From positions 309,969 through 373,968 of the forward strand of contig JAEMGR010000010.1 of assembly GCA_016458225.1 (NCBI GenBank): DNA of 64,000 nucleotides, in the 5' to 3' direction. Below are positions 1 through 64,000 of this stretch, one piece after another. Under the pieces are notes generated by a model. The model ran no database searches and was not told the DNA's origin. It saw only the letters and a list, made by a program, of their open reading frames with translations. Made by a program: the position numbers and the translations under genes. This stretch comes from Myxococcaceae bacterium JPH2. GTDB lineage: Bacteria; Myxococcota; Myxococcia; Myxococcales; Myxococcaceae. How positions within the stretch are numbered: the first letter of the stretch is position 1; every line of letters begins with the position of its first letter.

Positions 1-1612
1 CGTACGATACCCGAGGGAACAACATACGCGGCTCGACATACCGAGGAGCGAGAGCCACCTCCGCGCTCGCCGCTCCCAGGTTCCCCGTCCTGTCCCTCCC
101 CACGACTCGCGCGTAGTAGCTCGCGCCAGGCGTGAGGTCGGCCACCTCGAAGCGCGTCGCCCTCGATGCCGTCTTGAACGTGCCCGACGACGGAGCGAAC
201 CCAGCCGTCGGGCTCACGTGTAGCTCGTAGCTGTCCCACGTGGCGCCGCTCGCGGACGCTTTGAACGTGAGCGCGAAGCCGTTGACCGTCGGGGTCGGCA
301 CGAGATCCACCGGGGCCGAGGGGCCGGTGAATGGCGCCGAGGGCGCGCACCCGGGCGCCGCCTCGCGCTGCATCCATTGCATGATCGACGTCGAGGGCGC
401 GCCGCGGAGCTGCACGGTAGTCCGCGCCTCTCCATTGCTGCCGCACTCGCACTCGATGGACACAACGCCGAGAGCCTGGTCCGTGTCGAAGTGCACGCCG
501 TTGGCGCCGACGGCCACCAGGTCCGACACCTCGAGGTGCCAGTGCACACCCTGGAGGCGCATCGTGACCTGGAGGGCCGCGCGCGACAGGTCCGCAATCG
601 CCGCATCCGCCAGGCGCTGGGCCTCGGGCGCGGTGTTGATGTTGCTGGTGCTGGCCTCCGCCACCTGCATCCAGCGGCGCCCATAGAGCGCGCGGGCCGT
701 CGGGTTCTCGGCGTACACCTTCTTTCGTCGCGCGAGCCCGGTGGAGTCCTTGTCCGCCTTGTCCGAGTACACCACCTCGACGTCCGTCCGGATGTCGGCG
801 AGCGACTGGGCCACGCTCGACAGCTCCACGTAGTGCTCGGGCCCGTACCGCCACACGGGCGCCGTCGCGAGGCGGTCGGGGCTCCACAGGCTGAGCGCCC
901 AGGCGTTGGTGTCCGCGCGCCACCTGTAGCGCACGTCCCAGCCAATCTGGCCGGCTAGCTCGCGGAGAGCATCGAGGACGGGCCCCGTGCGCTGGAGGTA
1001 CTTGCCGCGCATGCTGAGCGGATCCACGGGCACGTACAGGCCCACGCCGAGTTGCGCCGGGAGCGAGCCCAAGCCCCAGTCGTTGAGGATGGCTTGCATG
1101 ACGACCTGCACCGGGGTTCCCGCGTCGCTGCCGTACTCCTTCTCTGACTCCGCGAACGTGTCTTGGATGACGCTGGCCGCGTCCAAGCACGTGGCGTTGA
1201 TCTCCTCGGCGCCGACGTCGAGCTGGTCGATTCGGCCTCGGAACACCTCGCGGAAACCGTCGGTCACCAGCGGCGAGGAGCGCGCAGTGCCGAGGGGCAC
1301 CGTCGCTACCTCAATCAGCACCCACGCGCCGACGCGCAAGATCGGCCCCGCGCTGTTGAGGGCGCTGCTGGCCACGAGCGGGGCCAAGGACAGCGCCCGG
1401 CCATCGGGCCCGTTGCGAGCAACACTCAGGGTCGCCTGGGCCACCTGGGCGTCCAGGTTGGTGCTCCACTTGGCCCCCATGAGCATGTCGCCGCCCATGA
1501 GGGTTGAGAGGTCCACCCACTGTGTGCCGCGCAGAACGCGGACACGGAGGACAGAGGCGAATCCGGCCGCGCACTCAAGGGCGGCCCGGTCCTGCAATGA
1601 CAGCGCGCGCAT
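1..1612 (-). CDS. Phage tail tip / host-recognition protein with C-terminal fibronectin type III domain (partial)
   Basis: This minus-strand frame stays open from an ATG at 1612 to the window edge, so at least 537 residues are present and the C-terminus is missing. The N-terminal two thirds read like a baseplate or tail-tip protein: it binds or positions receptor-binding components at the end of a siphophage tail. Around residues 435-530 there is a fibronectin type III-like repeat (YELHVSPTAGF, then FEVADLTPGASYYARVVG), a module common in tail-tip proteins and suited to carbohydrate or cell-surface contact. The gene follows the NlpC/P60 peptidase with 48 bases between them. Its AGGAG ribosome site is locked in a perfect 10-bp hairpin. 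The tail function comes from position and domain; the host receptor is unknown. Confidence 0.72.
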   Translation of the reverse strand, partial: MRALSLQDRAALECAAGFASVLRVRVLRGTQWVDLSTLMGGDMLMGAKWSTNLDAQVAQATLSVARNGPDGRALSLAPLVASSALNSAGPILRVGAWVLIEVATVPLGTARSSPLVTDGFREVFRGRIDQLDVGAEEINATCLDAASVIQDTFAESEKEYGSDAGTPVQVVMQAILNDWGLGSLPAQLGVGLYVPVDPLSMRGKYLQRTGPVLDALRELAGQIGWDVRYRWRADTNAWALSLWSPDRLATAPVWRYGPEHYVELSSVAQSLADIRTDVEVVYSDKADKDSTGLARRKKVYAENPTARALYGRRWMQVAEASTSNINTAPEAQRLADAAIADLSRAALQVTMRLQGVHWHLEVSDLVAVGANGVHFDTDQALGVVSIECECGSNGEARTTVQLRGAPSTSIMQWMQREAAPGCAPSAPFTGPSAPVDLVPTPTVNGFALTFKASASGATWDSYELHVSPTAGFAPSSGTFKTASRATRFEVADLTPGASYYARVVGRDRTGNLGAASAEVALAPRYVEPRMLFPRVSY

Positions 1613-1617
1613 GCAAT

Positions 1618-1646
1618 CTCCTGACGGGTGGTGAGTCCGTCAGGAG
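1618..1646 (-). promoter_or_regulatory. 10-bp hairpin sequestering the Shine-Dalgarno of the tail-tip gene
   Basis: On the minus strand CTCCTGACGG, a 9-nt loop and CCGTCAGGAG form a perfect 10-bp stem. The 3' arm contains AGGAG, which is followed after ATTGC by the ATG at 1612. When folded the ribosome site is paired, so translation may depend on unwinding, for example by ribosomes from the upstream gene or by an RNA-binding factor. A GCGCCCCTT box precedes the stem. Confidence 0.6.
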
Positions 1647-1660
1647 GAAGGGGCGCCGAC

Positions 1661-2179
1661 TCAGGCGCGCGGGACAGGCACCGTCACGGCCGGGATGCCG
1701 AGCGCGGGCGTGGGCGCGGACTGGACGTCATCCAGGTACGGCAGCCGGCGGAACCCCAAGACATCCTGTCGGTAGCGCATGCTCGGCCATGCCCTGACGC
1801 GCGCGCCGGCCTGGTACGCATCGGCGAGGGTGAGCGTCTTGTGGCCCCCGCCCGTGGCGCCCACGACGCACCCGGCGCCCACGTAGATCATGACGTGCTC
1901 GGGGTCGCCGCCCTTCCCGTAGAGCACCAGGTCCCCGGGCTGCAGGTCGGCCTCGCTCGCGACGGGCGTGCACTCGGCCCACAAGACGTCCGTGTTGTGG
2001 GTGGGGCGCCAGTCAGGCCCTCCGGCCTGGTGCAGTGACCAAGTCACCAGACCGGAGCAATCGAAGACTCTCGGGCCCTCGATGTCCGAGCGCTCGCCCT
2101 TCCCGCCCCATCGATAGGGGGCGTTCATCTGCGACAGGGCGGAAGCGAGGAAGACGGCGCGGCGGGGGGACGTGGACAT
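1661..2179 (-). CDS. NlpC/P60-family tail-associated peptidoglycan peptidase
   Basis: This 172-residue protein is a cysteine peptidase of the NlpC/P60 fold, which cleaves peptide stems of peptidoglycan. In siphophages it sits at the tail tip and opens the wall during DNA entry. The nucleophile is Cys41 in FDCSGLVTWSLH. The histidine partner is His95 in DPEHVMIYVG, and the GDLVLYG segment before it is typical of the fold. The start at 2179 (MSTSPRR) is chosen because GGAG precedes it by about 8 bases; an upstream ATG would add 30 residues of poor quality. It forms a minus-strand pair with the tail-tip gene. It has no signal peptide, as expected for a virion protein. Confidence 0.85.
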   Translation of the reverse strand: MSTSPRRAVFLASALSQMNAPYRWGGKGERSDIEGPRVFDCSGLVTWSLHQAGGPDWRPTHNTDVLWAECTPVASEADLQPGDLVLYGKGGDPEHVMIYVGAGCVVGATGGGHKTLTLADAYQAGARVRAWPSMRYRQDVLGFRRLPYLDDVQSAPTPALGIPAVTVPVPRA

Positions 2180-2209
2180 GACGTGACTCCGGGGGACTGC
2201 GGGTGCACT

Positions 2210-2223
2210 CCCCGGAAGGGGCG
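2210..2223 (-). promoter_or_regulatory. CGCCCCTTCCGGGG hairpin upstream of the NlpC/P60 gene
   Basis: Minus-strand copy of the recurrent phage leader motif. CCCC and GGGG can pair over TTCC. It lies about 30 bases before the ATG at 2179 instead of directly against it. Confidence 0.4.
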
Positions 2224-2291
2224 TCTGGTGCCCAATGAATGGCAGCGCTATCCTGGCAAGGCAGAACAAACCATCAAATCAGGAGAACCAA

Positions 2292-2555
2292 ATGCGAATG
2301 GCGATCATCGCAGGGCTGATGGCTGTCGGGATGCTGGCCGGCTGTGGCGGCGAAGAGGGCGCCTCGATGGCGGAGAGCCTCAACGCGGATTCCGCCACTG
2401 GGGTGTCTGCACAGCCCCTGAGCGTCTGCACGACGGCCTGCTACTACGCGTATAAGGACTGCATGCGGTCCGCCAACGGTAACGCCTCCGCGGAAGATGT
2501 CTGCGATAACGAATGGGACGCCTGCATTGTCGCGTGTCCCCCCAGACAACACTGA
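2292..2555 (+). CDS. Small cysteine-rich lipoprotein
   Basis: This 87-residue protein has a lipoprotein signal: a short charged start, a hydrophobic core and the lipobox LAGC. An acidic and serine-rich spacer follows, then a compact domain with cysteines spaced in CTTACYYAYKDC and VCDNEWDACIVAC. It should be exported and lipid-anchored after signal peptidase II cleavage. The ATG at 2292 has AGGAG 6 bases upstream. It is divergent from the NlpC/P60 gene and is probably a cargo (moron) gene expressed in the lysogen. The cysteine pattern suggests disulfides. No function is recognised. Confidence 0.7.
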   Translation: MRMAIIAGLMAVGMLAGCGGEEGASMAESLNADSATGVSAQPLSVCTTACYYAYKDCMRSANGNASAEDVCDNEWDACIVACPPRQH

Positions 2556-2622
2556 CGGCGTGGGAACTGTGCAGTAGCGCCTACGCAGCCCCCTCCCCTG
2601 CACTACCGGCTTGTCGTAGAGG

Positions 2623-2649
2623 GCGGGCCGCGAGTCATCCGCGGCCCGC
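2623..2649. terminator. Bidirectional hairpin terminator between convergent genes
   Basis: GCGGGCCGCG and CGCGGCCCGC form a perfect 10-bp stem with a 7-nt loop, between the plus-strand lipoprotein gene and the end of the minus-strand 92-residue gene. Confidence 0.55.
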
Positions 2650-2659
2650 TCAAACAGCC

Positions 2660-2938
2660 CTACTGGCGCGCGCGCTGCTCCGTCTTCCACTCCTCCAACG
2701 CGTCGAGGCGCAGCTCCACCAGCCGCAGCGCGCTCTCGTGCTCCCCGACGCGGCGCAGCTCCGCCTTGATCTCCCGGACATCGGAGGCAACGGCGCCCAT
2801 GCTCTGCACCAACAAGGGCACCTGCTCCACCGCCGCCTCCTGTCGCGACTGGCGACGGGAGAGCAGGCCGTGCAGGAGCGGGACGAGGACCTGGCTCACG
2901 GCCAGGGTGAACACGGCGGTTTCGATGGAGGGCGGCAT
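2660..2938 (-). CDS. Small membrane-anchored coiled-coil phage protein (possible lysis accessory)
   Basis: This 92-residue protein has a hydrophobic N-terminal segment (ETAVFTLAVSQVLVPLLHGL), then a basic stretch and a long helical region rich in Glu, Arg and Leu that looks like a coiled coil. One membrane anchor plus a helical tail matches several small phage membrane proteins, including some holins and holin accessories, but no family is recognised. The gene starts directly after a leader hairpin and lies 17 bases after the stop of the RusA-like gene, so the two are probably co-transcribed. Confidence 0.6.
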   Translation of the reverse strand: MPPSIETAVFTLAVSQVLVPLLHGLLSRRQSRQEAAVEQVPLLVQSMGAVASDVREIKAELRRVGEHESALRLVELRLDALEEWKTEQRARQ

Positions 2939-2955
2939 GCCCCCGAGAAGGGGCG
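2936..2955 (-). promoter_or_regulatory. Start-associated hairpin, 92-residue membrane gene
   Basis: Minus-strand CGCCCCTTCTCGGGGGCATG. GCCCC pairs with GGGGC and the ATG follows immediately. Confidence 0.6.
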
Positions 2956-3486
2956 TCAGGGTGCGGACTTCCGCGGCGCGCGGGGCTTCCTGGGTGCCGC
3001 AACGCTCGGCTTGAGGCGGGAGGAGAAGGCGCCCCGGGCCTTGGCGGCGCGGTTGCGGTTGCGCGTGGCCCTCGCCTTGGCGGCGCGCTCGGCGCGGGCC
3101 TGCCGGTGGGCGGCGGCCTCGTCGGGCGTCGCGTAGCGCTCGGCCAGGAGCGCCACCTCGACGCGCGGGTTCTTCGGGTCGTCCTCGCGCTGCGCGTGGA
3201 TGGTCACCACCTGGTCGTCATCCAACCACGCGACGTCATTGAGCGAGTCGCACAAGACCTTGAGCACGTTGTCCAAGTCGCCCGAGCGGCGCGGCCGAAA
3301 CGCGGTGACGCTGATGTAGACGGGGCCCGCCAGGGGCTGGATGCGGCGGAGCGCTGCGCCCTGTGCCACCCCCGCCTTGTACGCCTTGGCTTCATCGGAG
3401 GGCACAAGCCCGCGGCCACGTGCTGGCACCCAATACGTGTTGGCTGACGGCGGATACGGGAGGGAGAAATAGAGGGTCGCGTTCAT
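2956..3486 (-). CDS. rusA: RusA-family Holliday junction resolvase
   Basis: This 176-residue protein is related to RusA, a metal-dependent endonuclease that resolves four-way DNA junctions formed in phage replication and recombination. The core shows the family acidic signature GDLDNVLKVLCDSLNDVAWL followed by DDDQV. The N-terminal strand (FSLPYPPSANTYW) with its N-x-Y/W motif is also typical. The last 50 residues are a long Arg/Lys/Ala-rich tail that probably binds DNA and is longer than in E. coli RusA. The start at 3486 has no strong ribosome site and lies next to a hairpin shared with the divergent gene at 3519. Confidence 0.85.
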   Translation of the reverse strand: MNATLYFSLPYPPSANTYWVPARGRGLVPSDEAKAYKAGVAQGAALRRIQPLAGPVYISVTAFRPRRSGDLDNVLKVLCDSLNDVAWLDDDQVVTIHAQREDDPKNPRVEVALLAERYATPDEAAAHRQARAERAAKARATRNRNRAAKARGAFSSRLKPSVAAPRKPRAPRKSAP

Positions 3487-3494
3487 GCATCGCA

Positions 3495-3510
3495 GAAGGG
3501 CCGTCCCTTC
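3495..3510. promoter_or_regulatory. Bidirectional hairpin between divergent starts
   Basis: GAAGGG, CCGT, CCCTTC. Read on either strand it resembles the phage leader motif (CCCTTC upstream of an ATG). It lies 8 bases from each of the two starts, at 3486 (minus) and 3519 (plus). Confidence 0.4.
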
Positions 3511-3518
3511 CCGCCGAC

Positions 3519-3794
3519 ATGCGCGATGCGACCTTGAAGCGGGTGGTGACCTGGTGCCTGTGCGTGGTGCGCCCGCCGCCTCGCCCCGGACTCGTCCCCC
3601 TGGATGGCTGGGCACTCACGCCACCGGGGCCGGAGCTGCCACCCATCCGGGACGCGGGACACGGGCGGCGAGTGCTGGGCGGCTACAGGCCGGAGCGGTC
3701 GAGCCTGGGCGGCATCGGCGCGCCGCCACAGGGAGGCACGGGCGTCACGCCCTCGCGTGTGCTGGGCGGGACGGTCTCCACCGTGCTGCGGTGA
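3519..3794 (+). CDS. Hypothetical proline/glycine-rich protein
   Basis: A 91-codon frame with good G/C third-position bias and a start that follows the recurrent CCCTTC leader type. The product begins with a short moderately hydrophobic stretch (VVTWCLCVV), then becomes rich in Pro, Gly and Arg with little predicted structure. No family is recognised. The case for it rests on codon composition and leader; it could still be a chance frame in the space between RusA and the next minus-strand gene. Confidence 0.35.
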   Translation: MRDATLKRVVTWCLCVVRPPPRPGLVPLDGWALTPPGPELPPIRDAGHGRRVLGGYRPERSSLGGIGAPPQGGTGVTPSRVLGGTVSTVLR

Positions 3795-3839
3795 GTGGCG
3801 CTCGTGGGCGTGCCCCTCGAGCTGCGATGCCGGCTCTGA

Positions 3840-4070
3840 CTACGGACGCAGGCGGCGGGCGAGCTTCGCCCCGCGGTGGCGCTCTCGCCGGGCCTTCTTG
3901 GGGCGCCAGACTGCCCACTCGCTGGGCTTCAGCTCGACATCGGCAAGAGGACAGGCGGAGGGCATGCGGTGGCGGAAATCCGGGGTGGTCGACATCGACT
4001 CCCCATCCCAGAGAACCGCACGGCATCGCTTGCAGATGGCTTGTCGCGGCGGGGGCAGTTCCTCGGGCAT
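3840..4070 (-). CDS. Small CxxC protein with basic C-terminus
   Basis: This 76-residue protein contains CKRC near residue 15 and one more cysteine (PSACPLAD) about 26 residues later, so a complete zinc site is not certain. The C-terminus is strongly basic (KKARRERHRGAKLARRLRP), which suggests nucleic-acid contact. The ATG at 4070 is preferred over one two codons upstream because GAGAGG then sits 6 bases before it. The same frame is open far upstream to 4745, but that part is antisense to the sce7726 gene. Function unknown; a small phage DNA- or RNA-binding protein is a reasonable guess. Confidence 0.5.
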   Translation of the reverse strand: MPEELPPPRQAICKRCRAVLWDGESMSTTPDFRHRMPSACPLADVELKPSEWAVWRPKKARRERHRGAKLARRLRP

Positions 4071-4155
4071 GTGCATCCTCTCGTGCCTGCAGCGCGGGCC
4101 GCAGCATGACGTGGCCGCCGAGCGTACCGGACAAGGCCCGGACGAAGTGAGCGGC

Positions 4156-4172
4156 GCCCCTTCCCCCCGGGC
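4156..4172 (+). promoter_or_regulatory. Start-associated hairpin, sce7726 gene
   Basis: GCCC at 4156-4159 pairs with GGGC at 4169-4172; the ATG at 4173 follows directly. The sequence GGCGCCCCTTCC is the shared box. Confidence 0.5.
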
Positions 4173-4730
4173 ATGCATGACTCGGACGTCCGCCCTCCCC
4201 TGCGCCAGCTCGTAGCCGCGCTGACTCCTGATGCCCTGGTGCTCGACGAGCTGGGGCTGGACCACGGCCGAGTCCGCGTGGATGTGGCCACCCTCGCCCC
4301 TGACGCCCTGCACGGATACGAAATCAAGGCGGACGCGGACACCCTCCGACGCCTGCCGGGACAGGTGGACGCCTACAGCGCGGCCCTCGACAGGTGCACG
4401 CTCGTGGTCGGTCCCGCCCACCTGGACGCGGTGACCAAGCTCGTGCCCGCGTGGTGGGGGCTGATGCTGGCGCGCTGGGAGGCGGACACGCTCGAGCTGC
4501 AGTCGGTGCGGCGCGGGCGACGGAACCCCGAGCCCGACGCGGCGGCCACAGTGCGACTGCTCTGGCGCACAGAAGCGCTCGCCCTCCTGGAGTCGCGCAA
4601 CGCGGCCAAGGGGCTGCGGAACAAGTCCAAGGCGGCCCTGTACCGGCGCCTGTGCGCGGAGCTGCCAGCGGCCCGGCTGCGTGCGGAGGTGCGGCGGGCG
4701 CTGGTGGCGCGGGGCGACTGGCGCAGGTGA
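4173..4730 (+). CDS. sce7726-family protein (PD-(D/E)xK nuclease-like)
   Basis: This 185-residue protein matches the sce7726 family, named after a Sorangium cellulosum gene and common in prophages and accessory loci. The segment RVRVDVATLAP followed by GYEIKAD has the D...ExK arrangement of PD-(D/E)xK nucleases. A basic helical C-terminal part follows. A DNA-cleaving role is likely from the fold, but the biological role of the family is not established. It is convergent with the HNH gene; a 13-bp palindrome separates them. Confidence 0.75.
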   Translation: MHDSDVRPPLRQLVAALTPDALVLDELGLDHGRVRVDVATLAPDALHGYEIKADADTLRRLPGQVDAYSAALDRCTLVVGPAHLDAVTKLVPAWWGLMLARWEADTLELQSVRRGRRNPEPDAAATVRLLWRTEALALLESRNAAKGLRNKSKAALYRRLCAELPAARLRAEVRRALVARGDWRR

Positions 4731-4792
4731 CCGGCGCGCGCCCATCGCACCATTGTGAAAGATGGGGCGCCGGCGGGGTTTGGCTTGGGAGT

Positions 4793-4831
4793 CACTGATG
4801 AGCCCAACAGCGCCCTATGGGCTCATCAGTG
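4793..4831. terminator. Bidirectional terminator, 13-bp perfect stem
   Basis: CACTGATGAGCCC and GGGCTCATCAGTG flank a 13-nt loop between the convergent sce7726 and HNH genes. No clear T-run follows on either side. Confidence 0.6.
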
Positions 4832-4845
4832 AAGTAGCGGCTGGG

Positions 4846-5160
4846 TCACCTGGCGATAGCAGTGACCGCGCAGGCCCACTGGATGTTGTCGCTCTTGTGT
4901 CGATTGTTCTGCCACTGCAGCGGCTGGAGATTGGAGAGGTCATCGGTGCCGTTATGCGCAACCGGACGGATGTGATCGATCTCCCACCCGGCGTCCGAGT
5001 CCGTGTTGCCATACTGGTCGAGATGGATCCACGCGCCACAGGCGTCCTTCCTCACGCGGTTCGGATCCGCGCCGACAACAATCTGCGCCTTGTTCCAGAC
5101 CGCCTGAACTTCCAGTGGCGAGAACGCCGCCCCCGTCCGCTTGCTGCCAACCTTCCGCAT
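4846..5160 (-). CDS. HNH endonuclease
   Basis: This 104-residue single-domain HNH nuclease has the motif GWEIDHIRPVAHNG, then DLSNLQPLQWQNNRHKSD, which gives the metal-binding His-Asn-His set. Small HNH proteins beside terminase genes are often packaging partners that help cut DNA at cos (for example HK97 gp74). Here the gene is on the opposite strand, with about 440 bases of non-coding DNA between it and the packaging operon. The start at 5160 (MRKVGSK) has AGGAGG 7 bases upstream, so an ATG 11 codons earlier is rejected. A homing or restriction role is also possible. Confidence 0.8.
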   Translation of the reverse strand: MRKVGSKRTGAAFSPLEVQAVWNKAQIVVGADPNRVRKDACGAWIHLDQYGNTDSDAGWEIDHIRPVAHNGTDDLSNLQPLQWQNNRHKSDNIQWACAVTAIAR

Positions 5161-5601
5161 CTCGACTCCTCCTGTCTGCTGGACTCCACGCATTTGAGTA
5201 CAGCGTATGACTTTAGGTACTGCCCTCCAGGGAGGGGCGGCCGCGCCTCAGTACGGGTCGCCCCATCGACATCCACGACTCCGCGTATTTCGAGCGAAGA
5301 GAACGCGGGGCGCACACGTGGAACATGGGGCGCGGCGGCGAGGTGGGATAAGTGGGACAGCCCGCCCCCCTCGGGGTGGGAAACCGGCCGGAGGGCCGCC
5401 GGACAGGATTGCTCGGCGCGCAAAAATCCGAGGCTCTGCGAATCTCCAAAATTTCCCGCCTATCTCTGAGACGACCCCCCGATTTTTTCCCAACCTCGGG
5501 GCCTGGGTGGCCTCTGGTGCGTTCCTCCTTCGTCGCGGCTGGGCAACTACCCAGTTCTTGGGTGGTTGTTTGGCGGCCCTCTGGCGCCCCTTCAGGGGGA
5601 C
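5161..5601. other. Non-coding region before the packaging operon; candidate cos/pac and promoters
   Basis: No convincing gene is seen. The stretch contains several short palindromes: CCCTCC/GGAGGG near 5225, and two overlapping hairpins near 5540-5570 built on CTGGG/CCCAG and ACCCA/TGGGT. There is a less GC-rich stretch around 5420-5490 (AAAAATCC, CCAAAATTTCCC, GATTTTTTCCC). Its position between an HNH gene and the small terminase suits a packaging site and divergent promoters, but nothing here proves that. Confidence 0.4.
5586..5599 (+). promoter_or_regulatory. Start-associated hairpin, gene at 5602
   Basis: CGCCCCTTCAGGGGGACATG: CCCC pairs with GGGG over TTCA, two bases before the ATG at 5602. 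Confidence 0.6.
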
Positions 5602-5934
5602 ATGACCAAACCCAAGACCGCTGTAGAGGCGCAGTCGCAGTCCCACGCCGCCGAGGAGCAGACCGAGAACGCCGCTGACGCTCCGTCAGGAGTGCCGCGC
5701 GCCTCCCTGCCCGAGCCGCGCGTCATCCCCTGGCGCGAGGAGACCCGCCCCGTGCGGATGGAGGACATCGCATCCATCGTCACGGCCGGCGCGGCGTTCG
5801 TCGGGGCGCTGCACGTCTGCGGCGACAACGGCATGCACATGCACAAGGAGGCCGTGTCCTCCATCGCGGCCTCGGTGCTCCGGCTCATGGCGCGCGCCGA
5901 GCAGCTCGCGACGCCGCCGGTCGCGCAGGAGTAG
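5602..5934 (+). CDS. Hypothetical phage protein, first gene of the packaging operon
   Basis: This 110-residue soluble protein has a disordered, acidic and Pro-rich N-terminal half and a helical C-terminal half with HVCGDNGMHMHKEAV around residue 72. It immediately precedes the small terminase gene, with 18 bases between stop and next start, and shares its leader hairpin type. Small genes in this position often encode packaging or DNA-binding accessories, but no family is recognised. The start at 5602 is set by the hairpin; an in-frame ATG 12 codons upstream lies before the hairpin and is less likely. Confidence 0.7.
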   Translation: MTKPKTAVEAQSQSHAAEEQTENAADAPSGVPRASLPEPRVIPWREETRPVRMEDIASIVTAGAAFVGALHVCGDNGMHMHKEAVSSIAASVLRLMARAEQLATPPVAQE

Positions 5935-5936
5935 CC

Positions 5937-5952
5937 GCCCCTTCTTGGGGGC
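5937..5952 (+). promoter_or_regulatory. Start-associated hairpin, small terminase
   Basis: GCCCCTTCTTGGGGGC directly followed by ATG at 5953. It begins two bases after the preceding stop codon. Confidence 0.65.
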
Positions 5953-6516
5953 ATGGCACGGCACCGGGAGGAACCAGAGGCGGACATCCCCGAGGGGGTG
6001 AGCATCAAGCCTCTCGACAGTTACAGGCCGATCAACAAGCCGGGCCCTGCCACCACGTTGACGGAGCGGCTTGGGTTCGAGCTGTGCCGCTGCATCGCCG
6101 AGGGCTTCACGCTCCGCGATGCGGCGCACCTGTCCGGGACGACGGACACCGTCGTCCAGGGCTGGCTCGCGCGCGGGCGCGATGCCATCGAGCGCGGAGA
6201 GACGAACATCTACACGGCGTTCGTCATGGAGTACGGCGCCGCTGGTGCGCATTTCCGCGGTGCTCTCATGCGGGCGCAGCTCGACAACATCGGCAACCGC
6301 GCGTTCAACGACAAGGGAGTCCACTGGCGGCTGGCTGTGTCCGACCCGAAGAACTTCGCTCGCGTCCGCACCGAGGACGCCGAGAAGGGCGCCTTCGACA
6401 TGGTGTCGCCTGACGACGCCCAGAAAACGCTCGCGGATCGCCTCTCGCGGTTCCTCGGCGACGAGGAGCGCAAGGCCACGTTGCCACCGCCGGCCGCCCC
6501 TTCCCCTCGGGTATGA
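5953..6516 (+). CDS. terS: Putative terminase small subunit
   Basis: This 187-residue protein is placed directly before the large terminase, with the stop overlapping the next start (ATGA). Residues 35-80 form a helix-turn-helix type segment (GFTLRDAAHLSGTTDTVVQG followed by WLARGRDAIERG), as in small terminases that recognise the packaging site. A longer helical middle part would serve oligomer formation, and the C-terminus is Pro-rich. Small terminases diverge quickly, so the call rests on position, size and the HTH. It would recruit TerL to phage DNA. Confidence 0.75.
   Translation: MARHREEPEADIPEGVSIKPLDSYRPINKPGPATTLTERLGFELCRCIAEGFTLRDAAHLSGTTDTVVQGWLARGRDAIERGETNIYTAFVMEYGAAGAHFRGALMRAQLDNIGNRAFNDKGVHWRLAVSDPKNFARVRTEDAEKGAFDMVSPDDAQKTLADRLSRFLGDEERKATLPPPAAPSPRV
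6496..6512 (+). promoter_or_regulatory. Weak copy of the start-associated motif, large terminase
   Basis: GCCCCTTCCCCTCGGGT before ATG at 6513. Only CCC/GGG pairing is possible. The element overlaps the last codons of the small terminase gene. Confidence 0.4.
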
Positions 6517-8012
6517 CCAAGGCCAAAGAAGTCACGCAGGACGCGGACCCTCTCGCTGGACTCCCTGTCGTCCGCCCCGAGACGCACGGGCGCCACTCGA
6601 CGCTGGATAGGTTGGCGCTCCGGTTGCGCGAGCGCTTCGGCGGCGTGGAAGGATTCGCGGACAAACTCGGGCTCACCACGCAGGAGCTGCTGGTCCTGTT
6701 CTACGAGCCGGAGTACTCGCTTCGCCCCGCGCAGCAGTCCCCGGACATGCTGGACCCGGCGCTCGCAACGTGGCGCACGTGGTTTCTCCTCGGAGGGCGC
6801 GGCGCGGGCAAGACTCACGCTGGCGCCTCCGCTGTCATCCGGGAGGCGCGCGCGGACCCCGAGGCGCGCATCCTGATTGTGGGTCCGACCTACACGGAGA
6901 TCCAAAAGAACCAGCTCGAAGGTCCGAGTGGCATCATCACTCTGTCGCCGCCCTGGTTCCGCCCCGAGCACCTGAAGTCGAAGAAGCAACTCGTCTGGCC
7001 AAACGGAGTGAAGGCTGACTACCTGCCCGCGGCGGACGCGGACAAGTTCCGCGGCTACGGATACACCTTCGAGTGGTTGGACGAGATCGTGGCGTGGAAG
7101 AAGGACCCGGTTGCGGTGTGGAAGGAGTGCGGGCGCGTCGGGCGCGGCAGCTCCTCGAGGATGCGGAAGCTCGGCCTTTCCTCGCGCAAGGTCATCACGA
7201 CGACGCCCGCGCCGACGGAGCTATTTCGCGAAATCCTCAAGGACCGCAAGGGGCTCGTGCTCTCGCGCTCCAGCACGTTGGACAACAGCGTCAACCTGGA
7301 TGCGGACTACGTGCTCCAGGCGCGGGACGCCGCGGCGTCTGCGATTGGCCGCCGCGAGTTCTACGGGGAACTGGAGTTCAACCTGGACCCTGCGCTGTTC
7401 CGCGCCGTGCGATGGGACAAGACGCGCATCGACCCGAAGGACATGCCGAAGGAGTTCGACTTCGTCGTTGTCTCGATTGACCCCGCGACGGGAGAGAAAA
7501 AGTCAGCAGACATGCACGGCATTGTCGTGGTCGGAGTGCGGCGCGAAGCCGACGGGAGGGAGCACTCGTACGTCCTGGCGGACCTCTCACTCCGGAGTCC
7601 CGAGCCCAGCGCGTGGGCGCGGAAGGCCGTGGATGCGCTGCGGGCATGGACGCCTTTTGCGAAGCTGGATGATGGCGGACGCCCGCGAGCGTGGATCTTC
7701 GCTGAGACGAACACGGCCGGGCGAGGCATGGTGGAGCACGTCATCGGTTCGATCGCCAAAGTGAAGCTACTCACCGAGCGCGCCCGCAACTCAAAAGCCG
7801 AACGCGCAGCTCCGGTGTCAGTACAGGCGGAGGCCGGGCTCGTGCACATGGTGGGGCGCCACAAGGACCTGGAGGAGCAGCTCTCGCGCTTCACCGGCCA
7901 AGCCGGAGGGCACGCCCGGGATGACCGCGTGGATGCCATGGTCTGGCCCATCTACAAGCACGTCGTGCGGCGGCGGACGAACGTGGGGGCGGCGGGCAGC
8001 GAGCCGGAGTGA
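6513..8012 (+). CDS. terL: Terminase large subunit
   Basis: This 499-residue packaging motor pumps DNA into proheads and cuts the concatemer. Walker A is GGRGAGKT at residues 94-101 and Walker B is in FEWLDEIVAW near 185; the ITTTPAP segment after that fits the coupling motif. The C-terminal RNase H-like nuclease has VVVSIDPATG near residue 320, AETN in the middle and ARDDRVDAMVW near the end, giving the three acidic metal ligands. The length is normal. The start overlaps the TerS stop, so the two are translationally coupled. Confidence 0.95.
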   Translation: MTKAKEVTQDADPLAGLPVVRPETHGRHSTLDRLALRLRERFGGVEGFADKLGLTTQELLVLFYEPEYSLRPAQQSPDMLDPALATWRTWFLLGGRGAGKTHAGASAVIREARADPEARILIVGPTYTEIQKNQLEGPSGIITLSPPWFRPEHLKSKKQLVWPNGVKADYLPAADADKFRGYGYTFEWLDEIVAWKKDPVAVWKECGRVGRGSSSRMRKLGLSSRKVITTTPAPTELFREILKDRKGLVLSRSSTLDNSVNLDADYVLQARDAAASAIGRREFYGELEFNLDPALFRAVRWDKTRIDPKDMPKEFDFVVVSIDPATGEKKSADMHGIVVVGVRREADGREHSYVLADLSLRSPEPSAWARKAVDALRAWTPFAKLDDGGRPRAWIFAETNTAGRGMVEHVIGSIAKVKLLTERARNSKAERAAPVSVQAEAGLVHMVGRHKDLEEQLSRFTGQAGGHARDDRVDAMVWPIYKHVVRRRTNVGAAGSEPE

Positions 8013-8049
8013 TTGAGGGTCCGCATGCGTTCACGTAGCATTAGGCCAT

Positions 8050-9021
8050 ATGAAGAAGCATCTGCTCATGCAGGACCAGCGATTCAAAAAATACGCAGCC
8101 ACCATTAGAGAGCTGACGGTCAATAGCGTCGTTGGGGAGGCGTACAGGGGCGCCCTCCGGCTCGAAACGCAGAGGGACTCCATAGCCGCATCGCTTGCCC
8201 TGCTGCGCAAGCTGGCTACGCTTGACACAAGCTTGGTGCCGGACGACATCGTTACTGCTGCCGCAACGCATGCTGAGGCTCTGTCCAATGTGCTGGAGTC
8301 GACGGCGGTGTTTCATAACCAAAGAAGTAGCAGCACGGCACAGTTCGGCACCCTTCAGAATACGATCGCGGTAACGTACCCGGCGCTCTTCACTGCCTCC
8401 ATTCCGCTGATTGTTGCCAATCACGATCTCTCGGTAGACGAGCAAGAGCGCCGACAAGGACTGACGACATATGCGGCCGAAGTAATGGAGACCAAGAAGG
8501 CGATTGACGACCTGCTCGCCACTGCCCGCGAATCAGTCAAGACTACTATCGCCATCGACAAGTCAGAGCACTTTGCCCTTGAGTCCAACATTCACTCTGC
8601 AACTGCTACACAGTGGTTGAATACGGTGTTGGGGGTCAGTGCTTTTGCGCTGTTTCTCGCCGGAGCCTCCATGTTGTTCCCGCCCTCTATTCCTGACACA
8701 TTGAGCGCTCCAGCATTGCTAGTTGCTCTCGCGCCGCGCGTCGTCATTCTGTCTGTCGTCTTCTATGGCCTTGCGCTCGCGGGGCGGAACTACAGGGCGA
8801 GCCAGCACAACGCCATAGTCAACAGGCATCGAGCACTGGCATTGAAGACCTTCGCGGTCCTGGGTGAGACGACATCCGACCAGAAGGTCAAGGATGTGCT
8901 ACTCGCCCAGGCCGCTAGCACGATCTTCGCGGCGCAGCCGAGCGGCTACTCCGTGGACCAGGCAGAGCCTCTCCCCCAGGCGACGGCTGTTGAGCTGCTT
9001 CAGCGACTCGGCTCGAAGTAG
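8050..9021 (+). CDS. Two-helix membrane protein, cargo gene between terminase and portal
   Basis: This 323-residue protein has a long helical N-terminal half, two membrane segments (residues about 189-210 and 225-245) and a cytoplasmic tail that starts with the conserved-looking RNYRASQHNAIVNRHRALAL. Similar tails after a membrane hairpin occur in accessory proteins of mobile elements, but I cannot name a family. Its base use is clearly less GC-rich than its neighbours, with many AT-ending codons, and it interrupts the near-universal TerL-portal order. It also lacks the leader hairpin found on flanking genes. Together this indicates a separately acquired gene. Superinfection exclusion or another defence role is an inference from placement and topology only. 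Confidence 0.75.
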   Translation: MKKHLLMQDQRFKKYAATIRELTVNSVVGEAYRGALRLETQRDSIAASLALLRKLATLDTSLVPDDIVTAAATHAEALSNVLESTAVFHNQRSSSTAQFGTLQNTIAVTYPALFTASIPLIVANHDLSVDEQERRQGLTTYAAEVMETKKAIDDLLATARESVKTTIAIDKSEHFALESNIHSATATQWLNTVLGVSAFALFLAGASMLFPPSIPDTLSAPALLVALAPRVVILSVVFYGLALAGRNYRASQHNAIVNRHRALALKTFAVLGETTSDQKVKDVLLAQAASTIFAAQPSGYSVDQAEPLPQATAVELLQRLGSK

Positions 9022-9044
9022 AGCCGGCACTCCCGATGCAACTT

Positions 9045-9063
9045 GCCGCCCCTTCTGGGCGGC
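9045..9063 (+). promoter_or_regulatory. Start-associated hairpin, portal gene
   Basis: GCCGCCC, CTTCT, GGGCGGC: a perfect 7-bp stem immediately before ATG at 9064. Confidence 0.7.
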
Positions 9064-10425
9064 ATGCCCTCTCTCTTTCGACGCGCATTGAAGGCGCTCG
9101 GCTTCATCGGCGCTGGCATCAAACGTCTCGCCTACTCGCTGCCCCTCTGGAGCTACGGCCCTCGGAGGGGCGCCCGCGAAGTCCTCGCCGCGTACCGCGA
9201 GGACGACTGGTTGCGCACCGTCGTGGACACCGTCGCCGATGGCGTCGCCACGCCCCGGTGGCGCGTTTATAAACTACGCGCCGGGGCCGAGAAGCATGTG
9301 GACCCGCGCTGGAAGTCCCTCGACCGATGGGAGAGGCGCAAGGCGATTGACGGTGCCGTGGCGCAGGGCGAACTGGTGGAGCTGGAGCGGCACGAACTGC
9401 TAGCGCTCATGGAGTCGCCGCACCCTGTGTACTCGGGCCGCGAGTACCGCAAGCTCGCCCAGATTCACGTGGACCTCGTAGGGGAAGCATTCATGGTGCT
9501 TCTCCGGGATGAAGCCGGCCGCATCGTCGGCTGGGAGCTGGTGCCCCCGCACTGCGTGACGATGACGCCGCAGCGCGAGCGACGAACGTTCTTTGTCTCC
9601 TATGGGCGGTTCTTCGGATTCATCCCCGAGGGCGATGTCCTCTGGCCGAAGTCGCTCGACCCCGAGGATCCGGACGGCCGCGGAGCCGGGCGCGGCATGG
9701 CGTTGGGTGACAAGCTCGACACGATCGAGGCCATCGACAAGGCGACGAAGGCGACCTTCGAGCGCGGCGGCATCCCGACTGCTGTCATCGGTCTTGGCAC
9801 GAAGAATACAGACGACGGGAGCACGACGTCCGAGGCAGCGGCTGACCTGGAGAAGCGATTCGCCGCGGAGCACCAGGGACCTAGGAACGCCGGCAAGGTC
9901 TGGGTAGCGCCCACCGGAGTTTCGCTGGCGCAGGTGCAGGTGAACTACCGCGAGCTGCAAACGAAGGAGATTGCCGCCGCGCTGCGCGCCTACGTGCGCC
10001 AGGCGTTCAACGTGCCGCCGGAGTTGGTGGGCGATCTCTCCAGCAGTAACCGCAGCACCTCGGAGGCGGCCAAGTATCACCTTGCGGAGTATGCGATTGC
10101 ACCGCGCCTGGAGTTCTGGCGGGCGTTTCTCCAACACCGCCTGGTGCCGCTCGTGGACCGCGGTGTCATCCTCGATTACGACGACCCGCGGCCCCAGGAG
10201 TGGGACCGGACGTTCCGCGCGATGACGACCCCGGCGGCCGAGCACGTCCAGTTTAACGAGTACCGCGCCTTCGCTGGGTTGCCTGCGCTCCCGGAGCTGG
10301 AGGGCAAGCGCCCCGGGGCGATGCCAGGGGCTGGACCTGGCGGCGGGAACAACGTCGAGAGCGCCGCGGCCAACGCGACGCCCGAGCCGCCGCGCGACCG
10401 GAGAGGCGAAGAGGACCGCGTCTAG
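9064..10425 (+). CDS. HK97-type portal protein
   Basis: This 453-residue protein should form the dodecameric ring at the capsid vertex through which DNA passes and to which connectors bind. Position after terminase and before the head protease, size and sequence pattern all match the HK97 portal family. Supporting segments are HPVYSGREYRKLAQIHVDLVG near residue 115 region (early wing), a central TKATFERGG helix, and VRQAFNVPPELVGD with the following SSSNRSTSEAA, typical of the portal clip and crown. The C-terminus is Gly/Pro/Ala-rich and probably disordered. The start at 9064 follows the hairpin; an ATG 7 codons upstream would lie inside it. Confidence 0.93.
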   Translation: MPSLFRRALKALGFIGAGIKRLAYSLPLWSYGPRRGAREVLAAYREDDWLRTVVDTVADGVATPRWRVYKLRAGAEKHVDPRWKSLDRWERRKAIDGAVAQGELVELERHELLALMESPHPVYSGREYRKLAQIHVDLVGEAFMVLLRDEAGRIVGWELVPPHCVTMTPQRERRTFFVSYGRFFGFIPEGDVLWPKSLDPEDPDGRGAGRGMALGDKLDTIEAIDKATKATFERGGIPTAVIGLGTKNTDDGSTTSEAAADLEKRFAAEHQGPRNAGKVWVAPTGVSLAQVQVNYRELQTKEIAAALRAYVRQAFNVPPELVGDLSSSNRSTSEAAKYHLAEYAIAPRLEFWRAFLQHRLVPLVDRGVILDYDDPRPQEWDRTFRAMTTPAAEHVQFNEYRAFAGLPALPELEGKRPGAMPGAGPGGGNNVESAAANATPEPPRDRRGEEDRV

Positions 10426-10426
10426 C

Positions 10427-10442
10427 GCCCCTTATCAGGGGC
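10427..10442 (+). promoter_or_regulatory. Start-associated hairpin, head protease
   Basis: GCCCCT, TATC, AGGGGC: perfect 6-bp stem starting one base after the portal stop and ending at the ATG at 10443. Confidence 0.7.
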
Positions 10443-11480
10443 ATGGCCAAGCTCCGTCAGAAGCTGCTCTCCGCCAGTGCTCCGCCCGCCGCGGGCGGAG
10501 TGCCGGTGTTCCGCATCACCTCCTCCAACCTCGACCGCCACCGCGACCGCGTCCTGGGCATCAAGGCCGAGGGCGCCGAGGTGCGCGTCCCGCTGCTGTG
10601 GCAGCACGACCGGTGGAGCCCTGCCATTGGGCAGGCTCGCTGCTACCGCGAGGGCGACGTCTGGGTCATGGAGCCCATCTTCGATGGCCTCGACGAAACC
10701 TCGAAGCTGGTCTCCGCGAAGGTGAAGGCGGGCACGCTCGGCGCCTGCTCCATCGGGTTCGTGGACGTCGATGGTTCCGCGCCCGTGCCCAACCAGGAAG
10801 GCGGCTACGACTACCCGCTGGTCGAACTGGTGGAGGTCTCCATCGTCAACGTGCCGGCCAACGCGGACGCGGTGCGCCTGCGTGCACTGCACGAGCGCGA
10901 GTCACCGGGCCGGAGCTTGCGCCAGGCCATGGCGAAGCTGCTCGAAAGCCACGTCGCGGTGCTGGGTGTGCTCGCGAAGGCAGACGATGAAGCGCTCGAG
11001 GAGCCCGAGGAGGACGCGGAGCCGGAGGACAAGGAGGCGCCGGAGGGCGAGGAGTCCGCGCCCGAGGATGCCGAGTCCGAGCCGGCGGACGGAGAGGAGC
11101 CGCCCACGCCGAAGTCCTTCGCCGCCGCGATGCTCGCGCACCAGGAGGCCGCGGCGCGAATGGCTGACGCATTCCTCGCGACGGGCGCGGAGGATGACGT
11201 GCTCGTGCCGCTGGCCGAGTCCATCCGCGATGGCCAGTCCATCGGCGTCCTCAAGGACTGGATGGCCGCGCTCGAAGGCTCGCCCGAAGAGGAGTCCACG
11301 GAAACGCCGGAGGAAGAGGCCGAGGAGCAGGAGGAGCAGGAGCCGGAGGACGAGGAGGACATCCCGCCCGAGGAGTTGAAGGAACTGCGCCGCCGCGTCG
11401 CGAAGGGTTACGGCTTCTCCTCCCTGCACGTCAGCACGTTCAGCGTCCGCAACCTGCGCTCGTACGACGCGCTCCTCTGA
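10443..11480 (+). CDS. HK97-family prohead protease with acidic scaffold-like extension
   Basis: This 345-residue protein begins with a herpesvirus-type prohead protease domain (about residues 1-150). VPLLWQHDRW carries the expected histidine, and GTLGACSIGFVDVDG plus ELVEVSIVNVPAN follow the family pattern. It matures the capsid by cleaving scaffold and capsid ends. From about residue 180 the protein is extremely rich in Glu, Asp and Pro, with a helical segment between two acidic blocks and a short basic C-terminus. HK97 proteases are usually near 200 residues, so the extension may be a fused scaffolding domain. No separate scaffold gene is seen between portal and capsid, which agrees with this. 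Confidence 0.87.
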   Translation: MAKLRQKLLSASAPPAAGGVPVFRITSSNLDRHRDRVLGIKAEGAEVRVPLLWQHDRWSPAIGQARCYREGDVWVMEPIFDGLDETSKLVSAKVKAGTLGACSIGFVDVDGSAPVPNQEGGYDYPLVELVEVSIVNVPANADAVRLRALHERESPGRSLRQAMAKLLESHVAVLGVLAKADDEALEEPEEDAEPEDKEAPEGEESAPEDAESEPADGEEPPTPKSFAAAMLAHQEAAARMADAFLATGAEDDVLVPLAESIRDGQSIGVLKDWMAALEGSPEEESTETPEEEAEEQEEQEPEDEEDIPPEELKELRRRVAKGYGFSSLHVSTFSVRNLRSYDALL

Positions 11481-11526
11481 GTTGGGCGCCCCTTATCTCT
11501 CTCACACCGCATTGCAGAGGTTGATC

Positions 11527-12735
11527 ATGTCCACGACGACGAAGCCCAAGGCGAAGTCCACCACCGACACCACCCCGCCTCTCGCCCTGCCGCCGCAGCT
11601 CCAGCGCGCGGTGGAGGTCTCCGCGACCAAGGCCGTGGAGGCCGCCATCGCCTCGCGCCCCAGCGCGCCACCCAACGCCGGGCCGTACACCTCCGGCGCG
11701 AAGGATCTCCAGCTCGACCTGAGCGAACCCAGCCGGCAGGCGAAGCTGTATGCGCACACGGGACTCCGGATGAAGGCTGCGTACCTCGCCCGCGCGAAGG
11801 CACTGGGCCAGGCGCAGGGCGAGCACTTCGACAAGCTCGGGAAGTTCATTGAGCGCACCAAGGCGCTCGGTCAGTTCGCCTCCGTCTTCGAGCAGGGAGG
11901 CTCCTTCCTGCGCGAGACGGTCTCCACGGAGTTGGTGGAGTTGATTCGCCCGAACAGCATCCTCTTCCGCGCCGGGGTCCGGACAATCTCCAACTACGGC
12001 GCCAAGCTCACCATGGGCGTGGTGGACGAGGGAGTCCAGGTCTACTGGTCGGCGGAGGGGCGGCCGGCCGCGCTCTCCACCATGAAGGGCGGAGCGTTGG
12101 TCCTCAACGCCCACAAGCTCATCGCGCGGGCTCGCGTTTCGAACGATCTTCTCCGGCTCGGCACCATCGACTCGTCGGCGCTCATCGGCCAGGACATGAG
12201 CGCCGCGGTGGCCCAGGAGGTGGACATCACGGGCATCAAGGGCACCGGCCCCTCGAAGCCCAACGGCGTCCGCTCCCAGATGGACTCGGGCAACGTGGTC
12301 GCCAGCTCCGGGACGACGGCGGCCAACAAGATCACCGACACCGACGCGGCGATGAAGTTGGTCGAGAAGGCGAACATCCCGGGCGGGCTGGAGGCGAACA
12401 AGGCGTTCTACTACTGCTCCACGGACACGTTCTACGCGCTCCGCCAGACGCGCGACAACGCGGGCTGGGTGTTCCCGGAGCTGCGCGACGCGACGGCGCC
12501 GAAGCTCAACGGCTTCCCGGTGATTCGCGGGGAGCTGCTCGCCGGGGACAAGACGCTCGGGTTCGGCCTGGCCGCGCAGCTCATTTTCGGAGAGGCCGTG
12601 CCGCTCGAGGTGGCGACGGGCGAGGACGCCGACGACTTCAGCTCGGACCTGTTCACGATGCGCGGTGTCACCCAGGTGGACTGGCTGCTCCGCTACCGCC
12701 AGGCGTTCGGCGAGGTGACCGGCATCAACTACTGA
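11527..12735 (+). CDS. Major capsid protein, HK97 fold
   Basis: This 402-residue protein is placed after the protease. The first 100 residues are basic and Ala/Pro-rich and probably act as a scaffold-like delta region removed during maturation. The rest follows the HK97 pattern: FRAGVRTISNYGAKLTMGV, an EVDITGIKGTGPSKPNGV segment typical of the axial domain, then LRDATAPKLNGFPVIRGELL. The start at 11527 (MSTTTKP) has AGAGG upstream. The leader has a GGGCGCCCCTT box 35 bases upstream but no hairpin against the start, unlike its neighbours. It should be the most expressed structural gene; a strong hairpin follows it. Confidence 0.93.
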   Translation: MSTTTKPKAKSTTDTTPPLALPPQLQRAVEVSATKAVEAAIASRPSAPPNAGPYTSGAKDLQLDLSEPSRQAKLYAHTGLRMKAAYLARAKALGQAQGEHFDKLGKFIERTKALGQFASVFEQGGSFLRETVSTELVELIRPNSILFRAGVRTISNYGAKLTMGVVDEGVQVYWSAEGRPAALSTMKGGALVLNAHKLIARARVSNDLLRLGTIDSSALIGQDMSAAVAQEVDITGIKGTGPSKPNGVRSQMDSGNVVASSGTTAANKITDTDAAMKLVEKANIPGGLEANKAFYYCSTDTFYALRQTRDNAGWVFPELRDATAPKLNGFPVIRGELLAGDKTLGFGLAAQLIFGEAVPLEVATGEDADDFSSDLFTMRGVTQVDWLLRYRQAFGEVTGINY

Positions 12736-12741
12736 CACCTC

Positions 12742-12767
12742 GGGCCGGCGCTCGCTTGGGCCGGCCC
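12742..12767 (+). terminator. Hairpin after the capsid gene
   Basis: GGGCCGGC, 10-nt loop, GCCGGCCC. No T-run follows, so it may act as an mRNA-stabilising 3' structure or a weak terminator for abundant capsid mRNA. Confidence 0.45.
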
Positions 12768-12800
12768 GCTCCTCCCTCTCACTGCACCACCAGGAGCACT

Positions 12801-13241
12801 ATGCACTCTGACATCGTCAACATCGGGCACCGGTACAAGGCCGACGTCCAGGCCGTCCCGCCGGCCAGCGCCGCGGCGGGTACGCGCAACGGCAACACCA
12901 TCAACGTGAGCGGCTACGGCTCCGGCACCATCGTCGCCAACGTCGGCGCCGCGAGCGGCACGCCGACCGCAACTACCATCACCTACGCGCTCCAGACGAG
13001 TGCGACGGCGGACGGCTCCAGTGGATGGGTGGCGTTGAAGGACATCGACAACAACGCGGTCGTGCTCACCGCCACGGCCGGCGGAGTCGCGGCGGAGAAG
13101 GACTTCAATCTCCAGTATGCGACCCCGGGGCATTCCTTCATCCGCACCGTGGAGACGGTGGCGTTCACCGGAGGGACGGCGCCCGCGGTCGTGACGGGCG
13201 CGACGTTCGTCTTGGGTGGCGGGCGGCGTCTGCCTCTGTAG
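12801..13241 (+). CDS. Putative head decoration / virion structural protein
   Basis: This 146-residue protein is rich in Gly, Ala, Thr and Val, with a beta-strand pattern (TIVANVGAASGT, TITYALQTSATADGSSGW). Position after the major capsid and before the connector genes suits a capsid decoration or minor head protein. CCAGGAG lies 5 bases before the ATG. It is flanked by strong hairpins on both sides, so it can be transcribed with the capsid at a level separate from the tail genes. No named family is recognised. Confidence 0.65.
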   Translation: MHSDIVNIGHRYKADVQAVPPASAAAGTRNGNTINVSGYGSGTIVANVGAASGTPTATTITYALQTSATADGSSGWVALKDIDNNAVVLTATAGGVAAEKDFNLQYATPGHSFIRTVETVAFTGGTAPAVVTGATFVLGGGRRLPL

Positions 13242-13271
13242 TTGGCGCGACGCTCCCGGTCGTGCTGACGC

Positions 13272-13305
13272 GGGCCGGGAGGTGGATTCGTCCGCCTCCC
13301 GGCCC
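13272..13305 (+). terminator. Rho-independent terminator after head genes
   Basis: GGGCCGGGAGG and CCTCCCGGCCC form an 11-bp stem, followed by TTCTTTCGT. It lies between the decoration gene and the connector genes and would attenuate read-through from capsid into tail genes. Confidence 0.65.
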
Positions 13306-13325
13306 TTCTTTCGTCTGAGGTGCAC

Positions 13326-13985
13326 ATGCCCGTTGAAGATTTGCTCACCGTCGCGCAGCTCCCCGCCAGCGTGCGCGACACCGCCGACCCCGAGCGGCTC
13401 CCTCTGCACATCACGGCCGCGTCGCTCGCGCTCGCGGAGTACGTCGGCTATCCCCTGCACCGCCGGACGGGCATCATCGAGGCCGTGGCCAGCCAGGGCG
13501 GCGCGTACCTGTGGCTGGGCTCCGGCGCCGTGCGGCAGGTGACGCGTGTCGTGGTGCGCGGCGCCGAGGTGCCTCCGGACGCGTACGCGCTGGAGTCGCC
13601 GCGCATGGGCCGCATGGTGGCGCGCGGGCGGCGCGGGCCGTTCACGGGTACCTGGACAACGGGCGTGTCGTCCACGCCATTGGACGCCGAGGCCACGGGG
13701 GAAGTTGTCGTCACCTACGACGCGGGCTGGGTGACGCCCGGTCAGGCCGCGTTGGACCCATCGCTCGCGGTGGATCTGCCCGCGCACGTGGCGCTCGCCG
13801 CGCAGCTCGTGGCCACTGCGATGATTCAGCGTGACGGCGCGGAGGACGATGTCGTCTCGGAGTCCATCGGCGATACGTCGCTGACGCGGACGACAGGCGA
13901 GGACGGCCAGGTAGCCGCGCTGCCCGCCCGCGCACGGCAGTTCGTGGCCCAGTACATCCGCCCGCGTGTGGGGGTGTCGTCGTGA
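13326..13985 (+). CDS. Head-tail connector (adaptor) protein
   Basis: This 219-residue protein stands first in the connector series. It begins with an all-helical part (ITAASLALAEYVGYPLHRR), as in HK97 gp6/SPP1 gp15-type adaptors that dock under the portal. It continues with a strand-rich segment (GAVRQVTRVVVRGAEVPPD) and a helical end. The extra middle domain makes it longer than a minimal adaptor of about 110 residues. The ATG at 13326 has GAGG 5 bases upstream; a GTG two codons earlier is possible. The stop overlaps the next start. Confidence 0.75.
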   Translation: MPVEDLLTVAQLPASVRDTADPERLPLHITAASLALAEYVGYPLHRRTGIIEAVASQGGAYLWLGSGAVRQVTRVVVRGAEVPPDAYALESPRMGRMVARGRRGPFTGTWTTGVSSTPLDAEATGEVVVTYDAGWVTPGQAALDPSLAVDLPAHVALAAQLVATAMIQRDGAEDDVVSESIGDTSLTRTTGEDGQVAALPARARQFVAQYIRPRVGVSS

Positions 13986-14305
13986 CGCTACTCGGGCACC
14001 GATTCAACCAGCGGTTTCACCTCGCGCGGCTGCTCCAGTCCGATGCCCGCGGCATGACCGAGTACGCGGACCCCGTGCCGTATCGGTGCCGCTACCAGGG
14101 CAGCACGCGCCGCGTGGTGGACACCAATGGGGACATGGCCGTGACGGAGGGCGTCTACTACACCCCTGTCGAGGTGCGCTCCGGTGACCTGCTTTGGCGT
14201 CCTGGGGATGACCCCCAAGACGAGTCCATGGGGAGACCACCTCTCCGCGTCACTCCTCGCTACAACATGAGCGGCAATCTCGACCACTACGAGGTGTTCG
14301 TCTGA
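13982..14305 (+). CDS. Head closure / head-tail joining protein
   Basis: This 107-residue protein begins at a GTG that overlaps the previous stop (GTGA). Small size, position and a strand-rich sequence (YRCRYQGSTRRVVDTNGDM, VYYTPVEVRSGDLL) match the head-closure proteins (SPP1 gp16 type) that plug the connector after packaging. The ending RVTPRYNMSGNLDHYEVFV resembles the typical last strands of such proteins. Its stop overlaps the next ATG (TGATG), so connector genes are coupled in translation. Confidence 0.65.
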   Translation: MTLLGHRFNQRFHLARLLQSDARGMTEYADPVPYRCRYQGSTRRVVDTNGDMAVTEGVYYTPVEVRSGDLLWRPGDDPQDESMGRPPLRVTPRYNMSGNLDHYEVFV

Positions 14306-14715
14306 TGGGCGCCACTCTTCGAGACGTCGAACTGCACGTGGCCCAGGTGCTCGATGCGGCCGGGCTCGGTCTGTCGATGTCGAGCAAACCTCCGTCGCTC
14401 TACGTGGGGCGGTTCCCCGAGCAGGCTCGCCACGCGCTCGTGGTCGTGCGCGAGGTGGCGGGCGATGCCCCGCTCGACTACCTCGGCACGGGCCGGAGCT
14501 GGCTCGCGCCCGATGTGCAGGTCTACGTCCGCGGCGAGCCCCGTCAGTACCAGGCCGCCCAAGCGCTGGCGCGGCGTTGCTGGTCAGTCCTTCACCGGGC
14601 GCAGGTGCCCGGGTACTCGTCGTGCCTGGCGCAGGGAATGCCCAGCTACATGGGGCCGGACGGTGCCGAGGCGCACCGATTCGCCTTCACCGTCACGCTC
14701 GGCTACGCGGCATGA
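14305..14715 (+). CDS. Minor capsid / tail-completion protein
   Basis: This 136-residue protein has an alpha-beta pattern with LYVGRFPEQARHALVVVREV near residue 33 and WLAPDVQVYVRGEPRQYQAA in the middle, ending in RFAFTVTLGYAA. Proteins of this kind between head-closure and HK97-gp10-like genes act as tail terminators or minor capsid proteins. The exact assignment between this and the following gene is by order only. Confidence 0.6.
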   Translation: MGATLRDVELHVAQVLDAAGLGLSMSSKPPSLYVGRFPEQARHALVVVREVAGDAPLDYLGTGRSWLAPDVQVYVRGEPRQYQAAQALARRCWSVLHRAQVPGYSSCLAQGMPSYMGPDGAEAHRFAFTVTLGYAA

Positions 14716-14723
14716 CGGAGGGC

Positions 14724-14739
14724 GCCCCTTAAGAGGGGC
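14724..14739 (+). promoter_or_regulatory. Start-associated hairpin, gene at 14740
   Basis: GCCCCT, TAAG, AGGGGC: perfect 6-bp stem ending directly at the ATG. The duplicate of the form at 10427 differs only in the loop. Confidence 0.7.
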
Positions 14740-15153
14740 ATGGCCGTCAAGGTGGTCTTGGACATCGTGAAGTTGAAGCACCTCCAGGTGCACGCGCCGC
14801 AGGTGCTTGACGCGCTCGACGTGCCGATGCGTGCAGCGGTCGCCGATATCCTCTCGCTGTCGCGATTCATGGTGCCCCGCGGCGACCCAGACGACGACTC
14901 GAATCTCCTCGAGTCGGGTTTTGTCTCGGGCCCCCACCGCAACATGTCCGCAGCGCTCTCGTCGTCCTGGTCGTGCGGATACGAGCACCCGCAGGCCGGC
15001 GCGATCCACGAGGGATTTCACTGGGGCTCACAGACCGTAGACCCCGCACCCGAATGGCTCAAGTTGGCTTTCAAGGCGCGCCGCGGACGTGCGCGCAAGG
15101 GCGTCACGCAAGCCCTTAAGGACTATCTCACCAAGCAGTTTCCACCCAAGTAA
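14740..15153 (+). CDS. HK97 gp10-like tail component
   Basis: This 137-residue protein has a helical N-terminus with AVADILSLSRFMVPRGDP, then the pattern ending in a basic C-terminal helix (RRGRARKGVTQALKDYLTKQ). That is the layout of HK97 gp10-type neck proteins, in which a helix, a tyrosine-rich middle and a basic tail are typical (here HPQAGAIHEGFHWG). It should sit at the head-tail junction. It starts at a leader hairpin and is followed after 14 bases by the major tail protein gene. Confidence 0.65.
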   Translation: MAVKVVLDIVKLKHLQVHAPQVLDALDVPMRAAVADILSLSRFMVPRGDPDDDSNLLESGFVSGPHRNMSAALSSSWSCGYEHPQAGAIHEGFHWGSQTVDPAPEWLKLAFKARRGRARKGVTQALKDYLTKQFPPK

Positions 15154-15167
15154 GGAGAAGCGACGTC

Positions 15168-15602
15168 ATGTCCGAACCCATCTCAAACATGCTGAGCAAG
15201 GTTTACTTCACCGCCTTGCCCACCCCCGTCGCCGACATGGTGGCGGCCGACCTGCTCGACGGAATCAACGAAGTCACGGTCACCGTGACGTCCGACACCA
15301 CGCCGAAGAACTACTACGGCGGCGGAGGCTGGAGCAGCTCCGCACTGACCCTCCGCAAGTTCTCCGGCAGCCTCGGCGGCCACCGCTTCGAGGGCAGCAC
15401 GTCGCAAGGACTGCTCAAGCAGCACTTCATGAGCGGGGCCGATGGCTACCTGACCATCATCACCAACGAGGCGGGCACCCCCGGCAAGAAGGGCGTCCGG
15501 TACGCGGTGAAGATCACCTCCTTTGATGAGACCGGGCCGAGCACGGACGTCCGCAAGCTGTCGTGCGCGTTCGACGGACAGGGTGCGCCGCTCGACGTGT
15601 AG
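15168..15602 (+). CDS. Major tail tube protein
   Basis: This 144-residue protein is located directly before the tail chaperone genes, where siphophages keep the tube subunit. Its sequence is strand-rich (NEVTVTVTSDTTPKN, ALTLRKFSGSLGGH, GYLTIITNEAGTPG, RYAVKITSFDE), consistent with the beta-sandwich tube fold. Subunits stack as hexameric rings whose number is set by the tape measure. AAGGAG lies 10 bases before the ATG. A decapitated GGCCCTTCTT box follows the stop. Confidence 0.75.
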   Translation: MSEPISNMLSKVYFTALPTPVADMVAADLLDGINEVTVTVTSDTTPKNYYGGGGWSSSALTLRKFSGSLGGHRFEGSTSQGLLKQHFMSGADGYLTIITNEAGTPGKKGVRYAVKITSFDETGPSTDVRKLSCAFDGQGAPLDV

Positions 15603-15644
15603 CGGCCCTTCTTCTCATCACACCCGCAACACCAGGAGACCAGC

Positions 15645-16031
15645 ATGAGCAACGAGACCATCCAGCACCGCAAGCCGGTGGGCACCCTCCGGCAGTTCCA
15701 CAAGCGCATCGAGATCGACAAGACCGAGTACGACATCCGCTGCCCCACGAGCGGAGAGAAGATCGATGTCCTCGTGGCGAGCCAGAAGGCTGGGGACCTC
15801 GACGCCAACAACCAGCCCGTGGACTACGCGGCTGGCTTGCGCTTCCTCGCACGCACCGCGATCGCGAGCCTGTACTACCCGAGCAGCTCGACCCACGTCT
15901 TCACGCAGGAGGACATGCCGACGGTCAAGAATGAGCCCTGGCTCGAGCAGTACGGCCGGGACTTCGCGGCAGCGTTCGCCGGCCAGACGGTTGCTGAAGC
16001 CCGGGGAAACTCCGAAGCCACCCCGAGCTAA
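15645..16031 (+). CDS. Tail assembly chaperone G
   Basis: This 128-residue protein occupies the lambda gpG position before the tape measure. It is helical and mildly acidic, with a Trp/Tyr-containing middle. The zero frame ends at a TAA at 16029-16031. A canonical -1 slippery heptamer lies six codons before the stop, so a fraction of ribosomes should continue as the GT fusion. G and GT coat the tape measure and recruit tube subunits during tail building. The ATG has CCAGGAG upstream. Confidence 0.8.
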   Translation: MSNETIQHRKPVGTLRQFHKRIEIDKTEYDIRCPTSGEKIDVLVASQKAGDLDANNQPVDYAAGLRFLARTAIASLYYPSSSTHVFTQEDMPTVKNEPWLEQYGRDFAAAFAGQTVAEARGNSEATPS

Positions 16032-16231
16032 GAGCACTCGTCGGGGTGGCGCGAATGATGGGTTGCTCGCCGCGCGAGGTGAGCACGTGGCCCTGGGAGG
16101 ACATCGTCTACATCCTCGCTTACTGCGCGGAAGAAGAGGCGGAACTCAAGGCCGCACGGAGCGGAGTAGGCAACGGCGCGGGTAGTAGCAAGAGCCAAAG
16201 CCGAACGTTTGTCTATCGAAAGGCAGAGTGA
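15645..16231 (+). CDS. Tail assembly chaperone GT fusion by -1 programmed frameshift
   Basis: Slippage at 16004-16010 joins the first 122 residues of G to 73 residues read in the -1 frame, giving 195 residues. The fused part starts LRSHPELRALVG and contains STWPWEDIVYILAYCAEEEA, a compact helical T domain. The -1 frame is closed by a TGA at 15995, so the usable slip window is only about 35 bases, exactly where the heptamer lies. The internal ATG pair at 16046 could allow separate T expression, but the frameshift explains the layout best. The tape measure ATG follows 3 bases after the stop. Confidence 0.8.
16004..16050 (+). promoter_or_regulatory. -1 ribosomal frameshift signal
   Basis: Slippery heptamer G GGA AAC at 16004-16010 in the correct phase (codons CGG GGA AAC), a 6-nt spacer, then a perfect 10-bp stem: GCCACCCCGA at 16017-16026 with TCGGGGTGGC at 16041-16050 and a 14-nt loop that contains the zero-frame stop. 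This is the standard X-XXY-YYZ plus structure layout. Confidence 0.85.
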
Positions 16232-16234
16232 GTC

Positions 16235-19144
16235 ATGGCAGGCGAAGGCGGACTGAAAGTCGGAGACCTGTACGTCGTAGTCACGACGTCAGTCGGTGAG
16301 GCCATCGCCAACCTTGGCAAGCTCGTCAAGTCGGTCGAGAAGGCCGCGAAGCAGGTGAAGGAGGCGTCGAAGGACATCGGCGAGATAGGCATGGTGGTGG
16401 CGGCTGGCATCGCGGCAGCCGTCGCCGCCGCCGCGCAGTCGAACGAGAAGCTCAAGAAGGAGATCACCCGCCTCCGAGATCTCCTCTACACAGTGGTGGC
16501 CGAGATTGGAGACATGTTCCGTCCGCTCGTGAAGCAGCTCACGGACGGAGTTTCGCGACTCGTAGCGAGATTCCAGGCGCTCTCGCCCGAGTTGAAGCAG
16601 CACGCGGCGCAGTGGGCCACATGGGTGGCTGGCGCTGGGCTCGCTATTGGGGCTGTCGGCAAGCTCGCGGGCGTGGTCGAGGGGTTGGCCAAGGGGGCGG
16701 GGCTTGCCATCCAGGTGACTGGCTCCCTCATCGAAACCATGAAGGGCCTCGGCCCGGTGCTCAATACTGTGGGGCCGGCCGCCGCCAAGGCAGCCCAGTC
16801 GTTTCAGTCGTTGATGCGCGCCGACATCGGCTCGTCACTGGCCAAACTCTCGATCAAGCAAACGTTCGCCTCGTTCGGCGCGGGGCTCAAGGCGGCGGGC
16901 ACAGCGATTGCCGATTTCGCCAAGGCGACCCCGTCCGCGATGCAGAGCATAGGGAAGATGCTCGGCTCGTTCGGCAGTGCGTTGGTCCCCATCCTCGCGG
17001 TCGCTGCGGCGCTCGCGGCAATCACCCTGCTCGTGGGCAGCTTGTACAGGGGCTGGGGAGACCTGCGCGTCATCGCGGGCGATGCAGCCGCCGCCATGAC
17101 CAGGGGCATCGGCAAGGTGATGGGCGTCGTGGCGGACCTGGGGAAGAAGGTCTGGGGCGTCTTCACGACGATGTTCGAGGGCATCACCTCAGTCATCCGC
17201 GCGCTCGTGGAGAAGCAGCTCGACTTCATCGCCTACCTGGTCTCCGGGTCCGCTCGCCTCCTCGCACCTGTCGCGCGCGCGGCGAAGATGCGAGACACCG
17301 AGGCGGCACTGGCTGCGGCCGGGAAGCTGACGGGGCAGGACTTGGCCGCAGGGCTCGGTTCCGTCGGAGTGAAGGCCGCGAACGTCATCGGCGTGGCGAC
17401 TGCGAAAATGGAGAGTGCGGCGGGCCCGGTGGGCAGCGCCATCACCGATGCGCTCAAGGCCGGCGCGCAAGACTTTGTTGATACGACCAAGACGATCGGC
17501 GGTGCCGTCTTCGACTACCAGTTCGGCTGGATGAAGGGGGACGGACTCAAGTACGCGATCGACGGCGTGAAGCAGTTGGGCGCTGCCATCGGAGAAAGCA
17601 CCGGTCTCGCCAAGCTCTCGGCCATGCAGCTCGAAGACGTCGGCGAGCCCGGCAAGCCGCGCATTCGGTACTCCGAGGGGCGACAGACGGAGGTGGATGC
17701 CGAGCGCGACAAGAAGGAGCATGGCCGCAACCTGAGTTACGCGCAGCTCCAGGCGTACCAGGATGAGGACATGGCGCGGCAGATGCGGCGCGCAGAGGAG
17801 GCCGAGTCCGCGGCGTTCAGCGCGGCAATGACTCGCTACGCGTCCGAGGAGCAGCACGACCACGAACTCGCCGAGCTGACTGCGGATGCGTCCGAGGAGG
17901 CGCGTGCCGAATTGACCGCGGCAATGCGTTCGGCCACTGACGCCGGGGAATCGGCGTTCCGCACGATGCGCGATGAGGCCGCGGCGTTCGCGGACGCTGC
18001 CGAGCAGGCATTGGAGGACGCGAAGAACGGATTCATGCAGAAGGTGGTCGGCAGCCTTGGGCGTCTCGGCCAGGTCATCAACAGCGCAGTCGAGGGGTTT
18101 CAGGCCGGGGGCATCTGGGGCGCGGTCATCGGCGCTGTCGCGGAACTGTTTCTGGGCTCCAAACAGTTTCAAGACCTCATCGCGATGACGAATGCTGTCA
18201 TCGGGGACCTGTCCGACGGACTCGGCGCGCTCGCGAGCGGGGCCCAGACCCTCGTCGGGGCGGTCAAGCCGATCATCGACGTGGTGATGGGCGTGTTGAA
18301 ACCACTGCTGGATGCGATTGGGCGCTCCATCGAGCCCCTCCTCAAGCCCATTGCCATGGTGGCCCTGCTCCTCCAGGGCCTCCAACCTGTGCTGACGCTG
18401 TTGATTGAGGGGCTCATGAAGACAATGAAACCCCTAATGTGGCTCAATGAGGTGGTCATCCGAGGGCTCTTTGAAACAATTCGCTACGTTGGTATCGCTA
18501 TCCTTTGGGTGGTGAAGGGCATCGGCGGACTGTGGAATGGCATCATTGGTGCCATCCAGTCAGTCTTCAAGGCGCTCGGCGATATCAGTGTCTTTGGCGC
18601 CCACCCGCTTGGATTTCTCAAAGGCTGGGCAAACTCGCTCGGCAAGGTCAAGGTGGACACGGAGTCGCTCGCCAAAGCCATCCAGGAAATGGAGCACCTG
18701 TCCTGGTCGGCAGCGCTCGCGAAGGCGCAGGAGACGGCGGAAGTGTTGAAAAACACGGACGCGCTCCAGGCTGCGACTGAAGCACTGAGCAACGTGCCGA
18801 GCGCGTGGAGAGTCGCGCTCCGCCGCTTCGACGCGGAGGACCCCGAGGAGCGCGGTGGACAGGGCAGCTCCGGCACGAGCGGTGTCTCCGTGCCCGGCGC
18901 GGGCATCCCCACGCAAGCGGACATCGACCGCGCGACGGGCGGTGTCCCGGGTGAGCATGGCGCGAGCCCCATCACCGGCAACACGACGGTGGGCGTGGGA
19001 TCGCTGCAAGTCAATATCCACGGCACGGACATAGACGACGCCATGCAGCGCGCGCAGGACTTGGCGGGACGTCTCGGATTCGAGTGGGCGCGCCGCGCGA
19101 TTGGCGGCGCGCAGCGGCTCGGGCCACGCTACGGCACCCCTTAG
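16235..19144 (+). CDS. Tape measure protein
   Basis: This 969-residue protein is the longest gene of the morphogenesis run and follows the G/GT pair. The N-terminal part is a long alternation of Ala/Gly-rich hydrophobic helices (GMVVAAGIAAAVAAAAQ and others). The middle is a charged helical region (about residues 490-600), and a second hydrophobic block spans about 690-790. It sets the tail length and is ejected with DNA; the hydrophobic blocks may insert into the host membrane. The C-terminus is Gly/Ser-rich and then strand-like. No lysozyme or peptidase motif is visible, consistent with a separate NlpC/P60 protein. Confidence 0.9.
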   Translation: MAGEGGLKVGDLYVVVTTSVGEAIANLGKLVKSVEKAAKQVKEASKDIGEIGMVVAAGIAAAVAAAAQSNEKLKKEITRLRDLLYTVVAEIGDMFRPLVKQLTDGVSRLVARFQALSPELKQHAAQWATWVAGAGLAIGAVGKLAGVVEGLAKGAGLAIQVTGSLIETMKGLGPVLNTVGPAAAKAAQSFQSLMRADIGSSLAKLSIKQTFASFGAGLKAAGTAIADFAKATPSAMQSIGKMLGSFGSALVPILAVAAALAAITLLVGSLYRGWGDLRVIAGDAAAAMTRGIGKVMGVVADLGKKVWGVFTTMFEGITSVIRALVEKQLDFIAYLVSGSARLLAPVARAAKMRDTEAALAAAGKLTGQDLAAGLGSVGVKAANVIGVATAKMESAAGPVGSAITDALKAGAQDFVDTTKTIGGAVFDYQFGWMKGDGLKYAIDGVKQLGAAIGESTGLAKLSAMQLEDVGEPGKPRIRYSEGRQTEVDAERDKKEHGRNLSYAQLQAYQDEDMARQMRRAEEAESAAFSAAMTRYASEEQHDHELAELTADASEEARAELTAAMRSATDAGESAFRTMRDEAAAFADAAEQALEDAKNGFMQKVVGSLGRLGQVINSAVEGFQAGGIWGAVIGAVAELFLGSKQFQDLIAMTNAVIGDLSDGLGALASGAQTLVGAVKPIIDVVMGVLKPLLDAIGRSIEPLLKPIAMVALLLQGLQPVLTLLIEGLMKTMKPLMWLNEVVIRGLFETIRYVGIAILWVVKGIGGLWNGIIGAIQSVFKALGDISVFGAHPLGFLKGWANSLGKVKVDTESLAKAIQEMEHLSWSAALAKAQETAEVLKNTDALQAATEALSNVPSAWRVALRRFDAEDPEERGGQGSSGTSGVSVPGAGIPTQADIDRATGGVPGEHGASPITGNTTVGVGSLQVNIHGTDIDDAMQRAQDLAGRLGFEWARRAIGGAQRLGPRYGTP

Positions 19145-19149
19145 TGGGG
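19137..19149 (+). promoter_or_regulatory. Start-associated hairpin, distal tail gene
   Basis: CCCC, TTAGT, GGGG, then one A and the ATG at 19151. The tape measure stop codon (TAG, 19142-19144) lies in the loop. Confidence 0.6.
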
Positions 19150-19150
19150 A

Positions 19151-20032
19151 ATGGCCTATCTGTCCCTTTCCGGCATAGAGGTCCGCGTCTCCACGGAGCG
19201 CGGCCTCACCCAGCGCCCGACGTACCTTGGGGGCAAGCAGCGCACGTTTGCCGGCTGGGCACAGTCGGGCGTGCGCACCGTTGTGGACACCTGGTCGGGC
19301 GGCACGCCGCCCATGTCCGTCGACGAGGCGCAGGCGGTGCGCGCGCTCATCGAGGGCGCCGGGCACTACTGGGGCTTCACTACGGCGGGCATCAACGGCC
19401 TCACGAGTAGCAAGGGGCTCGCGTGCGCGAGCTACACCGAGGGCGGCATCAGCGTGGGCGGCTCGACTGCGGGCAAGTTTGGTCCGGGACTCCAACTCCT
19501 GTATCACGCGCCGGATCTCGCTGAGGTCACGTGGCAGGTCGGACTGGGTGCCGCGCAGAACAACGTCATCGCCGTATGGGTCCGCCGGCCGTCCATCCTG
19601 GACGGCGGTTGGCATCACCTCGTCTGTGACAGCCTGAATGACGTCTCGTGGCTCGACGGCGAGCCCTGGCTCGCGCAGAGCGACATCGCGGCGGAGGTTG
19701 GTGTCGCGGTTGAGGCGTATGCCGATGGGCACATCAGGCTTGGGTGGAACTGGGGCGACGGCCCGACGGACATCATCAGCTTTGACGACCTGGTCGTACT
19801 GCCGATTCCGTCGGTGCCCGCGTCCTGGCCACGCCAAATGTATCAGTGGGGCCGCTCCTTCAGGTTCGGCCGCCTCCCGTACCACTACATGGCTGGCGCG
19901 CTCGTGCCAGGTCGCGTGGCCGAGGTCCTCGGCAGTGTGACTGAAGCGACCTCCGTCGAGTGGTCCGAGCGCGGCGAGCGCGTCCAGTGCCAGCGCCTGG
20001 AATTTGAACTGATGCAGCAGCCGGCCACGTGA
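19151..20032 (+). CDS. Distal tail protein / tail-tip adaptor
   Basis: This 293-residue protein directly follows the tape measure. A short N-terminal strand region (YLSLSGIEVRVSTERGL) is followed by a jelly-roll-like middle with many Trp/Gly residues (VIAVWVRRPSILDGGWHHLV) and a C-terminal strand region with RFGRLPYHYMAGALVPGRVA. Position and fold pattern suit the hub that joins the tube to the tip; the middle may be a carbohydrate-binding sandwich. In most siphophages the peptidase and tail-tip genes come next. Here they are on the minus strand at 1-2,179. Confidence 0.65.
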   Translation: MAYLSLSGIEVRVSTERGLTQRPTYLGGKQRTFAGWAQSGVRTVVDTWSGGTPPMSVDEAQAVRALIEGAGHYWGFTTAGINGLTSSKGLACASYTEGGISVGGSTAGKFGPGLQLLYHAPDLAEVTWQVGLGAAQNNVIAVWVRRPSILDGGWHHLVCDSLNDVSWLDGEPWLAQSDIAAEVGVAVEAYADGHIRLGWNWGDGPTDIISFDDLVVLPIPSVPASWPRQMYQWGRSFRFGRLPYHYMAGALVPGRVAEVLGSVTEATSVEWSERGERVQCQRLEFELMQQPAT

Positions 20033-20082
20033 CGCCCCTTCTGTGTTTCGTCGTTCCCTCGCAGACCTGGAGCACACCAACC

Positions 20083-20712
20083 ATGAAACGTATCAAGTAC
20101 ATCCTCGGCCTCTCCCTGGCGGCGCTCATCGGCGCGCCCGCCATCGCGCTCGCTGCGACGGGCGACCCCTCACAGCCCACCATCGGGTCCGCGCTGGTCG
20201 GCGCCGTCGTCCAGGCGCTGCCGGTCGTGTGCACTGCGCTGGCGGGCCTCATCGCCGCCGCGCTCTACGCCCTCACGCGCATGCTGTCCGCGCAGGGCAC
20301 GGAGTCCAAGCTCGCGCAAGTCCTGTCCCGGGCATCGACGCTCGCCGAGGCCGTCGTCCGCGAGGTGCAAGTGACGCTGCGCGCGGAGTTGGAGAAGGCG
20401 GCCGCGGACGGAGTGCTCACGACGGACGAACTGGCGAAGATCAAGGCCGCCGCTGTGGCGCAGCTCAAGGCCAGCCTGGGCGAGCACGGATTGAAGGAAC
20501 TGCAGGACGTCCTCCGGCTGACCGCCGGGAACATCGGGGTCTACCTGGGCGGACTCATCGAGGCCGCCGTGGACCGCATGAAGGCCAGTGGGGCGAAGCC
20601 CGTTGTCTCCCTGGGGCCGCTCGAGCTGGGCGCGTCCGGCGTTGCGGCCATCATGGCCCAGCCGGCCATCCAGGTGCCGAGCGCGCCGGTCCCTCAGATG
20701 CCCCGCGGCTAG
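20083..20712 (+). CDS. LLH-type holin-like membrane protein
   Basis: This 209-residue protein starts with a signal-like hydrophobic segment (YILGLSLAALIGAPAIALA), then a second one (GSALVGAVVQALPVVCTALA and following). A long charged helical region leads to GGLIEAAVDRMKA near residue 165. Membrane segments followed by such an IEAAV helix are a hallmark of the LLH family of phage holins. Position at the end of the tail genes agrees with a lysis role, although no muramidase follows here. The ATG at 20083 is used; a box GACGCCCCTTCT occurs right after the preceding stop. Confidence 0.6.
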   Translation: MKRIKYILGLSLAALIGAPAIALAATGDPSQPTIGSALVGAVVQALPVVCTALAGLIAAALYALTRMLSAQGTESKLAQVLSRASTLAEAVVREVQVTLRAELEKAAADGVLTTDELAKIKAAAVAQLKASLGEHGLKELQDVLRLTAGNIGVYLGGLIEAAVDRMKASGAKPVVSLGPLELGASGVAAIMAQPAIQVPSAPVPQMPRG

Positions 20713-20927
20713 AGGTTGCCGCGGGGCTCTCGCGAGTCCTGACCGGAACATCGGTCAGGACAGGGTACCTGGAGGCCACCGCGGGGGTCTCCAGCCTCAC
20801 GGGCGGATACGCGCGCCTGGAGGCGGGGGCTCGGCTCCGGACCAATCTGGGCCTCTTCGGGTTTGGGGAGGCCAACGGGCGGGAGCGGATGGCGGGCATC
20901 GGGGCGCGGTGGACGTTCGGCCTCTGA
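20700..20927 (+). pseudogene. Coding-like frame without a start, possibly frameshifted extension of the holin-like gene
   Basis: From about 20,700 the frame one base behind the holin-like gene is open and has strong G/C third positions until a TGA at 20925-20927. It reads as a strand-rich Gly protein (SVRTGYLEATAGVSSLTGGY, then LFGFGEANGRERMAGIGARW). No ATG, GTG or TTG opens it after the point where coding quality begins. Either the upstream gene has suffered a frameshift, or ribosomes reach it by slippage, or it uses a rare start such as CTG at 20739. No good slippery heptamer is seen. Confidence 0.4.
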
Positions 20928-20951
20928 TGTCCGAGCAGCAGAGACAGCAAG

Positions 20952-20983
20952 GCGGGCCGCTCCGGTGCACTGGGGCGGCCCGC
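20952..20983. terminator. Bidirectional terminator between phage late genes and the SitI gene
   Basis: GCGGGCCGC, 14-nt loop, GCGGCCCGC, in the convergent gap between the late operon and the minus-strand toxin/immunity pair. Confidence 0.55.
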
Positions 20984-20988
20984 TGGCG

Positions 20989-21720
20989 TTAGTGGAGCTG
21001 CGCCGCTGGCGAGTCGCCGCGCAGGTCCTGCACGGACCGCTCTCGATAGATGACGTCGCTCGGCCCGAGCGCGCTCGCGACCTCGACGAAACGCTCGGAG
21101 ACGATGGGCACAAGGCTGTTCGTCGCGCCGAAGACATCCGCGTCCGGGATGGTGGACCCATCAAGGACGTCGGTCCTGCCCGCGCGCCGCGGTGGACGAC
21201 CGCACACAGGACAGGCGTCCTTGTGCGGTCCCTCCGGGATGAACTGCGCGACGCGAGGCGCGTAGAGCTCTATCAGCGGCGGCGCGCTCTTGCTCCGCTG
21301 GCTGATGCGGGTGGGCACGGGGATGAGGCCGCGCAGGCCGGCAGCCTCAAGCCTAGCGAGCGTGTCCGCCCGCACGACCAGCTCCCATGACGGGTAGCAG
21401 TGGACTGGCCCGAACCGGCCCGTTGACGTCCCTACGAGTGGCCCAAGGTGCTGTCCAGGGCCGAGGGGCGCGTCGGGGGCATAGGGTTGCGCGTACTCCA
21501 GGAGCTGCGTGTACCTCGCGAGGGACACCGGCATCTGCGGAATCAGCTCAATGCGCTGCGGACATGCACTCAAGTCCACCAGGGGCAGCGAGTAGCCGGT
21601 CGCCCAGATACCACACTCGGGGCAGTCAACAGACGGCAGCATCCACCGGCGGCCGGCGCTGTAGTGGCCCTTCCAAACCAGCTTGTCCCCTGGTGTCGAT
21701 TGCAGTTCGTAGTACCGCAT
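20989..21720 (-). CDS. sitI6: SitI6-family double-CXXCG immunity protein
   Basis: This 243-residue cytoplasmic protein carries the two CxxCG motifs that define the family: CPECG near residue 32 and CPVCG near residue 175. These probably bind one zinc between them. In Myxococcus the sitA and sitI genes encode polymorphic toxins moved between cells by outer membrane exchange and the matching immunity proteins. The gene begins inside the stop of the toxin gene (TGATG), so toxin and immunity are made together. It should neutralise the nuclease domain of the partner. The start MRYYELQ matches family starts. Confidence 0.85.
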   Translation of the reverse strand: MRYYELQSTPGDKLVWKGHYSAGRRWMLPSVDCPECGIWATGYSLPLVDLSACPQRIELIPQMPVSLARYTQLLEYAQPYAPDAPLGPGQHLGPLVGTSTGRFGPVHCYPSWELVVRADTLARLEAAGLRGLIPVPTRISQRSKSAPPLIELYAPRVAQFIPEGPHKDACPVCGRPPRRAGRTDVLDGSTIPDADVFGATNSLVPIVSERFVEVASALGPSDVIYRERSVQDLRGDSPAAQLH

Positions 21721-22439
21721 CACTTCTCCCGTGCCGCCTGGGGCGACAGGTCCCAAGCTTGCCAGTACGTGCCCATGGGGCCAACCAGGCCGTACTTGGT
21801 CATGAGCGCCCCGGCGAACCTGAAGTAGTCGTCGTTGGACGTATTGCTGTCGGTGTGCGAGATGAACGCGTTCCAATCAGAGTTCCACGGCCCCCCACGC
21901 CCATCCCTGTGAATGTAGCGGTGGATGTCCAGCGGAATGGGCATCACCCACTGATGGGGGTTGATGCCGCGGCCGATGAAGTGCTCCCAGAACGCGCGCG
22001 GAAAGATGTGGTGCTTCTCTTTGCGCTTGGTCTTGTACTCGGCCCATGCCTGCTCTCGTGCCCTGACGCTGGGCAGCACCTCCTCGGGAGCTGAGTGCAT
22101 CCGGAACACCAAGACGGGGAGCGAGTCCCCGGGCAGGCCCTGCGCGCTGCCCCATGTGCGCGCCGGGCCGCTGCCGGGCGCGACCATGACGGCGCCGCCG
22201 CCCATGTCGAGCGCACGCACGACGCGACCGGGCGCGACGTCGCGACAGTCAAAGAGGCCGCAGTGCCCCGAGGTGGCGCAGACCGGGACGAGACACCTGT
22301 CCTCGTCGCCGTCGTCGTCCTCGCTGTCGGGCTCCTCCGCCTCTCGCCACACCGCGAGGGGCGAGCCCTCGCGCAGCTCCGGACCCGACGCGCAGTTCCA
22401 CAGCGACACAGCCAGCAGCACCAGCAACGGCAAACGCAT
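21720..22439 (-). CDS. sitA6: SitA6-family polymorphic toxin lipoprotein
   Basis: This 239-residue protein has a lipoprotein signal (MRLPLLVLLAVSLWNC) and an acidic linker with cysteine pairs. The C-terminal toxin domain contains KEKHHIFPRAFWEHF, then LDIHRYIHR and WNSDWNAF. That layout is the His-rich HNH/AHH-type nuclease seen in the myxobacterial lipoprotein family DUF2380. SitA toxins sit in the outer membrane, pass to contacting cells by TraA/B-mediated exchange and kill those lacking the immunity protein. Known sit loci often lie in prophages, as here. The accessory gene sitB is not recognised beside it. Confidence 0.85.
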   Translation of the reverse strand: MRLPLLVLLAVSLWNCASGPELREGSPLAVWREAEEPDSEDDDGDEDRCLVPVCATSGHCGLFDCRDVAPGRVVRALDMGGGAVMVAPGSGPARTWGSAQGLPGDSLPVLVFRMHSAPEEVLPSVRAREQAWAEYKTKRKEKHHIFPRAFWEHFIGRGINPHQWVMPIPLDIHRYIHRDGRGGPWNSDWNAFISHTDSNTSNDDYFRFAGALMTKYGLVGPMGTYWQAWDLSPQAAREK

Positions 22440-22951
22440 GCACTCCCCCGAGGTGTGAGGGGAGCAGCGTAGGAGGCCCAGTCAGGCGGCAAGCGCACAC
22501 GGGCACGGGGTGTTCATTAGACGACACAGGGGTCGCATCCGATGTGGCTCCCGCTCACCTCGGTGGAACGGCGTGCTCCTGGCTCTGGTGTGCGGGATGC
22601 TGGAATTGGTGGGCGAACTTGACGTCCACCGCATCGAGCTAGGTGGAGCACGTCTCGCAATGAGTGGTAGACGTGGCAGTTGCCCGCTAGGACTTGCGCG
22701 GCGATGAGAGGCCAGCGCACCTGGAGATTGAGGGCGCCCAACTGTGTGGCGAAGGCAAACGGCTTCCTGCTTTTCTCCCACAGGTCCAAGCACGTGGTGT
22801 GGCTGCGCGTTTCGCGTTAACTTCCGGCGGAAGTCGACCTGTGCCAACGCCACATGCCGCACCTCGTCATTACTACTTACAGAACTCAGAGATCGGAATG
22901 CCTGGTTGACAGACTCGCCAAGTCGCGGCGAAGCTATTCTAGGGAGGCATC
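22440..22951. other. Intergenic region with a possible gene remnant on the minus strand
   Basis: About 510 bases without a convincing intact gene. On the minus strand two overlapping frames contain protein-like pieces. One is near 22,862-22,780 (EVRHVALAQVDFRRKLTRNA); the other is 22,789-22,620 (DLWEKSRKPFAFATQLGALN, then VRWPLIAAQVLAGNCHVYHS). A single frameshift between them would make one product, so a decayed gene is possible; its family is not recognised. The right end must hold the promoter of the RiPP genes and is AT-richer. Confidence 0.35.
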
Positions 22952-23233
22952 ATGCCAACAAAGCAGGATAAGCCAACTGCAAAGGACGCGGAATCGAAGA
23001 GCAGCAGTCGTCGCGGGAAGAGGTCATCTTCAACAAAGAATGCGATTCTTAAGCAGCTTGCTGTCGTAGACCGCGGGCTGATCACGTCGCTCTCGGTCAC
23101 TATCGCTCGCGGCCGAAGCGCGACCGTAGCAAGAGGCAAGATCAAGAAAAAGAAGGCGGAGTGGCTGAACGACTTTAACGACGCCTCAACTCAACCCGGC
23201 TCTGGGACCCCCTTCGGCAAGACGCAACCGTGA
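22952..23233 (+). CDS. Candidate RiPP precursor peptide (three-residue cyclophane type)
   Basis: This 93-residue peptide is rich in Lys, Ser and Arg, with no homology I can name, directly before and overlapping the radical SAM maturase gene (GTGA). The leader-like part runs to about residue 66 and ends in a basic KIKKKK. The C-terminal core holds three aromatic-x-x motifs of the type joined by cyclophane maturases: W71-L-N73, F75-N-D77 and F88-G-K90, in EWLNDFNDAS and GTPFGK. AGGGAGG lies 5 bases before the ATG. The modified product, if any, is unknown. The precursor call rests on coupling, size and core motifs. Confidence 0.68.
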   Translation: MPTKQDKPTAKDAESKSSSRRGKRSSSTKNAILKQLAVVDRGLITSLSVTIARGRSATVARGKIKKKKAEWLNDFNDASTQPGSGTPFGKTQP

Positions 23234-24399
23234 CGCTATCCTACCTCGTCCTGCAGCCGACATCGCTGTGCAATCTCAACTGCACGTACTGCTATGTTCC
23301 GGGACGGCGCAACACTTCTCCGATGTCTGCCGAGACGCTCACGCGAGTCTACGAGTGTCTCCAAGAGTCGACTCATATTGCGAAGAGCCTGCACTTGCTC
23401 TGGCATGCGGGCGAGCCTCTGACAGTGGGGCTCCCGTACTTCCGCAGCGCCGTTGCTGCACAACGATCATACTCAGTACTCGCCGATGCGACGCAGTCGA
23501 TTCAGTCAAATGGCACCCTGATCACTGATGACTGGTGCCATTTCTTCCAGGATAATAAGATCGGAGTTGGAGTTAGCCTCGACGGCCCAGAGTGGATACA
23601 TGATGGTTCTCGACGAACATGGGGAAACACGGGCAGTCACGCCAAGACGATGCGCGGTGTCCGGCTTCTCCAGAAACATGGCGTTGACGTCCACGCGTTA
23701 GCTGTCATTACGTCGGAGTCGCTCGATCACGCCGAATCGTTCCTGCAATTCTTTCTCGACGCTGGCATCTCGCAGATCGCGATAAACATTGAGGAAATAG
23801 AGAATAGCCACGACCAATCGTCACTTGCTCGCCACCCCCGTCGGCAGCAAGAGCGGTATGGTCGCTTTATCGCAGAACTCTTCGAACTCTGGTGGCCACA
23901 CCGAGAGCGCGTGGGAATTCGGGAGTTCGAGTTCATTATCGATGTGGCAGAGAATCTGAATCGTGACCCTGAGTTCGTCCCAGCACCTCTAGTGACGAAG
24001 CCTGGCGCGATGATCTCTGTATCGTCGCGCGGCGACATCGTTCCTTTCTCGCCGGAGCTAGTGGGGGCCACAAGCTCCCGTTACCACAATTTCATCGTTG
24101 GGAACGTACATTCGCTCGCATCGTTTGATGACATCCGAGCCAATTCCGTCTACCAGCAGATGGCTCGAGACGTCACGGCTGGAGTCGAGAACTGTCGCCG
24201 TGAGTGCGGCTACTACTCGCTGTGTGGAGGCGGCGTTCCAGGCAATAAGTACTTCGAGAATGGATCATTTGACACAACGACGACAATGTTCTGCCAGCTC
24301 CAACGGAAGACATTGGCCGACGTCGTCGTTAGCGCCCTCATCGAGAAGTCACACGCATTCCGCGCGACGAAAAAGCTTGGTCGTCGCGGTTCACCATAA
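23230..24399 (+). CDS. Radical SAM/SPASM peptide maturase, cyclophane-forming (GrrM/XyeB-like)
   Basis: This 389-residue enzyme has the radical SAM CxxxCxxC motif at Cys14, Cys18 and Cys21 and a C-terminal SPASM-type region: FSPELVG near residue 278, then CRRECGYYSLCGGG and VPGNKYFENG. The CGGG-x-P-x-NK-x-F-E-x-G signature is typical of maturases that link an aromatic ring to the beta-carbon two residues on, making three-residue cyclophanes. It starts at a GTG overlapping the precursor stop, so expression is coupled. Base use is less GC-rich than the phage structural genes, which suggests a different origin. No transporter or protease gene is adjacent. Confidence 0.85.
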   Translation: MTLSYLVLQPTSLCNLNCTYCYVPGRRNTSPMSAETLTRVYECLQESTHIAKSLHLLWHAGEPLTVGLPYFRSAVAAQRSYSVLADATQSIQSNGTLITDDWCHFFQDNKIGVGVSLDGPEWIHDGSRRTWGNTGSHAKTMRGVRLLQKHGVDVHALAVITSESLDHAESFLQFFLDAGISQIAINIEEIENSHDQSSLARHPRRQQERYGRFIAELFELWWPHRERVGIREFEFIIDVAENLNRDPEFVPAPLVTKPGAMISVSSRGDIVPFSPELVGATSSRYHNFIVGNVHSLASFDDIRANSVYQQMARDVTAGVENCRRECGYYSLCGGGVPGNKYFENGSFDTTTTMFCQLQRKTLADVVVSALIEKSHAFRATKKLGRRGSP

Positions 24400-24445
24400 C
24401 GGCGCCCGAGAGGTGAACTGGACGCATGGATCACTGCTGAGAGGA

Positions 24446-24472
24446 GCGGGCGGCCCGTGCTGCACCGCCCGC
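24446..24472. terminator. Bidirectional terminator between the RiPP locus and the amidohydrolase gene
   Basis: GCGGGCGG, 11-nt loop, CCGCCCGC in a convergent gap. The same GC-rich palindrome type ends other convergent pairs of this prophage (2623 and 20952). Confidence 0.5.
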
Positions 24473-24486
24473 GGCACGTCAGAGAG

Positions 24487-26193
24487 CTACGGCGAGCGCG
24501 GAGCCAATGTGCCGTCGCTCCACGCGACCTCTCCGTCCAAGACGGTCAACACGCTTACCGTCTTGGGCAGGTCCTCCGGAGGGACCGCCCTCGGATTGAT
24601 GACATCCCGGTCGAGGATGGCGAAGCTTGCGCGCTGTCCGACAGCGATTCGCCCCTGAGAGTCAGGCGCCTGACCTCGAGCGCTCGAAGCGATGGTGGTG
24701 TAACCCGCCAAGAACGCTTCCCGACTGATCGCCTCCCTCTGGTTGAATGGATGCGTGGTGGCAATCTGCATTTCGAGCCAGGGCGACGTCGGATATCCAA
24801 ACGCGTCCGTCCCAAAGGCAAGGGACACTCCGGCGTCGCGCATTGACTGGAGCAGTTCGGTATCTGCGACCGAAGGCGCTTGGAGGCGGGCCGTCGTGAG
24901 GCCCGGAACTGACGCGAGGTGCGTGGCGTTCTGGATGACTGGCACGCCATAGGCCGCGAGACGCGAGAGCTGACTGCGCGTCACGAGGTCGCCATGCTCC
25001 ATGGTGATGGCGCCTGCCCAGGACCCGCCACCGACCTCGGCCAGCGACTGGAGGAGCAGTTCGACTCCGCCGTCGCCGAGGGCATGAAACAGAACATGCG
25101 CCCCCATTGCTCGCGCGTCGCGCAGTACCGAGACAGCGAAAGCCTTGCTGACGTCGGTTGAGCCATACCAGGGTGCATTAAACGTGTACGGGCAGGTCGA
25201 GGGCTCAGAGTACGCCAGCGGAGGCTGGGGCAGCCGGGCCGCCGTGCAGTCTCCAGGAGCCCCGTCCAGAAACAGTTTCCAGACGCGCCGGCCGTTGTGC
25301 GGCCCGGGACGCGGGCCGCTCGCAGTGATGATATCAACCGGAATGAAGGGGACGCGCGTCCGGCTCGCCACCGCAGCGCGGATGCCCTCGATGCGCGCCC
25401 CAGAGACCGCGAAGTTGATGTCGTAGACGACACCGCCCCCGAAGGCGGCCCATGCCTGGCCGTACTGCACGAGCCCGTCAGTGAGGAATGAGTCCGGAAG
25501 ATAGGCCGTAAGGGCCTGAAAAACTGGCAGTTCCATCATTTCTTGAATGAAACCGGTCAGCCTGCCGCTCGGGTCGCGAGACAGGCGTCCGGTCTCACTG
25601 TCTGGCGCGCCGTCTGCGTACCCTGCCGCAGCAAGGAGCCGCGAATTGACTGCCAGGCCGTGGCCGCCCCAATCGGCGGCAAGCACGAGGTGAGCCGGCG
25701 CGACGTCGTCAAGGAAGGCGCGCACGTCCTTCGGGCACGTCTTGTAGAAATTGATGCCAACGAAGACCACGACCGGTGTGCCGGCCGGGCGCTCCGCGGC
25801 CTTCGCGGCCACGAGTGCCCGAACCTCCTCGGCCGTGGGACCGTACTCGCCTCGCTCGACCCACTTGGTGTCATTCGCGATCCAATCGGGGTTGGCGAAC
25901 GACTCCGGATGCGAGTGCGCATCCACAAGCGCCGGGATGACTCGGCGCCCCTTGAGGTCCACCACGGCGACATGGGGCCGGGCCTCAAGCTGGTGCGTGG
26001 CGCCCACGGCGATGATGCGTCCTTGGGAGACCATGAACGCCTGGCCATCCGGTTGCCCCTCTCCCAGCCAGACACGCCCATTGACATACAGGGTTGCAGA
26101 GGCCGACGGCGGCAAGGGATTGCCCGCGCAGGCAGCAGGTGGCAACGCGAGCGCCAACAGCAGACACGACAAGACAGCAGGACGGCAGTCCAT
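24487..26193 (-). CDS. YtcJ-like metal-dependent amidohydrolase, lipoprotein
   Basis: This 568-residue enzyme of the amidohydrolase-3 group has metal and catalytic motifs in order: DAHSHPES (HxH) near residue 95, KLFLDGAPGD with the candidate carbamylated Lys near 310, FHALGDGG near 375, MEHGDLV near 405 and FGTDAFGYP near 470. It starts with a signal peptide and a Cys after LPPAA, so it is probably lipid-anchored outside the cytoplasm. The start at 26193 (MDCRPAV) has AAGAGG upstream. Substrate unknown; such enzymes hydrolyse amide, imide or ester bonds. Inside a prophage it is a cargo gene. Confidence 0.82.
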   Translation of the reverse strand: MDCRPAVLSCLLLALALPPAACAGNPLPPSASATLYVNGRVWLGEGQPDGQAFMVSQGRIIAVGATHQLEARPHVAVVDLKGRRVIPALVDAHSHPESFANPDWIANDTKWVERGEYGPTAEEVRALVAAKAAERPAGTPVVVFVGINFYKTCPKDVRAFLDDVAPAHLVLAADWGGHGLAVNSRLLAAAGYADGAPDSETGRLSRDPSGRLTGFIQEMMELPVFQALTAYLPDSFLTDGLVQYGQAWAAFGGGVVYDINFAVSGARIEGIRAAVASRTRVPFIPVDIITASGPRPGPHNGRRVWKLFLDGAPGDCTAARLPQPPLAYSEPSTCPYTFNAPWYGSTDVSKAFAVSVLRDARAMGAHVLFHALGDGGVELLLQSLAEVGGGSWAGAITMEHGDLVTRSQLSRLAAYGVPVIQNATHLASVPGLTTARLQAPSVADTELLQSMRDAGVSLAFGTDAFGYPTSPWLEMQIATTHPFNQREAISREAFLAGYTTIASSARGQAPDSQGRIAVGQRASFAILDRDVINPRAVPPEDLPKTVSVLTVLDGEVAWSDGTLAPRSP

Positions 26194-26304
26194 ATGCGTA
26201 CCTCTTGGTTGTACTGCGTGGTGAGACTGAGGGCCTGGACAGGGCGAGCGAGGGGGTTGCGTCCCGCCCCGCCCAGGCGGCGCCACGAGGGCGCCTCAGA
26301 TAAA

Positions 26305-26532
26305 TCAGTCTGAGTGCAGGCCGCTCAAACAGAACGCCCCGTACTTGGTGCGGTCCATCCGACCGCGGCACGTGGGGCACCGCTCACCGGAGCCGGGATC
26401 GGGCGGCTCGGTGGGCATGGACGTGGCTTTGCCCTGGAGGGCATCCAGCTTGGCGAAGTAGTCCGCTCGGCCGTCGCGGTGGCGCTGAACCTCTGGAGAG
26501 ATGACACGGGTGCGGCGGGGGAAGTAGCTCAC
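26305..26532 (-). CDS. Small zinc-ribbon-like phage protein
   Basis: This 75-residue protein begins at GTG (VSYFPRRTRV), with AAGGAGG 8 bases upstream. The GTG overlaps the stop of the preceding gene (GTGA). The C-terminal half contains CPTCRGRMDRTKYGAFC, a CxxC plus later Cys arrangement that may bind zinc. It is the last gene of a three-gene minus-strand cluster (27,121 to 26,305) next to the regulatory region, probably expressed early or during lysogeny. No function known. Confidence 0.6.
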   Translation of the reverse strand: MSYFPRRTRVISPEVQRHRDGRADYFAKLDALQGKATSMPTEPPDPGSGERCPTCRGRMDRTKYGAFCLSGLHSD

Positions 26533-26876
26533 GGCGTTGCCTCCTTCACGCCAGAAGGGGCGCCCACCCGCGCGCGGAGGCGTGCGGAGCGCGCGTGCCG
26601 CTCCAGCTCCGTGCGCAGCACCTCCACGTCGTGCAGGGCGCGCAGGACGGCCCGCCGAGCCTCCCCCGCCCAGTCGCAGCGGTTGTGCCAGTCGGACGAA
26701 TCGTCCGACTCGCGCGCGAGGGCCAGCTCCGCGTCGGCTGCCGCGACCCGCGCCTCCCGGAGCTGCTCCAGCACCGCGGCGCACCGCTCGACGTAGGCGC
26801 CCACCTCCCGCGTGTCGAGCGCCCCAGCGCCCTCCTCGAGGAGCGTGGCGAGGGATGCAGTCGTGGGTGTCGTCAT
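26529..26876 (-). CDS. Hypothetical helical phage protein
   Basis: This 115-residue protein is almost wholly helical, with heptad-like Leu/Ala spacing and many Glu/Arg residues (AAVLEQLREARVAAADAELA). That suggests a coiled coil or a small DNA-processing accessory. The start carries the recurrent leader hairpin, which marks it as a native phage gene. It is coupled to the following 75-residue gene by a 4-base overlap. No family is recognised. Confidence 0.65.
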   Translation of the reverse strand: MTTPTTASLATLLEEGAGALDTREVGAYVERCAAVLEQLREARVAAADAELALARESDDSSDWHNRCDWAGEARRAVLRALHDVEVLRTELERHARSARLRARVGAPSGVKEATP

Positions 26877-26893
26877 GCCGCCGGAAAGGGGCG
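26877..26893 (-). promoter_or_regulatory. Start-associated hairpin, gene at 26876
   Basis: Minus strand CGCCCCTTTCCGGCGGC directly before the ATG; CGCC pairs with GGCG. A larger GGGCGCCC repeat lies just upstream. Confidence 0.5.
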
Positions 26894-26920
26894 CCCTCGT
26901 CTGGAGGGCGCCCGGGGCCG

Positions 26921-27121
26921 CTACTCGTTTCGCGGCTGGAGGCGCTCCAACTCCGCCTCAAGGGCCCGGTAGTACGCGAGGGCCTTGCTCAACTCCGACT
27001 CGGTCAGGGCGCGCGTGCCAGCGACGCGGAGCGCGCTCTCCAGGCTGTGCACATCCTTCAGCGGCTCCTCGACCCGGAAGTAATGGACCTGCATCGTGCT
27101 GCCCGTCATCTCGCTGCCCAT
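26921..27121 (-). CDS. Hypothetical small phage protein
   Basis: This 66-residue product has a predicted helical C-terminal two thirds (TESELSKALAYYRALEAELE). First gene of the minus-strand cluster; its start region faces the operator candidate at 27184. Size and position are typical of small early regulators or anti-host proteins, but no motif is diagnostic. Another in-frame ATG four codons later is possible. Confidence 0.55.
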   Translation of the reverse strand: MGSEMTGSTMQVHYFRVEEPLKDVHSLESALRVAGTRALTESELSKALAYYRALEAELERLQPRNE

Positions 27122-27294
27122 GTGCGGCCCCCTTGATGTGCTGCGAGGGGGACTATGCGCTCCTCGTACGCTTCAGTCAATACTTGTATATACAAAATGA
27201 TTGTCGGTAGTTACTAGGCGATTTCGGAACATACGTTGCCGCGCTCAGTCAGTACGAGGTAAGACCCCTTGGCTAACCCACTTGGAGGGAGCGA
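27122..27294. promoter_or_regulatory. Divergent promoter region with palindromic operator candidate
   Basis: This AT-richer gap separates divergent early genes. At 27184-27195 there is a perfect 12-bp palindrome TTGTATATACAA. It may be the operator of a phage repressor, with promoters facing both ways. Exact promoters cannot be assigned from the sequence alone. Confidence 0.5.
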
Positions 27295-27636
27295 ATGGCA
27301 CGGAAGGCAGCGACTACGGCGGCACCGGCACCGGCACCGGCGGAGGTGAAGCCGAAGCTCGTCACCTTCAGGGCACCGGCGGACATCCAGGTGATTTTGA
27401 AGGGTGCTCAGGAGGCCGGTGGAGAGGCGACTGCCACCATCTTCCGTGCGCTCCGGCACATGCGTGACTTGGAGGAACTGCTCGGGGTTGAGGACTGGGC
27501 GGAACTTGAGAAGCGCGCGAAAATCCGCAAGGTGACGGTGGCCGTCATCGTCGCGGAGCTGGTCCAGCCGTCTCTTGCCTCCGCGCGGTCCGACCATGGG
27601 CGCCCCTTCCCAGGGCGGGCCGACAACAAGAAGTAG
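27295..27636 (+). CDS. Putative small DNA-binding regulator
   Basis: This 113-residue protein has an Ala/Pro-rich basic N-terminus, then a segment starting KLVTFRAPADIQVILKGAQ that resembles the strand-helix opening of ribbon-helix-helix proteins. A helical region and a basic C-terminus follow. It is the first plus-strand gene after the palindromic operator candidate, and TTGGAGGG precedes its ATG. A repressor or copy-control role is inferred from position and layout; no exact family is recognised. Confidence 0.5.
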   Translation: MARKAATTAAPAPAPAEVKPKLVTFRAPADIQVILKGAQEAGGEATATIFRALRHMRDLEELLGVEDWAELEKRAKIRKVTVAVIVAELVQPSLASARSDHGRPFPGRADNKK

Positions 27637-27688
27637 CCCTGCGAGTCCGGAACACCCCGTAGACTCCGCCCACGCACCGGGAGCCGCA

Positions 27689-28564
27689 ATGAGGAACGCC
27701 GAGAATATCTGGATGGGTCGATCGTCCGACGAGGAGCGCGAGCCCGAGAGGGCCCAGCGCGTAACCACGCGGAGGCAGACCTGGTGGAAGCGCGCGACGA
27801 CGCTCGTCGTGCACCGCTACAGGGGGCTGCTCACGGGACGTATGCGGCAAACGGTGGACTCGGCAACGGGCGCTCCGGCGCTCGACATGGAGATCAACGG
27901 GCGGCTTGAGCACCTGCACCCGTTGCATGACTACGACATGCACCTCAGCTTCAGACAGAGGACCGCCACCGAGCCACCGCGAGCGCGCTTGCGCATCTCC
28001 GGCGTCCCCTCCTGGGCGGACGCCGTCGCCATCCGCGACAACATGGAGAGAGGCTTGAGGGTGGCCAAACTGATGATCGCTGGCTCGATGACGGCTCCGA
28101 GACTGAGGCACACGATGGCGCACCTGCGGGCGCGTCAGCGCCCGCGGCTCCCGAGCATGCGCGCCCGATTCATCAAGCGGCGCGTGCGCGAGTTCGTTCG
28201 GCGCACGAAGGGGCCTATCGCGAATGGGAGTGCGGTGATGGCTGCCGTGGCTGCCATGCTGTTCGGCGCGCTCCTCATCCCGCAGGGCGACATCCTGGCT
28301 GCCCTGCCCATGCCTGTTGACGTGGTCAGTCTCGTGGTGCGCACGGCCCCCTCCGGAGGCATCGCGCGCCCCATCCCCAAGAATCCCCTTCCCGGGCAAA
28401 AGACCTCGAACTGTGATGCGGACGCGGCGGAGGAGTTCATCGAGGTTGGATGCTTCACCGCCGTGAAGCGTAAGAAGCCGCCCTGCGGCGTGCTCTTTGA
28501 GCATGACGGCGAGTGCTACAACGCGGTCGGAGTGGAGCAGCCCGCGCCGAAGCGGGATAAGTAG
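27689..28564 (+). CDS. Single-pass membrane protein with cysteine-rich C-terminal module
   Basis: This 291-residue protein has a basic, Arg-rich cytoplasmic part (about residues 1-175), one membrane segment near residues 180-210 (AVMAAVAAMLFGALLIP) and an outer part. The end carries a Pro/Cys-rich module: NPLPGQKTSNC, a central GCF, PPCGVLFEHDGECYNAV. Modules of this PGQK...C...GC...PPC...GxCY form recur at the C-termini of myxobacterial membrane and kinase-associated proteins, so a cell-surface or sensing role is possible. GGGAG lies 6 bases before the ATG at 27689. The opposite strand is also open but shows no protein-like pattern. Confidence 0.6.
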   Translation: MRNAENIWMGRSSDEEREPERAQRVTTRRQTWWKRATTLVVHRYRGLLTGRMRQTVDSATGAPALDMEINGRLEHLHPLHDYDMHLSFRQRTATEPPRARLRISGVPSWADAVAIRDNMERGLRVAKLMIAGSMTAPRLRHTMAHLRARQRPRLPSMRARFIKRRVREFVRRTKGPIANGSAVMAAVAAMLFGALLIPQGDILAALPMPVDVVSLVVRTAPSGGIARPIPKNPLPGQKTSNCDADAAEEFIEVGCFTAVKRKKPPCGVLFEHDGECYNAVGVEQPAPKRDK

Positions 28565-28735
28565 CGGCAGTCGATTTGCTTTCCGGGGTCGCCCTGTGTT
28601 ACCGCTTATCGCGTAGCGCTCGCGACCCGTTGCTGGGACCATTACCGGTTCGCGCCCCCACAGATTTCGCCTCGGCATCGCCTTGGCGACCGGCAAAGGC
28701 CGACGCCCCACCACCGGTGAGGCGCCCGCCCTCCG

Positions 28736-28773
28736 GCCCTCGCCGTCGTTTGTAATGGTCCGACGGCGAGGGC
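28736..28773. terminator. Strong hairpin, 13-bp perfect stem
   Basis: GCCCTCGCCGTCG, 12-nt loop, CGACGGCGAGGGC. Lies after the 27689 gene and could end its transcript. Confidence 0.55.
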
Positions 28774-29032
28774 TACTTACTGCTGGGGGTCGCATGATTA
28801 GCCCGACAAGACACCTCCCCGCCCTGATGAGCAGCTCGTACCCGAGCGCCACGGTGGCCGACTCCCGTCTCTTCCGCTGGACACGATGTCTCCCATCGGA
28901 GCGCCGATGCACTGCGCGTGCGCCCAATCCGAGACTCGCTCCGACGCCCGCCCCCACTCCGCGTAGACGCCGCTCGATGGCCTGACCGTTGCTGTCTGGC
29001 TAGGCCGTTGCGTCACGCAAGCATTTCGGGCC

Positions 29033-29053
29033 GACCTGACAACCTGTCAGGTC
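29033..29053. promoter_or_regulatory. Operator-like inverted repeat upstream of xis
   Basis: GACCTGACA, ACC, TGTCAGGTC: perfect 9-bp arms with a 3-bp centre, 48 bases before the xis ATG. The GTATCA direct repeats lie between it and the start. Suitable for a dimeric regulator. Confidence 0.4.
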
Positions 29054-29100
29054 CATACCAGAAAATTAGACGTATCAATTGTATCAGTAGGGGGAAGTTC

Positions 29101-29304
29101 ATGGAGACTCAGAGCGCGCAGTTTGAGGATGGCTGGGAGGTCGAGCGTGCCGCCCAGTTCTTGGGGATCTCACCGAGAACGCTGTATCGGCTCACCAATG
29201 AGCGGAAGGTGCCCCACTACAAGGTTGGTGGAGCGCTCCGATTTGAGCCATCCAAGCTGCGTGCGTGGCGCGCAGCTGGCGGGAGCGACAATGCCCAGCG
29301 GTGA
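29101..29304 (+). CDS. xis: Excisionase / helix-turn-helix DNA-binding protein
   Basis: This 67-residue winged-HTH protein of the MerR/excisionase type (HTH_17) has WEVERAAQFLGISPRTLYRL, then VPHYKVGGALRFEPSKLRAW. These proteins bend DNA near the attachment site and steer the integrase towards excision. AGGGGG lies 6 bases before the ATG, and the gene overlaps the start of int by 14 bases, so the two are co-translated. Confidence 0.85.
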   Translation: METQSAQFEDGWEVERAAQFLGISPRTLYRLTNERKVPHYKVGGALRFEPSKLRAWRAAGGSDNAQR

Positions 29305-30799
29305 GAAGCTACCCTCGGGGAGCTTTCGGGTGAGGTGGCGGCGCGCGGATGGCTCGGTCGCCAAAGAGGTTATCCCAGCGGCCACGCGCGCAGAGGCGCG
29401 CCGCAAGGCGCACCAACTTGAAGAGGCCGCATGGATGGAGCGACAGGGCCTGGCGGATGCGCGCCCGGTCGAGCTCACTGTGTCTGAAGCAATCGCGCTT
29501 CGGCTGGCCGCCCTCCCCGTCGAGTTCGCCAGCGCCAAGAATCTCCGCGAAAAGCTCGCATACGTCGAAGCGGCGCTTGGGGCGCGAAAGCTCGGGAGTG
29601 TCGCCGCCGATGACGTGCTCATGATGCTGGCGAAGCTCACGCATCTGGCCCCTCAGACACGTGAGCACATCCGCATGACGGGGCAAGGCCTCTTTACCTT
29701 CATGCGGACGAAGACCAAAAAGTACAAGGGCGACAATCCCTTCAAAGACGCAGGTCCTGTCTCGGTCCCCAAGAGACAGGTGCGTGTCTACCCGCGCGAC
29801 ATGCTACCGCGTCTCTTTGAGACGCTGGCGCCCGAGTACCGGGCGCCAGCGGCAACAGCCCTAATGACTGGAGTCCGCAAGGGCGAAGTGCGCGCAATGC
29901 GCAAGGAGTGGGTCAATCTACGGGAGCGATACATCCTCATCGCCGGAGGAGGTCATCGGCAGACAACCAAGGGGGGCCGTGAGCGCCGAGTGCCCATCCC
30001 AGAACTGTTGGTCCCGTTCATCGAGGCGCAAATGGAGACCCCTGGCCCCTATCTCTTCCCGAAGCCCGGCGACAGCGAGCCACACAGCGCGCACTGGCGC
30101 GTCCATGACATCATGGCGCGAGCGCTAGTCCGCATTGGAATGATCAAGGCTTGGCGCCCATATTGCTTGCGCCGGTCGTGCAAGTGGAAAGACGCACCTG
30201 CATTCGAGGTGGGGCAGGCCACGTGCCCGAACTGCGGGCGCAAGGCGCGATGGAAGGCCCTCCCGGTGGACCTGCGTTTCAAACACCTGCGGAGCACGTG
30301 GGGCACCACGGCATACAGCGTGACCAAGGACCTGCGCTTGGTGGCGGATGTGCTTGGGCACGCGGACATGGAGACCACGCGAGAGCACTACGCCGTCGCA
30401 CTCCCAGAGCATGTTGTTGCGGGCGCGGAAGCCACGGCGGCCATGCTGGCGCCATGGGCTCCTCGTGGAAAGAATCGAGAGGAAATCCAGCCAAAGGTGA
30501 GCACTCGCCCTCATGGCGCCGCAGCCGAAATCGTGAATCCAATTGAAGACTTAGGAAAACTGAGCAAACGAAAGGAGCGCTGTCCAATGGCATACGACGG
30601 TTTCCTAAACCGCAGGCCACAGGTTCGATTCCTGTCGGGGCCGCTTCGCAACAGCCTGATTTTCCTGGCCTTTTTGCTCCAGCGCAGGCTGGCCCTTGAG
30701 CGAGCCAGCCAAGTCTCGGGCGCCACGTGGGCAATTCTCCCACCTGTCGATGCCCTCTCCAGCGGGCGTTCCCGTATCGACCGTAGGACTCGACCGTAG
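29291..30799 (+). CDS. int: Tyrosine recombinase integrase with host-derived C-terminal tail
   Basis: This 502-residue integrase catalyses insertion and excision at the tRNA site. Catalytic residues are visible: Arg in MTGVRKGEVR, Lys in TKGGRERRVP, His and Arg in KHLRSTWGTT, then LGHADMETTREHY with the second His and the Tyr. Between them there is a zinc-ribbon-like insert (CLRRSC ... CPNCG). After the catalytic Tyr the frame runs through the tRNA-Arg 3' half (residues RRPQVRFLSGP) and continues about 50 codons into flanking DNA. In the free phage the C-terminus would be different. This copies the arrangement known for myxophage Mx8, where attP lies inside int. Confidence 0.88.
   Translation: MPSGEKLPSGSFRVRWRRADGSVAKEVIPAATRAEARRKAHQLEEAAWMERQGLADARPVELTVSEAIALRLAALPVEFASAKNLREKLAYVEAALGARKLGSVAADDVLMMLAKLTHLAPQTREHIRMTGQGLFTFMRTKTKKYKGDNPFKDAGPVSVPKRQVRVYPRDMLPRLFETLAPEYRAPAATALMTGVRKGEVRAMRKEWVNLRERYILIAGGGHRQTTKGGRERRVPIPELLVPFIEAQMETPGPYLFPKPGDSEPHSAHWRVHDIMARALVRIGMIKAWRPYCLRRSCKWKDAPAFEVGQATCPNCGRKARWKALPVDLRFKHLRSTWGTTAYSVTKDLRLVADVLGHADMETTREHYAVALPEHVVAGAEATAAMLAPWAPRGKNREEIQPKVSTRPHGAAAEIVNPIEDLGKLSKRKERCPMAYDGFLNRRPQVRFLSGPLRNSLIFLAFLLQRRLALERASQVSGATWAILPPVDALSSGRSRIDRRTRP
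30596..30643 (+). other. Attachment site: 3' half of tRNA-Arg(CCT) inside int
   Basis: An anticodon arm CGGTT-TTCCTAA-AACCG-like segment (anticodon CCT), variable bases, a T arm ACAGG-TTCGATT-CCTGT and the acceptor strand CGGGGCC are read in order. No matching 5' acceptor (GGCCCCG) or D arm lies upstream, so the copy is incomplete. This is the expected relic of integration into a tRNA gene; the intact tRNA should be at the other prophage end. Confidence 0.75.
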
Positions 30800-31115
30800 G
30801 CGGCCCTGCCGACTCCGAATTTGGATCGTTGGACTGGGAGTGCGCCCCACACACCCTTGAGGTCACTGTCGGACACTCCGCACATTTCGGGGTTACGGCG
30901 CCGAACGCAGTTCCGGCCCGCGGAGATGGAGGGGCCTGCGGTTTAGGAAACCGCAGCCCATGGGTTTGCTGCTGGCTGACCTCTCCAAGCTTCCTGTTCT
31001 GCGGTGCGTGAGGGAGTTATTCAGATGTATCTGCAATCGCGAGCCAGTTCAGCCCTCTGCCCCGCTGGGCGAGGAGCCACCATGAACTCTCGCGACGACG
31101 CCTCGTGAGGAATGC
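30800..31115. other. Intergenic host DNA right of the prophage
   Basis: No supported gene in 316 bases. The interval contains an inverted second copy of the tRNA anticodon-arm sequence (30933-30953), described separately. Confidence 0.4.
30933..30953 (-). repeat. Inverted 21-bp copy of the attachment core
   Basis: The complement of this segment is identical to 30598-30618 over 21 bases (anticodon arm through variable region). Extended by three bases it is itself a palindrome, CTGCGGTTT-AGG-AAACCGCAG. No T arm or acceptor follows it. Confidence 0.6.
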
Positions 31116-31460
31116 ATGAGTGATGTGTCTCCAGTCGCAGAGCCCTACGCAGCGGCCTGGCGTGAGTATGCCCGTCGCTCGGCGGCGCTCTGGTTCGTTC
31201 TCATTGGAGGACTCTTCTCGCTCCTCCACTTTGCTCGCAACCAGATGCACGCCTTGGGGCGCCTTCCGGACTGGGTCAGCTATCTCTCCTTCCCTTGGCT
31301 GCTCGCGATCATCGTGACTGCGCTGCGCTGCGAGTACTGGCTGTGTCCTCGCTGTCAGGAGCCGTTTCACCGGCGCGGACTCTGGCGCAACGGATTTACA
31401 CGACGGTGCATGAACTGCGGCTTGAAGAAGTGGGCGAAGTCTCCCGAAGCCACCAAGTGA
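31116..31460 (+). CDS. Membrane protein with C-terminal zinc ribbon
   Basis: This 114-residue protein has two membrane segments (ALWFVLIGGLFSLLHFA near residue 25; WVSYLSFPWLLAIIVTAL near 53). A cytoplasmic zinc ribbon follows, with CPRC near residue 77 and CMNC near residue 98. The combination is found in small uncharacterised bacterial membrane proteins; the ribbon may contact protein or nucleic acid at the membrane. It is the first chromosomal gene right of the prophage. Function unknown. Confidence 0.65.
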   Translation: MSDVSPVAEPYAAAWREYARRSAALWFVLIGGLFSLLHFARNQMHALGRLPDWVSYLSFPWLLAIIVTALRCEYWLCPRCQEPFHRRGLWRNGFTRRCMNCGLKKWAKSPEATK

Positions 31461-31575
31461 CAACAGACACTCACCCTTCAGACGACGGGCCTTCGATGGA
31501 CTCACCGGCCTGATGAACAATCATCAGGCCGGTTGTCATTGCGTACCTGCGGCCTCTTCGCTCCTGACAGCGTCG

Positions 31576-31947
31576 TCAGTTGCCCCGGTAGGTCGTGTCG
31601 AGGATGCCGATGCCCGCGCCCTCGACATACAAGGTGACTCGCGTGCCCTGCGTCGCGGCCTGGGTGGATCGGTCGAACAACCCCAGCCGCTCGGCCTCGC
31701 TGTACTGGTAGCCACCGGCCGAGGCGCCCGAGCCCAGGTAGTAGTAGTTGCCGACGAAGCTCCCGGTGCAGTTTGCCCCGGTGTACACCTGCACGAACGC
31801 GTAGCCCTGACCGTAGGTGGTGTTGGGCTGCCGGGTGTACGTCGCCGAGCAGACGTAGCCATTCACGGTGATGGGGGCCGCCACGGCAGTGCTGGCAAAC
31901 CCGACCGACATCATCAACGCCGAAACAACGATGGACGCTCGCTTCAT
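31576..31947 (-). CDS. Small secreted protein
   Basis: This 123-residue protein has a clear signal peptide (MKRASIVVSALMMSVGFAST then AVAA) and a mature part of about 100 residues rich in Tyr, Gly and Thr (YVCSATYTRQ, GNYYYLGSGAS) with two cysteines that may form a disulfide. Strand-like throughout. It should be exported by Sec. No enzyme motif is seen; a small extracellular or periplasmic protein of unknown role. Confidence 0.65.
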   Translation of the reverse strand: MKRASIVVSALMMSVGFASTAVAAPITVNGYVCSATYTRQPNTTYGQGYAFVQVYTGANCTGSFVGNYYYLGSGASAGGYQYSEAERLGLFDRSTQAATQGTRVTLYVEGAGIGILDTTYRGN

Positions 31948-32097
31948 GGGGATGTCCTTTGATGCTATGGGTTGAGGTTGAGGCTTCCACGCCCGCGACG
32001 GACATGGGGTCTGGAATGCGTCTCCGCAGTTCCGCGCGAGTAACGTACGAAACGGCTTTTCTTCCTCACCTCCCCTTTCGACAGCGAGCCAATCCAG

Positions 32098-32979
32098 ATG
32101 TCATCCAACCGTTCGACGAAGCTTGCAGTCATTGGAAGTGGACTCATGGGAACCGCCCTGGCGCGAGCGTTCGCGGCGGCCGGGCATGACGTCGCCGTCT
32201 GGAACAGGACTCACTCGAAGGCCAAGGCCGTGGGCGGTAGCACCCAAGCGTTCGAGGACCTGCGCGAAGCCGTCTCGGGCCGAGAACTCGTCGTCGTCTC
32301 GCTGTCCAACTACGCCGCCAGTGCCGAGTTGTTCGGGACGCCCTCCGTCGCTGCGGCACTCACCGGGACGACGCTCGTCCAGCTCACCAGCGGGTCTCCC
32401 GCCGACGCACGGAGCGGCCAGGAGTGGGCGAAGGCCCACGGCGTGAACTATCTGGATGCGGCGATCCTCGCCTATCCGAGCTTCGTCGCCACGGAGTACG
32501 CCACCGTGTTCTACGCCGGCTCGCGCCCTGTCTTTGAGCGCCATCGGGAGACGCTTCAGGCGATTGCGTCGAACTCGGTCTATGTCGACGAGGCGATTGG
32601 CTCCGCCGCGACACTCGACTGCGCCATCCTGGAGGCCTACTACGGTGGCACCCTGGCAGTCCTCCACGCCGCGGCCATGTGCAAGGCCGAGGGGCTCGAC
32701 CCGAAGCTGTTCTTCGCCCAGAAGAACTCATTCCTCGGGCTGATCTCCGTGACGGCAGACGCCGCCCAAGGAATGGTCGAGCGCAATGACTTCTCCGGCG
32801 ACCAGTGCAGCCTCAACACGCATGTCGCGGCGATCGAGCACATCGTCCGACTGAGCCGCGATGCCCGCATCAGCGCGCGCTTCCCCCTGGAGTTGCTCGA
32901 GAACTACCGGCGCGCGCTCGGCGCGGGGCTGGGGCCCCAGGAGCTGCCCGCGGTGTTCCGCACCCTGGAAAAGGATTGA
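32098..32979 (+). CDS. NAD(P)-dependent imine-reductase-like oxidoreductase
   Basis: This 293-residue enzyme of the 6-phosphogluconate dehydrogenase / imine reductase superfamily has the Rossmann motif AVIGSGLMGTALARAFAAAG at residues 9-28, then VWNRTHSKA, whose Arg suggests NADPH use. A central NAD-domain part (VVVSLSNYAASAELF) precedes a helical dimer domain starting near residue 165. The conserved Lys of true beta-hydroxyacid dehydrogenases is not obvious, which favours imine reductase-like chemistry. The next gene follows after 42 bases. Substrate unknown. Confidence 0.75.
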   Translation: MSSNRSTKLAVIGSGLMGTALARAFAAAGHDVAVWNRTHSKAKAVGGSTQAFEDLREAVSGRELVVVSLSNYAASAELFGTPSVAAALTGTTLVQLTSGSPADARSGQEWAKAHGVNYLDAAILAYPSFVATEYATVFYAGSRPVFERHRETLQAIASNSVYVDEAIGSAATLDCAILEAYYGGTLAVLHAAAMCKAEGLDPKLFFAQKNSFLGLISVTADAAQGMVERNDFSGDQCSLNTHVAAIEHIVRLSRDARISARFPLELLENYRRALGAGLGPQELPAVFRTLEKD

Positions 32980-33021
32980 GCGCGCTTGCCGCAAGGGGCG
33001 CGCCCGTGCGGGAGTGTCCCG

Positions 33022-33573
33022 ATGGGAGACCACATCACGAATGACCTGGCCCCCGGCGCGCCTTACGTCCACGCGAGCAACGGGACACTGGCCACGTTCT
33101 TCGATGTCCTGACGCTCGCGGCGACTGCGCGAGCGCGGACGAAGTGGGAGCTGCAGTTGGCGCTCTGGCTGGCGGAGAGCGACCAGACCATCCTGGGACT
33201 GGGCATGGTGGGGTTCGACGTCTCCGCGCTCGGGTGGACGCTGGAAGCCTTCGACGCCCAGAAGCGATTTCTCCTGGAGGTCATCGACGCGGCCATGGCG
33301 CGCGAGGGCTGGGAGCGACTCCCTTTCCAACTGGATGACGCCACCGGGGTCCTCACGCTGCTCCGCCAGGTCCGCGAGATGGTCGAGCAGTTCCCCCGCG
33401 AGGCCATCCCAACGCCCCAGGTCAAGACGTGGCGCTGGCATGAAGGCCTCCCGGAATATGGGCGCTGCGAGCTGCATCACGTCTACCTGCACGCCGCCGG
33501 GTGCATCCTCTGCAATGAGGCCCCACTGGATGCGTCGATGCCCCACCGCACCCAGCCCCCCAAGCTCGCATGA
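33022..33573 (+). CDS. Hypothetical protein with C-terminal His/Cys cluster
   Basis: This 183-residue protein is mostly helical, with many Trp and Leu residues (TKWELQLALWLAESDQTILG). The last 50 residues carry CELHHVYLHAAGCILC, a His/Cys cluster that could bind a metal. The start at 33022 (MGDHITN) is preferred over one 12 codons earlier because that lies in a poor segment after the previous stop. Probably co-transcribed with the oxidoreductase gene. No family recognised. Confidence 0.55.
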   Translation: MGDHITNDLAPGAPYVHASNGTLATFFDVLTLAATARARTKWELQLALWLAESDQTILGLGMVGFDVSALGWTLEAFDAQKRFLLEVIDAAMAREGWERLPFQLDDATGVLTLLRQVREMVEQFPREAIPTPQVKTWRWHEGLPEYGRCELHHVYLHAAGCILCNEAPLDASMPHRTQPPKLA

Positions 33574-33858
33574 AAAGTACCACGCCGCGCACATCGACCT
33601 CTCCACGCGCGTCGCCCACGTCGAGTACGAGCTGCCCCCGCTCGGAGCCGAGGCCGCGCGCGCTCGACGTCGTCTCGGAGTTCTCGCGGGGCCCCGAGGC
33701 ACCAGACCTTCGCGTCCCGGTGCGCTCGGCGTTACTCGCCACCTTGGGTCGTTCGTGACAGCGGCCCCGCCGCGTTCATCGCGACTTCAAGATTGCACTC
33801 GGGCGGGCCCGCCCCGTGGGCTTGACGGCGTTTCCCTGCTCGACAACATTCCCCGCCA
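33574..33858. other. Intergenic
   Basis: 285 bases; frames are open on both strands by composition but none has a convincing start or pattern. Nothing further seen. Confidence 0.3.
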
Positions 33859-35448
33859 ATGCTCGACCGCCCGATGTACCTGAAGCCAGACGTTGCCATC
33901 GAGCCGCTCTACAACCAGTGGTACGTCTGGTGGTTCCTGCTGTCTCCCGCCACCGCGCCGCTCTTTGTCACGCGATTGCATTTGAAGTTGATGCAGTCCT
34001 TCGTGGCAAATCCAGACGTGCACGTCGCCGCGCTGCAGAACCCGGCGCTGATGGGCGGCCCCTTCATCAACCACCCGGTGGCCCGCGTCCCCCAGGTGAA
34101 GGCCTTGCTGGAGCGCACCACGCGCGAGCAGGCGCACATGCTGGCCTACGCCGCGGCCCTGACGGAGCTGGAGCACCTGTTGGCCAGCGCGAAGGGCGAC
34201 TCGCTGGAGCCGCTCTACGCCAAGGTCCCGGAGCTGCTGCGCGGCTACGTCGAACTCACGTATGACCTGAGCCACCGCGCCAACGCCCGCGTCATGGAGC
34301 CGCTGCTGTACCGCAGCCCCTACTACCGCGAGGCCTCCCAGAGCATCGCGCTCATGCGCGTCAGCGGAGATGCCCGCAAGTACATCTTCAGCACGCCGCG
34401 ACTGGAAGGCGACACGCCCCTGTGGCTCCAGGTGCCGTTCCGCCACGAGGGCATCGACGCCCTCTTCCGCATGCGCACCACGCCGGGCTCACCGGGCCAG
34501 GTGGCGGAGATGCTCGGCGTGTCGAACGACGCCGCGCCCGCCTTCGCCGACCTCTTCACCGAGACGCCCCCGCGCAAGCCCGAGCCCTACACGGGCCCCG
34601 GCGTGCGCGTGCGCTACTTCGGCCACGCCTGCGTGCTGCTGGAGACGCGCGAGGTGAGCGTGCTCACCGACCCCGTCATCAGCTACGAGTTCCCCACCGA
34701 GCTGTCGCGCTTCACGCACGCGGACCTGCCCGAGAAGATCGACTACGTCCTCATCACCCACGGCCACGCCGACCACCTGATGATGGAGACGCTGCTCCAG
34801 CTCCGCCATCGCATCGGAACCATCGTCGTGCCGCGCAACAACGGGGGCAGTCTGGCGGACCCATCGCTGCGGCTGATGCTCGAGCACACGGGCTTCCGCA
34901 ACGTCGTGGAGATCGACGACCTACAGGAGATCCGCATCCCGGGTGGCTCGCTGACGGGCATCCCCTTCATGGGCGAGCACAGCGACCTCACCATCCAGGC
35001 CAAGACGGCCCACCTCGTGCGCCTGGGGGGCCGCGCCATGCTGATGGCGGCGGACTCCAACGCCATCGAGCCCCGGCTGTACGAGCACCTCAAGCCCCTG
35101 GTGGGCCCGCTCGACATCCTCTTCCTGGGCATGGAGTGCGAGGGCGGCCCGATGAGCTGGATGTACGGTCCCCTGCTCTCCCAGCCGCTGCCGCGCAAGA
35201 TGGACCAGTCACGCCGCCTCAACGGCTCCAACGCCGCCCGCGCCACGGAGATCCTCAACCACCTCCAGCCGCGCGAGTCGTACGTCTACGCCATGGGCCA
35301 GGAGCCGTGGCTCCGGCACGTCATGGTGCTCCAGTACGACGAGACCGCGCCCCAGATGATCGAGTCGAACCGCTTCCTCGAAGTCTGCCGCTCGCGGGGC
35401 ATCCCGGCGGAGCGCCCCTTCCTGAAGCTGGAGCGCATCCTCGAGTAA
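33859..35448 (+). CDS. CmlA-like diiron beta-hydroxylase (MBL fold)
   Basis: This 529-residue protein has a 240-residue N-terminal domain and a C-terminal metallo-beta-lactamase fold. The metal motif ITHGHADHLMMETLLQLRHR (HxHxDH) is near residue 297, followed by GEHSDL near 373, MAADSN near 395 and QEPWLRHV near 480. Length and two-domain layout match CmlA of chloramphenicol biosynthesis, a diiron oxygenase that beta-hydroxylates an amino acid held on a nonribosomal peptide synthetase carrier domain. No synthetase is in the window, but a phosphopantetheinyl transferase and a type II thioesterase lie within 6 kb. A simple MBL hydrolase is the alternative. Confidence 0.72.
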   Translation: MLDRPMYLKPDVAIEPLYNQWYVWWFLLSPATAPLFVTRLHLKLMQSFVANPDVHVAALQNPALMGGPFINHPVARVPQVKALLERTTREQAHMLAYAAALTELEHLLASAKGDSLEPLYAKVPELLRGYVELTYDLSHRANARVMEPLLYRSPYYREASQSIALMRVSGDARKYIFSTPRLEGDTPLWLQVPFRHEGIDALFRMRTTPGSPGQVAEMLGVSNDAAPAFADLFTETPPRKPEPYTGPGVRVRYFGHACVLLETREVSVLTDPVISYEFPTELSRFTHADLPEKIDYVLITHGHADHLMMETLLQLRHRIGTIVVPRNNGGSLADPSLRLMLEHTGFRNVVEIDDLQEIRIPGGSLTGIPFMGEHSDLTIQAKTAHLVRLGGRAMLMAADSNAIEPRLYEHLKPLVGPLDILFLGMECEGGPMSWMYGPLLSQPLPRKMDQSRRLNGSNAARATEILNHLQPRESYVYAMGQEPWLRHVMVLQYDETAPQMIESNRFLEVCRSRGIPAERPFLKLERILE

Positions 35449-35501
35449 CAGCGCGCGCAGGCTGCCTCCCACGCGGGAGGCAGCCGCGCCCACGCACGGA
35501 C

Positions 35502-36062
35502 TCAGGCCGCGCTGGCCGTCGGGCCGAGCAGCCCGCGAGCCCGCAGCAGGTCCAGGATGCGCCCCAGACTCGCCTCGACACTCTCCGAGTCCGAGTGCAC
35601 CACCAGCTCCGGAGACTCCGGGGCCTCGTACGGATCCGACACGCCGGTGAAGTGCTGAATCTCTCCGGCGAGCGCCTTCTTGTAGAGGCCCTTCACGTCC
35701 CGGGCGATCAGCGCGTCCAGGCTGGCCTGGACGTAGATCTCGATGAACGGGATGCCCGCCTCGGTGGCGAGGTGCCGGACCTCTTCACGCGAGGCCCGGT
35801 ACGGCGAGATGGCCGCGGTGAGGACCCCCACCCCGTGCTTGGCGAGCAGCCGCGCGACGTAGCCGATGCGGCGCACGTTCTCCTCGCGGTCCTCGCGGCT
35901 GAAGGTGAGCCCCTTGGACAGCCAGGTGCGCACCTCGTCCCCGTCGAGCCGCTCGATGCTGCGCTCCGCCTCCAGGCGCTGCCGGAGCAGGCCGGACAGC
36001 GTGCTCTTGCCCGCGCCCGACATGCCCGTCAGCCACACGATGAATCCCACCCGCTGCTCCAT
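35502..36062 (-). CDS. cysC: Adenylylsulfate (APS) kinase
   Basis: This 186-residue kinase phosphorylates adenylylsulfate to PAPS, the sulfate donor. The P-loop GMSGAGKST is at residues 13-21, then DGDEVRTWLSKGLTFSREDR and ENVRRIGYVARLL, all typical of CysC. DPYEAPESPELV near the end is the conserved nucleotide-contact segment. It is the last gene of cysD-cysN-cysC, 8 bases after cysN. Length is normal for a free-standing enzyme. Confidence 0.95.
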   Translation of the reverse strand: MEQRVGFIVWLTGMSGAGKSTLSGLLRQRLEAERSIERLDGDEVRTWLSKGLTFSREDREENVRRIGYVARLLAKHGVGVLTAAISPYRASREEVRHLATEAGIPFIEIYVQASLDALIARDVKGLYKKALAGEIQHFTGVSDPYEAPESPELVVHSDSESVEASLGRILDLLRARGLLGPTASAA

Positions 36063-36070
36063 CCATCACC

Positions 36071-37330
36071 TCAAACGGCGGCGCCGTTGATCATGCCCGC
36101 GCCCACGGTGGCGTTCGTCCCCTCGTCAACGAGGATGAAGCTGCCCGTGTTGCGATTGCGTCGGTACTCGTCGAAGAACAGCGGCACCGTCGTGCGCAGC
36201 GTCACGCGGCCAATCTCGTTGAGCTTGAGCCCAGGGCTCTGCTCGTCGCGGTGAAGCGTGTTCACGTCCAGCCGGTAGTGAAGCTGCTTGATCATCGCGC
36301 GCGCCGAGCGCGTGGTGTGCTTGATGGCCAGCCGCGAACCCGGCTGAAGCTGCGTCGCATCCGACAGCCAGCACACCATCGCGTCGATGTCCTGGCCCAC
36401 CAGCGGCGGATTGCCCGGCCGGCAGATCATGTCACCGCGGCTGATGTCCAACTCCTCCGCCAGCGACACGTTCACCGACATGGGCGGGAAGGCCTCTTCC
36501 AGGTTCTTCCCCGCCAGCTCCAGCGACTTGATGCGCGTGGTGAAGCCCGAGGGCAGCACCATCACCTCGTCACCCGGCCGGAGCACGCCCCCCAGCACCG
36601 CGCCCGTGTACGCGCGGTAGTCGTGGAACTTCTTCGCGGATGCGGGGCGGATGACGCCCTGGACCGGGAAGCGCACGTGGATGAGGTTGCGGTCGGACGC
36701 GATGTGCACGTTCTCCAGGTGGTGCAGCAGCGTCGGGCCCTCGTACCAGGGCATCTTCTCCGAGCGCGTCACCACGTTGTCTCCGCCCAGCGCGGAGATG
36801 GGGATGAACGTGAGGTCTTGCACGTCCAGCTTCATGGAGAACTGGCGGAACTCCTCGCGGATGGACTCGAACACCCCGACGTCGAAGTCCACCAGGTCCA
36901 TCTTGTTGATGCAGAGCACCAGGTGCGGCACGCGCAAGAGCGACGCGATGAACGCGTGGCGGCGCGTCTGCTCCAGCACGCCCTTGCGCGCATCCACGAG
37001 GATGAGCGCCAGGTCCGCCGTGGACGCGCCCGTCACCATGTTGCGCGTGTACTGCAGGTGTCCCGGGGTGTCCGCGATGATGAACTTGCGCTTCGCCGTG
37101 TTGAAGTAGCGGTACGCCACGTCGATGGTGATGCCCTGCTCACGCTCGGCCTTGAGCCCGTCGAGCAGCAGCGCCAGGTTGACGTATTCGTCCCCGCGGG
37201 ACTTGCTCGTGCGCTCCACCGCCGCGAGCTGGTCCTCCAGGATGGACTTCGTATCGTAGAGCAGCCGGCCAATCAGGGTGCTCTTGCCATCATCGACGGA
37301 ACCCGCCGTCGCGAATCTCAGCAGTTCCAT
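36071..37330 (-). CDS. cysN: Sulfate adenylyltransferase subunit 1 (GTPase)
   Basis: This 419-residue EF-Tu-like GTPase drives ATP sulfurylase. G1 is AGSVDDGKST near residue 10, G2 region ITIDVAYRYF, G3 DTPGHLQYTRNM near 90, G4 NKMD near 145 and SALGGDNV near 185, followed by two beta-barrel domains. With CysD it makes adenylylsulfate from sulfate and ATP. It begins immediately after the cysD stop (TAGATG). It lacks a fused APS kinase domain, supplied by the separate cysC. Confidence 0.95.
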   Translation of the reverse strand: MELLRFATAGSVDDGKSTLIGRLLYDTKSILEDQLAAVERTSKSRGDEYVNLALLLDGLKAEREQGITIDVAYRYFNTAKRKFIIADTPGHLQYTRNMVTGASTADLALILVDARKGVLEQTRRHAFIASLLRVPHLVLCINKMDLVDFDVGVFESIREEFRQFSMKLDVQDLTFIPISALGGDNVVTRSEKMPWYEGPTLLHHLENVHIASDRNLIHVRFPVQGVIRPASAKKFHDYRAYTGAVLGGVLRPGDEVMVLPSGFTTRIKSLELAGKNLEEAFPPMSVNVSLAEELDISRGDMICRPGNPPLVGQDIDAMVCWLSDATQLQPGSRLAIKHTTRSARAMIKQLHYRLDVNTLHRDEQSPGLKLNEIGRVTLRTTVPLFFDEYRRNRNTGSFILVDEGTNATVGAGMINGAAV

Positions 37331-38236
37331 CTAGAAGTATCCCTCGCGCTTGCGGTCTTCCATTGCCGTTTCACTGAACTTGTCGTCTGCGCGGCTCGCG
37401 CCTCGCTCCGTCACACGCGACGCTTTGATCTCGTGGATGACCTGCTCGATGGTGTCCGCGGTGGACTCGACGCAGGCCGTGCACGTCATGTCGCCCACGG
37501 TGCGGAAGCGCACCGCCGCGTTCGAGACCGCTTCGCCGGGGAGCAGCGGGAGGAAGGGCGACCACGCCATCAGCATGCCGTCGCGGCGGAACACCTCGCG
37601 GCGGTGCGTGAAGTAGATGGAGGGCAGCGCCACCTTCTCCTGCTCGATGTACTGCCACACATCCAGCTCGGTCCAGTTGGACAGCGGGAACACGCGGATG
37701 TGCTCACCGCGACGGTGGCGCCCGTTGTAGAGGTTCCACAGCTCGGGCCGCTGGTTCTTCGGATCCCACTGCCCGAACTCGTCGCGGAACGAGTACACGC
37801 GCTCTTTCGCGCGCGCCTTCTCTTCGTCTCGCCGCGCGCCGCCGAACACCGCGTTGAAGCCATGCTTCTCGATGGACTCGAGCAGCGGCTGCGTCTGCAA
37901 GCGGTTGCGCGACGCGCGCGGTCCCTTCTCCTCCGTCACCTTCCCCGCATCGATGGCTTCCTGCACCGACGCGACGATGAGGCGCGCGCCCAGCTCCGCC
38001 GCGCGCTCGTCCCGGTACTTGATGACCTCCGGGAAGTTGTGCCCCGTATCCACATGCATCAGCGGAAACGGGAGCGGCGCCGGCCAGAAGGCCTTCACCG
38101 CCAGATGCAACATCACCGCGGAGTCCTTCCCGCCTGAGAACAGCAGCACCGGTTTATCGAACTCGGCTGCTACTTCCCGAATGATGAAGATCGATTCCGC
38201 TTCCAGCGCCTCGAGGTGCGACAGCTCGTAGCTCAC
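37331..38236 (-). CDS. cysD: Sulfate adenylyltransferase subunit 2
   Basis: This 301-residue catalytic ATP sulfurylase subunit shows the PP-loop FSGGKDSAVMLHL near residue 33, GGARRDEEKARAKERVYS near 155 and LSNWTELDVWQYI near 205. It transfers AMP from ATP to sulfate. The usual enzyme starts a few residues before SHLEALEAES, so the GTG at 38236 is chosen; a GTG six codons earlier (38254) is possible. First gene of the operon, with a 276-base divergent region to the thioesterase gene. Confidence 0.94.
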   Translation of the reverse strand: MSYELSHLEALEAESIFIIREVAAEFDKPVLLFSGGKDSAVMLHLAVKAFWPAPLPFPLMHVDTGHNFPEVIKYRDERAAELGARLIVASVQEAIDAGKVTEEKGPRASRNRLQTQPLLESIEKHGFNAVFGGARRDEEKARAKERVYSFRDEFGQWDPKNQRPELWNLYNGRHRRGEHIRVFPLSNWTELDVWQYIEQEKVALPSIYFTHRREVFRRDGMLMAWSPFLPLLPGEAVSNAAVRFRTVGDMTCTACVESTADTIEQVIHEIKASRVTERGASRADDKFSETAMEDRKREGYF

Positions 38237-38512
38237 GAAGAAGCAAGGTAGCACAGGTCCCTGTCATCCCCGCTAGCCGTCCCCTGCGCGGAAACTGCGT
38301 CAGCGTCGCGAGCTTCGCCCAATGAGACATCGCGCCGGGGCCCGTGAGCTGCGCAGAGCCATACCACTCGGGTCCACCGACATTCCGCGAGCACTCCGTC
38401 ACGCCTCCAGCCATTCACTCCTGGTGAATCCATGTCACACGTTCTGGCGGGTCTGCCTTCCTGGACAGAGGGCTTGACCGGTTTTCCAGGCCCGTGCGAC
38501 AGAGTGTGGGTG

Positions 38513-39289
38513 ATGCGAAGCGCGACCGCCCCGACCCCCTTGGACCGCTGGTTCCCCACTCGCAAGCCGCTGCCCGAGGCCCGGCTGCGGCTGTTCTGCT
38601 TCCCGTTCGCGGGCGGCAGCGCATCCATCTACAACGGATGGAGCACGGGCCTGCCCCTGGGCGTGGAGCTGTGCGCGGTGCAGCTGCCGGGGCGCGAGCG
38701 CCGGTTGATGGAGCCGCCCATCGCGTCCATGCCCGCGCTGCTGGATGCGGTGATGCCGGTGATGGCGCCGCTGTTGGACAAGCCGTTCGTCCTCTTCGGC
38801 TACAGCATGGGCGCGCGCATCGCGCTGGAGGTCGCGCGGCGACTGCACCTGCAGGGCGGCCCACAGCCTCGTGGCTTCATCGCGGCGGCGGCGCCTCCTC
38901 CGGCCGCGAATGACCGCGAGCCCATCCACCAACTCGACAACCCGCGCTTCATCGAGAAGCTGCGCGCCTACGACGGAACGCCCGAGGAGATCCTCCAGCA
39001 CCGCGAGCTCTTGGAGCTGGTGCTGCCCACTCTGCGCGCGGACTTCTCGCTGGCGTGGTGGGAGAACGGGCCGGACGCGGTGAAGCTGGGCATCCCCATC
39101 TCCGTGCTGGGCTCCACGGGCGACAAGCACGTGGCCGTGTCGCTGCTGGAGCGCTGGCGCGACGAGACGAGTTCCCCCGACGTGCGCGTGCGGCACTTCG
39201 CCGGCGGGCACTTCTTCATCCGCTCGCACCCGGAGCAGGTCCTCTCCGCGGTGCGAGAGGACGTGGCGCGCTGGGCCGCTACGCCCTGA
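38513..39289 (+). CDS. Type II thioesterase
   Basis: This 258-residue alpha/beta hydrolase is of the editing thioesterase type that clears stalled acyl groups from polyketide and peptide synthetase carrier domains. N-terminal LRLFCFPFAGGSASIYNGW and LPGRERRLMEPP are family hallmarks. The nucleophile is Ser in FGYSMGARIA near residue 96; Asp is in STGDKHVAV and His in FAGGHFFI near residue 235. The start at 38513 gives normal family length; an ATG 27 codons earlier would add a poor segment. Convergent with the phosphopantetheinyl transferase gene. Confidence 0.88.
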   Translation: MRSATAPTPLDRWFPTRKPLPEARLRLFCFPFAGGSASIYNGWSTGLPLGVELCAVQLPGRERRLMEPPIASMPALLDAVMPVMAPLLDKPFVLFGYSMGARIALEVARRLHLQGGPQPRGFIAAAAPPPAANDREPIHQLDNPRFIEKLRAYDGTPEEILQHRELLELVLPTLRADFSLAWWENGPDAVKLGIPISVLGSTGDKHVAVSLLERWRDETSSPDVRVRHFAGGHFFIRSHPEQVLSAVREDVARWAATP

Positions 39290-39292
39290 GCC

Positions 39293-40075
39293 TCACGCGG
39301 ATTGGAAGCGCGGGGGCGAGTCCCCCGAGAGCGGCACGGTGTGCTGCCACCGCACCGTCAGCGGCGCGCCGCGCGGACGGCGCACCGCCAGCGCCGCGTG
39401 GTGTCGCGCCGACGGACGCAGCTGCATGAACTGCCACGTGTCCGGCACGTCGTTCATGCGCGGATCGAACCCGATGCGCGGCATCTGCCCGGGCGACAGC
39501 TCGAAGGCGAATTGATCCAACGGCAGCGAGAGCCCCGCGCCTCGCGCCTTGATGTACGCCTCCTTCAAGGTCCAGTAGTCGAAGAAGCGCTCGCGCTGGC
39601 GCTCTCGGGGTAGCGCGCGCAGGGACTGGACCTCCGTGCGCGCGAAGAAGCTGTCGGCGATCTCCACCGTCTCGCCAGGGCGCTCGGCGTCCTCCACGTC
39701 CGCGCCCAGGTCCGCCTCCAGCCCCACCGCCACGAGCGCCATGCCGTCCGTATGGGACAGGTTGAAGCGCAGCCGCGCGCCCCACGGTCCGACAATCTCG
39801 GGCCGACCGAAGGCGTTGGGGACGAAGGACCAGGACTCGGGCGCCACGGGCGCGTAGCGCGAGAGCGTCAAGCGGACGAGCGCGTGCGACACGAGGTACT
39901 GGCGCTGGTGGCGCTCGAAGCGGAAGCGGCGCTGCTTCTCGCGCTCGCCTGGGTCCAACAAGGCGTCATAGGCCTGGAGGAGGCGCGGGTCGTCGATGCG
40001 CTCGGGCTCGACGATCCACACGTGGACTTCATCCGACCGGAGCGTCAGGGGCACAAGAGGAGCGGGCGCGGTCAT
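39293..40075 (-). CDS. Sfp-type 4'-phosphopantetheinyl transferase
   Basis: This 260-residue enzyme loads the phosphopantetheine arm from CoA on carrier domains of peptide and polyketide synthetases. Motifs are FGRPEIVG near residue 88, LRFNLSHTDGMALVAVG near 101, LGADVEDAER near 122 (Mg-binding D-x-E) and WTLKEAYIKARGAGL near 168. Full length for the Sfp class. The two genes with the thioesterase are tail to tail, 3 bases apart. It would serve natural-product synthetases elsewhere in the genome. Confidence 0.93.
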   Translation of the reverse strand: MTAPAPLVPLTLRSDEVHVWIVEPERIDDPRLLQAYDALLDPGEREKQRRFRFERHQRQYLVSHALVRLTLSRYAPVAPESWSFVPNAFGRPEIVGPWGARLRFNLSHTDGMALVAVGLEADLGADVEDAERPGETVEIADSFFARTEVQSLRALPRERQRERFFDYWTLKEAYIKARGAGLSLPLDQFAFELSPGQMPRIGFDPRMNDVPDTWQFMQLRPSARHHAALAVRRPRGAPLTVRWQHTVPLSGDSPPRFQSA

Positions 40076-40199
40076 CGGCCGGAAGCGAAGCAGGAACCGC
40101 GGCGCGTGTCACGGGGGCCGCCGCGCTGGAACGATGCGGGCGCGTGGACATAGGCTCGCCCTTCGCGGCCTCCGCGCGAGACCGCTAGGGGGGATCACC

Positions 40200-41414
40200 A
40201 TGGACCTGGTCGTCGCGACGAAGAAGCTGGAGACGCTGCGCGCCCTGATGAACGGCCACACCGACCGCGCCGAGGAGCAGCGCATCCTGGCGCTGCTCAC
40301 GGAGGCCACGGCGGAGGAGCTGAACTTCCTGCTGGCGAACGTCGACCTCGCGGCACTCCTGTCGGACATGGATGATCGCCTCCTGGGTCCGCACCACCAC
40401 ACCGCCGCCCTGGAGCTGTTGGCCACCCGGCGCGCGGGCGAGCTGTCCGTACCCGTGCGCGCCTCGTTGGTGACGGCGCTTCAGGTGGGCAGCACGCCGG
40501 CCATGGCCGAGCGGGGCATCCGGGACCTCCTGTGCATCACCCGGGGCCGCGAGCTGACGGCGCTGAAGAACCTGCTCGACGCGGGCGGAGACTTCCACGA
40601 CCTCGCGCAGCTCGTGTTCGACGACGTGGATGACCGCGGCGTGCGCGAGGCGATCCTCTCGCACGTGCGTCACGAGGCACTCGGCAATCCCAGCGGCGAG
40701 AACAAGGTCCTCAGCGACATCGACGACACCTTCTTCGTCAACTGGAAGGACACACGCTATCCCTCGCAGACGGTGTACCCGGGCGTCACCCAGTTCTACC
40801 GTGAGCTGGATCGCGGGCCGGGCCTCGCCCCCGGCCGGCTGGGCGACCTCACGTTCGTGAGCGCGCGCCCCATGGATCCGCTGGGGCTCATCGAGAACAA
40901 CACGCTCGCGCAACTGGAGGCGCGCGGCGTGCCCACGCCCGTCATGCTGTCCGGCGACTTCTTCCACCTGCTGGGCAACGCCCGCATCGCGGAGAAGAAG
41001 TTCGAGAACTTCCAACGCTACGCCCAGCTCTTCCCCGAGTACGGCTTCGTCTTCGTGGGCGACAGCGGCCAAGGCGACGTGGACTTCGGCGCGAAGATGC
41101 GCGCCGCCGAGCCCGACGCCGTGCACGCGGTCTTCATCCATGACGTGGTGGCGACGCCCGAGCCCCAGCGGCTCGCCCACCGGGCCCAGCGCATCTACTT
41201 CTTCGACACCTATGTCGGCGCGGCGGTGGAGGCCTTCGGTCTGGGCCTCATCGCGCGAGACGGCGTGGACCGGGTGGCCCAGGTGGCCACGGCCGCGATG
41301 CGCACCATCGCCTTCCAGACACCCGCGCAGAAGGAGGCCCGAGAGGCCGAGCTGCGCCGGGACCTGGCGCGCGTCCAAGCCCTCGCATCCGCACGGCCGC
41401 CCGCGAAGGGCTGA
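40200..41414 (+). CDS. App1-like (DUF2183) phosphatidate phosphatase domain protein
   Basis: This 404-residue protein has a helical N-terminal half (about 1-165) with leucine-rich repeats of HEAT-like appearance, then a HAD-type catalytic part. VLSDIDDTFFVNW carries the DxDxT nucleophile near residue 183, FVSARPMDP near 218 and FVGDSGQGDVDFG near 287. This signature matches the App1/DUF2183 phosphatidate phosphatases that make diacylglycerol. No signal peptide. The role in bacteria is poorly known; lipid or phosphate-ester turnover is the family-based expectation. Confidence 0.82.
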   Translation: MDLVVATKKLETLRALMNGHTDRAEEQRILALLTEATAEELNFLLANVDLAALLSDMDDRLLGPHHHTAALELLATRRAGELSVPVRASLVTALQVGSTPAMAERGIRDLLCITRGRELTALKNLLDAGGDFHDLAQLVFDDVDDRGVREAILSHVRHEALGNPSGENKVLSDIDDTFFVNWKDTRYPSQTVYPGVTQFYRELDRGPGLAPGRLGDLTFVSARPMDPLGLIENNTLAQLEARGVPTPVMLSGDFFHLLGNARIAEKKFENFQRYAQLFPEYGFVFVGDSGQGDVDFGAKMRAAEPDAVHAVFIHDVVATPEPQRLAHRAQRIYFFDTYVGAAVEAFGLGLIARDGVDRVAQVATAAMRTIAFQTPAQKEAREAELRRDLARVQALASARPPAKG

Positions 41415-41595
41415 GCACCCGACACCCTGCTCCACTGAGGGGGCCGAGCGCCGCCCCGCGTGAGCGACAGGTGCTCAACCTCGGGCAGTCCGCCAGACCT
41501 CGGGGGCAGTTGAAGGCGAGCCCTCGCTCCCCACCTTTGGGAGCGCTTCGGATTGGAGGCCGAAACAGGGGCCGGCGTGAGGGGGGCGGAACGCG

Positions 41596-42843
41596 ATGGA
41601 TCTCTTTCCCATCCACCTGCTGTTCATCGTCGTGCTGATGAATCGCTACATCCTCGGGCCGTTCCTGCGCCGCTTGAAGGGCAAGCACTTCGAGCGCGTG
41701 GATGACACCTACCAACCCCGCGTCGCGGTGGTCATTCCCCTCTTCAACGAAGGCAAGGGAATCGTCGACACCATCAACGCGCTGCTCGCTCAGGACTATC
41801 CGAGCGAACTCTTGCAGATCATCGTCGTGGACGACTGCTCGCAAGACGACAGCTTCGCCTGGGCGCTCAAGGCGGCGGAGGGCCACCGCAACGTCATCGT
41901 CACGCGCAACCCGGAGAACATGGGCAAGCGCAAGGGCATCAACCGCGGCGTGCGCACCGCGGAGGACGCGGAGATCATCGTCTCGGTGGATTCGGACGTC
42001 ATCGTGGATCGCCGCGCCGTGCGCGAGCTGATCCGCCGCTTCGTGGAGCCGAACATCGCGGCGGTGGGTGGCCGCACGTACGTGACGAACCGCCATCAGA
42101 ACTGGCTGACGAAGATGATTGAAATCAAGTTCCACTTCGCCCAGCAGTGGCTCAAGGACCTGGAGCGCAGCTTCCGTCAGGTGATGTGCCTGTCCGGGTG
42201 CCTCACCGCGTATCGGCGCCACGTGCTCCTGGAGCTGGAGCCCATCCTGGAAGCGCGCGCCATCGCGGGCGTCCCCATCAAGTATGGCGAGGACCGCTTC
42301 CTCACCCGGCAGATCGTCAAGCACGACTACGAGACCGTCTACACGCTCGACTCGTTCTGCTTCACGGCCGCGCCCGCCAATCTGGCGGGGTACTTCGCGC
42401 AGCAGCTCCGGTGGCGACGCTCCAATCTGGTGGACCTGCTGTCGGGCCTGTCTCACGCCTGGCGGCTGCACCCGGTCATCACCATCCACTACGTCTCGCA
42501 GTTGGCGCTGCTCCTGTCGTATCCCGTCGTCATCGTCGCCAACGTCATCAATGGCGAGTTCTGGGACATCCTCTCGTTCCACTTCCTCGTCATCGGGCTG
42601 CTCGGCTTCATCTACCGACTGGAGACGCGGCACCTGCCCGCGGACCGTCGCGTCTCGGGCGCCAGCTTCCTTCCCATGGCGCTCCTGATGCCCGTCACCT
42701 ATGCGCTCTTCACCCCGCTCGCGCTCCTGACGCTGGACTCGGGGAGCTGGGAGACGCGCGGCAGTCCGAAGGCCGCGCCCACCCTCGCGCCCAGTCCCCA
42801 GGGCGTTTCGTCCACCCACGCGGGTGAGGGCACGCAGTCATGA
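41596..42843 (+). CDS. Processive family 2 glycosyltransferase (polysaccharide synthase)
   Basis: This 415-residue membrane glycosyltransferase has an N-terminal membrane segment, then the GT-A domain: VAVVIPLFNEGKGI near residue 43, VVDDCSQDDSF near 77, VSVDSDVIVD near 132, SGCLTAYRRH near 200, YGEDRFLTRQI near 232 and QQLRWRRSN near 272 (the QxxRW motif of processive synthases). Two or three membrane segments and a short tail follow. It probably polymerises and translocates a linear glycan, as hyaluronan or chitin synthases do. The stop overlaps the next gene (ATGA). Confidence 0.88.
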   Translation: MDLFPIHLLFIVVLMNRYILGPFLRRLKGKHFERVDDTYQPRVAVVIPLFNEGKGIVDTINALLAQDYPSELLQIIVVDDCSQDDSFAWALKAAEGHRNVIVTRNPENMGKRKGINRGVRTAEDAEIIVSVDSDVIVDRRAVRELIRRFVEPNIAAVGGRTYVTNRHQNWLTKMIEIKFHFAQQWLKDLERSFRQVMCLSGCLTAYRRHVLLELEPILEARAIAGVPIKYGEDRFLTRQIVKHDYETVYTLDSFCFTAAPANLAGYFAQQLRWRRSNLVDLLSGLSHAWRLHPVITIHYVSQLALLLSYPVVIVANVINGEFWDILSFHFLVIGLLGFIYRLETRHLPADRRVSGASFLPMALLMPVTYALFTPLALLTLDSGSWETRGSPKAAPTLAPSPQGVSSTHAGEGTQS

Positions 42844-43940
42844 ATCAGAGGCTCGCCAACCGCATCAACTCCATCGCCGTGTCCTCGTACAAGTTCATGG
42901 GCTCGGTGCTGCTCGGGTTGATCCTCCTGGGGCTGCTCTCGTTCTTGAGCGTGCACGGGTTCTTTCTGTTCAGCCGGAGCTGGCTGACGCCGACCATCGT
43001 GTCCCCCACGGATCCGCAGATCCTCCTGCTCAATACGCAGGCGGCCCAGCAGGAATCACGGCGGGATGAGCTGCGCGCCCGGCGCCGCGAGGTGACCGAT
43101 CAGCTCGTCGATGCCGAGCGCACCATCCACGCCGAGCGCTCGTTCCAGCAGCGCTTCCAGGTGGCGCTCAAGAGCGAGCGCGACGCGCGGGCTCGGATGG
43201 CGCAGCGCCTGGGCGTGTTGCATCAGGAGTACCGGCGCACGCAGCAGGACATCGAGGAGGCGAACCGCGCCTTCGCGGGGCTGTCGCGCACGCGCTCGGA
43301 AGCGCTGCTCACCGCCAAGCTCCTGGATCGCGAGGACAAGCTCACCATCAACCATCACCTGGCGCAGATGGCGCAGAGCAACCTGACGCTCGCGCAGACC
43401 TCGGTGGAGCTGGAGACGCGCGTGGAGACGCTCCAGCGCGAGATGCAGGGACTGAGCGCGGCGCAGAACGGCTTGGGCAAGGACGCGGTCCAGGAAGGCC
43501 TCACCACGGACACGCTGCTGCTGGAGCGCGAGTTCACCCACTCGGTGCTGGAGGAGGCGCGAGCGGAGGCGACGCACAAGAGCCTCGAGCGGGACATGCA
43601 GGGCCTGGACGACGCGACCGCTCGCTTCGAGAAGCTGCTGGAGACGCTGAAGAGTTCCCCGTACCTGAAGGCAATTGAACAGAACCTGACGATCGGCTTC
43701 GTTCCCTACGAAAACATCCACAACGCGGAGCCCGGGACCCCCCTTTACGCCTGCGCGGCCAAGGTGATCTGGTGCCGGGAGGTCGGCGTGGTGGGCCCGG
43801 TGTTGGAGGGCGAGGTGACCATCAAGCATCCCATCCGGCAGTACATGCTGCGCGGGGTGATGGTGGAGCTGGAGCTGAAGGACGCGCCCAGTGCGCGCGA
43901 GGACCTGCTGCACCTGGGGCGGCCCCCGCTGCTGTTCTGA
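42840..43940 (+). CDS. HlyD-like periplasmic adaptor with long coiled coil
   Basis: This 366-residue protein has one N-terminal membrane anchor (VLLGLILLGLLSFLSVHGFF), a coiled coil of some 200 residues rich in Arg, Gln, Glu and Leu, and a C-terminal beta domain (IEQNLTIGFVPYENIHNAEP, then GEVTIKHPIRQYM). This is the layout of membrane-fusion/adaptor proteins that bridge inner and outer membranes. Being translationally coupled to the synthase, it probably guides the glycan across the periplasm. Distant from named families. Confidence 0.72.
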   Translation: MNQRLANRINSIAVSSYKFMGSVLLGLILLGLLSFLSVHGFFLFSRSWLTPTIVSPTDPQILLLNTQAAQQESRRDELRARRREVTDQLVDAERTIHAERSFQQRFQVALKSERDARARMAQRLGVLHQEYRRTQQDIEEANRAFAGLSRTRSEALLTAKLLDREDKLTINHHLAQMAQSNLTLAQTSVELETRVETLQREMQGLSAAQNGLGKDAVQEGLTTDTLLLEREFTHSVLEEARAEATHKSLERDMQGLDDATARFEKLLETLKSSPYLKAIEQNLTIGFVPYENIHNAEPGTPLYACAAKVIWCREVGVVGPVLEGEVTIKHPIRQYMLRGVMVELELKDAPSAREDLLHLGRPPLLF

Positions 43941-43969
43941 GGCAGGCTCCGAGGAGACACGAGCGCGTG

Positions 43970-45103
43970 ATGCGGATGAACATCGCCTTCGCCGCGTGGC
44001 TGTGGCTGAGCGCCGGGAGCGCTGCAGCCCAGGCGCCAGCGCCCGAGGCCCCGGGCGCCGCGTTCGGCAGCGACCTGTCCAGCGGCTACTGCGACTGGGT
44101 CCAGGGCACGAGCGACGCCGAGACCGCGCTGCTCTTCGCGCCCGAGGTCTTCGCCTCGGTGGGCGTGGTCAACGCGGGAGAGGCCGAGGGAGGCACCTCG
44201 TCCAATCCCCTCGGCAAGCCCAAGGCCCGGGTGACCGCGGGCCTGGACTACGACCTCATGGGCATCTACCGCGGCGTCACCCTGCGGCGGCGCGCCGAGG
44301 CCGAGTGTCGCCGCTACCGCGCCCTGGCCACGCTCCAAGCCGCCGTGCTCCAAGGCAGCACGCTGTGCGAGTCCGCCGCGCTGGAGGCCCGAGCGCACTC
44401 GCTGGAGACGTCCCTGCCCCGCGCCGAGGCGCTCCTGGCCTCGCTGCGCAACGACCTGCGCGACGGCAACGCCACGCTGGAAGAACTCAACGCCGTGCAG
44501 GTGCGCCTGGATGGCCTGCGCTCGCTCGCGAGCGACACCGCGCGCGCCATGGACCGACTGGCCGTGGTGCCCCCCGAGCCCATGGGCCGCTCGCTGTCCG
44601 CGCTCCTGGCCGAGTACGAGGCCGCCGACGACGCGGTGGAGGCCATCCTGGGCGGACTGCGCCGCGCCGACGCGTGGGGGTTGGACCTGCGCGGCGGATA
44701 CGATCAGGTCTTCGAGACGACCCAGGACGTGCCGCTCTTCGGACAGCTCACGCTCTCGTACAACCTGGGCCACCTGTGGCAGGGCTCGGCCAACGCTCGC
44801 GCGCGACAAGGGCGCCGGCGCTCCGAGAAGGAAGCAGTGGAGGGTACGCCCCGGCGCATCCAGGCCACGTTGGCCGAGCTGCGCGCGCTGCGCGACACCG
44901 AGACGACGCGCCTGCGCGAGGTGAGCGCGCTGGTGTCGGACCTGGAGGCCCAGCTCTCCGAGGTCCAGCGACTGGAGACCCGCCAGGTCCGGCGCTTCCG
45001 TGACTACCTGGAGCTGGAGCTGTCGCGACTGCGCGCGGAGCAGGCCTATGTGGGGACGCACCTGGCCTCGCTGCAGGCGCTCCTGAAGACCGAGGGTCCA
45101 TGA
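43970..45103 (+). CDS. TolC-like outer-membrane/periplasmic export protein
   Basis: This 377-residue protein has a signal peptide (IAFAAWLWLSAGSAAAQA) and two long helical blocks (about residues 95-215 and 280-370) separated by a strand segment (GLDLRGGYDQVFETTQDV). The alternation of long helices with strand pairs is that of TolC-type outer-membrane channels, although it is shorter than usual. GAGGAG lies 13 bases before the chosen ATG; a GTG one codon earlier is possible. Third gene of the operon. Confidence 0.62.
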   Translation: MRMNIAFAAWLWLSAGSAAAQAPAPEAPGAAFGSDLSSGYCDWVQGTSDAETALLFAPEVFASVGVVNAGEAEGGTSSNPLGKPKARVTAGLDYDLMGIYRGVTLRRRAEAECRRYRALATLQAAVLQGSTLCESAALEARAHSLETSLPRAEALLASLRNDLRDGNATLEELNAVQVRLDGLRSLASDTARAMDRLAVVPPEPMGRSLSALLAEYEAADDAVEAILGGLRRADAWGLDLRGGYDQVFETTQDVPLFGQLTLSYNLGHLWQGSANARARQGRRRSEKEAVEGTPRRIQATLAELRALRDTETTRLREVSALVSDLEAQLSEVQRLETRQVRRFRDYLELELSRLRAEQAYVGTHLASLQALLKTEGP

Positions 45104-45822
45104 AGCGCCTGCCTGGGATGCTCGCGTGGGGCCTGTGCGCCGCCGCGCTCACACTCACGCTCGAGGAGGCCCGGGCCATGGGCAAACCCAAGCACGACGC
45201 GTCTCCACCGAAGGCCGCGCCTTCCGCCCTCCCCTCGGGCACCGGCCCCGAGCCCGGCCCGCTTTCGCGCGTCTCGCCCACGAGCATGAACATCACCGAG
45301 GGCAAGCCGGGCCTGGGCCCTGGCGATGTCTTGCAAGTGAACGAGCCTCGCCTGCGGGCCGTGGTGCCCGGGCCGCATGGCTCCGACGTGGCGCTGCGCT
45401 TCACGTGGCTGGGCGACAGCAGCGTGACGACACCGCTGGCCTCGGGGGAGATGCGCAAGCAGCTCGGCATCAAGCTGCGCGCGCTCGATGGCTGCAACGT
45501 CATCTACGCCATGTGGCGCATCGCGCCCCGCCCCGGCATCGTCGTCAACTACAAGCGCAACCCCACGCTGCACACCAGCGGCGAGTGCGGGAACCATGGG
45601 TACTCGCTCGTCGCGCCCCAGCAGCAGCTCTTCGTGCCGGCCCTGCGCGTGGGAGTCCCGCACACGCTGCACGCGCGCATCGAGGGCACGCAGCTGAAGG
45701 TGTGGGCCGATGGCGCGCTCGTGTGGGCCGGCGTGCTGCCCGCGGACGCGCTCACCCTGCTGGGCCCGGGCGGCCTGCGCACCGACAACGTGCGCGCCAA
45801 CCTCGAGCTGTTCACGCACTGA
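45100..45822 (+). CDS. Secreted lectin-like (jelly-roll) protein of the polysaccharide operon
   Basis: This 240-residue protein overlaps the previous gene by 4 bases. It has a signal peptide (LAWGLCAAALTLTLEEARA), a Pro-rich linker and a beta-rich domain of about 170 residues (DVALRFTWLGDSS, GIVVNYKRNPTLHTSGECGN, HTLHARIEGTQLKVWADGAL). That strand series resembles concanavalin-like or lyase-type sandwich domains that bind glycans. It could bind or process the exported polymer at the surface. No catalytic residues can be assigned. Confidence 0.65.
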   Translation: MKRLPGMLAWGLCAAALTLTLEEARAMGKPKHDASPPKAAPSALPSGTGPEPGPLSRVSPTSMNITEGKPGLGPGDVLQVNEPRLRAVVPGPHGSDVALRFTWLGDSSVTTPLASGEMRKQLGIKLRALDGCNVIYAMWRIAPRPGIVVNYKRNPTLHTSGECGNHGYSLVAPQQQLFVPALRVGVPHTLHARIEGTQLKVWADGALVWAGVLPADALTLLGPGGLRTDNVRANLELFTH

Positions 45823-45864
45823 GGCCCGCCGCGCGAGAGACTTCCCGCGCGCGGCCCGGCTTCG

Positions 45865-47484
45865 TCAGTAACGGGGCTGCGCGTCCGGCGGGGGCGCGCG
45901 CACGCTGTCCGTGTCCTCCTCGCCCTCCTCGTCCTGGAGCGGCAGCGCGCACACGGTGGAGCCATTCATCGGGCAGTGCCCCTGGGCCTCCAGGTCGAAC
46001 TGCCAGCGGTGCCGAGGGCACACGAGGAAGCGGTCCTCCTCCACCCAACCCTCGGCGAGGTCCGCCCCCTGGTGAGGGCAGTAGCGCTGGATGGAGTAGC
46101 GCTGGCGTCCGGCGGTCACCACGGTGCGCTCGCGCTGCGCCTCCGTGGCGCGCAGGCCCTCGCAGAACGCGCGCATGTCCTCGATCTCCACGCCCAGGAA
46201 GCCGTGGACGATGGGCTCGTAGACATCCGGGATGCGGCTCAAGCGCATGCGGAAGGAGAGCAGGAAGTCCTCCCAGTTGAGCTTGCGATCCAACACGCGC
46301 GAGATGTCCCACGCGTTGACCTTCATCGTGTACCGCTCGCCATCGAGGATCTCCGAGACGACGTCCACGCGCCGCCCCTGGAAGTCCACCCGCAGCAGGC
46401 GCTCGGGCACCTCCGCGACCTCGACGTACATGGGCATCTTCACGCGGTCGTGCAGATCCAACAGGTCCAGCTTGCGCTGAAGCTCCACGCGCAGCCGCTC
46501 GTGAATCTCATCGACCTCGGCGAGCAGCAGGTTGCGACGCCGCTCTCGGAACACCTGGGCCTGGGATTCGGCATAGGTGCGCAGGTACTCGTGGAGGTTC
46601 TCCGAGGTGACGCGCTCGGTGGCGAGCGACGAGTACGCCAGCGAGCCGACCTCCAGCACGTCCCCGGGCATGGGCTCCAGGTAGCGGACGGGGACCTCCG
46701 GCAGGCGCTGCTCCAGGAAGGAGAACAGGTCCGGGGCGCGCGGGAAGATGTTCACCTCCTCGAAGTTCAGCGCGTACAGCGCGGGGTCGAGGAAGCACGC
46801 CGGCCCCGCCGCCGCGATGTAGGCCGCGGGGCGAATGGCCTCCAGCGCGCGCGCCACCGCCTCGAACTTGCTGTCGCGCTTGCTGCGCGCGACCTCCGAG
46901 TACTTCTCGGGCGGGTACTCGTAACAGGTGGGGTGCCAGATGGCGCCGGAGAACTGGGCGGAGAACACGTCGATGGGCCCGTCCTCGGCCGACACGCGCG
47001 CCAGGCGATCATGCAGCTTGCAGTCGTTGAGGTTCAGGAAGCAGTGCCCATCTCCGCGCACGAGCAAGGCCGAGTCGCGGTTGGTGCCCTGCTCGGACAG
47101 GAAGAGCTTGATGTAGCCGTTCTTGATCGGCAGCTCCCGTCCGTCCTCGCAGGCGATGACGCGCTTGCAGCCGTAGCGGGCGAAGATGTCCTGCAGCTCG
47201 GAGCGGCGGAACCGCGGGACGATGACCGTGAAGTCGCGGCGACGGAGGGTCGCGAGGAACTCCGGGTCGAAATGGTCCTTGTGCTCGTGGCTGATGTAGA
47301 GGAACCGCTCGACCCCGGGCGTCTCCAGCTTCTCGCGCACCAGCGAGGCCAGGTGGTGGTTGCGCGGCAGCTGCATCCAGGCCGAGTCAAAGGCACCCTT
47401 CGGAGACAGCCATGGGTCCATGACCACGAGCGTTCCAGCGGTCTCGACCGCGAAGCCAGCGTGGCCCAGGAAGGTGATGTGCAT
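45865..47484 (-). CDS. MBL-fold hydrolase fused to a Rieske [2Fe-2S] domain
   Basis: This 539-residue protein starts with an UlaG-like metallo-beta-lactamase domain: FLGHAGFAVETAG at residues 5-17, then YISHEHKDHFDPEF (HxHxDH) near 67 and later metal ligands. A helical middle region follows, and a C-terminal Rieske domain with CPHQGADL near residue 470 and CPRHRWQFDLE near 490. This pairing resembles CMP-N-acetylneuraminate hydroxylase-like proteins with the domain order reversed. An oxygenase acting on a sugar-related substrate is an inference. The start MHITFLGHAG is set by the fold; an upstream ATG adds 46 poor residues. Confidence 0.82.
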   Translation of the reverse strand: MHITFLGHAGFAVETAGTLVVMDPWLSPKGAFDSAWMQLPRNHHLASLVREKLETPGVERFLYISHEHKDHFDPEFLATLRRRDFTVIVPRFRRSELQDIFARYGCKRVIACEDGRELPIKNGYIKLFLSEQGTNRDSALLVRGDGHCFLNLNDCKLHDRLARVSAEDGPIDVFSAQFSGAIWHPTCYEYPPEKYSEVARSKRDSKFEAVARALEAIRPAAYIAAAGPACFLDPALYALNFEEVNIFPRAPDLFSFLEQRLPEVPVRYLEPMPGDVLEVGSLAYSSLATERVTSENLHEYLRTYAESQAQVFRERRRNLLLAEVDEIHERLRVELQRKLDLLDLHDRVKMPMYVEVAEVPERLLRVDFQGRRVDVVSEILDGERYTMKVNAWDISRVLDRKLNWEDFLLSFRMRLSRIPDVYEPIVHGFLGVEIEDMRAFCEGLRATEAQRERTVVTAGRQRYSIQRYCPHQGADLAEGWVEEDRFLVCPRHRWQFDLEAQGHCPMNGSTVCALPLQDEEGEEDTDSVRAPPPDAQPRY

Positions 47485-47591
47485 GAACGTCGCCCCTCGG
47501 AGATGTGCGTTGGCGGGAGGAAAGGCTGCGACCCTCTCCTCCCGCCGGCCACCTGCCCGACAGTCGCGGGCGGGTGTCGAGGCGCGAACGA

Positions 47592-48647
47592 CTACGGCTG
47601 GATCTCGCGGACGCTCATCCACTTGAAGTCCACGTCCGTGGCGCTGTCCCAGCGGAACGTGGCGATGGGGCCGCCCCAGGAGATGGGCATCTTGGGCACG
47701 CTGCCGCCACAGTGCTGCGCGTCACCGCCCCATGCCCCATCGTCGGTCAGGTCGTAGACCTTCTTCCAGGTGACCTTGTCCGCGTTGTCATTCAGATACA
47801 GCTCCAGCTTCACCGCGGGGCCCGCGGTGCCGGTGATGTTGCGCATCACGGCCTTGAAGCCGACCCACCGCCCGAGCAGCGACGTGGTGGCGGTCTTGTA
47901 AGGCACGTTGTCGTAGGAGACGTGCCACGTCTCCTTCTCCCAGCGCACGCGGCCGTCGTAATGCAGACCGCCCTTGTAGCTGCTGCCCTCGCAGCCCGAG
48001 TAGTTGTCGTTGTGCGTCCCGCCGCGCGCGTACCACGCGAAGTTGTCCGCCGAGTTCGACACGGCGTTCACCTTCATGAAGCCGGTCATCTCCACGTTCT
48101 TCCAGTCGTTGGGCGCCTGCATGTAGCCGCGGTCCGCCAACACGTCCCGGTCATACGTGGGGATGGCCTTCTGGTCGTAGCCCGTGGAGGTGAAGACCTC
48201 CATGCGGACCTTGGTGCTGCGCATCTTCCACGAGCCATCCGCGTTGCGCGTGATGGTGTCCTGCGGATCGAACCGCTTGTCGCTCGTGGCGCCGTCCGCC
48301 AGCGACCAGGACTCGCCACCGGGGAGGCTGGGGTAGAGCTGCGTGACGCCGAAGCCGTCCTTCGTGAGCGTGGGGGTCGGATCCGGCGTCGGGGTGGGCG
48401 TCGGATCCGGCGTGGGCGTGGGCGTCGGATCCGGCGTCGGCGTTGGAGTTGGATCCGGCGTGGGGGTTGGCGTGGGCTCGGTGGGGACGTTCGGCGTGGG
48501 GTCGGGCGGCGTGGTGCTCGGCGGGCTGACCGTGCCCACGTCATCGGGGGACGACGGGGTGGTCCCTCCGCTGGCGGAGCCACAGCCCAGCAAGGTCAGC
48601 GTCAGCGCGGTGGCACAGGTCGAGACGAACTTACGATTCCGGAGCAA
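47592..48647 (-). CDS. Secreted lipoprotein with Pro-Thr linker and beta-sandwich domain
   Basis: This 351-residue protein has a lipoprotein signal (CATALTLTLLGCGSA), a linker of PTPTPTPD repeats (four 24-bp units) and a 240-residue C-terminal domain with many Trp, Tyr and Asp residues (FAWYARGGTHNDNYSGCEGS, DGRVRWEKETWHVSYD). The domain pattern fits a polysaccharide lyase or carbohydrate-binding jelly roll. The TTG at 48647 is preferred because AAGGA lies 6 bases upstream and the signal peptide then has normal length; an ATG at 48689 is possible. Likely acts on surface or prey glycans. Confidence 0.68.
   Translation of the reverse strand: MLRNRKFVSTCATALTLTLLGCGSASGGTTPSSPDDVGTVSPPSTTPPDPTPNVPTEPTPTPTPDPTPTPTPDPTPTPTPDPTPTPTPDPTPTLTKDGFGVTQLYPSLPGGESWSLADGATSDKRFDPQDTITRNADGSWKMRSTKVRMEVFTSTGYDQKAIPTYDRDVLADRGYMQAPNDWKNVEMTGFMKVNAVSNSADNFAWYARGGTHNDNYSGCEGSSYKGGLHYDGRVRWEKETWHVSYDNVPYKTATTSLLGRWVGFKAVMRNITGTAGPAVKLELYLNDNADKVTWKKVYDLTDDGAWGGDAQHCGGSVPKMPISWGGPIATFRWDSATDVDFKWMSVREIQP
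48379..48474 (-). repeat. Four tandem 24-bp units coding for a Pro-Thr-Asp linker
   Basis: GGATCCGGCGT recurs at 48379, 48403, 48427 and 48451, exactly 24 bases apart, within the lipoprotein linker. Such repeats vary in number by slippage. Confidence 0.8.
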
Positions 48648-49019
48648 GCGGGGTCCTTGTCCTGGGGACCAAGAGAGGGCGAGAGCCACGGCGACGACCG
48701 CCGCGACATCCTCACCGCACCGCCCGCGCTCCCGGACACCTCGCGCCCGTGGGAGCCCTGAACGGCTGGCTGCTCTCTTCGGCCCGGTGGTGACGATTCA
48801 GCCGGGATGGCTCGAACCCACCCCTCCCCTGAACACTTCCCAACATCTGCGCCAGTGCCCGAGCGGCAGCCGCCCCGCTCCCCCGCCAGGCCCTTGCCTC
48901 GCCCCGGCCCAGACTTCTGTTTTCTCGAAGCATCCCGACCAGATTCTCTATTTGTCGAAGAATGACCCGGCCCTTATCTCAAGCGTCGCCCCGCACCTGA
49001 TTCGCGGGCGGGAGATGCC
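48648..49019. other. Divergent intergenic region
   Basis: About 370 bases between the minus-strand lipoprotein gene and htpX. No gene is seen; it should hold both promoters. An AT-richer part lies near 48,910-48,960 (CTTCTGTTTTCTCGAAG, ATTCTCTATTTGTCG). Confidence 0.35.
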
Positions 49020-49919
49020 ATGAAGAACCAACTCAAGACCGTCCTGCTGCTCGGCATCCTGTCGACCCTCCTCGTCACGTTGGGAGGCGCGCTCGGAAAA
49101 GGCTTCCTGCCCATCGCGCTGCTGCTGGCGGTGGTGATGAACGTCGGGGCGTACTTCTTCTCGGACCGACTGGTGCTCGCCATGCACGGCGCGCGCGAGG
49201 TGTCCCCGAGCGAGGCGCCGGGACTCCACCGCATGGTGGCGGAGCTGGCGCACAGTGCGCAGCTGCCCATGCCTCGCGTCTTCCTCATGGACGAGGCCCA
49301 GCCCAATGCCTTCGCCACCGGCCGCAACCCCGACAAGGGCGTGGTGGCCGTCACGACGGGACTGCTCCACCTGCTCAACGAGCGCGAGCTGCGTGGGGTG
49401 ATTGCCCACGAGCTGGCCCACATCAAGAACCGGGACATCCTCCTGTCCACCATCGCCGCCACGGTGGCCGCCGCCGTGACGTACCTGGCGCACGCGGCCA
49501 GCTTCGCCACCGCGCTGGCCGGGGCGCGGAGCGATGACGACTCGGAGGAGGGCTTCTCGCCCATCCAGTCGCTGATGCTGGCGCTGGTGGCGCCGATCGC
49601 CGCCACGTTGATCCAGCTCGGCATCTCGCGCTCGCGCGAGTTCCTGGCGGACGAGACGGGCGCGCGCATCAGCGGAGACCCGGAGGCGCTCGCCCGGGCC
49701 CTGGAGAAGCTCCAGGCGGGCGCGGAGCACATCCCCGCGCCGCCGCGTCCGGCCACCGCGAGCCTGTTCATCGTCAACCCGTTCGCGGGCGTGGAGGGCA
49801 TCCTCAACCTCTTCTCCACCCACCCGCGCATCGAGGAGCGCGCCCGCCGGCTGCGTGCCCTGGCCACGCGCCCTGCCCCCTATTCGAGCTGGGACGCGCC
49901 CTCCGCGCGCTTCGGCTGA
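49020..49919 (+). CDS. htpX: Membrane zinc metalloprotease HtpX
   Basis: This 299-residue M48 protease degrades misfolded membrane proteins. Two N-terminal membrane segments, VFLMDEAQPNAFATGRNP near residue 88, the zinc motif HELAHIKNRD (HExxH) near residue 129, two further hydrophobic segments and SREFLADETGARIS near 205 with the third zinc ligand Glu are all present. STHPRIEERARRL near the end is also family-typical. GGGAG precedes the ATG. Complete and of normal length. Confidence 0.95.
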   Translation: MKNQLKTVLLLGILSTLLVTLGGALGKGFLPIALLLAVVMNVGAYFFSDRLVLAMHGAREVSPSEAPGLHRMVAELAHSAQLPMPRVFLMDEAQPNAFATGRNPDKGVVAVTTGLLHLLNERELRGVIAHELAHIKNRDILLSTIAATVAAAVTYLAHAASFATALAGARSDDDSEEGFSPIQSLMLALVAPIAATLIQLGISRSREFLADETGARISGDPEALARALEKLQAGAEHIPAPPRPATASLFIVNPFAGVEGILNLFSTHPRIEERARRLRALATRPAPYSSWDAPSARFG

Positions 49920-50038
49920 ACCCCTCCTCGCCGCGGATCGGCGAGCCCACGCGGTGGGGCGAGGGGCGCATTCCCTCCCCCACCTTTCGGCGTCTTCCCG
50001 GCGCCCCACACCCCGTTCGAGAGCACCGGAGAACCGAG

Positions 50039-50986
50039 ATGGACTCAATACAAACCGTGGGCAGCCCCCTGCTGTGGGGCGGCTTCATCGCCTTCGTCAT
50101 CGCGATGCTGGCCCTGGACCTGGGCGTGTTCCACCGCAAGGCTCATGAAATCAAGATGAAGGAGGCGCTCGCGTGGAGCGCCGTCTGGGTGAGCCTGGCC
50201 CTGCTCTTCAACGTGGGCATCTGGTGGAAGTTCGGGCCCGAGCCGGGGATGCAGTTCCTCACCGGCTACCTCATCGAGAAGTCCCTCTCCGTCGACAACA
50301 TCTTCGTCTTCGTCGTCATCTTCTCGGCGCTGGGGATCCCCTCGCTCTACCAGCACCGCGTCCTGTTCTGGGGCATCCTCAGCGCGCTCGTGCTGCGCGC
50401 GGTGATGATCTTCGCCGGCGTGGCCATGCTGGAGCGCTTCCACTGGCTCATCTACGTCTTCGGCGCGTTCCTCATCCTCACGGGCGCCAAGCTCTTCCTG
50501 CAGCGCAACAAGGAGGAGCACCCCGAGGACGGCTGGCTGATGAAGGCCGCTCGGCGCGTCATCCCCTCCACGAACCGCTATGACGGGCAGCGCTTCCTCA
50601 CCGTGGAGAACGGCCGCAAGCTGGCCACCCCGCTGCTCATGGCCCTCTTGCTCGTCGAGGCGTCGGACGTGCTCTTCGCGCTCGACTCCATCCCGGCCAT
50701 CTTCGCCGTCACGCGGGATCCGTTCCTCGTCTTCACCTCGAACATCTTCGCCATCCTCGGCCTGCGCTCGCTGTTCTTCCTCATGGCCGGCATGGTGGAG
50801 AAGTTCAGCTACCTGAAGGTGGGCCTGTCCGGCGTGCTCATCTTCGTGGGCGCGAAGATGGCGCTCATCGACGTGGTGAAGATCCCGCCCGCCCTGTCGC
50901 TGGGCATCATCGCGGCGCTGCTGGGCGCGAGCATCGTGGCCTCGCTGCTCAAGGCGCGTCACGCGCCGCGCGCCAGCGAGTCCTGA
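50039..50986 (+). CDS. TerC-family membrane protein (Alx-like)
   Basis: This 315-residue integral membrane protein has seven to nine segments. FVIAMLALDLGVFHRKAHEI near residue 20, then ALLFNVGIWWKFG, GYLIEKSLSVDNIFVFVVIF near 80 and LLVEASDVLFALDSIPAIFA near 205 are the TerC family signatures with conserved intramembrane acidic residues. Family members (Alx, MeeF and others) export manganese or other metal ions. Monocistronic by spacing from htpX (119 bases). Confidence 0.92.
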   Translation: MDSIQTVGSPLLWGGFIAFVIAMLALDLGVFHRKAHEIKMKEALAWSAVWVSLALLFNVGIWWKFGPEPGMQFLTGYLIEKSLSVDNIFVFVVIFSALGIPSLYQHRVLFWGILSALVLRAVMIFAGVAMLERFHWLIYVFGAFLILTGAKLFLQRNKEEHPEDGWLMKAARRVIPSTNRYDGQRFLTVENGRKLATPLLMALLLVEASDVLFALDSIPAIFAVTRDPFLVFTSNIFAILGLRSLFFLMAGMVEKFSYLKVGLSGVLIFVGAKMALIDVVKIPPALSLGIIAALLGASIVASLLKARHAPRASES

Positions 50987-51002
50987 CGCCCCGGCGCACG
51001 CC

Positions 51003-51341
51003 TCAGTGCGCCAGGGACAGCTCCAGGAACTGGAGCCAGGCGACGACGACCTCCTCGAACTCCTCCAGCGGCAGGTGGAGGACGCGCCCGGGGATGGTCG
51101 TCTCGCAGTGGATGGAGGCCCGGGCCCGTGACAGGTCCAGGCTCCAGCCCTCGCCCGGGACGGCCCAGCGCTCCCGCTGCCCGTCCCGGACCGCGCGCGT
51201 CACCCGAAGCAGTCGCTGAACCGCCGAGACATCCGGCCGCAGCTCCAGGGTGAGGTAGTCCGCCAGCACATCATCCGGGGGCGGGGCACTCACGAGCGCC
51301 TTCCCCTGCAGATCCCATGTGAATCGCAGTGACCTCGGCAC
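51003..51341 (-). CDS. Hypothetical small protein
   Basis: This 112-residue protein has alternating strands and helices (YLTLELRPDVSAVQRLLRV, SLDLSRARASIHCETTIPGR) and ends in a hydrophobic helix (EVVVAWLQFLELSL). Starts at 51341 (GTG) or at an ATG 12 codons upstream; neither has a clear ribosome site. It is soluble and unrelated to families I recognise; the compact alternating fold resembles small immunity-type proteins, but this is weak. Confidence 0.55.
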   Translation of the reverse strand: MPRSLRFTWDLQGKALVSAPPPDDVLADYLTLELRPDVSAVQRLLRVTRAVRDGQRERWAVPGEGWSLDLSRARASIHCETTIPGRVLHLPLEEFEEVVVAWLQFLELSLAH

Positions 51342-51448
51342 CCGGCCAGCGTGGCATGGGCTCTTGGCGCCCCCCAACGGGACCGCCCAGACCCAGGCCG
51401 AGGAACCAACAGTGGGAGGCCCCCCAGGGCAATGGCCAAAAGAAAAAA

Positions 51449-51475
51449 GCCGTGAGTCCCAGGAGGACTCACGGC
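51449..51475 (-). terminator. Rho-independent terminator of tRNA-Val
   Basis: On the minus strand GCCGTGAGTCC, a 5-nt loop, GGACTCACGGC, then a run of six T. It lies 12 bases after the tRNA. Confidence 0.85.
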
Positions 51476-51486
51476 TTCGTTCTTGA

Positions 51487-51558
51487 TGGGCGCAGCAGGG
51501 TTTGAACCTGCGACCCCTGCCGTGTGAAGGCAGTGCTCTACCGCTGAGCTATACGCCC
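51487..51558 (-). tRNA. tRNA-Val(CAC)
   Basis: All arms fold: acceptor GGGCGTA with TGCGCCC, D stem GCTC/GAGC, anticodon stem CTGCC/GGCAG around TTCACAC (anticodon CAC), T arm GCAGG-TTCAAAC-CCTGC, discriminator A. CCA is not encoded. Length 72. It is intact and carries no integrated element. Confidence 0.93.
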
Positions 51559-51644
51559 GACTGCTTTGCTGCCCGCCGCCAGCGGCGCGACGAACGCGGC
51601 GGTAAATGCCATTCGCCCGCGCCAGTGTCAACGCTATTTCGTGC

Positions 51645-51923
51645 TCACTCGTCCGAGAGGTCGCCGAGCTTCTCATCCAGCTCGCGCAGGCGGCGCTTCA
51701 GGCCGGCGAGCTGCTTGCCCACGGACTTGAACTCGCTCTTGGGCGCGAAGTGGAAGGCCTTCATCAGCTCCTCCTGGCCCCGGTCGAGCGCCTGCTTTCC
51801 GCGCTGGACCCGGCCAATGGTGGTGGCGATGGCCATGGCCCGGCCCTCGTCGGCCATGAGCTTCTCCATGGCCTTGCCGGACAGGCGAAGGGCCTGCTTC
51901 TTCAAGTCGTCCTTGAGTCCCAC
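51645..51923 (-). CDS. Small helical protein of unknown function
   Basis: This 92-residue protein, predicted as one or two long helices with a heptad pattern (SVGKQLAGLKRRLRELDEKL), starts MGLKDDLKKQALRLSGKAME. No cysteine, signal or membrane segment. Follows the SCP2-like gene by 21 bases on the same strand and is probably in its operon. Phasin-like or coiled-coil scaffolding roles are possible; nothing diagnostic. Confidence 0.65.
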   Translation of the reverse strand: MGLKDDLKKQALRLSGKAMEKLMADEGRAMAIATTIGRVQRGKQALDRGQEELMKAFHFAPKSEFKSVGKQLAGLKRRLRELDEKLGDLSDE

Positions 51924-51944
51924 GTGACGCCTCCCCGGCCGCGC

Positions 51945-52370
51945 TCACGGCCCGTCGATGAACTCGGTCTGAAGCTGGGCGAAGACGCGGTCGGCGATGC
52001 CCTTGTAGCGCATGCGCTCGATGAGCGGCTGCAGGTCGCCCTTCATGGAGATGCGCCGCTTGAGGACGGCCTCCACGGGATCCAACGTGCCCAGCAGCAG
52101 TTGCTTCCAGACGGAATACGGCGCGCGGGCCAGGTACGCCGGCTCCAGCTCGTCCAGGTCGTCAGGATCATCCAGCACCCGGGCCTTCTGGATGCGGCAA
52201 TCGCCTGGGACGACGTGGACGACGAAGGACTTCGCCAGCTTGCCCGGCTCGGCCTCCACCACTGCCCCGAAGTCGCCCACCCAGCCCTTGCCGGCCACGG
52301 CGCACTCGGGATCCGCGTTGGTGAGCCGGACTGCCTCGGCCACCCACTCCTTCGACGGAAACTTCGGCAT
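51945..52370 (-). CDS. SCP-2 sterol-carrier-like protein
   Basis: This 141-residue protein begins KFPSKEWVAEAVRLTNADP and contains YLARAPYSVWKQLLLGTLDP and a late helix (GDLQPLIERMRY), a pattern of SCP-2-like small lipid-binding proteins in bacteria. It may bind fatty acyl or lipid ligands. It lies 7 bases downstream of the Hsp70-like gene on the same strand, so they may be expressed together. Confidence 0.65.
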   Translation of the reverse strand: MPKFPSKEWVAEAVRLTNADPECAVAGKGWVGDFGAVVEAEPGKLAKSFVVHVVPGDCRIQKARVLDDPDDLDELEPAYLARAPYSVWKQLLLGTLDPVEAVLKRRISMKGDLQPLIERMRYKGIADRVFAQLQTEFIDGP

Positions 52371-52377
52371 CGCTTCT

Positions 52378-53994
52378 CTAACCTCTACGGAAGATGCTCT
52401 TGATGCTGGAGAGGAGCCCCCGGTCGTCGCTGCTCCCCGAGGCGCTCTGCGCCTGCGGGGGCGTGCGAGCCGCCGCCTCCTGAAGCGCCTTCTTCAGCGC
52501 CTCGGGCGTGTCGCGCGTCGCCAGGTCCACCTTGCGCATGCCGCTGGCGTCCTCCACGGTCACCTGGAGGAGACACTCCTCGGTGAGCCGGAAGTCGATC
52601 TTCCGCCCCGCAGCCGCGGCGGGCACCCGGACGGTGCCCAGGTACTCGTTGTCGACCATCAGGTCGCTGTCCCCCTGGAAGATGTCCAGCTCGATGAAGG
52701 GCGAGCCCGCGTCCTTGGGAGGCGGCAGGCGGAAGCTCTTCACCATGGGGATGAGCGAGTTCTTCTCGATGATGCGCTTCACCCGGCCGTTGGGCAGGGC
52801 GTAGCCAATGGGCATGGACAGCGCGTCCAGCAGCGTCACCGCGTCGATGCTGCCCAGCGAGTCCCCCAGGAGCGCCGCCCCCAGGGCCACGCACTCGTCG
52901 GGGTGCACGCCCTTGCGCGGAGGCTTGCCGAAGTGCGTCTGGATCTTGTGCTGCACGAGCGGCATGCGGCTCTGGCCACCCACCAGGATGACCTCGTCGA
53001 TCTCCGAGCGGGCGATGCCCTTCTCTTCCAGCACGCGGTCGCAGATCTCGAACGTGCGGTCCACCAGGTCCCCGGTCAGCGCGTTCAGCTGCTCGCGCGT
53101 GAGGGGGATGCGCAGGTCGAGCGGCTTGCCCTTGCGCTCCTCGATGTACGGCAGGTCGATGACGACGTTGGGGATGAGGGTCAGGTCGATCTTCGCCGCC
53201 TCGGCGGCGTTCTTGATGCGCTGCAGGGCGATGGGGCTCTCGGAGAGGTCGACCTTGGTCTCCTCGCGGAAGCGCTCCAGCACGTACTCCATCACCCGGT
53301 TGTCGAAGTCCGCACCGCCGAGGAACGTGTCGCCGCCGGTGGCCAGCACCTCGAAGACGTTGCCGGCCAGGTGCAGCACGCTCACGTCGAAGGTGCCGCC
53401 GCCCAGGTCATAGACGAGGATCTTCTGATCCAGGCCCCGGTTGAAGCCATAGGCCAGCGCCGCCGCGGTGGGCTCGTTGACGATGCGCTTCACGTCGAAG
53501 CCGGCCAGCCGCCCGGCCTCCTTCACCGCGTTGCGCTGGTTGTCGTTGTAGTAGGCCGGCACGGAGATGACGGCCGCGTCGATGGGGCCGCCCAGGAACT
53601 GCTCCGCGATCGTCTTGAGCTGCGACAGCACGAAGCTGGAGATCTGCGGGAGCGTGTACAGCTTGCCCCCCGCGGTGACGGCGGCGTCTCCGTTGGTGCC
53701 CTCGACGATGTCGTAGGGGAAGTACCCCTTGAGGTCCTCCACCGCCTTCGAGTGGAACTTGCGGCCGATCAACCGCTTGGTGCCCCAGAGCGTGTTCCGG
53801 GGGTTGGTGACCATTTGATCCTTGGCCACGCCACCCACCAGGAGGTCCCCCTTCCCCGACAGCGCTACCACCGAGGGGAGGATGAGATTGCCACGGTCCG
53901 TGGGGACAATCTTCGGGATGCGGTTGCGCACGGAGGCCACCAGCGTGTTGGTGGTGCCCAGGTCAATCCCGACGATGCGAGGTCTGTCCGCCAT
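52378..53994 (-). CDS. DnaK-like Hsp70 chaperone with shortened C-terminus
   Basis: This 538-residue Hsp70 has a complete ATPase domain (GIDLGTTNTLVASV at residue 8, VPAYYNDNQRNAVKEAG near 135, YDLGGGTFDVSVL near 185, VGGQSRMPLVQ near 330) and a beta substrate-binding domain (about 385-490). The helical lid is nearly absent: after DTPEALKKALQEAAART comes a Gln/Ser-rich linker and a basic end IKSIFRRG. Housekeeping DnaK has about 640 residues and sits beside grpE/dnaJ, not seen here, so this is a specialised paralogue. The start MADRPRIVG fits the fold. Confidence 0.9.
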   Translation of the reverse strand: MADRPRIVGIDLGTTNTLVASVRNRIPKIVPTDRGNLILPSVVALSGKGDLLVGGVAKDQMVTNPRNTLWGTKRLIGRKFHSKAVEDLKGYFPYDIVEGTNGDAAVTAGGKLYTLPQISSFVLSQLKTIAEQFLGGPIDAAVISVPAYYNDNQRNAVKEAGRLAGFDVKRIVNEPTAAALAYGFNRGLDQKILVYDLGGGTFDVSVLHLAGNVFEVLATGGDTFLGGADFDNRVMEYVLERFREETKVDLSESPIALQRIKNAAEAAKIDLTLIPNVVIDLPYIEERKGKPLDLRIPLTREQLNALTGDLVDRTFEICDRVLEEKGIARSEIDEVILVGGQSRMPLVQHKIQTHFGKPPRKGVHPDECVALGAALLGDSLGSIDAVTLLDALSMPIGYALPNGRVKRIIEKNSLIPMVKSFRLPPPKDAGSPFIELDIFQGDSDLMVDNEYLGTVRVPAAAAGRKIDFRLTEECLLQVTVEDASGMRKVDLATRDTPEALKKALQEAAARTPPQAQSASGSSDDRGLLSSIKSIFRRG

Positions 53995-54069
53995 GAAGTT
54001 CTGGGGCGTGGGCCAGGGGGGAGCACGCCCGGCTTGACTCTGTATCACGTCGCGCACGGTCGTGCGCGT

Positions 54070-56166
54070 TTATGGGCGGTCCTCCCCCTCGGGGCCTTCC
54101 AGGGAGCGGGGCGGAAGCGCCTCCGGTGGCGCGTCCGAGACCTCCGCCACCGCCCCCGCGGGCGACGGGGTGTTGCGCGCATACGGCGCCTCCTCCCCGG
54201 TGGGCAGTTCCTCGATGAACCGGGATACCCGGAGGAGGACCCGCTCCCCGTCCCGAGGCCGGGACGACTCGGGGTAGACCAGGGCCAGCTCGTCCCGGGC
54301 CCGGGTGACCGCGACGTAGAAGAGGCGGCGCTCTTCCTCCTCGTCCTCCGGCAGCCGGGCGACCGCGGTGAGCGGAAACCGGCCCTCGATCAGCCAGAGG
54401 ACGAACACGGCCCGCCACTCCAGCCCCTTGGCCTGGTGCACGGTGGAGAGCGTGAGCTGCGTCTCCGGAGCCTCTCCGCCCAAGGCGCCGCGCGCCGAGA
54501 ACTCGGCCACCAGCGCGATGTCGGCCAGGAAGTGCGACAGGTCCTCGAAGCGGGCGGCGAACTCCGCGAGCTGACGCAGGTCGTCCTCGCGGCGCTCCTC
54601 CTCGGAGAACTCCGCCCGGAGCTGCTCGGCGTAGCCCCCGGACAGCACGGCCTCGATGAGGGTGCCGGGCGCGCGCGCGGCCTCGGGCCGGGTGAGGACG
54701 CCCAGCACCTGGGCGAAGCGCCCGAAGCCCTCGGTGGCCTTGCGCGGCACGAGGGCGCGCACCTCCGAGCGACCGAGCCCCTCGGCCAAGGAGATGCCCT
54801 CGGGGAGCGCGCGCAGGGCGGTCCACAGGTGCTCGGCGCTCGCGGAGCCCACGCCGGGCACGCGCTGGATGATCCGCTTGAAGGCCAGCTCGTCCGCCGG
54901 GTTGTGCACCAGCTTCAGGTAGGCGAGCACGTCCTTCACGTGGGCCTGCTCGAAGAAGCGCACCCCGGAGCGCACGCGGAACGGGATGTCTCGCCGGGTC
55001 AGCTCCAGCTGCAGCTCCAGCGAGTGGCTGTGCGCCCGGTACAGGACGGCCATGTCCTCCAGGCTCAGTCCCTGCTCGCGCAGCGCGTGGACGCGCTGGG
55101 CCACGAACGCGGCCTGCTCCAGTCCGTCCAGCGTGCCGACGACGCGCGGCATCACGCCCGCGGGGCGCTCGGCCGTCAGGGCCTTGGGGAACTGGCGCGT
55201 GTTCTTCGCGATGGAGGCGTTGGCCAGCCGGAGGATCTCCGGCGTCGAGCGGTAGTTGCGCGTGAGCGGATGCAGCGCGCAGCCCGGGTAGCGCACCGGG
55301 AAGTCGACGATGTTGGACAGCTCCGCGCCTCGGAAGCTGTAGATGGACTGGCAGTCGTCGCCCACCACGGTGAGGTTCTTGCGCTCCCCCGCCAGGAGGT
55401 CGACGAGGTCGCCCTGGAGCGGGTTGGTGTCCTGGTACTCATCCACGAGCACGCACTGGAAGCGCTCGGTGAGCTCCGCGCGGACGGACGCGTGCTCGAC
55501 CAGGAGGCGCTTCAGGTGCGCCAGAAGGTCGTCGTAGTCCATCAGGTGCATCTGCGCCTTGCGCTGCTGGAAGCGCGCGGCGGTGGCGAACATCTCGGGG
55601 GCCACGGGCAGGAACTGAGGCCGGCGCTCCACCAGCACACGCGACACCGGCTGCTGGAGGTTCGTGGCCAGTGACACCACGTCCAGCACCGCGTCGGCCC
55701 TGGGAAAGCGCTTGTCGCTCTTGAGCTTGCGCTCCGCCAGGCACGTGGACATGAGGTCGCGCGAGTCCTCGCGGTCCAGCACGGTGAAGCCGCGCGAGAA
55801 GCCGAGCAGCCCCGCGTACTGCCGCAGCAAGAGGTGCGCGGCGTGATGGAAGGTGCCAGCCAGGATGCGCCGCGTGTCCACCACGGCGCCCGCCAGCTCC
55901 TCCACGCGCCGGGTCATCTCTCGCGCGGCCTTGTTGGTGAAGGTGAGCAGGAGGATGCCGTCTGGCGACACCCCGCGCTCCAGCATCCGCGCCACGCGGA
56001 ACGTCAGGGTGCGCGTCTTGCCCGAGCCCGCCCCGGCGATGACGAGCACGGGGCCTGGATCCGCCTCGACCGCCGCGAGCTGCTCGGCGTTGAGGAGCGC
56101 GGCGTAGTCGATGCCCAGCGAGGGCGTCGCTGGAGGCTGAATCGACGAGGGCGCGCGCGTGAGCAT
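54070..56166 (-). CDS. UvrD/PcrA-family DNA helicase
   Basis: This 698-residue superfamily 1A 3'-5' helicase for DNA repair and replication restart has motif I VIAGAGSGKTRTL at residue 42 and motif Ia LLTFTNKAAREM. Motif II is LVDEYQDTN near 225, and motif III with VVGDDCQSIYSFRGAE near 250. Later motifs are NYRSTPEILRLA near 290, STVHQAKGLEWRAVFV near 575 and RRLFYVAVTRARDEL near 620. All helicase motifs are present. The C-terminus ends in a Pro/Glu-rich tail. Which of UvrD, PcrA or Rep it corresponds to cannot be settled here. Confidence 0.93.
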   Translation of the reverse strand: MLTRAPSSIQPPATPSLGIDYAALLNAEQLAAVEADPGPVLVIAGAGSGKTRTLTFRVARMLERGVSPDGILLLTFTNKAAREMTRRVEELAGAVVDTRRILAGTFHHAAHLLLRQYAGLLGFSRGFTVLDREDSRDLMSTCLAERKLKSDKRFPRADAVLDVVSLATNLQQPVSRVLVERRPQFLPVAPEMFATAARFQQRKAQMHLMDYDDLLAHLKRLLVEHASVRAELTERFQCVLVDEYQDTNPLQGDLVDLLAGERKNLTVVGDDCQSIYSFRGAELSNIVDFPVRYPGCALHPLTRNYRSTPEILRLANASIAKNTRQFPKALTAERPAGVMPRVVGTLDGLEQAAFVAQRVHALREQGLSLEDMAVLYRAHSHSLELQLELTRRDIPFRVRSGVRFFEQAHVKDVLAYLKLVHNPADELAFKRIIQRVPGVGSASAEHLWTALRALPEGISLAEGLGRSEVRALVPRKATEGFGRFAQVLGVLTRPEAARAPGTLIEAVLSGGYAEQLRAEFSEEERREDDLRQLAEFAARFEDLSHFLADIALVAEFSARGALGGEAPETQLTLSTVHQAKGLEWRAVFVLWLIEGRFPLTAVARLPEDEEEERRLFYVAVTRARDELALVYPESSRPRDGERVLLRVSRFIEELPTGEEAPYARNTPSPAGAVAEVSDAPPEALPPRSLEGPEGEDRP

Positions 56167-56212
56167 GGGCGCGGAGACTCTAATCGCCAGCCGCGCGCGT
56201 GCCAGTGTTGGA

Positions 56213-57898
56213 TCAGGGCTTCGGCGCGGATGCGAGACGGGCAGCGGCCACCGCGCGCACCTCGGGCGAAGGATCCCGGTCCTTCGCGCGCTCCAACAGG
56301 ATGCGGCCCACCTGCTGGGGCAGCTTCGCGCTCACGGCCTGCAACGCCGCCGAGCGCTCCGTCACGCCCTGCGCCAGCCGCTCTCCCACCTGCTCGTCCG
56401 CGCACGTGCGGGCGTTGGGGGTCTGCTGTCGCAGCAGCAGCTCCGCGTCCGCCAGCCGGGCCTCGGCCAGCCGCAGCGCATCCGTCGCGGTGCGCTCGAA
56501 GGTCGCCAGGTCCTCGGAGAACTCGGTGCGGGCGGCGCGAGCACGCGCGATGGCCTGCGTGGCGAGGCGGGCGTCCACCACCGCGGCGCACAACTGACGC
56601 GCGGCGGCCAGGGGCACTCCCCCCTCGGAGGACACGGTCTGCTCCCGGGCCACGTCCTGCGCCCACAGCGCGAGCTGTCGCGCCGCCACGGCCGCGGAGA
56701 AGGGCTGCTTCCGCTCCTCGCGGATGTGGATCCACCGCCACAGCACGACCGGATCCGGCGACCCGGCGTCGAAGGCCCGCTGATACTCGGTGGCCGCCAG
56801 CTCCAACTGCCCGCGCAGGTCCAGGAGCGCGGCCTCCGTGAGGTACATCTCCGCGCTGCTCGCGCGCTCGTGGAGTCCCTCCAGGCGGCTGGCCACCTCG
56901 TACTCGGCCACCTCCGGAGGCAGCGCCGTGAGCACCGTGCGCAGCGACGCGAGCGCGTTCTGGCGGATCAGCGGGTTGCGCGCCGAGCGCAGCGCCTCCA
57001 GCAACGGATCCAACACGCGCACCGTGACGTGCTGTCCCAGCTCCTGCGCGGCCTGCCAGCGGTCCAGCGGATCCGGCGCCACGAGCGCCCGCTGGAGATC
57101 CTCCACGCCCCGCAGGTAGTGGCCCGGCAGCGAGGCCCGCACGAGCGGCTCCGGGCGCTGGAACGCGGCCTGCTCCGCGCGCGCCTGGGCGAGCCGCGCC
57201 GGGAACCGCGTCAGCTTGGGCCCCAGGGGATGCCCCTTCACCTTCGCCTCGGCCTCGTCCACCAGCCCCGAGACGAGCAGCCCCTCCACCTCCAGCTCCA
57301 GCAGCCGGACACGCGCCTCTTCGCGGTGCCGCCCCGCCGGGTACTGCTTCAGGTAGGCGAACAGCGGCGTCGCCCCCGAGGCCCGCGTGAAGGACTGATC
57401 ATCCAGGCGCGCCTCCAGCTCCTGGCGGCGCGGATCCTCCGGCGCCTCGCGCATGAGGGACGCCAGCCGCTGCGCGTCGGTGCCGTCGGCCAGCTCTCGC
57501 TGCTCGCACGTGAGCAGCTCCGCCCGCGCCTCGTCCTTGTGGGCGCCGTCCGGGTGGTCCGCGAGGAACTGACGCCACGCCGAGGCGCTGTTCGCCTCCT
57601 TCGCGGCATTGAAGCGAAGGCCCTCCAGCAACGTCCGAGCCGTGCGCGCCTGGGCCGCCTCCGGGTACGTCTCCAGGAAGCGCTTGTAGGCAATCACCGA
57701 ATGCAGCCGCTTGGCGTCCTCGAACTCCAGCTCCTCCAGACGCGCCTCGGCGGCGTCCGCGTCCGCGTGCTTCGGGTTGGCGCGCAGGAAGTCGCGGTAG
57801 CCCTGCACGGTGTCCACCTGGGTCGCGCGCTCGTACGCAGAGGGCACACACCCGGAGGCCAGCAGCAGGACGACAAGGGCACGGCGAAGTCGTGGCAT
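56213..57898 (-). CDS. Lipoprotein with helical (TPR/HEAT-like) repeats
   Basis: This 561-residue protein has a lipoprotein signal (RALVVLLLASGC). The N-terminal region has repeats of the form GYRDFLRANPKHADADAAEA and YKRFLETYPEAAQARTAR, like TPR or Sel1-type units, then a HEAT-like middle (LEALRSARNPLIRQNALASL). It should sit in a membrane facing the periplasm and act as a scaffold. The start at 57898 (MPRLRRA) is set by the signal peptide; an ATG 28 codons upstream is rejected. Partner unknown. Confidence 0.75.
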   Translation of the reverse strand: MPRLRRALVVLLLASGCVPSAYERATQVDTVQGYRDFLRANPKHADADAAEARLEELEFEDAKRLHSVIAYKRFLETYPEAAQARTARTLLEGLRFNAAKEANSASAWRQFLADHPDGAHKDEARAELLTCEQRELADGTDAQRLASLMREAPEDPRRQELEARLDDQSFTRASGATPLFAYLKQYPAGRHREEARVRLLELEVEGLLVSGLVDEAEAKVKGHPLGPKLTRFPARLAQARAEQAAFQRPEPLVRASLPGHYLRGVEDLQRALVAPDPLDRWQAAQELGQHVTVRVLDPLLEALRSARNPLIRQNALASLRTVLTALPPEVAEYEVASRLEGLHERASSAEMYLTEAALLDLRGQLELAATEYQRAFDAGSPDPVVLWRWIHIREERKQPFSAAVAARQLALWAQDVAREQTVSSEGGVPLAAARQLCAAVVDARLATQAIARARAARTEFSEDLATFERTATDALRLAEARLADAELLLRQQTPNARTCADEQVGERLAQGVTERSAALQAVSAKLPQQVGRILLERAKDRDPSPEVRAVAAARLASAPKP

Positions 57899-58031
57899 TC
57901 GCGTCCAGCCATACCCCACCCGCCCCGCGCGGCAAACCCGAGGCCCGCCGTTCGGCTGGCTGGGTAGGTTTTTTGACGACACACCGAGCTGGGCCGAGCA
58001 TCGGCACCCAGGACGCTACAGGGAGGTTGTC

Positions 58032-58877
58032 ATGAGGCTGGGCGCGCTGCTGGCGATCATCGCGGTGACGACGGGCTGTGCCACGGGCTCACCCGTGGGC
58101 GGCTGGGTGGCCGCCGAGCCCGTCCGCTACCGGTCCGCGTCTCCCCCGGCCTTCCCCCGCGCGCCGCTGTCGGAGGACGTCCCCGCCACGCCGCCGCAGG
58201 TGGCTCGCCGGCCTCAGCGCCCGGCACCTGCTCCGGTGAAGACCTCGAAGCCCGGGGTTGCTCAGCGGCCCCGCGCCACTCCGCCCGCTCGGCAGGAGGC
58301 CCCGCGCCCCGCCCCTCGCGATCCGCGCGAGGTCGTGCTCGGCACGGCGCGGGGACTGGTGGGCCAACCCCAGGTCGTCGTGGGCGGGCGGACGTTCCCC
58401 TCGGACTGCACCGGGCTGGTGGAGGCCACCTATGCCCAGGCGGGCCTCTCCTTCCGAGGCAGCATCAAGCCGGGCGACAACGGCGTCACCGCGCTCTACC
58501 GCTACGCGAGGGCCCACGGCCGCGTGTACACGGACGGCCGTCCCGTCCCCGGAGACCTCGTCTTCTTCCGCGAGACGTACGATCAGAACCGCGATGGCCG
58601 CCGCAACGACGGGCTCACCCACGTGGGCCTGGTGGACACGGTGGGCTCGGACGGCACCGTGGTGGTCATCCACCGGGTGAAGCGCGGCGTCGTGCGCTAC
58701 CGGATGAACCTGGAGCGCCCCAACCTGCCGAGGGATCCGAAGACGGGCGCGGTGCTCAACGACATGCTGCGCAACCCGGGCCCGGGCCAGCCGCACGTGC
58801 TCACCGGGCAGCTCTTCGCCTCGTTCGGCAGCGTGCTGCCCGCGTCGTCTCGGCCCCTCGCGGTCGCGGCGCGATAA
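58032..58877 (+). CDS. NlpC/P60-like lipoprotein peptidase
   Basis: This 281-residue protein has a lipoprotein signal (LLAIIAVTTGCATGS), a long Pro/Ala/Arg-rich linker and a C-terminal cysteine-peptidase domain. The nucleophile is Cys in FPSDCTGLVEATYAQAG near residue 128. PVPGDLVFFRETYDQNRDG follows and the His is in LTHVGLVDTVG near residue 198. It should trim peptidoglycan in the periplasm. GGGAGG precedes the ATG. Divergent from the repeat lipoprotein gene. Confidence 0.85.
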   Translation: MRLGALLAIIAVTTGCATGSPVGGWVAAEPVRYRSASPPAFPRAPLSEDVPATPPQVARRPQRPAPAPVKTSKPGVAQRPRATPPARQEAPRPAPRDPREVVLGTARGLVGQPQVVVGGRTFPSDCTGLVEATYAQAGLSFRGSIKPGDNGVTALYRYARAHGRVYTDGRPVPGDLVFFRETYDQNRDGRRNDGLTHVGLVDTVGSDGTVVVIHRVKRGVVRYRMNLERPNLPRDPKTGAVLNDMLRNPGPGQPHVLTGQLFASFGSVLPASSRPLAVAAR

Positions 58878-58889
58878 GCGCAGCGAGCC

Positions 58890-60074
58890 TCACGAAGCGC
58901 GCGCGGTGCGGTCCCACGCCGCGCGCTGCGAGTTGCGCACGAAGCGCCAGAAGCCCACCACGATGGCCAGGTTCATGGTGACGAAGTAGTAGGCGACCGA
59001 CGCCACCCGCTTCGCCGTGCCGCGCTTGAGCACCCCTTCCCTGCCGAGCAGCGCGAGCGCGTAGAACAGCACCTGGCCGAACAGCGTCACCCGGTAGAAC
59101 GTCTGCTGGAGCAGGAAGAGGTTGGCCACCAGCGCGGCGGCCATCAGCGCGGGAGCGCACCAGCGCAGCAGCTTGTGCGACCAGAACGCGAACGCCGGGA
59201 AGCCCGCGGTCGGCAACAGGAGCCCCGGCACCATGCGGAGACTCTGGAAGTTGCCAGCGGCGATGCGGGCGCGACGGCCGAACTCCTTGCCGTAGTCCTC
59301 CGTCGTCTCCTCGTGCGCGACGGCCTCTTCCTCGTAGACGACCTTGAAGCCCTTCTCGAGGATGCGCAGCGGAATCACGAAGTCATCCACGATGGTGGAC
59401 GGCGGAAGCAGGGTGAAGAGCGTGCGACGGATGGCGTACAGCCCCCCGTTGGCACCTACCACCGCGCCCCGTCGTCCCTCGTACAGCTTGATGAGGGACT
59501 CGTAGCTCCAGTAGGCGCTCTCTTCGTAGTCCTGCTTCGTGGGGTTGTAGAGCTTGAGCTTGCCGCAGACGGCGCCGACCTCGGGGTCCTCGAAGTGGCG
59601 GACGATCCGCCGCACCGCCTCCGCGTCGATCATCGTGTTCGCGTCCGAGAGCAGCACGATGTCTCCTCGCGCTGTCGGAATGCAGCGGTTGAGCACCGTC
59701 GTCTTGCCCGCGCGCGGCGCCGGAGACAAACGCACCCGCTCATCTCGGCACTGGCTCACCAGTTCGTCCGTCCCATCGGATGAGCCATCCGAGCCGATCA
59801 ACACCTCGAAGCGGTCCACCGGATAGTCGAGCGCCAGGCTGTTCTCGAGCTTCTGCTCGATGCACGACGCCTCGTTGTAGGCCGCGACGACGAGGCTGAC
59901 CGTGGGCAGTGGCCCCATCGCCCGCTCGCTCGGCGCCTCGTCCTTGGAGCGCATGCGCCGGATGTCCTGGGCGACACGCGCGATGCCTTCGAGGACGAAC
60001 AGGCACAAGGGATAGAGAAAATACGTGTGCGCGAGCAGCAGCGCCGAGCACCAGAAGAAGACCTCCGCCATCAC
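58890..60074 (-). CDS. Membrane glycosyltransferase family 2 protein
   Basis: This 394-residue protein has an N-terminal membrane segment (FWCSALLLAHTYFLYPLCLF) and a GT-A domain with VSLVVAAYNEASCIEQKLEN near residue 58, IGSDGSSDGTDELV near 90, LLSDANTMID near 140 (D-x-N in place of DxD), GANGGLYAIRR near 205 and DDFVIPLRILEKG near 225. Three or four membrane segments follow. It resembles cellulose-synthase-like and poly-GlcNAc-type transferases, acting in exopolysaccharide or glycolipid synthesis. No export genes are adjacent. Confidence 0.88.
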   Translation of the reverse strand: MMAEVFFWCSALLLAHTYFLYPLCLFVLEGIARVAQDIRRMRSKDEAPSERAMGPLPTVSLVVAAYNEASCIEQKLENSLALDYPVDRFEVLIGSDGSSDGTDELVSQCRDERVRLSPAPRAGKTTVLNRCIPTARGDIVLLSDANTMIDAEAVRRIVRHFEDPEVGAVCGKLKLYNPTKQDYEESAYWSYESLIKLYEGRRGAVVGANGGLYAIRRTLFTLLPPSTIVDDFVIPLRILEKGFKVVYEEEAVAHEETTEDYGKEFGRRARIAAGNFQSLRMVPGLLLPTAGFPAFAFWSHKLLRWCAPALMAAALVANLFLLQQTFYRVTLFGQVLFYALALLGREGVLKRGTAKRVASVAYYFVTMNLAIVVGFWRFVRNSQRAAWDRTARAS

Positions 60075-60208
60075 CTTGCCTCCCGAACCCCGGCCTTCGA
60101 AGCCGCCAGGGAGGCAGCAAGACGCGTGCCCGTGCCGTCAGGCGCAAGCCCCCGCAATCCGGCCTCCACGCGAGGAGACCGCGGGCGCGGCCTGCACTTT
60201 CTCCAGGG

Positions 60209-62329
60209 CTAGGGCGTGGCGGGACGCGCGAGCGTCGGGGTGACGTCATCCAGCAGCCGGCGCGCCAGCTCGTGCTTGTTGTTGAGCGCCAGCACCTCGT
60301 CCAGCAGCGCCTTCGCGGCGGCGTCATCGCGCAGCTTCATCGCCAGCCGAGCACCCAGCACATAGGCGCGCATCAACGTCGGATCCCGCTCGCGCAGGGC
60401 TTGGAGCTCGGCGACCGTGACCGCGAGGGACTCGGGCGGAGAGCCGCCGTTGAGTCCGTATTCGGCGCGGACCAGCACGCTCCAACTGGGCGCGGACTCC
60501 ACTTGCCGCAGGCGCTCGGAGAGCCCCAGCGCTTGCCCCGCGCCGGTGACGGCCGCGTGGACTGCCTGGGCTTTGACCCGTGCTGCCACGGCCGATGCGG
60601 GCTCCACCTCGGGGGCCGCGCGAACGGACTGCATCAGCGCTTCGAGTTCCTGGGTCCGCTCGACAATCGACACCCGAAGCGTCTCCGCGTCGCGACCGAG
60701 CGCGGTCCGCTCCTCGGTGAGGGCGTTGACGCGCGCCTGCCAGTCCACCACCGCCCGAGTCCGCTCGAGTTCCGCGATGCGTCGAGCGATCAACTCAGCG
60801 CGCCACCGGAGGCGCTCGGCTTCCGCCTTCGAGTCATCGAGCCGCAGCGCGAGCGCCACGGCAAGCTCGGCCTGCGCCTCGGCGTAGCGCGGTGTGGAGG
60901 TGGTCAGCGCACGCAGTCCTTGGATGGCTTGCTCGCGGGAAGCGGCATCGTCGCGCCGCAGCAGCGCCACGGTCCGGTCCTTCTCCTTCACCGCCTCCAC
61001 GGGCATGTCCGCGTTGCGATCGCGCCACGCGGGGTACGCAAGGAAGGTGCTCAACCCCAAGCCCGCCACGACAGCGAGCCCCCACAACAATCGCTCCCAG
61101 GACAACCGGCTCCCGCTGCCCCGAGACGTGTCGACGGAATCGACGCGCACCGCGGCGAGCAGCTCAGGAGGCAAGTCCACCGAGCCACGGCGAGACACAC
61201 CCGACCGAGCGCCCGAGGACGACGGACTCTCGACAGCGGGCAGCGGCGCGAACGGGCGCAGCGTGTCCGAGCCCACCGGGGACGGCGGCTCGTATGGAAG
61301 CCGCACGCTCGAATCCGCCGAGTGCGCGGGGGCGCCGAAGATGGCGGTTCGCCGCACATCGGGAGTGGACGGAAGCCCGAGTCCGGCCTGGACCTCGGGC
61401 GGCAAGGCGATGGAACCCGAAGGCGAGGCCCCTTGCGAACCCGCGGTGTTCCCGAAGATGCGCGTGGTGTTTCCCGGCACGGGCGCGGCGCTGCGTGGGG
61501 ACAAGTCCGAGAGCGCGCCGAAGACGTTCGTCCCGTGCCCCGGCGTCGTGCCTCCCGTCTGCGCTACGGCCCCGAAGACGTTCGTCCCGTGCCCCGGCGC
61601 GGCGCTGCGCGCAGACAGGTCCGAGAGCGAACCGAACACGTGGGTCCCGTGTCCTGGCGCCGCGGCTCCGGAAGTTGCACCGGCGCCCGTCGGCGCGACT
61701 GCTCCGAAGACGTTCGTCGCGTTGCCGGCAGACGCACCACCGGGCGCAACGCTGGAGCCAGTCGGCGCCACGGCTCCGAACACATTCGTTGCGTTGCTCG
61801 GTGACGTCGCGCCGTGCCCGGAACGAGCGTCGAGTGCACCGAAGACATTCGTCTTGTTGCCCGGAGCCACTCCACTCGGGTTCGGCGCACCGCCCACCGG
61901 CGACAACACTCCGTAGCCTTGCGTCTTCCCCAGTGGCGCCAGCCCCTCATCCGAGCGCACCGCCCCGAACGACTGGGTCCTGTCCACCGCGATCGCCCTG
62001 GCGTCCCGCGCGGGCACGGCCCCAAAGCCCTGCGTCGCGTTCGGCACGGGCGTCGCGCCCGACTGGAGCGCCGAGCCAAAAATCTGCGTGGACCGCACAC
62101 CGGACGCCGGAGTCCCGAACGCCAGCGTCGAGTCCCCGACGCGCTCAACAGAACCCGGAACCGGCGTGGTCGCGCCCGCCATCGGCATCACGCCGACGAG
62201 CTGAGCCCCCGGAGGCGCCGCCACGAAGACATGGCGACACTCCGTGCACTGGACCGACGTGCCCCCTGGCGGAAGGAGTCGAGGGTCCAGGACATACTGC
62301 ATCGAGCACTGGGGGCAGGCGATCTCCAC
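60209..62329 (-). CDS. Zinc-ribbon membrane protein with T-x-x-F-G repeats and helical C-terminus
   Basis: This 706-residue protein starts with an MJ0042-type zinc ribbon (Cys5, Cys8, Cys28, Cys31). Thirteen copies of a T-x-x-F/Y-G motif follow in a Gly/Ala/Pro-rich low-complexity region (about residues 60-330). One membrane segment lies near residues 412-435 (LLWGLAVVAGLGLSTFLAYP), followed by an outer region with a coiled coil and TPR-like helices (YVLGARLAMKLRDDAAAKAL). The ribbon and repeats face the cytoplasm if the single segment is oriented with its basic flank inside. Such proteins occur in myxobacteria; function unknown. Confidence 0.72.
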   Translation of the reverse strand: MEIACPQCSMQYVLDPRLLPPGGTSVQCTECRHVFVAAPPGAQLVGVMPMAGATTPVPGSVERVGDSTLAFGTPASGVRSTQIFGSALQSGATPVPNATQGFGAVPARDARAIAVDRTQSFGAVRSDEGLAPLGKTQGYGVLSPVGGAPNPSGVAPGNKTNVFGALDARSGHGATSPSNATNVFGAVAPTGSSVAPGGASAGNATNVFGAVAPTGAGATSGAAAPGHGTHVFGSLSDLSARSAAPGHGTNVFGAVAQTGGTTPGHGTNVFGALSDLSPRSAAPVPGNTTRIFGNTAGSQGASPSGSIALPPEVQAGLGLPSTPDVRRTAIFGAPAHSADSSVRLPYEPPSPVGSDTLRPFAPLPAVESPSSSGARSGVSRRGSVDLPPELLAAVRVDSVDTSRGSGSRLSWERLLWGLAVVAGLGLSTFLAYPAWRDRNADMPVEAVKEKDRTVALLRRDDAASREQAIQGLRALTTSTPRYAEAQAELAVALALRLDDSKAEAERLRWRAELIARRIAELERTRAVVDWQARVNALTEERTALGRDAETLRVSIVERTQELEALMQSVRAAPEVEPASAVAARVKAQAVHAAVTGAGQALGLSERLRQVESAPSWSVLVRAEYGLNGGSPPESLAVTVAELQALRERDPTLMRAYVLGARLAMKLRDDAAAKALLDEVLALNNKHELARRLLDDVTPTLARPATP
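61340..62150 (-). repeat. Thirteen degenerate T-x-x-F-G protein repeats
   Basis: Units such as STQIFGS, ATQGFGA, RTQSFGA, KTNVFGA, ATNVFGA, GTHVFGS and TTRIFGN recur every 13-27 residues. At DNA level the later units share long stretches, for example two near-identical copies coding ATNVFGAVAPTG, indicating recent tandem duplication. Confidence 0.75.
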
Positions 62330-62338
62330 GATGTGTGC

Positions 62339-62755
62339 TTACCACACGGCCTCATCGACCGCCGACGGCCCCAGGTCCGTGACCGCACGCAGGGTCTCCA
62401 ACCGAGCCGGACCCACGCCCGCCACCGCGTCCACCTGCGTCCAGTCCGTGAACCCACCCCGCGCGGCTCGTGCCTCCACGAGACTCCGAGCCAGCCGCGA
62501 CCCCACGCCTGGGAGTCGCGCCAGCTCCGACTCCAGCGCGCGGTTGAGATCCAACTTCCGCCCGAGCGCGAGCGCCTGACCTCCCGTGGGCACCTCGCCC
62601 GGGCCGCACGTCGCCACGCCGTCGGACGTCAGCCGCACGTCCGCTGACGCACACTCCAACGACGTGGCCTGTGACGGCCACGTCCAGCGAGCCACCCACC
62701 CCACTCCCACCAACCCCGATGCGACGACCGCGAGCGCGGCGGTGCGGCTCGCCAC
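62339..62755 (-). CDS. ComEA-like helix-hairpin-helix protein
   Basis: This 138-residue protein has an N-terminal membrane anchor (AALAVVASGLVGVGWVA) and a C-terminal pair of helix-hairpin-helix motifs: LDLNRALESELARLPGVGSR and WTQVDAVAGVGPARLETLRA. This matches ComEA-type DNA-binding proteins, which bind incoming DNA in the periplasm during transformation, or related DNA-contact proteins. It begins at a GTG 3 bases after the lysC stop, so it may be in the same transcript. Confidence 0.75.
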   Translation of the reverse strand: MASRTAALAVVASGLVGVGWVARWTWPSQATSLECASADVRLTSDGVATCGPGEVPTGGQALALGRKLDLNRALESELARLPGVGSRLARSLVEARAARGGFTDWTQVDAVAGVGPARLETLRAVTDLGPSAVDEAVW

Positions 62756-62758
62756 CCG

Positions 62759-64000
62759 TCAGGCCTTCTCGCCCTTCAGGGCCGTGGCCTCGGAGACCGT
62801 CGACTCCGAACCCGAGACCGCGTCCAACCCGAAGGCCGTGTGCAGCGCACGCACCGCCAGCTCCGTGTACTTGGCGTGCACCACGCACGAGACCTTGATC
62901 TCCGACGTGGAGATCATCTGGATGTTGATGCCCTCCTTCGAGAGGATCTGGAACATCCGCGCCGCCACGCCGGAGTGGTTGCGCATCCCCACGCCCACGA
63001 TGGACACCTTGGCGATCTGGTCGTCCACCGCGACGCCCTCCGCCTTGATGCTCTTGGCGACCTTCTTCACCAGCTCCGACGCCTTGACGAAGTCCGCCTT
63101 GCCCACCGTGAAGCTCAGGTCGGTGCGGCCATCCTTCGACGCGTTCTGGACGATGAGGTCCACCACGATGGTCTTGTCATCGAGCGCGCCAAAGAGCTTC
63201 GCCGCCACCCCCGGCGTATCCGGCACGCCCCAGACGGTGATCTTCGCCTCGTTCTTGTCATAGGCGATGCCGCTGACCAGCACCTCCTCCATGGACTTGT
63301 CCTCCTCGCACACGAGCGTGCCCGGGTCCTGGGTGAAGGACGACTTCACCCAGAGCGGGACCTTGTACTTCATCGCGAATTCCACCGAACGGATCTGCAA
63401 CACCTTCGCGCCCACGCTCGCCAGCTCCAACATCTCCTCGTAGGAGATGCGATCCAGCTTGCGCGCGGCGGGCACCACGTTGGGGTCCGTGGTGTAGACG
63501 CCATCGACGTCCGTATAGATTTCACACGCGTCGGCCTTGAGCGCGGCCGCCAGCGCCACCGCCGTCGTGTCCGAGCCACCGCGCCCCAGCGTGGTGATGT
63601 TCCCCGCCTCGTCCACGCCCTGGAAGCCCGCCACCACCACGATCTGTTTCTTCTTCAGCGCCGCGTGGATGCGCTCGCCGTCGATGCTCTTGATGCGGGC
63701 CTTCGCGTGCGTGCTGTCCGTGAGGATGCGCACCTGGTGGCCCATGAAGCTCATGGCCTTGCCGCGCTGCGCATGGATGGCCATCGCCACGAGGCCGATG
63801 GACACCTGCTCGCCCGTGGCCACCACCACGTCCTGCTCGCGCTCACTCGGACGGTCGGTGATCTGCGCCACGAGTTTGAGCAGGCGGTTCGTCTCTCCGG
63901 ACATCGCGGACACGACCACCACCACGTCATGACCGGCTTTCTGCGCCGCGATGCAGCGACGCGCCACGTTCTTCATCCGCTCGGTGTCACCGACCGAGGT
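62759..64000 (-). CDS. lysC: Aspartate kinase (partial, N-terminus beyond window)
   Basis: 413 residues are present. The visible start [16 protein letters not shown] is family-typical a few residues after the KYGGTS motif, so about 10 residues are missing. [35 protein letters not shown] near residue 150 and [19 protein letters not shown] follow. Two C-terminal ACT domains ([40 protein letters not shown]) would give feedback control by lysine and/or threonine. It catalyses the first step from aspartate to lysine, threonine and methionine. Confidence 0.95.

Follow-up and report, generated by a model that had tools for sequence, protein, structure and literature searches.

What would a pair of overlapping genes inside a myxobacterial prophage, one encoding a short peptide and the other a radical SAM enzyme, make, and what would the product do there? 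Triceptides, peptides that carry three-residue cyclophanes, have been described as chromosomally encoded bacterial products with mostly obscure roles. In the 64,000-nucleotide stretch of the Myxococcaceae bacterium JPH2 genome that we analyzed (the window), a 93-residue peptide is encoded at 22952..23233 (+ strand) and a 389-residue maturase at 23230..24399 (+ strand). The two intact reading frames share the four bases GTGA, as the initial annotation had proposed, and the GTG start of the maturase lies inside this overlap. We consider it fairly probable that the pair is carried as cargo by a temperate phage of myxobacteria, makes a RiPP of the triceptide class and serves as conflict cargo of the lysogen. 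The cyclophane chemistry and the cargo status are well supported; the biological role we infer. The chemistry is of a known kind, and both the peptide and the viral setting look new.

The maturase belongs to the GrrM/OscB-type radical SAM/SPASM cyclophane-forming peptide maturases. It scores 369.2 bits against TIGR04261 (IPR026357; cut-off 310) over residues 8–370. The signatures that had suggested a cyclophane-forming enzyme from the outset, CxxxCxxC, FSPEL and CGGG-x-P-x-NK, are all present: C14xxxC18xxC21, FSPEL with Pro275 and Glu276, and CGGGVPGNK among Cys322, Cys326 and Cys332, followed by Cys355. Across the family, these catalytic and SPASM signatures are invariant or nearly so, with Cys14, Cys18 and Cys21 invariant and Cys322, Cys326, Cys332 and Cys355 conserved. 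The AlphaFold2 model of the enzyme is confident (pLDDT 95.3). Its closest solved fold is that of ChlB bound to the ChlA leader (PDB 9gm3; TM 0.80), with which it shares 21% sequence identity, followed by the anaerobic sulfatase maturase anSME (4k37); no open paper on ChlA/ChlB was found in the literature searched. The fold shared with anSME, together with sub-threshold scores to alternative families, would allow the enzyme to be a sulfatase maturase or another SPASM maturase (of the sactipeptide, ranthipeptide or daropeptide kind) instead of a cyclophane synthase. We regard this as very improbable, because every other listed SPASM maturase family scores the protein far below its own cut-off (181 bits against 349 for the sulfatase maturase model, 103 against 650 for DarE, 101.5 against 340 for PapB). 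XyeB, FxsB, YhhB, AmcB and DarE share the SPASM superfamily and a related ring-forming chemistry, but the window maturase falls below their curated cut-offs and their precursor types differ. The adjoining peptide contains no cysteine, which excludes thioether chemistry on it; a sactipeptide or ranthipeptide identity, which calls for a cysteine donor, was therefore rejected.

The peptide has the layout expected of a triceptide precursor. It starts with ATG, directly preceded by a strong Shine-Dalgarno sequence, GGGAGG, and the upstream region (22906..22951, + strand) contains a TTGACA hexamer at 22906. The promoter scan found no good sigma-70 pair there, and the terminator scan found nothing convincing for the cassette. 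The peptide is basic (20 Lys and Arg against 7 Asp and Glu) and has no signal peptide and no strongly hydrophobic segment. Residues 1–70, basic and free of aromatics, form the putative leader and residues 71–93 the candidate core. The only aromatics, Trp71, Phe75 and Phe88, all lie within the last 25 residues, where each opens a motif, and the three motifs occupy exactly the residues that the initial annotation had assigned to them: Trp71-Leu-Asn73 and Phe75-Asn-Asp77 (codons within 23162..23182, + strand), both predicted cross-link sites, and Phe88-Gly-Lys90 (23213..23221, + strand), a possible third. WLN, FND and FGK thus all fall within the last 23 residues of a peptide that adjoins its maturase. 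Three motifs of the form [WFY]-x-[NDK] within the final 25 residues arose in a fraction of 1.25e-4 of 200,000 shuffles, and among 781 stop-free stretches of 60–160 residues in the window only the peptide itself shows the pattern; as the pattern was chosen after the peptide had been seen, the p value of about 1e-4 is somewhat generous.

The motifs can be compared with those processed by OscB, which joins C7 of Trp to Cβ of Asn or Asp and C4 of Phe to Cβ of Asn (review, PMC11002830). This makes Trp71-Leu-Asn73 a direct match, whereas Phe75-Asn-Asp77 would be a small extension of the characterized chemistry and Phe88-Gly-Lys90 a larger one. In the proposed sequence of events, the peptide would be translated first and its leader bound by the overlapping maturase, which would cleave SAM to yield a 5'-deoxyadenosyl radical. 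In each motif, the radical would take a β-hydrogen from the third residue, and that carbon would be joined to the aromatic ring. The expected products are bridges between Trp71 and Asn73 and between Phe75 and Asp77, each with a loss of 2 Da, and possibly a further bridge between Phe88 and Lys90. One minimal substrate would then offer W-x-N, F-x-D and F-x-K motifs together. The window system resembles the known OscB/GrrM systems in its TIGR04261 score and its W-x-N motif, but many peptides next to GrrM (L133–L135, L007 and L010, for example) begin like a signal peptide and have a repeated W/G/N-rich core, both of which the window precursor lacks; its cassette is also phage-borne and has no accessory genes. 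Typical relatives repeat one motif; here the three motifs carry three different third residues (Asn, Asp and Lys).

The closest maturases, 34–40% identical, come from Dyella, Herbidospora, Geodermatophilus and a phage contig. No close homologue was found in 195 Myxococcota genomes, where other matches are about 30% identical, and phage and plasmid collections contained none above 36% identity. A maximum-likelihood tree places the window maturase, on a long branch, in a moderately supported (83/95) clade of eight with Dyella L003, Herbidospora L101 (the same locus as L002), Geodermatophilus L103 and L104, G996 L106, G260 L105 and the phage contig L089. Upstream of these maturases lie peptides with motifs of the same types, W-x-N/D, F-x-D/N and F-x-K: repeats of SFxD in Herbidospora L002 and of PFTD in Dyella, EWSDSFSDWFW in L103, SFSN/TFRD/SFTK in L106, AWRDFNKGGFGK in L105 and NWTNHGWRNGFDNFGN in L089. 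No peptide was identified in L104, where the contig ends within the locus. The F-x-K motif recurs in the L105 and L106 peptides, in L105 as an exact FGK, which supports the third window motif as real. The leaders of the cellular sister cassettes differ from that of the window peptide: they are shorter, and most have an LLxxLxxIDP-like motif that it lacks. Such a motif had seemed plausible by eye as a shared leader element and was dropped, because an HMM built from five sister leaders misses the window peptide, ranking it 772 among 3,049 sequences, no better than shuffled sequences or random ORFs. The idea that the entire clade is associated with phages was likewise rejected: inspection of the ORFs, on which the classification of neighbors in the sister loci is based, shows ordinary chromosomal surroundings for the other cellular members. 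Judged from these contexts, the maturase type itself is not phage-specific.

The unconserved leader bears on whether the 93-residue peptide is the substrate at all. The maturase could be real and its true substrate encoded elsewhere, with the 93-residue ORF a chance frame or an unrelated basic protein; some GrrM relatives do have a downstream substrate or none that is visible. The peptide matches no NCBIfam model at E values up to 10 and no Pfam model at E values up to 1, so that the early impression of a precursor outside the named families holds within the libraries examined. It has no homologue in 96 Myxococcaceae genomes either, the lone weak match being a spurious one inside a long ORF. 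Homologous maturases are accompanied by different precursors, and the 93-residue frame shows no conservation, which goes halfway towards one of the outcomes that the initial annotation had named as speaking against its reading; what persists across the clade is the type of core motif. We nevertheless find a substrate elsewhere quite unlikely in view of the four-base overlap and strong Shine-Dalgarno site, the clustering of the motifs, a GC content of the peptide gene as low as that of the maturase gene, and the upstream motif peptides of the sister maturases.

The cassette lies in a temperate prophage. A structural module at 6513..20712 (+ strand; PHROGs and Pfam) includes genes for the terminase (6513), portal (9043), head protease (10443), capsid (11482), tape measure (16235) and a holin-like protein (20029), together with a tail protein (19151, + strand) recognized by its conservation in related prophages. 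A tyrosine-recombinase integrase gene (29123..30799, + strand; phrog_1, E=1.4e-40; PF00589) overlaps the right attachment site, a 48-bp core (30598..30645, + strand) that matches the 3' part of tRNA-Arg(CCT) exactly. The left copy lies outside the window, at about 302,665–302,712 of contig C10, inside the intact tRNA-Arg(CCT) gene, and the two identical copies enclose 37.9 kb. In another genome of this genus, the host sequence on both flanks is collinear and the site holds no prophage. With head, tail and packaging genes, an integrase and direct attachment repeats, the prophage suspected from the beginning is confirmed as genuine, and its ends are exact. Just outside it lies a gene for a CmlA-like diiron β-hydroxylase (33859–35448), possibly the sign of a biosynthetic locus.

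Within the prophage, the cassette follows the holin-like gene and precedes that of the integrase. Its composition sets it apart: GC3 is 0.65 for the precursor and 0.64 for the maturase gene, against 0.72–0.90 for the phage and cargo neighbors, which suggests that the pair was acquired from elsewhere and is probably foreign relative to the phage genes. Homologues of the tail gene at 19151 occur in 18 other genomes of the family, and none of ten related prophage regions examined contains the cassette. In those relatives, this tail gene is followed by a gene for an 800-residue tail protein; here its counterpart, 49% identical, lies far to the left, from the end of L099 to position 1612 of the window, and on the opposite (−) strand. 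The tail module of the prophage thus appears rearranged or inverted relative to its relatives. This displacement would fit a decaying or non-functional cargo that was picked up incidentally and is not expressed, as would the lack of a promoter or terminator consensus in the scans and the sporadic occurrence of the cassette. We think such decay unlikely, since both frames are intact, all catalytic motifs are kept and the fold is confidently predicted.

What the modified peptide would do is suggested by its surroundings. On one side, the cassette is flanked by a divergently oriented pair of genes for a SitA6-family polymorphic toxin lipoprotein (21720..22439, − strand; TIGR02269, 135.7 bits, cut-off 85.75) and a SitI6-family double-CXXCG immunity protein (20989..21876, − strand; TIGR02264, 142.9 bits, cut-off 100.15), and on the other by the converging gene of an amidohydrolase-family protein (24487..26286, − strand; PF07969, 156 bits). 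SitA toxins are transferred by outer membrane exchange, and prophage-like elements often carry sitAI genes (PMC5562445). No exporter, protease or peptide-immunity gene for the cassette is present among the neighbors examined, in agreement with the initial annotation as far as exporter and protease are concerned; that account had mentioned neither the SitA6/SitI6 pair nor the related cassettes that further phage contigs carry, described below. Because a signal peptide, an exporter and a nearby protease are all absent, the product would most likely form in the cytoplasm and be kept there until it is set free by host proteases or by lysis. Its most likely role would be that of a lysogenic-conversion cargo in conflict, directed against competitors of the lysogen or against other phages.

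The same chemistry could serve the phage without any release of the peptide, which would then act inside the cell in host takeover, superinfection exclusion or an anti-phage effect. A signal peptide, exporter and immunity gene are all missing; related phage cassettes adjoin lytic or replication genes; and intracellular anti-phage lanthipeptides are known (PMC12360287). The adjoining SitA6/SitI6 pair, in contrast, points to cell–cell competition. We take a purely intracellular action to be a real, if lesser, possibility. As a role, competition cargo draws support from the SitA6/SitI6 neighbor, and phage conflict inside the cell draws it from the missing genes for export and immunity and from the phage cassettes L089 and L147; the two appear about equally likely.

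Our preferred reading of the cassette as a triceptide-making conflict cargo draws on the curated cut-off passed by the maturase, its invariant residues, the confident model, the OscB precedent, the motif clustering and the peptides of the clade. It draws further on the prophage ends and genes, the low GC3, the SitA6/SitI6 neighbor and the related phage cassettes. Against it stand a leader unlike those of the sisters, a peptide without a homologue, the mixed third residues, the lack of an immunity, export or protease gene and of a clear promoter or terminator, and the otherwise chromosomal clade. The location of a two-gene version in a prophage, beside a kin-discrimination toxin pair, makes the function testable by comparing the lysogen with a cured or deleted derivative.

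An alignment search of IMG/VR yielded two further types of phage contig with related cassettes, L089/L143 and L147; no report of phage-borne triceptides was found in the literature searched. On these phage genomes, as in the window, a GrrM-like maturase directly follows a motif peptide. In L089 (IMGVR_UViG_3300030098_006389, 7811–9989), a 63-residue motif peptide (NWTNHGWRNGFDNFGN) precedes a protein of 678 residues which, unlike the window enzyme, is a maturase fused to an extra domain. Its N-terminal part passes TIGR04261 at 330 bits; its C-terminal domain has a homologue (E=3e-14) in a stand-alone protein that adjoins the GrrM maturases L108 and L109 and, judging by an HxD...H pattern, may be an oxygenase. 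A Holliday junction resolvase and an endolysin are encoded nearby. L147 (IMGVR_UViG_3300034375_012045, 3529–6556) is an AT-rich phage contig in which a motif peptide (MPWKNWENWVN) is followed by a maturase whose best match is GrrM, at 259 bits and thus below the cut-off of 310; the same run of genes includes a JmjC/cupin-like hydroxylase candidate, a kind of neighbor that the window cassette lacks; a terminase and an endolysin are encoded on the same contig. As the other cellular members of the clade are not in prophages, phage carriage is sporadic but repeated, and the related cassettes suggest that phages use cyclophane chemistry more than once. Each of the three phage lineages has its own motif peptide and a GrrM/OscB-like maturase, some with hydroxylase-like domains or partners. 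It is conceivable, though we hold it only tentatively and find it rather doubtful, that triceptide cassettes are a recurrent cargo of at least three unrelated phage lineages (the temperate myxophage, L089 and L147), whose cross-linked peptides would act inside the cell in infection or in phage–phage conflict.

Three further loci show other arrangements of such maturases. On a Geodermatophilus contig (L140), a span of 16 kb contains the genes of two GrrM-type maturases and of two candidate peptides that differ from each other. In L145 (623–9829), a GrrM/OscB-family maturase (359 bits) without an obvious precursor lies in an apparent nSTAND-ATPase conflict locus; the contig is classed as viral, and no phage gene was seen on it. 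In G996 (L142, 1154–8096), the sister maturase and its peptide adjoin genes for a GoxA/LodA-like CTQ oxidase and a GoxB/LodB-like flavoprotein maturase, both below their curated cut-offs, which hints that a cyclophane maturase and a CTQ oxidase may be connected.
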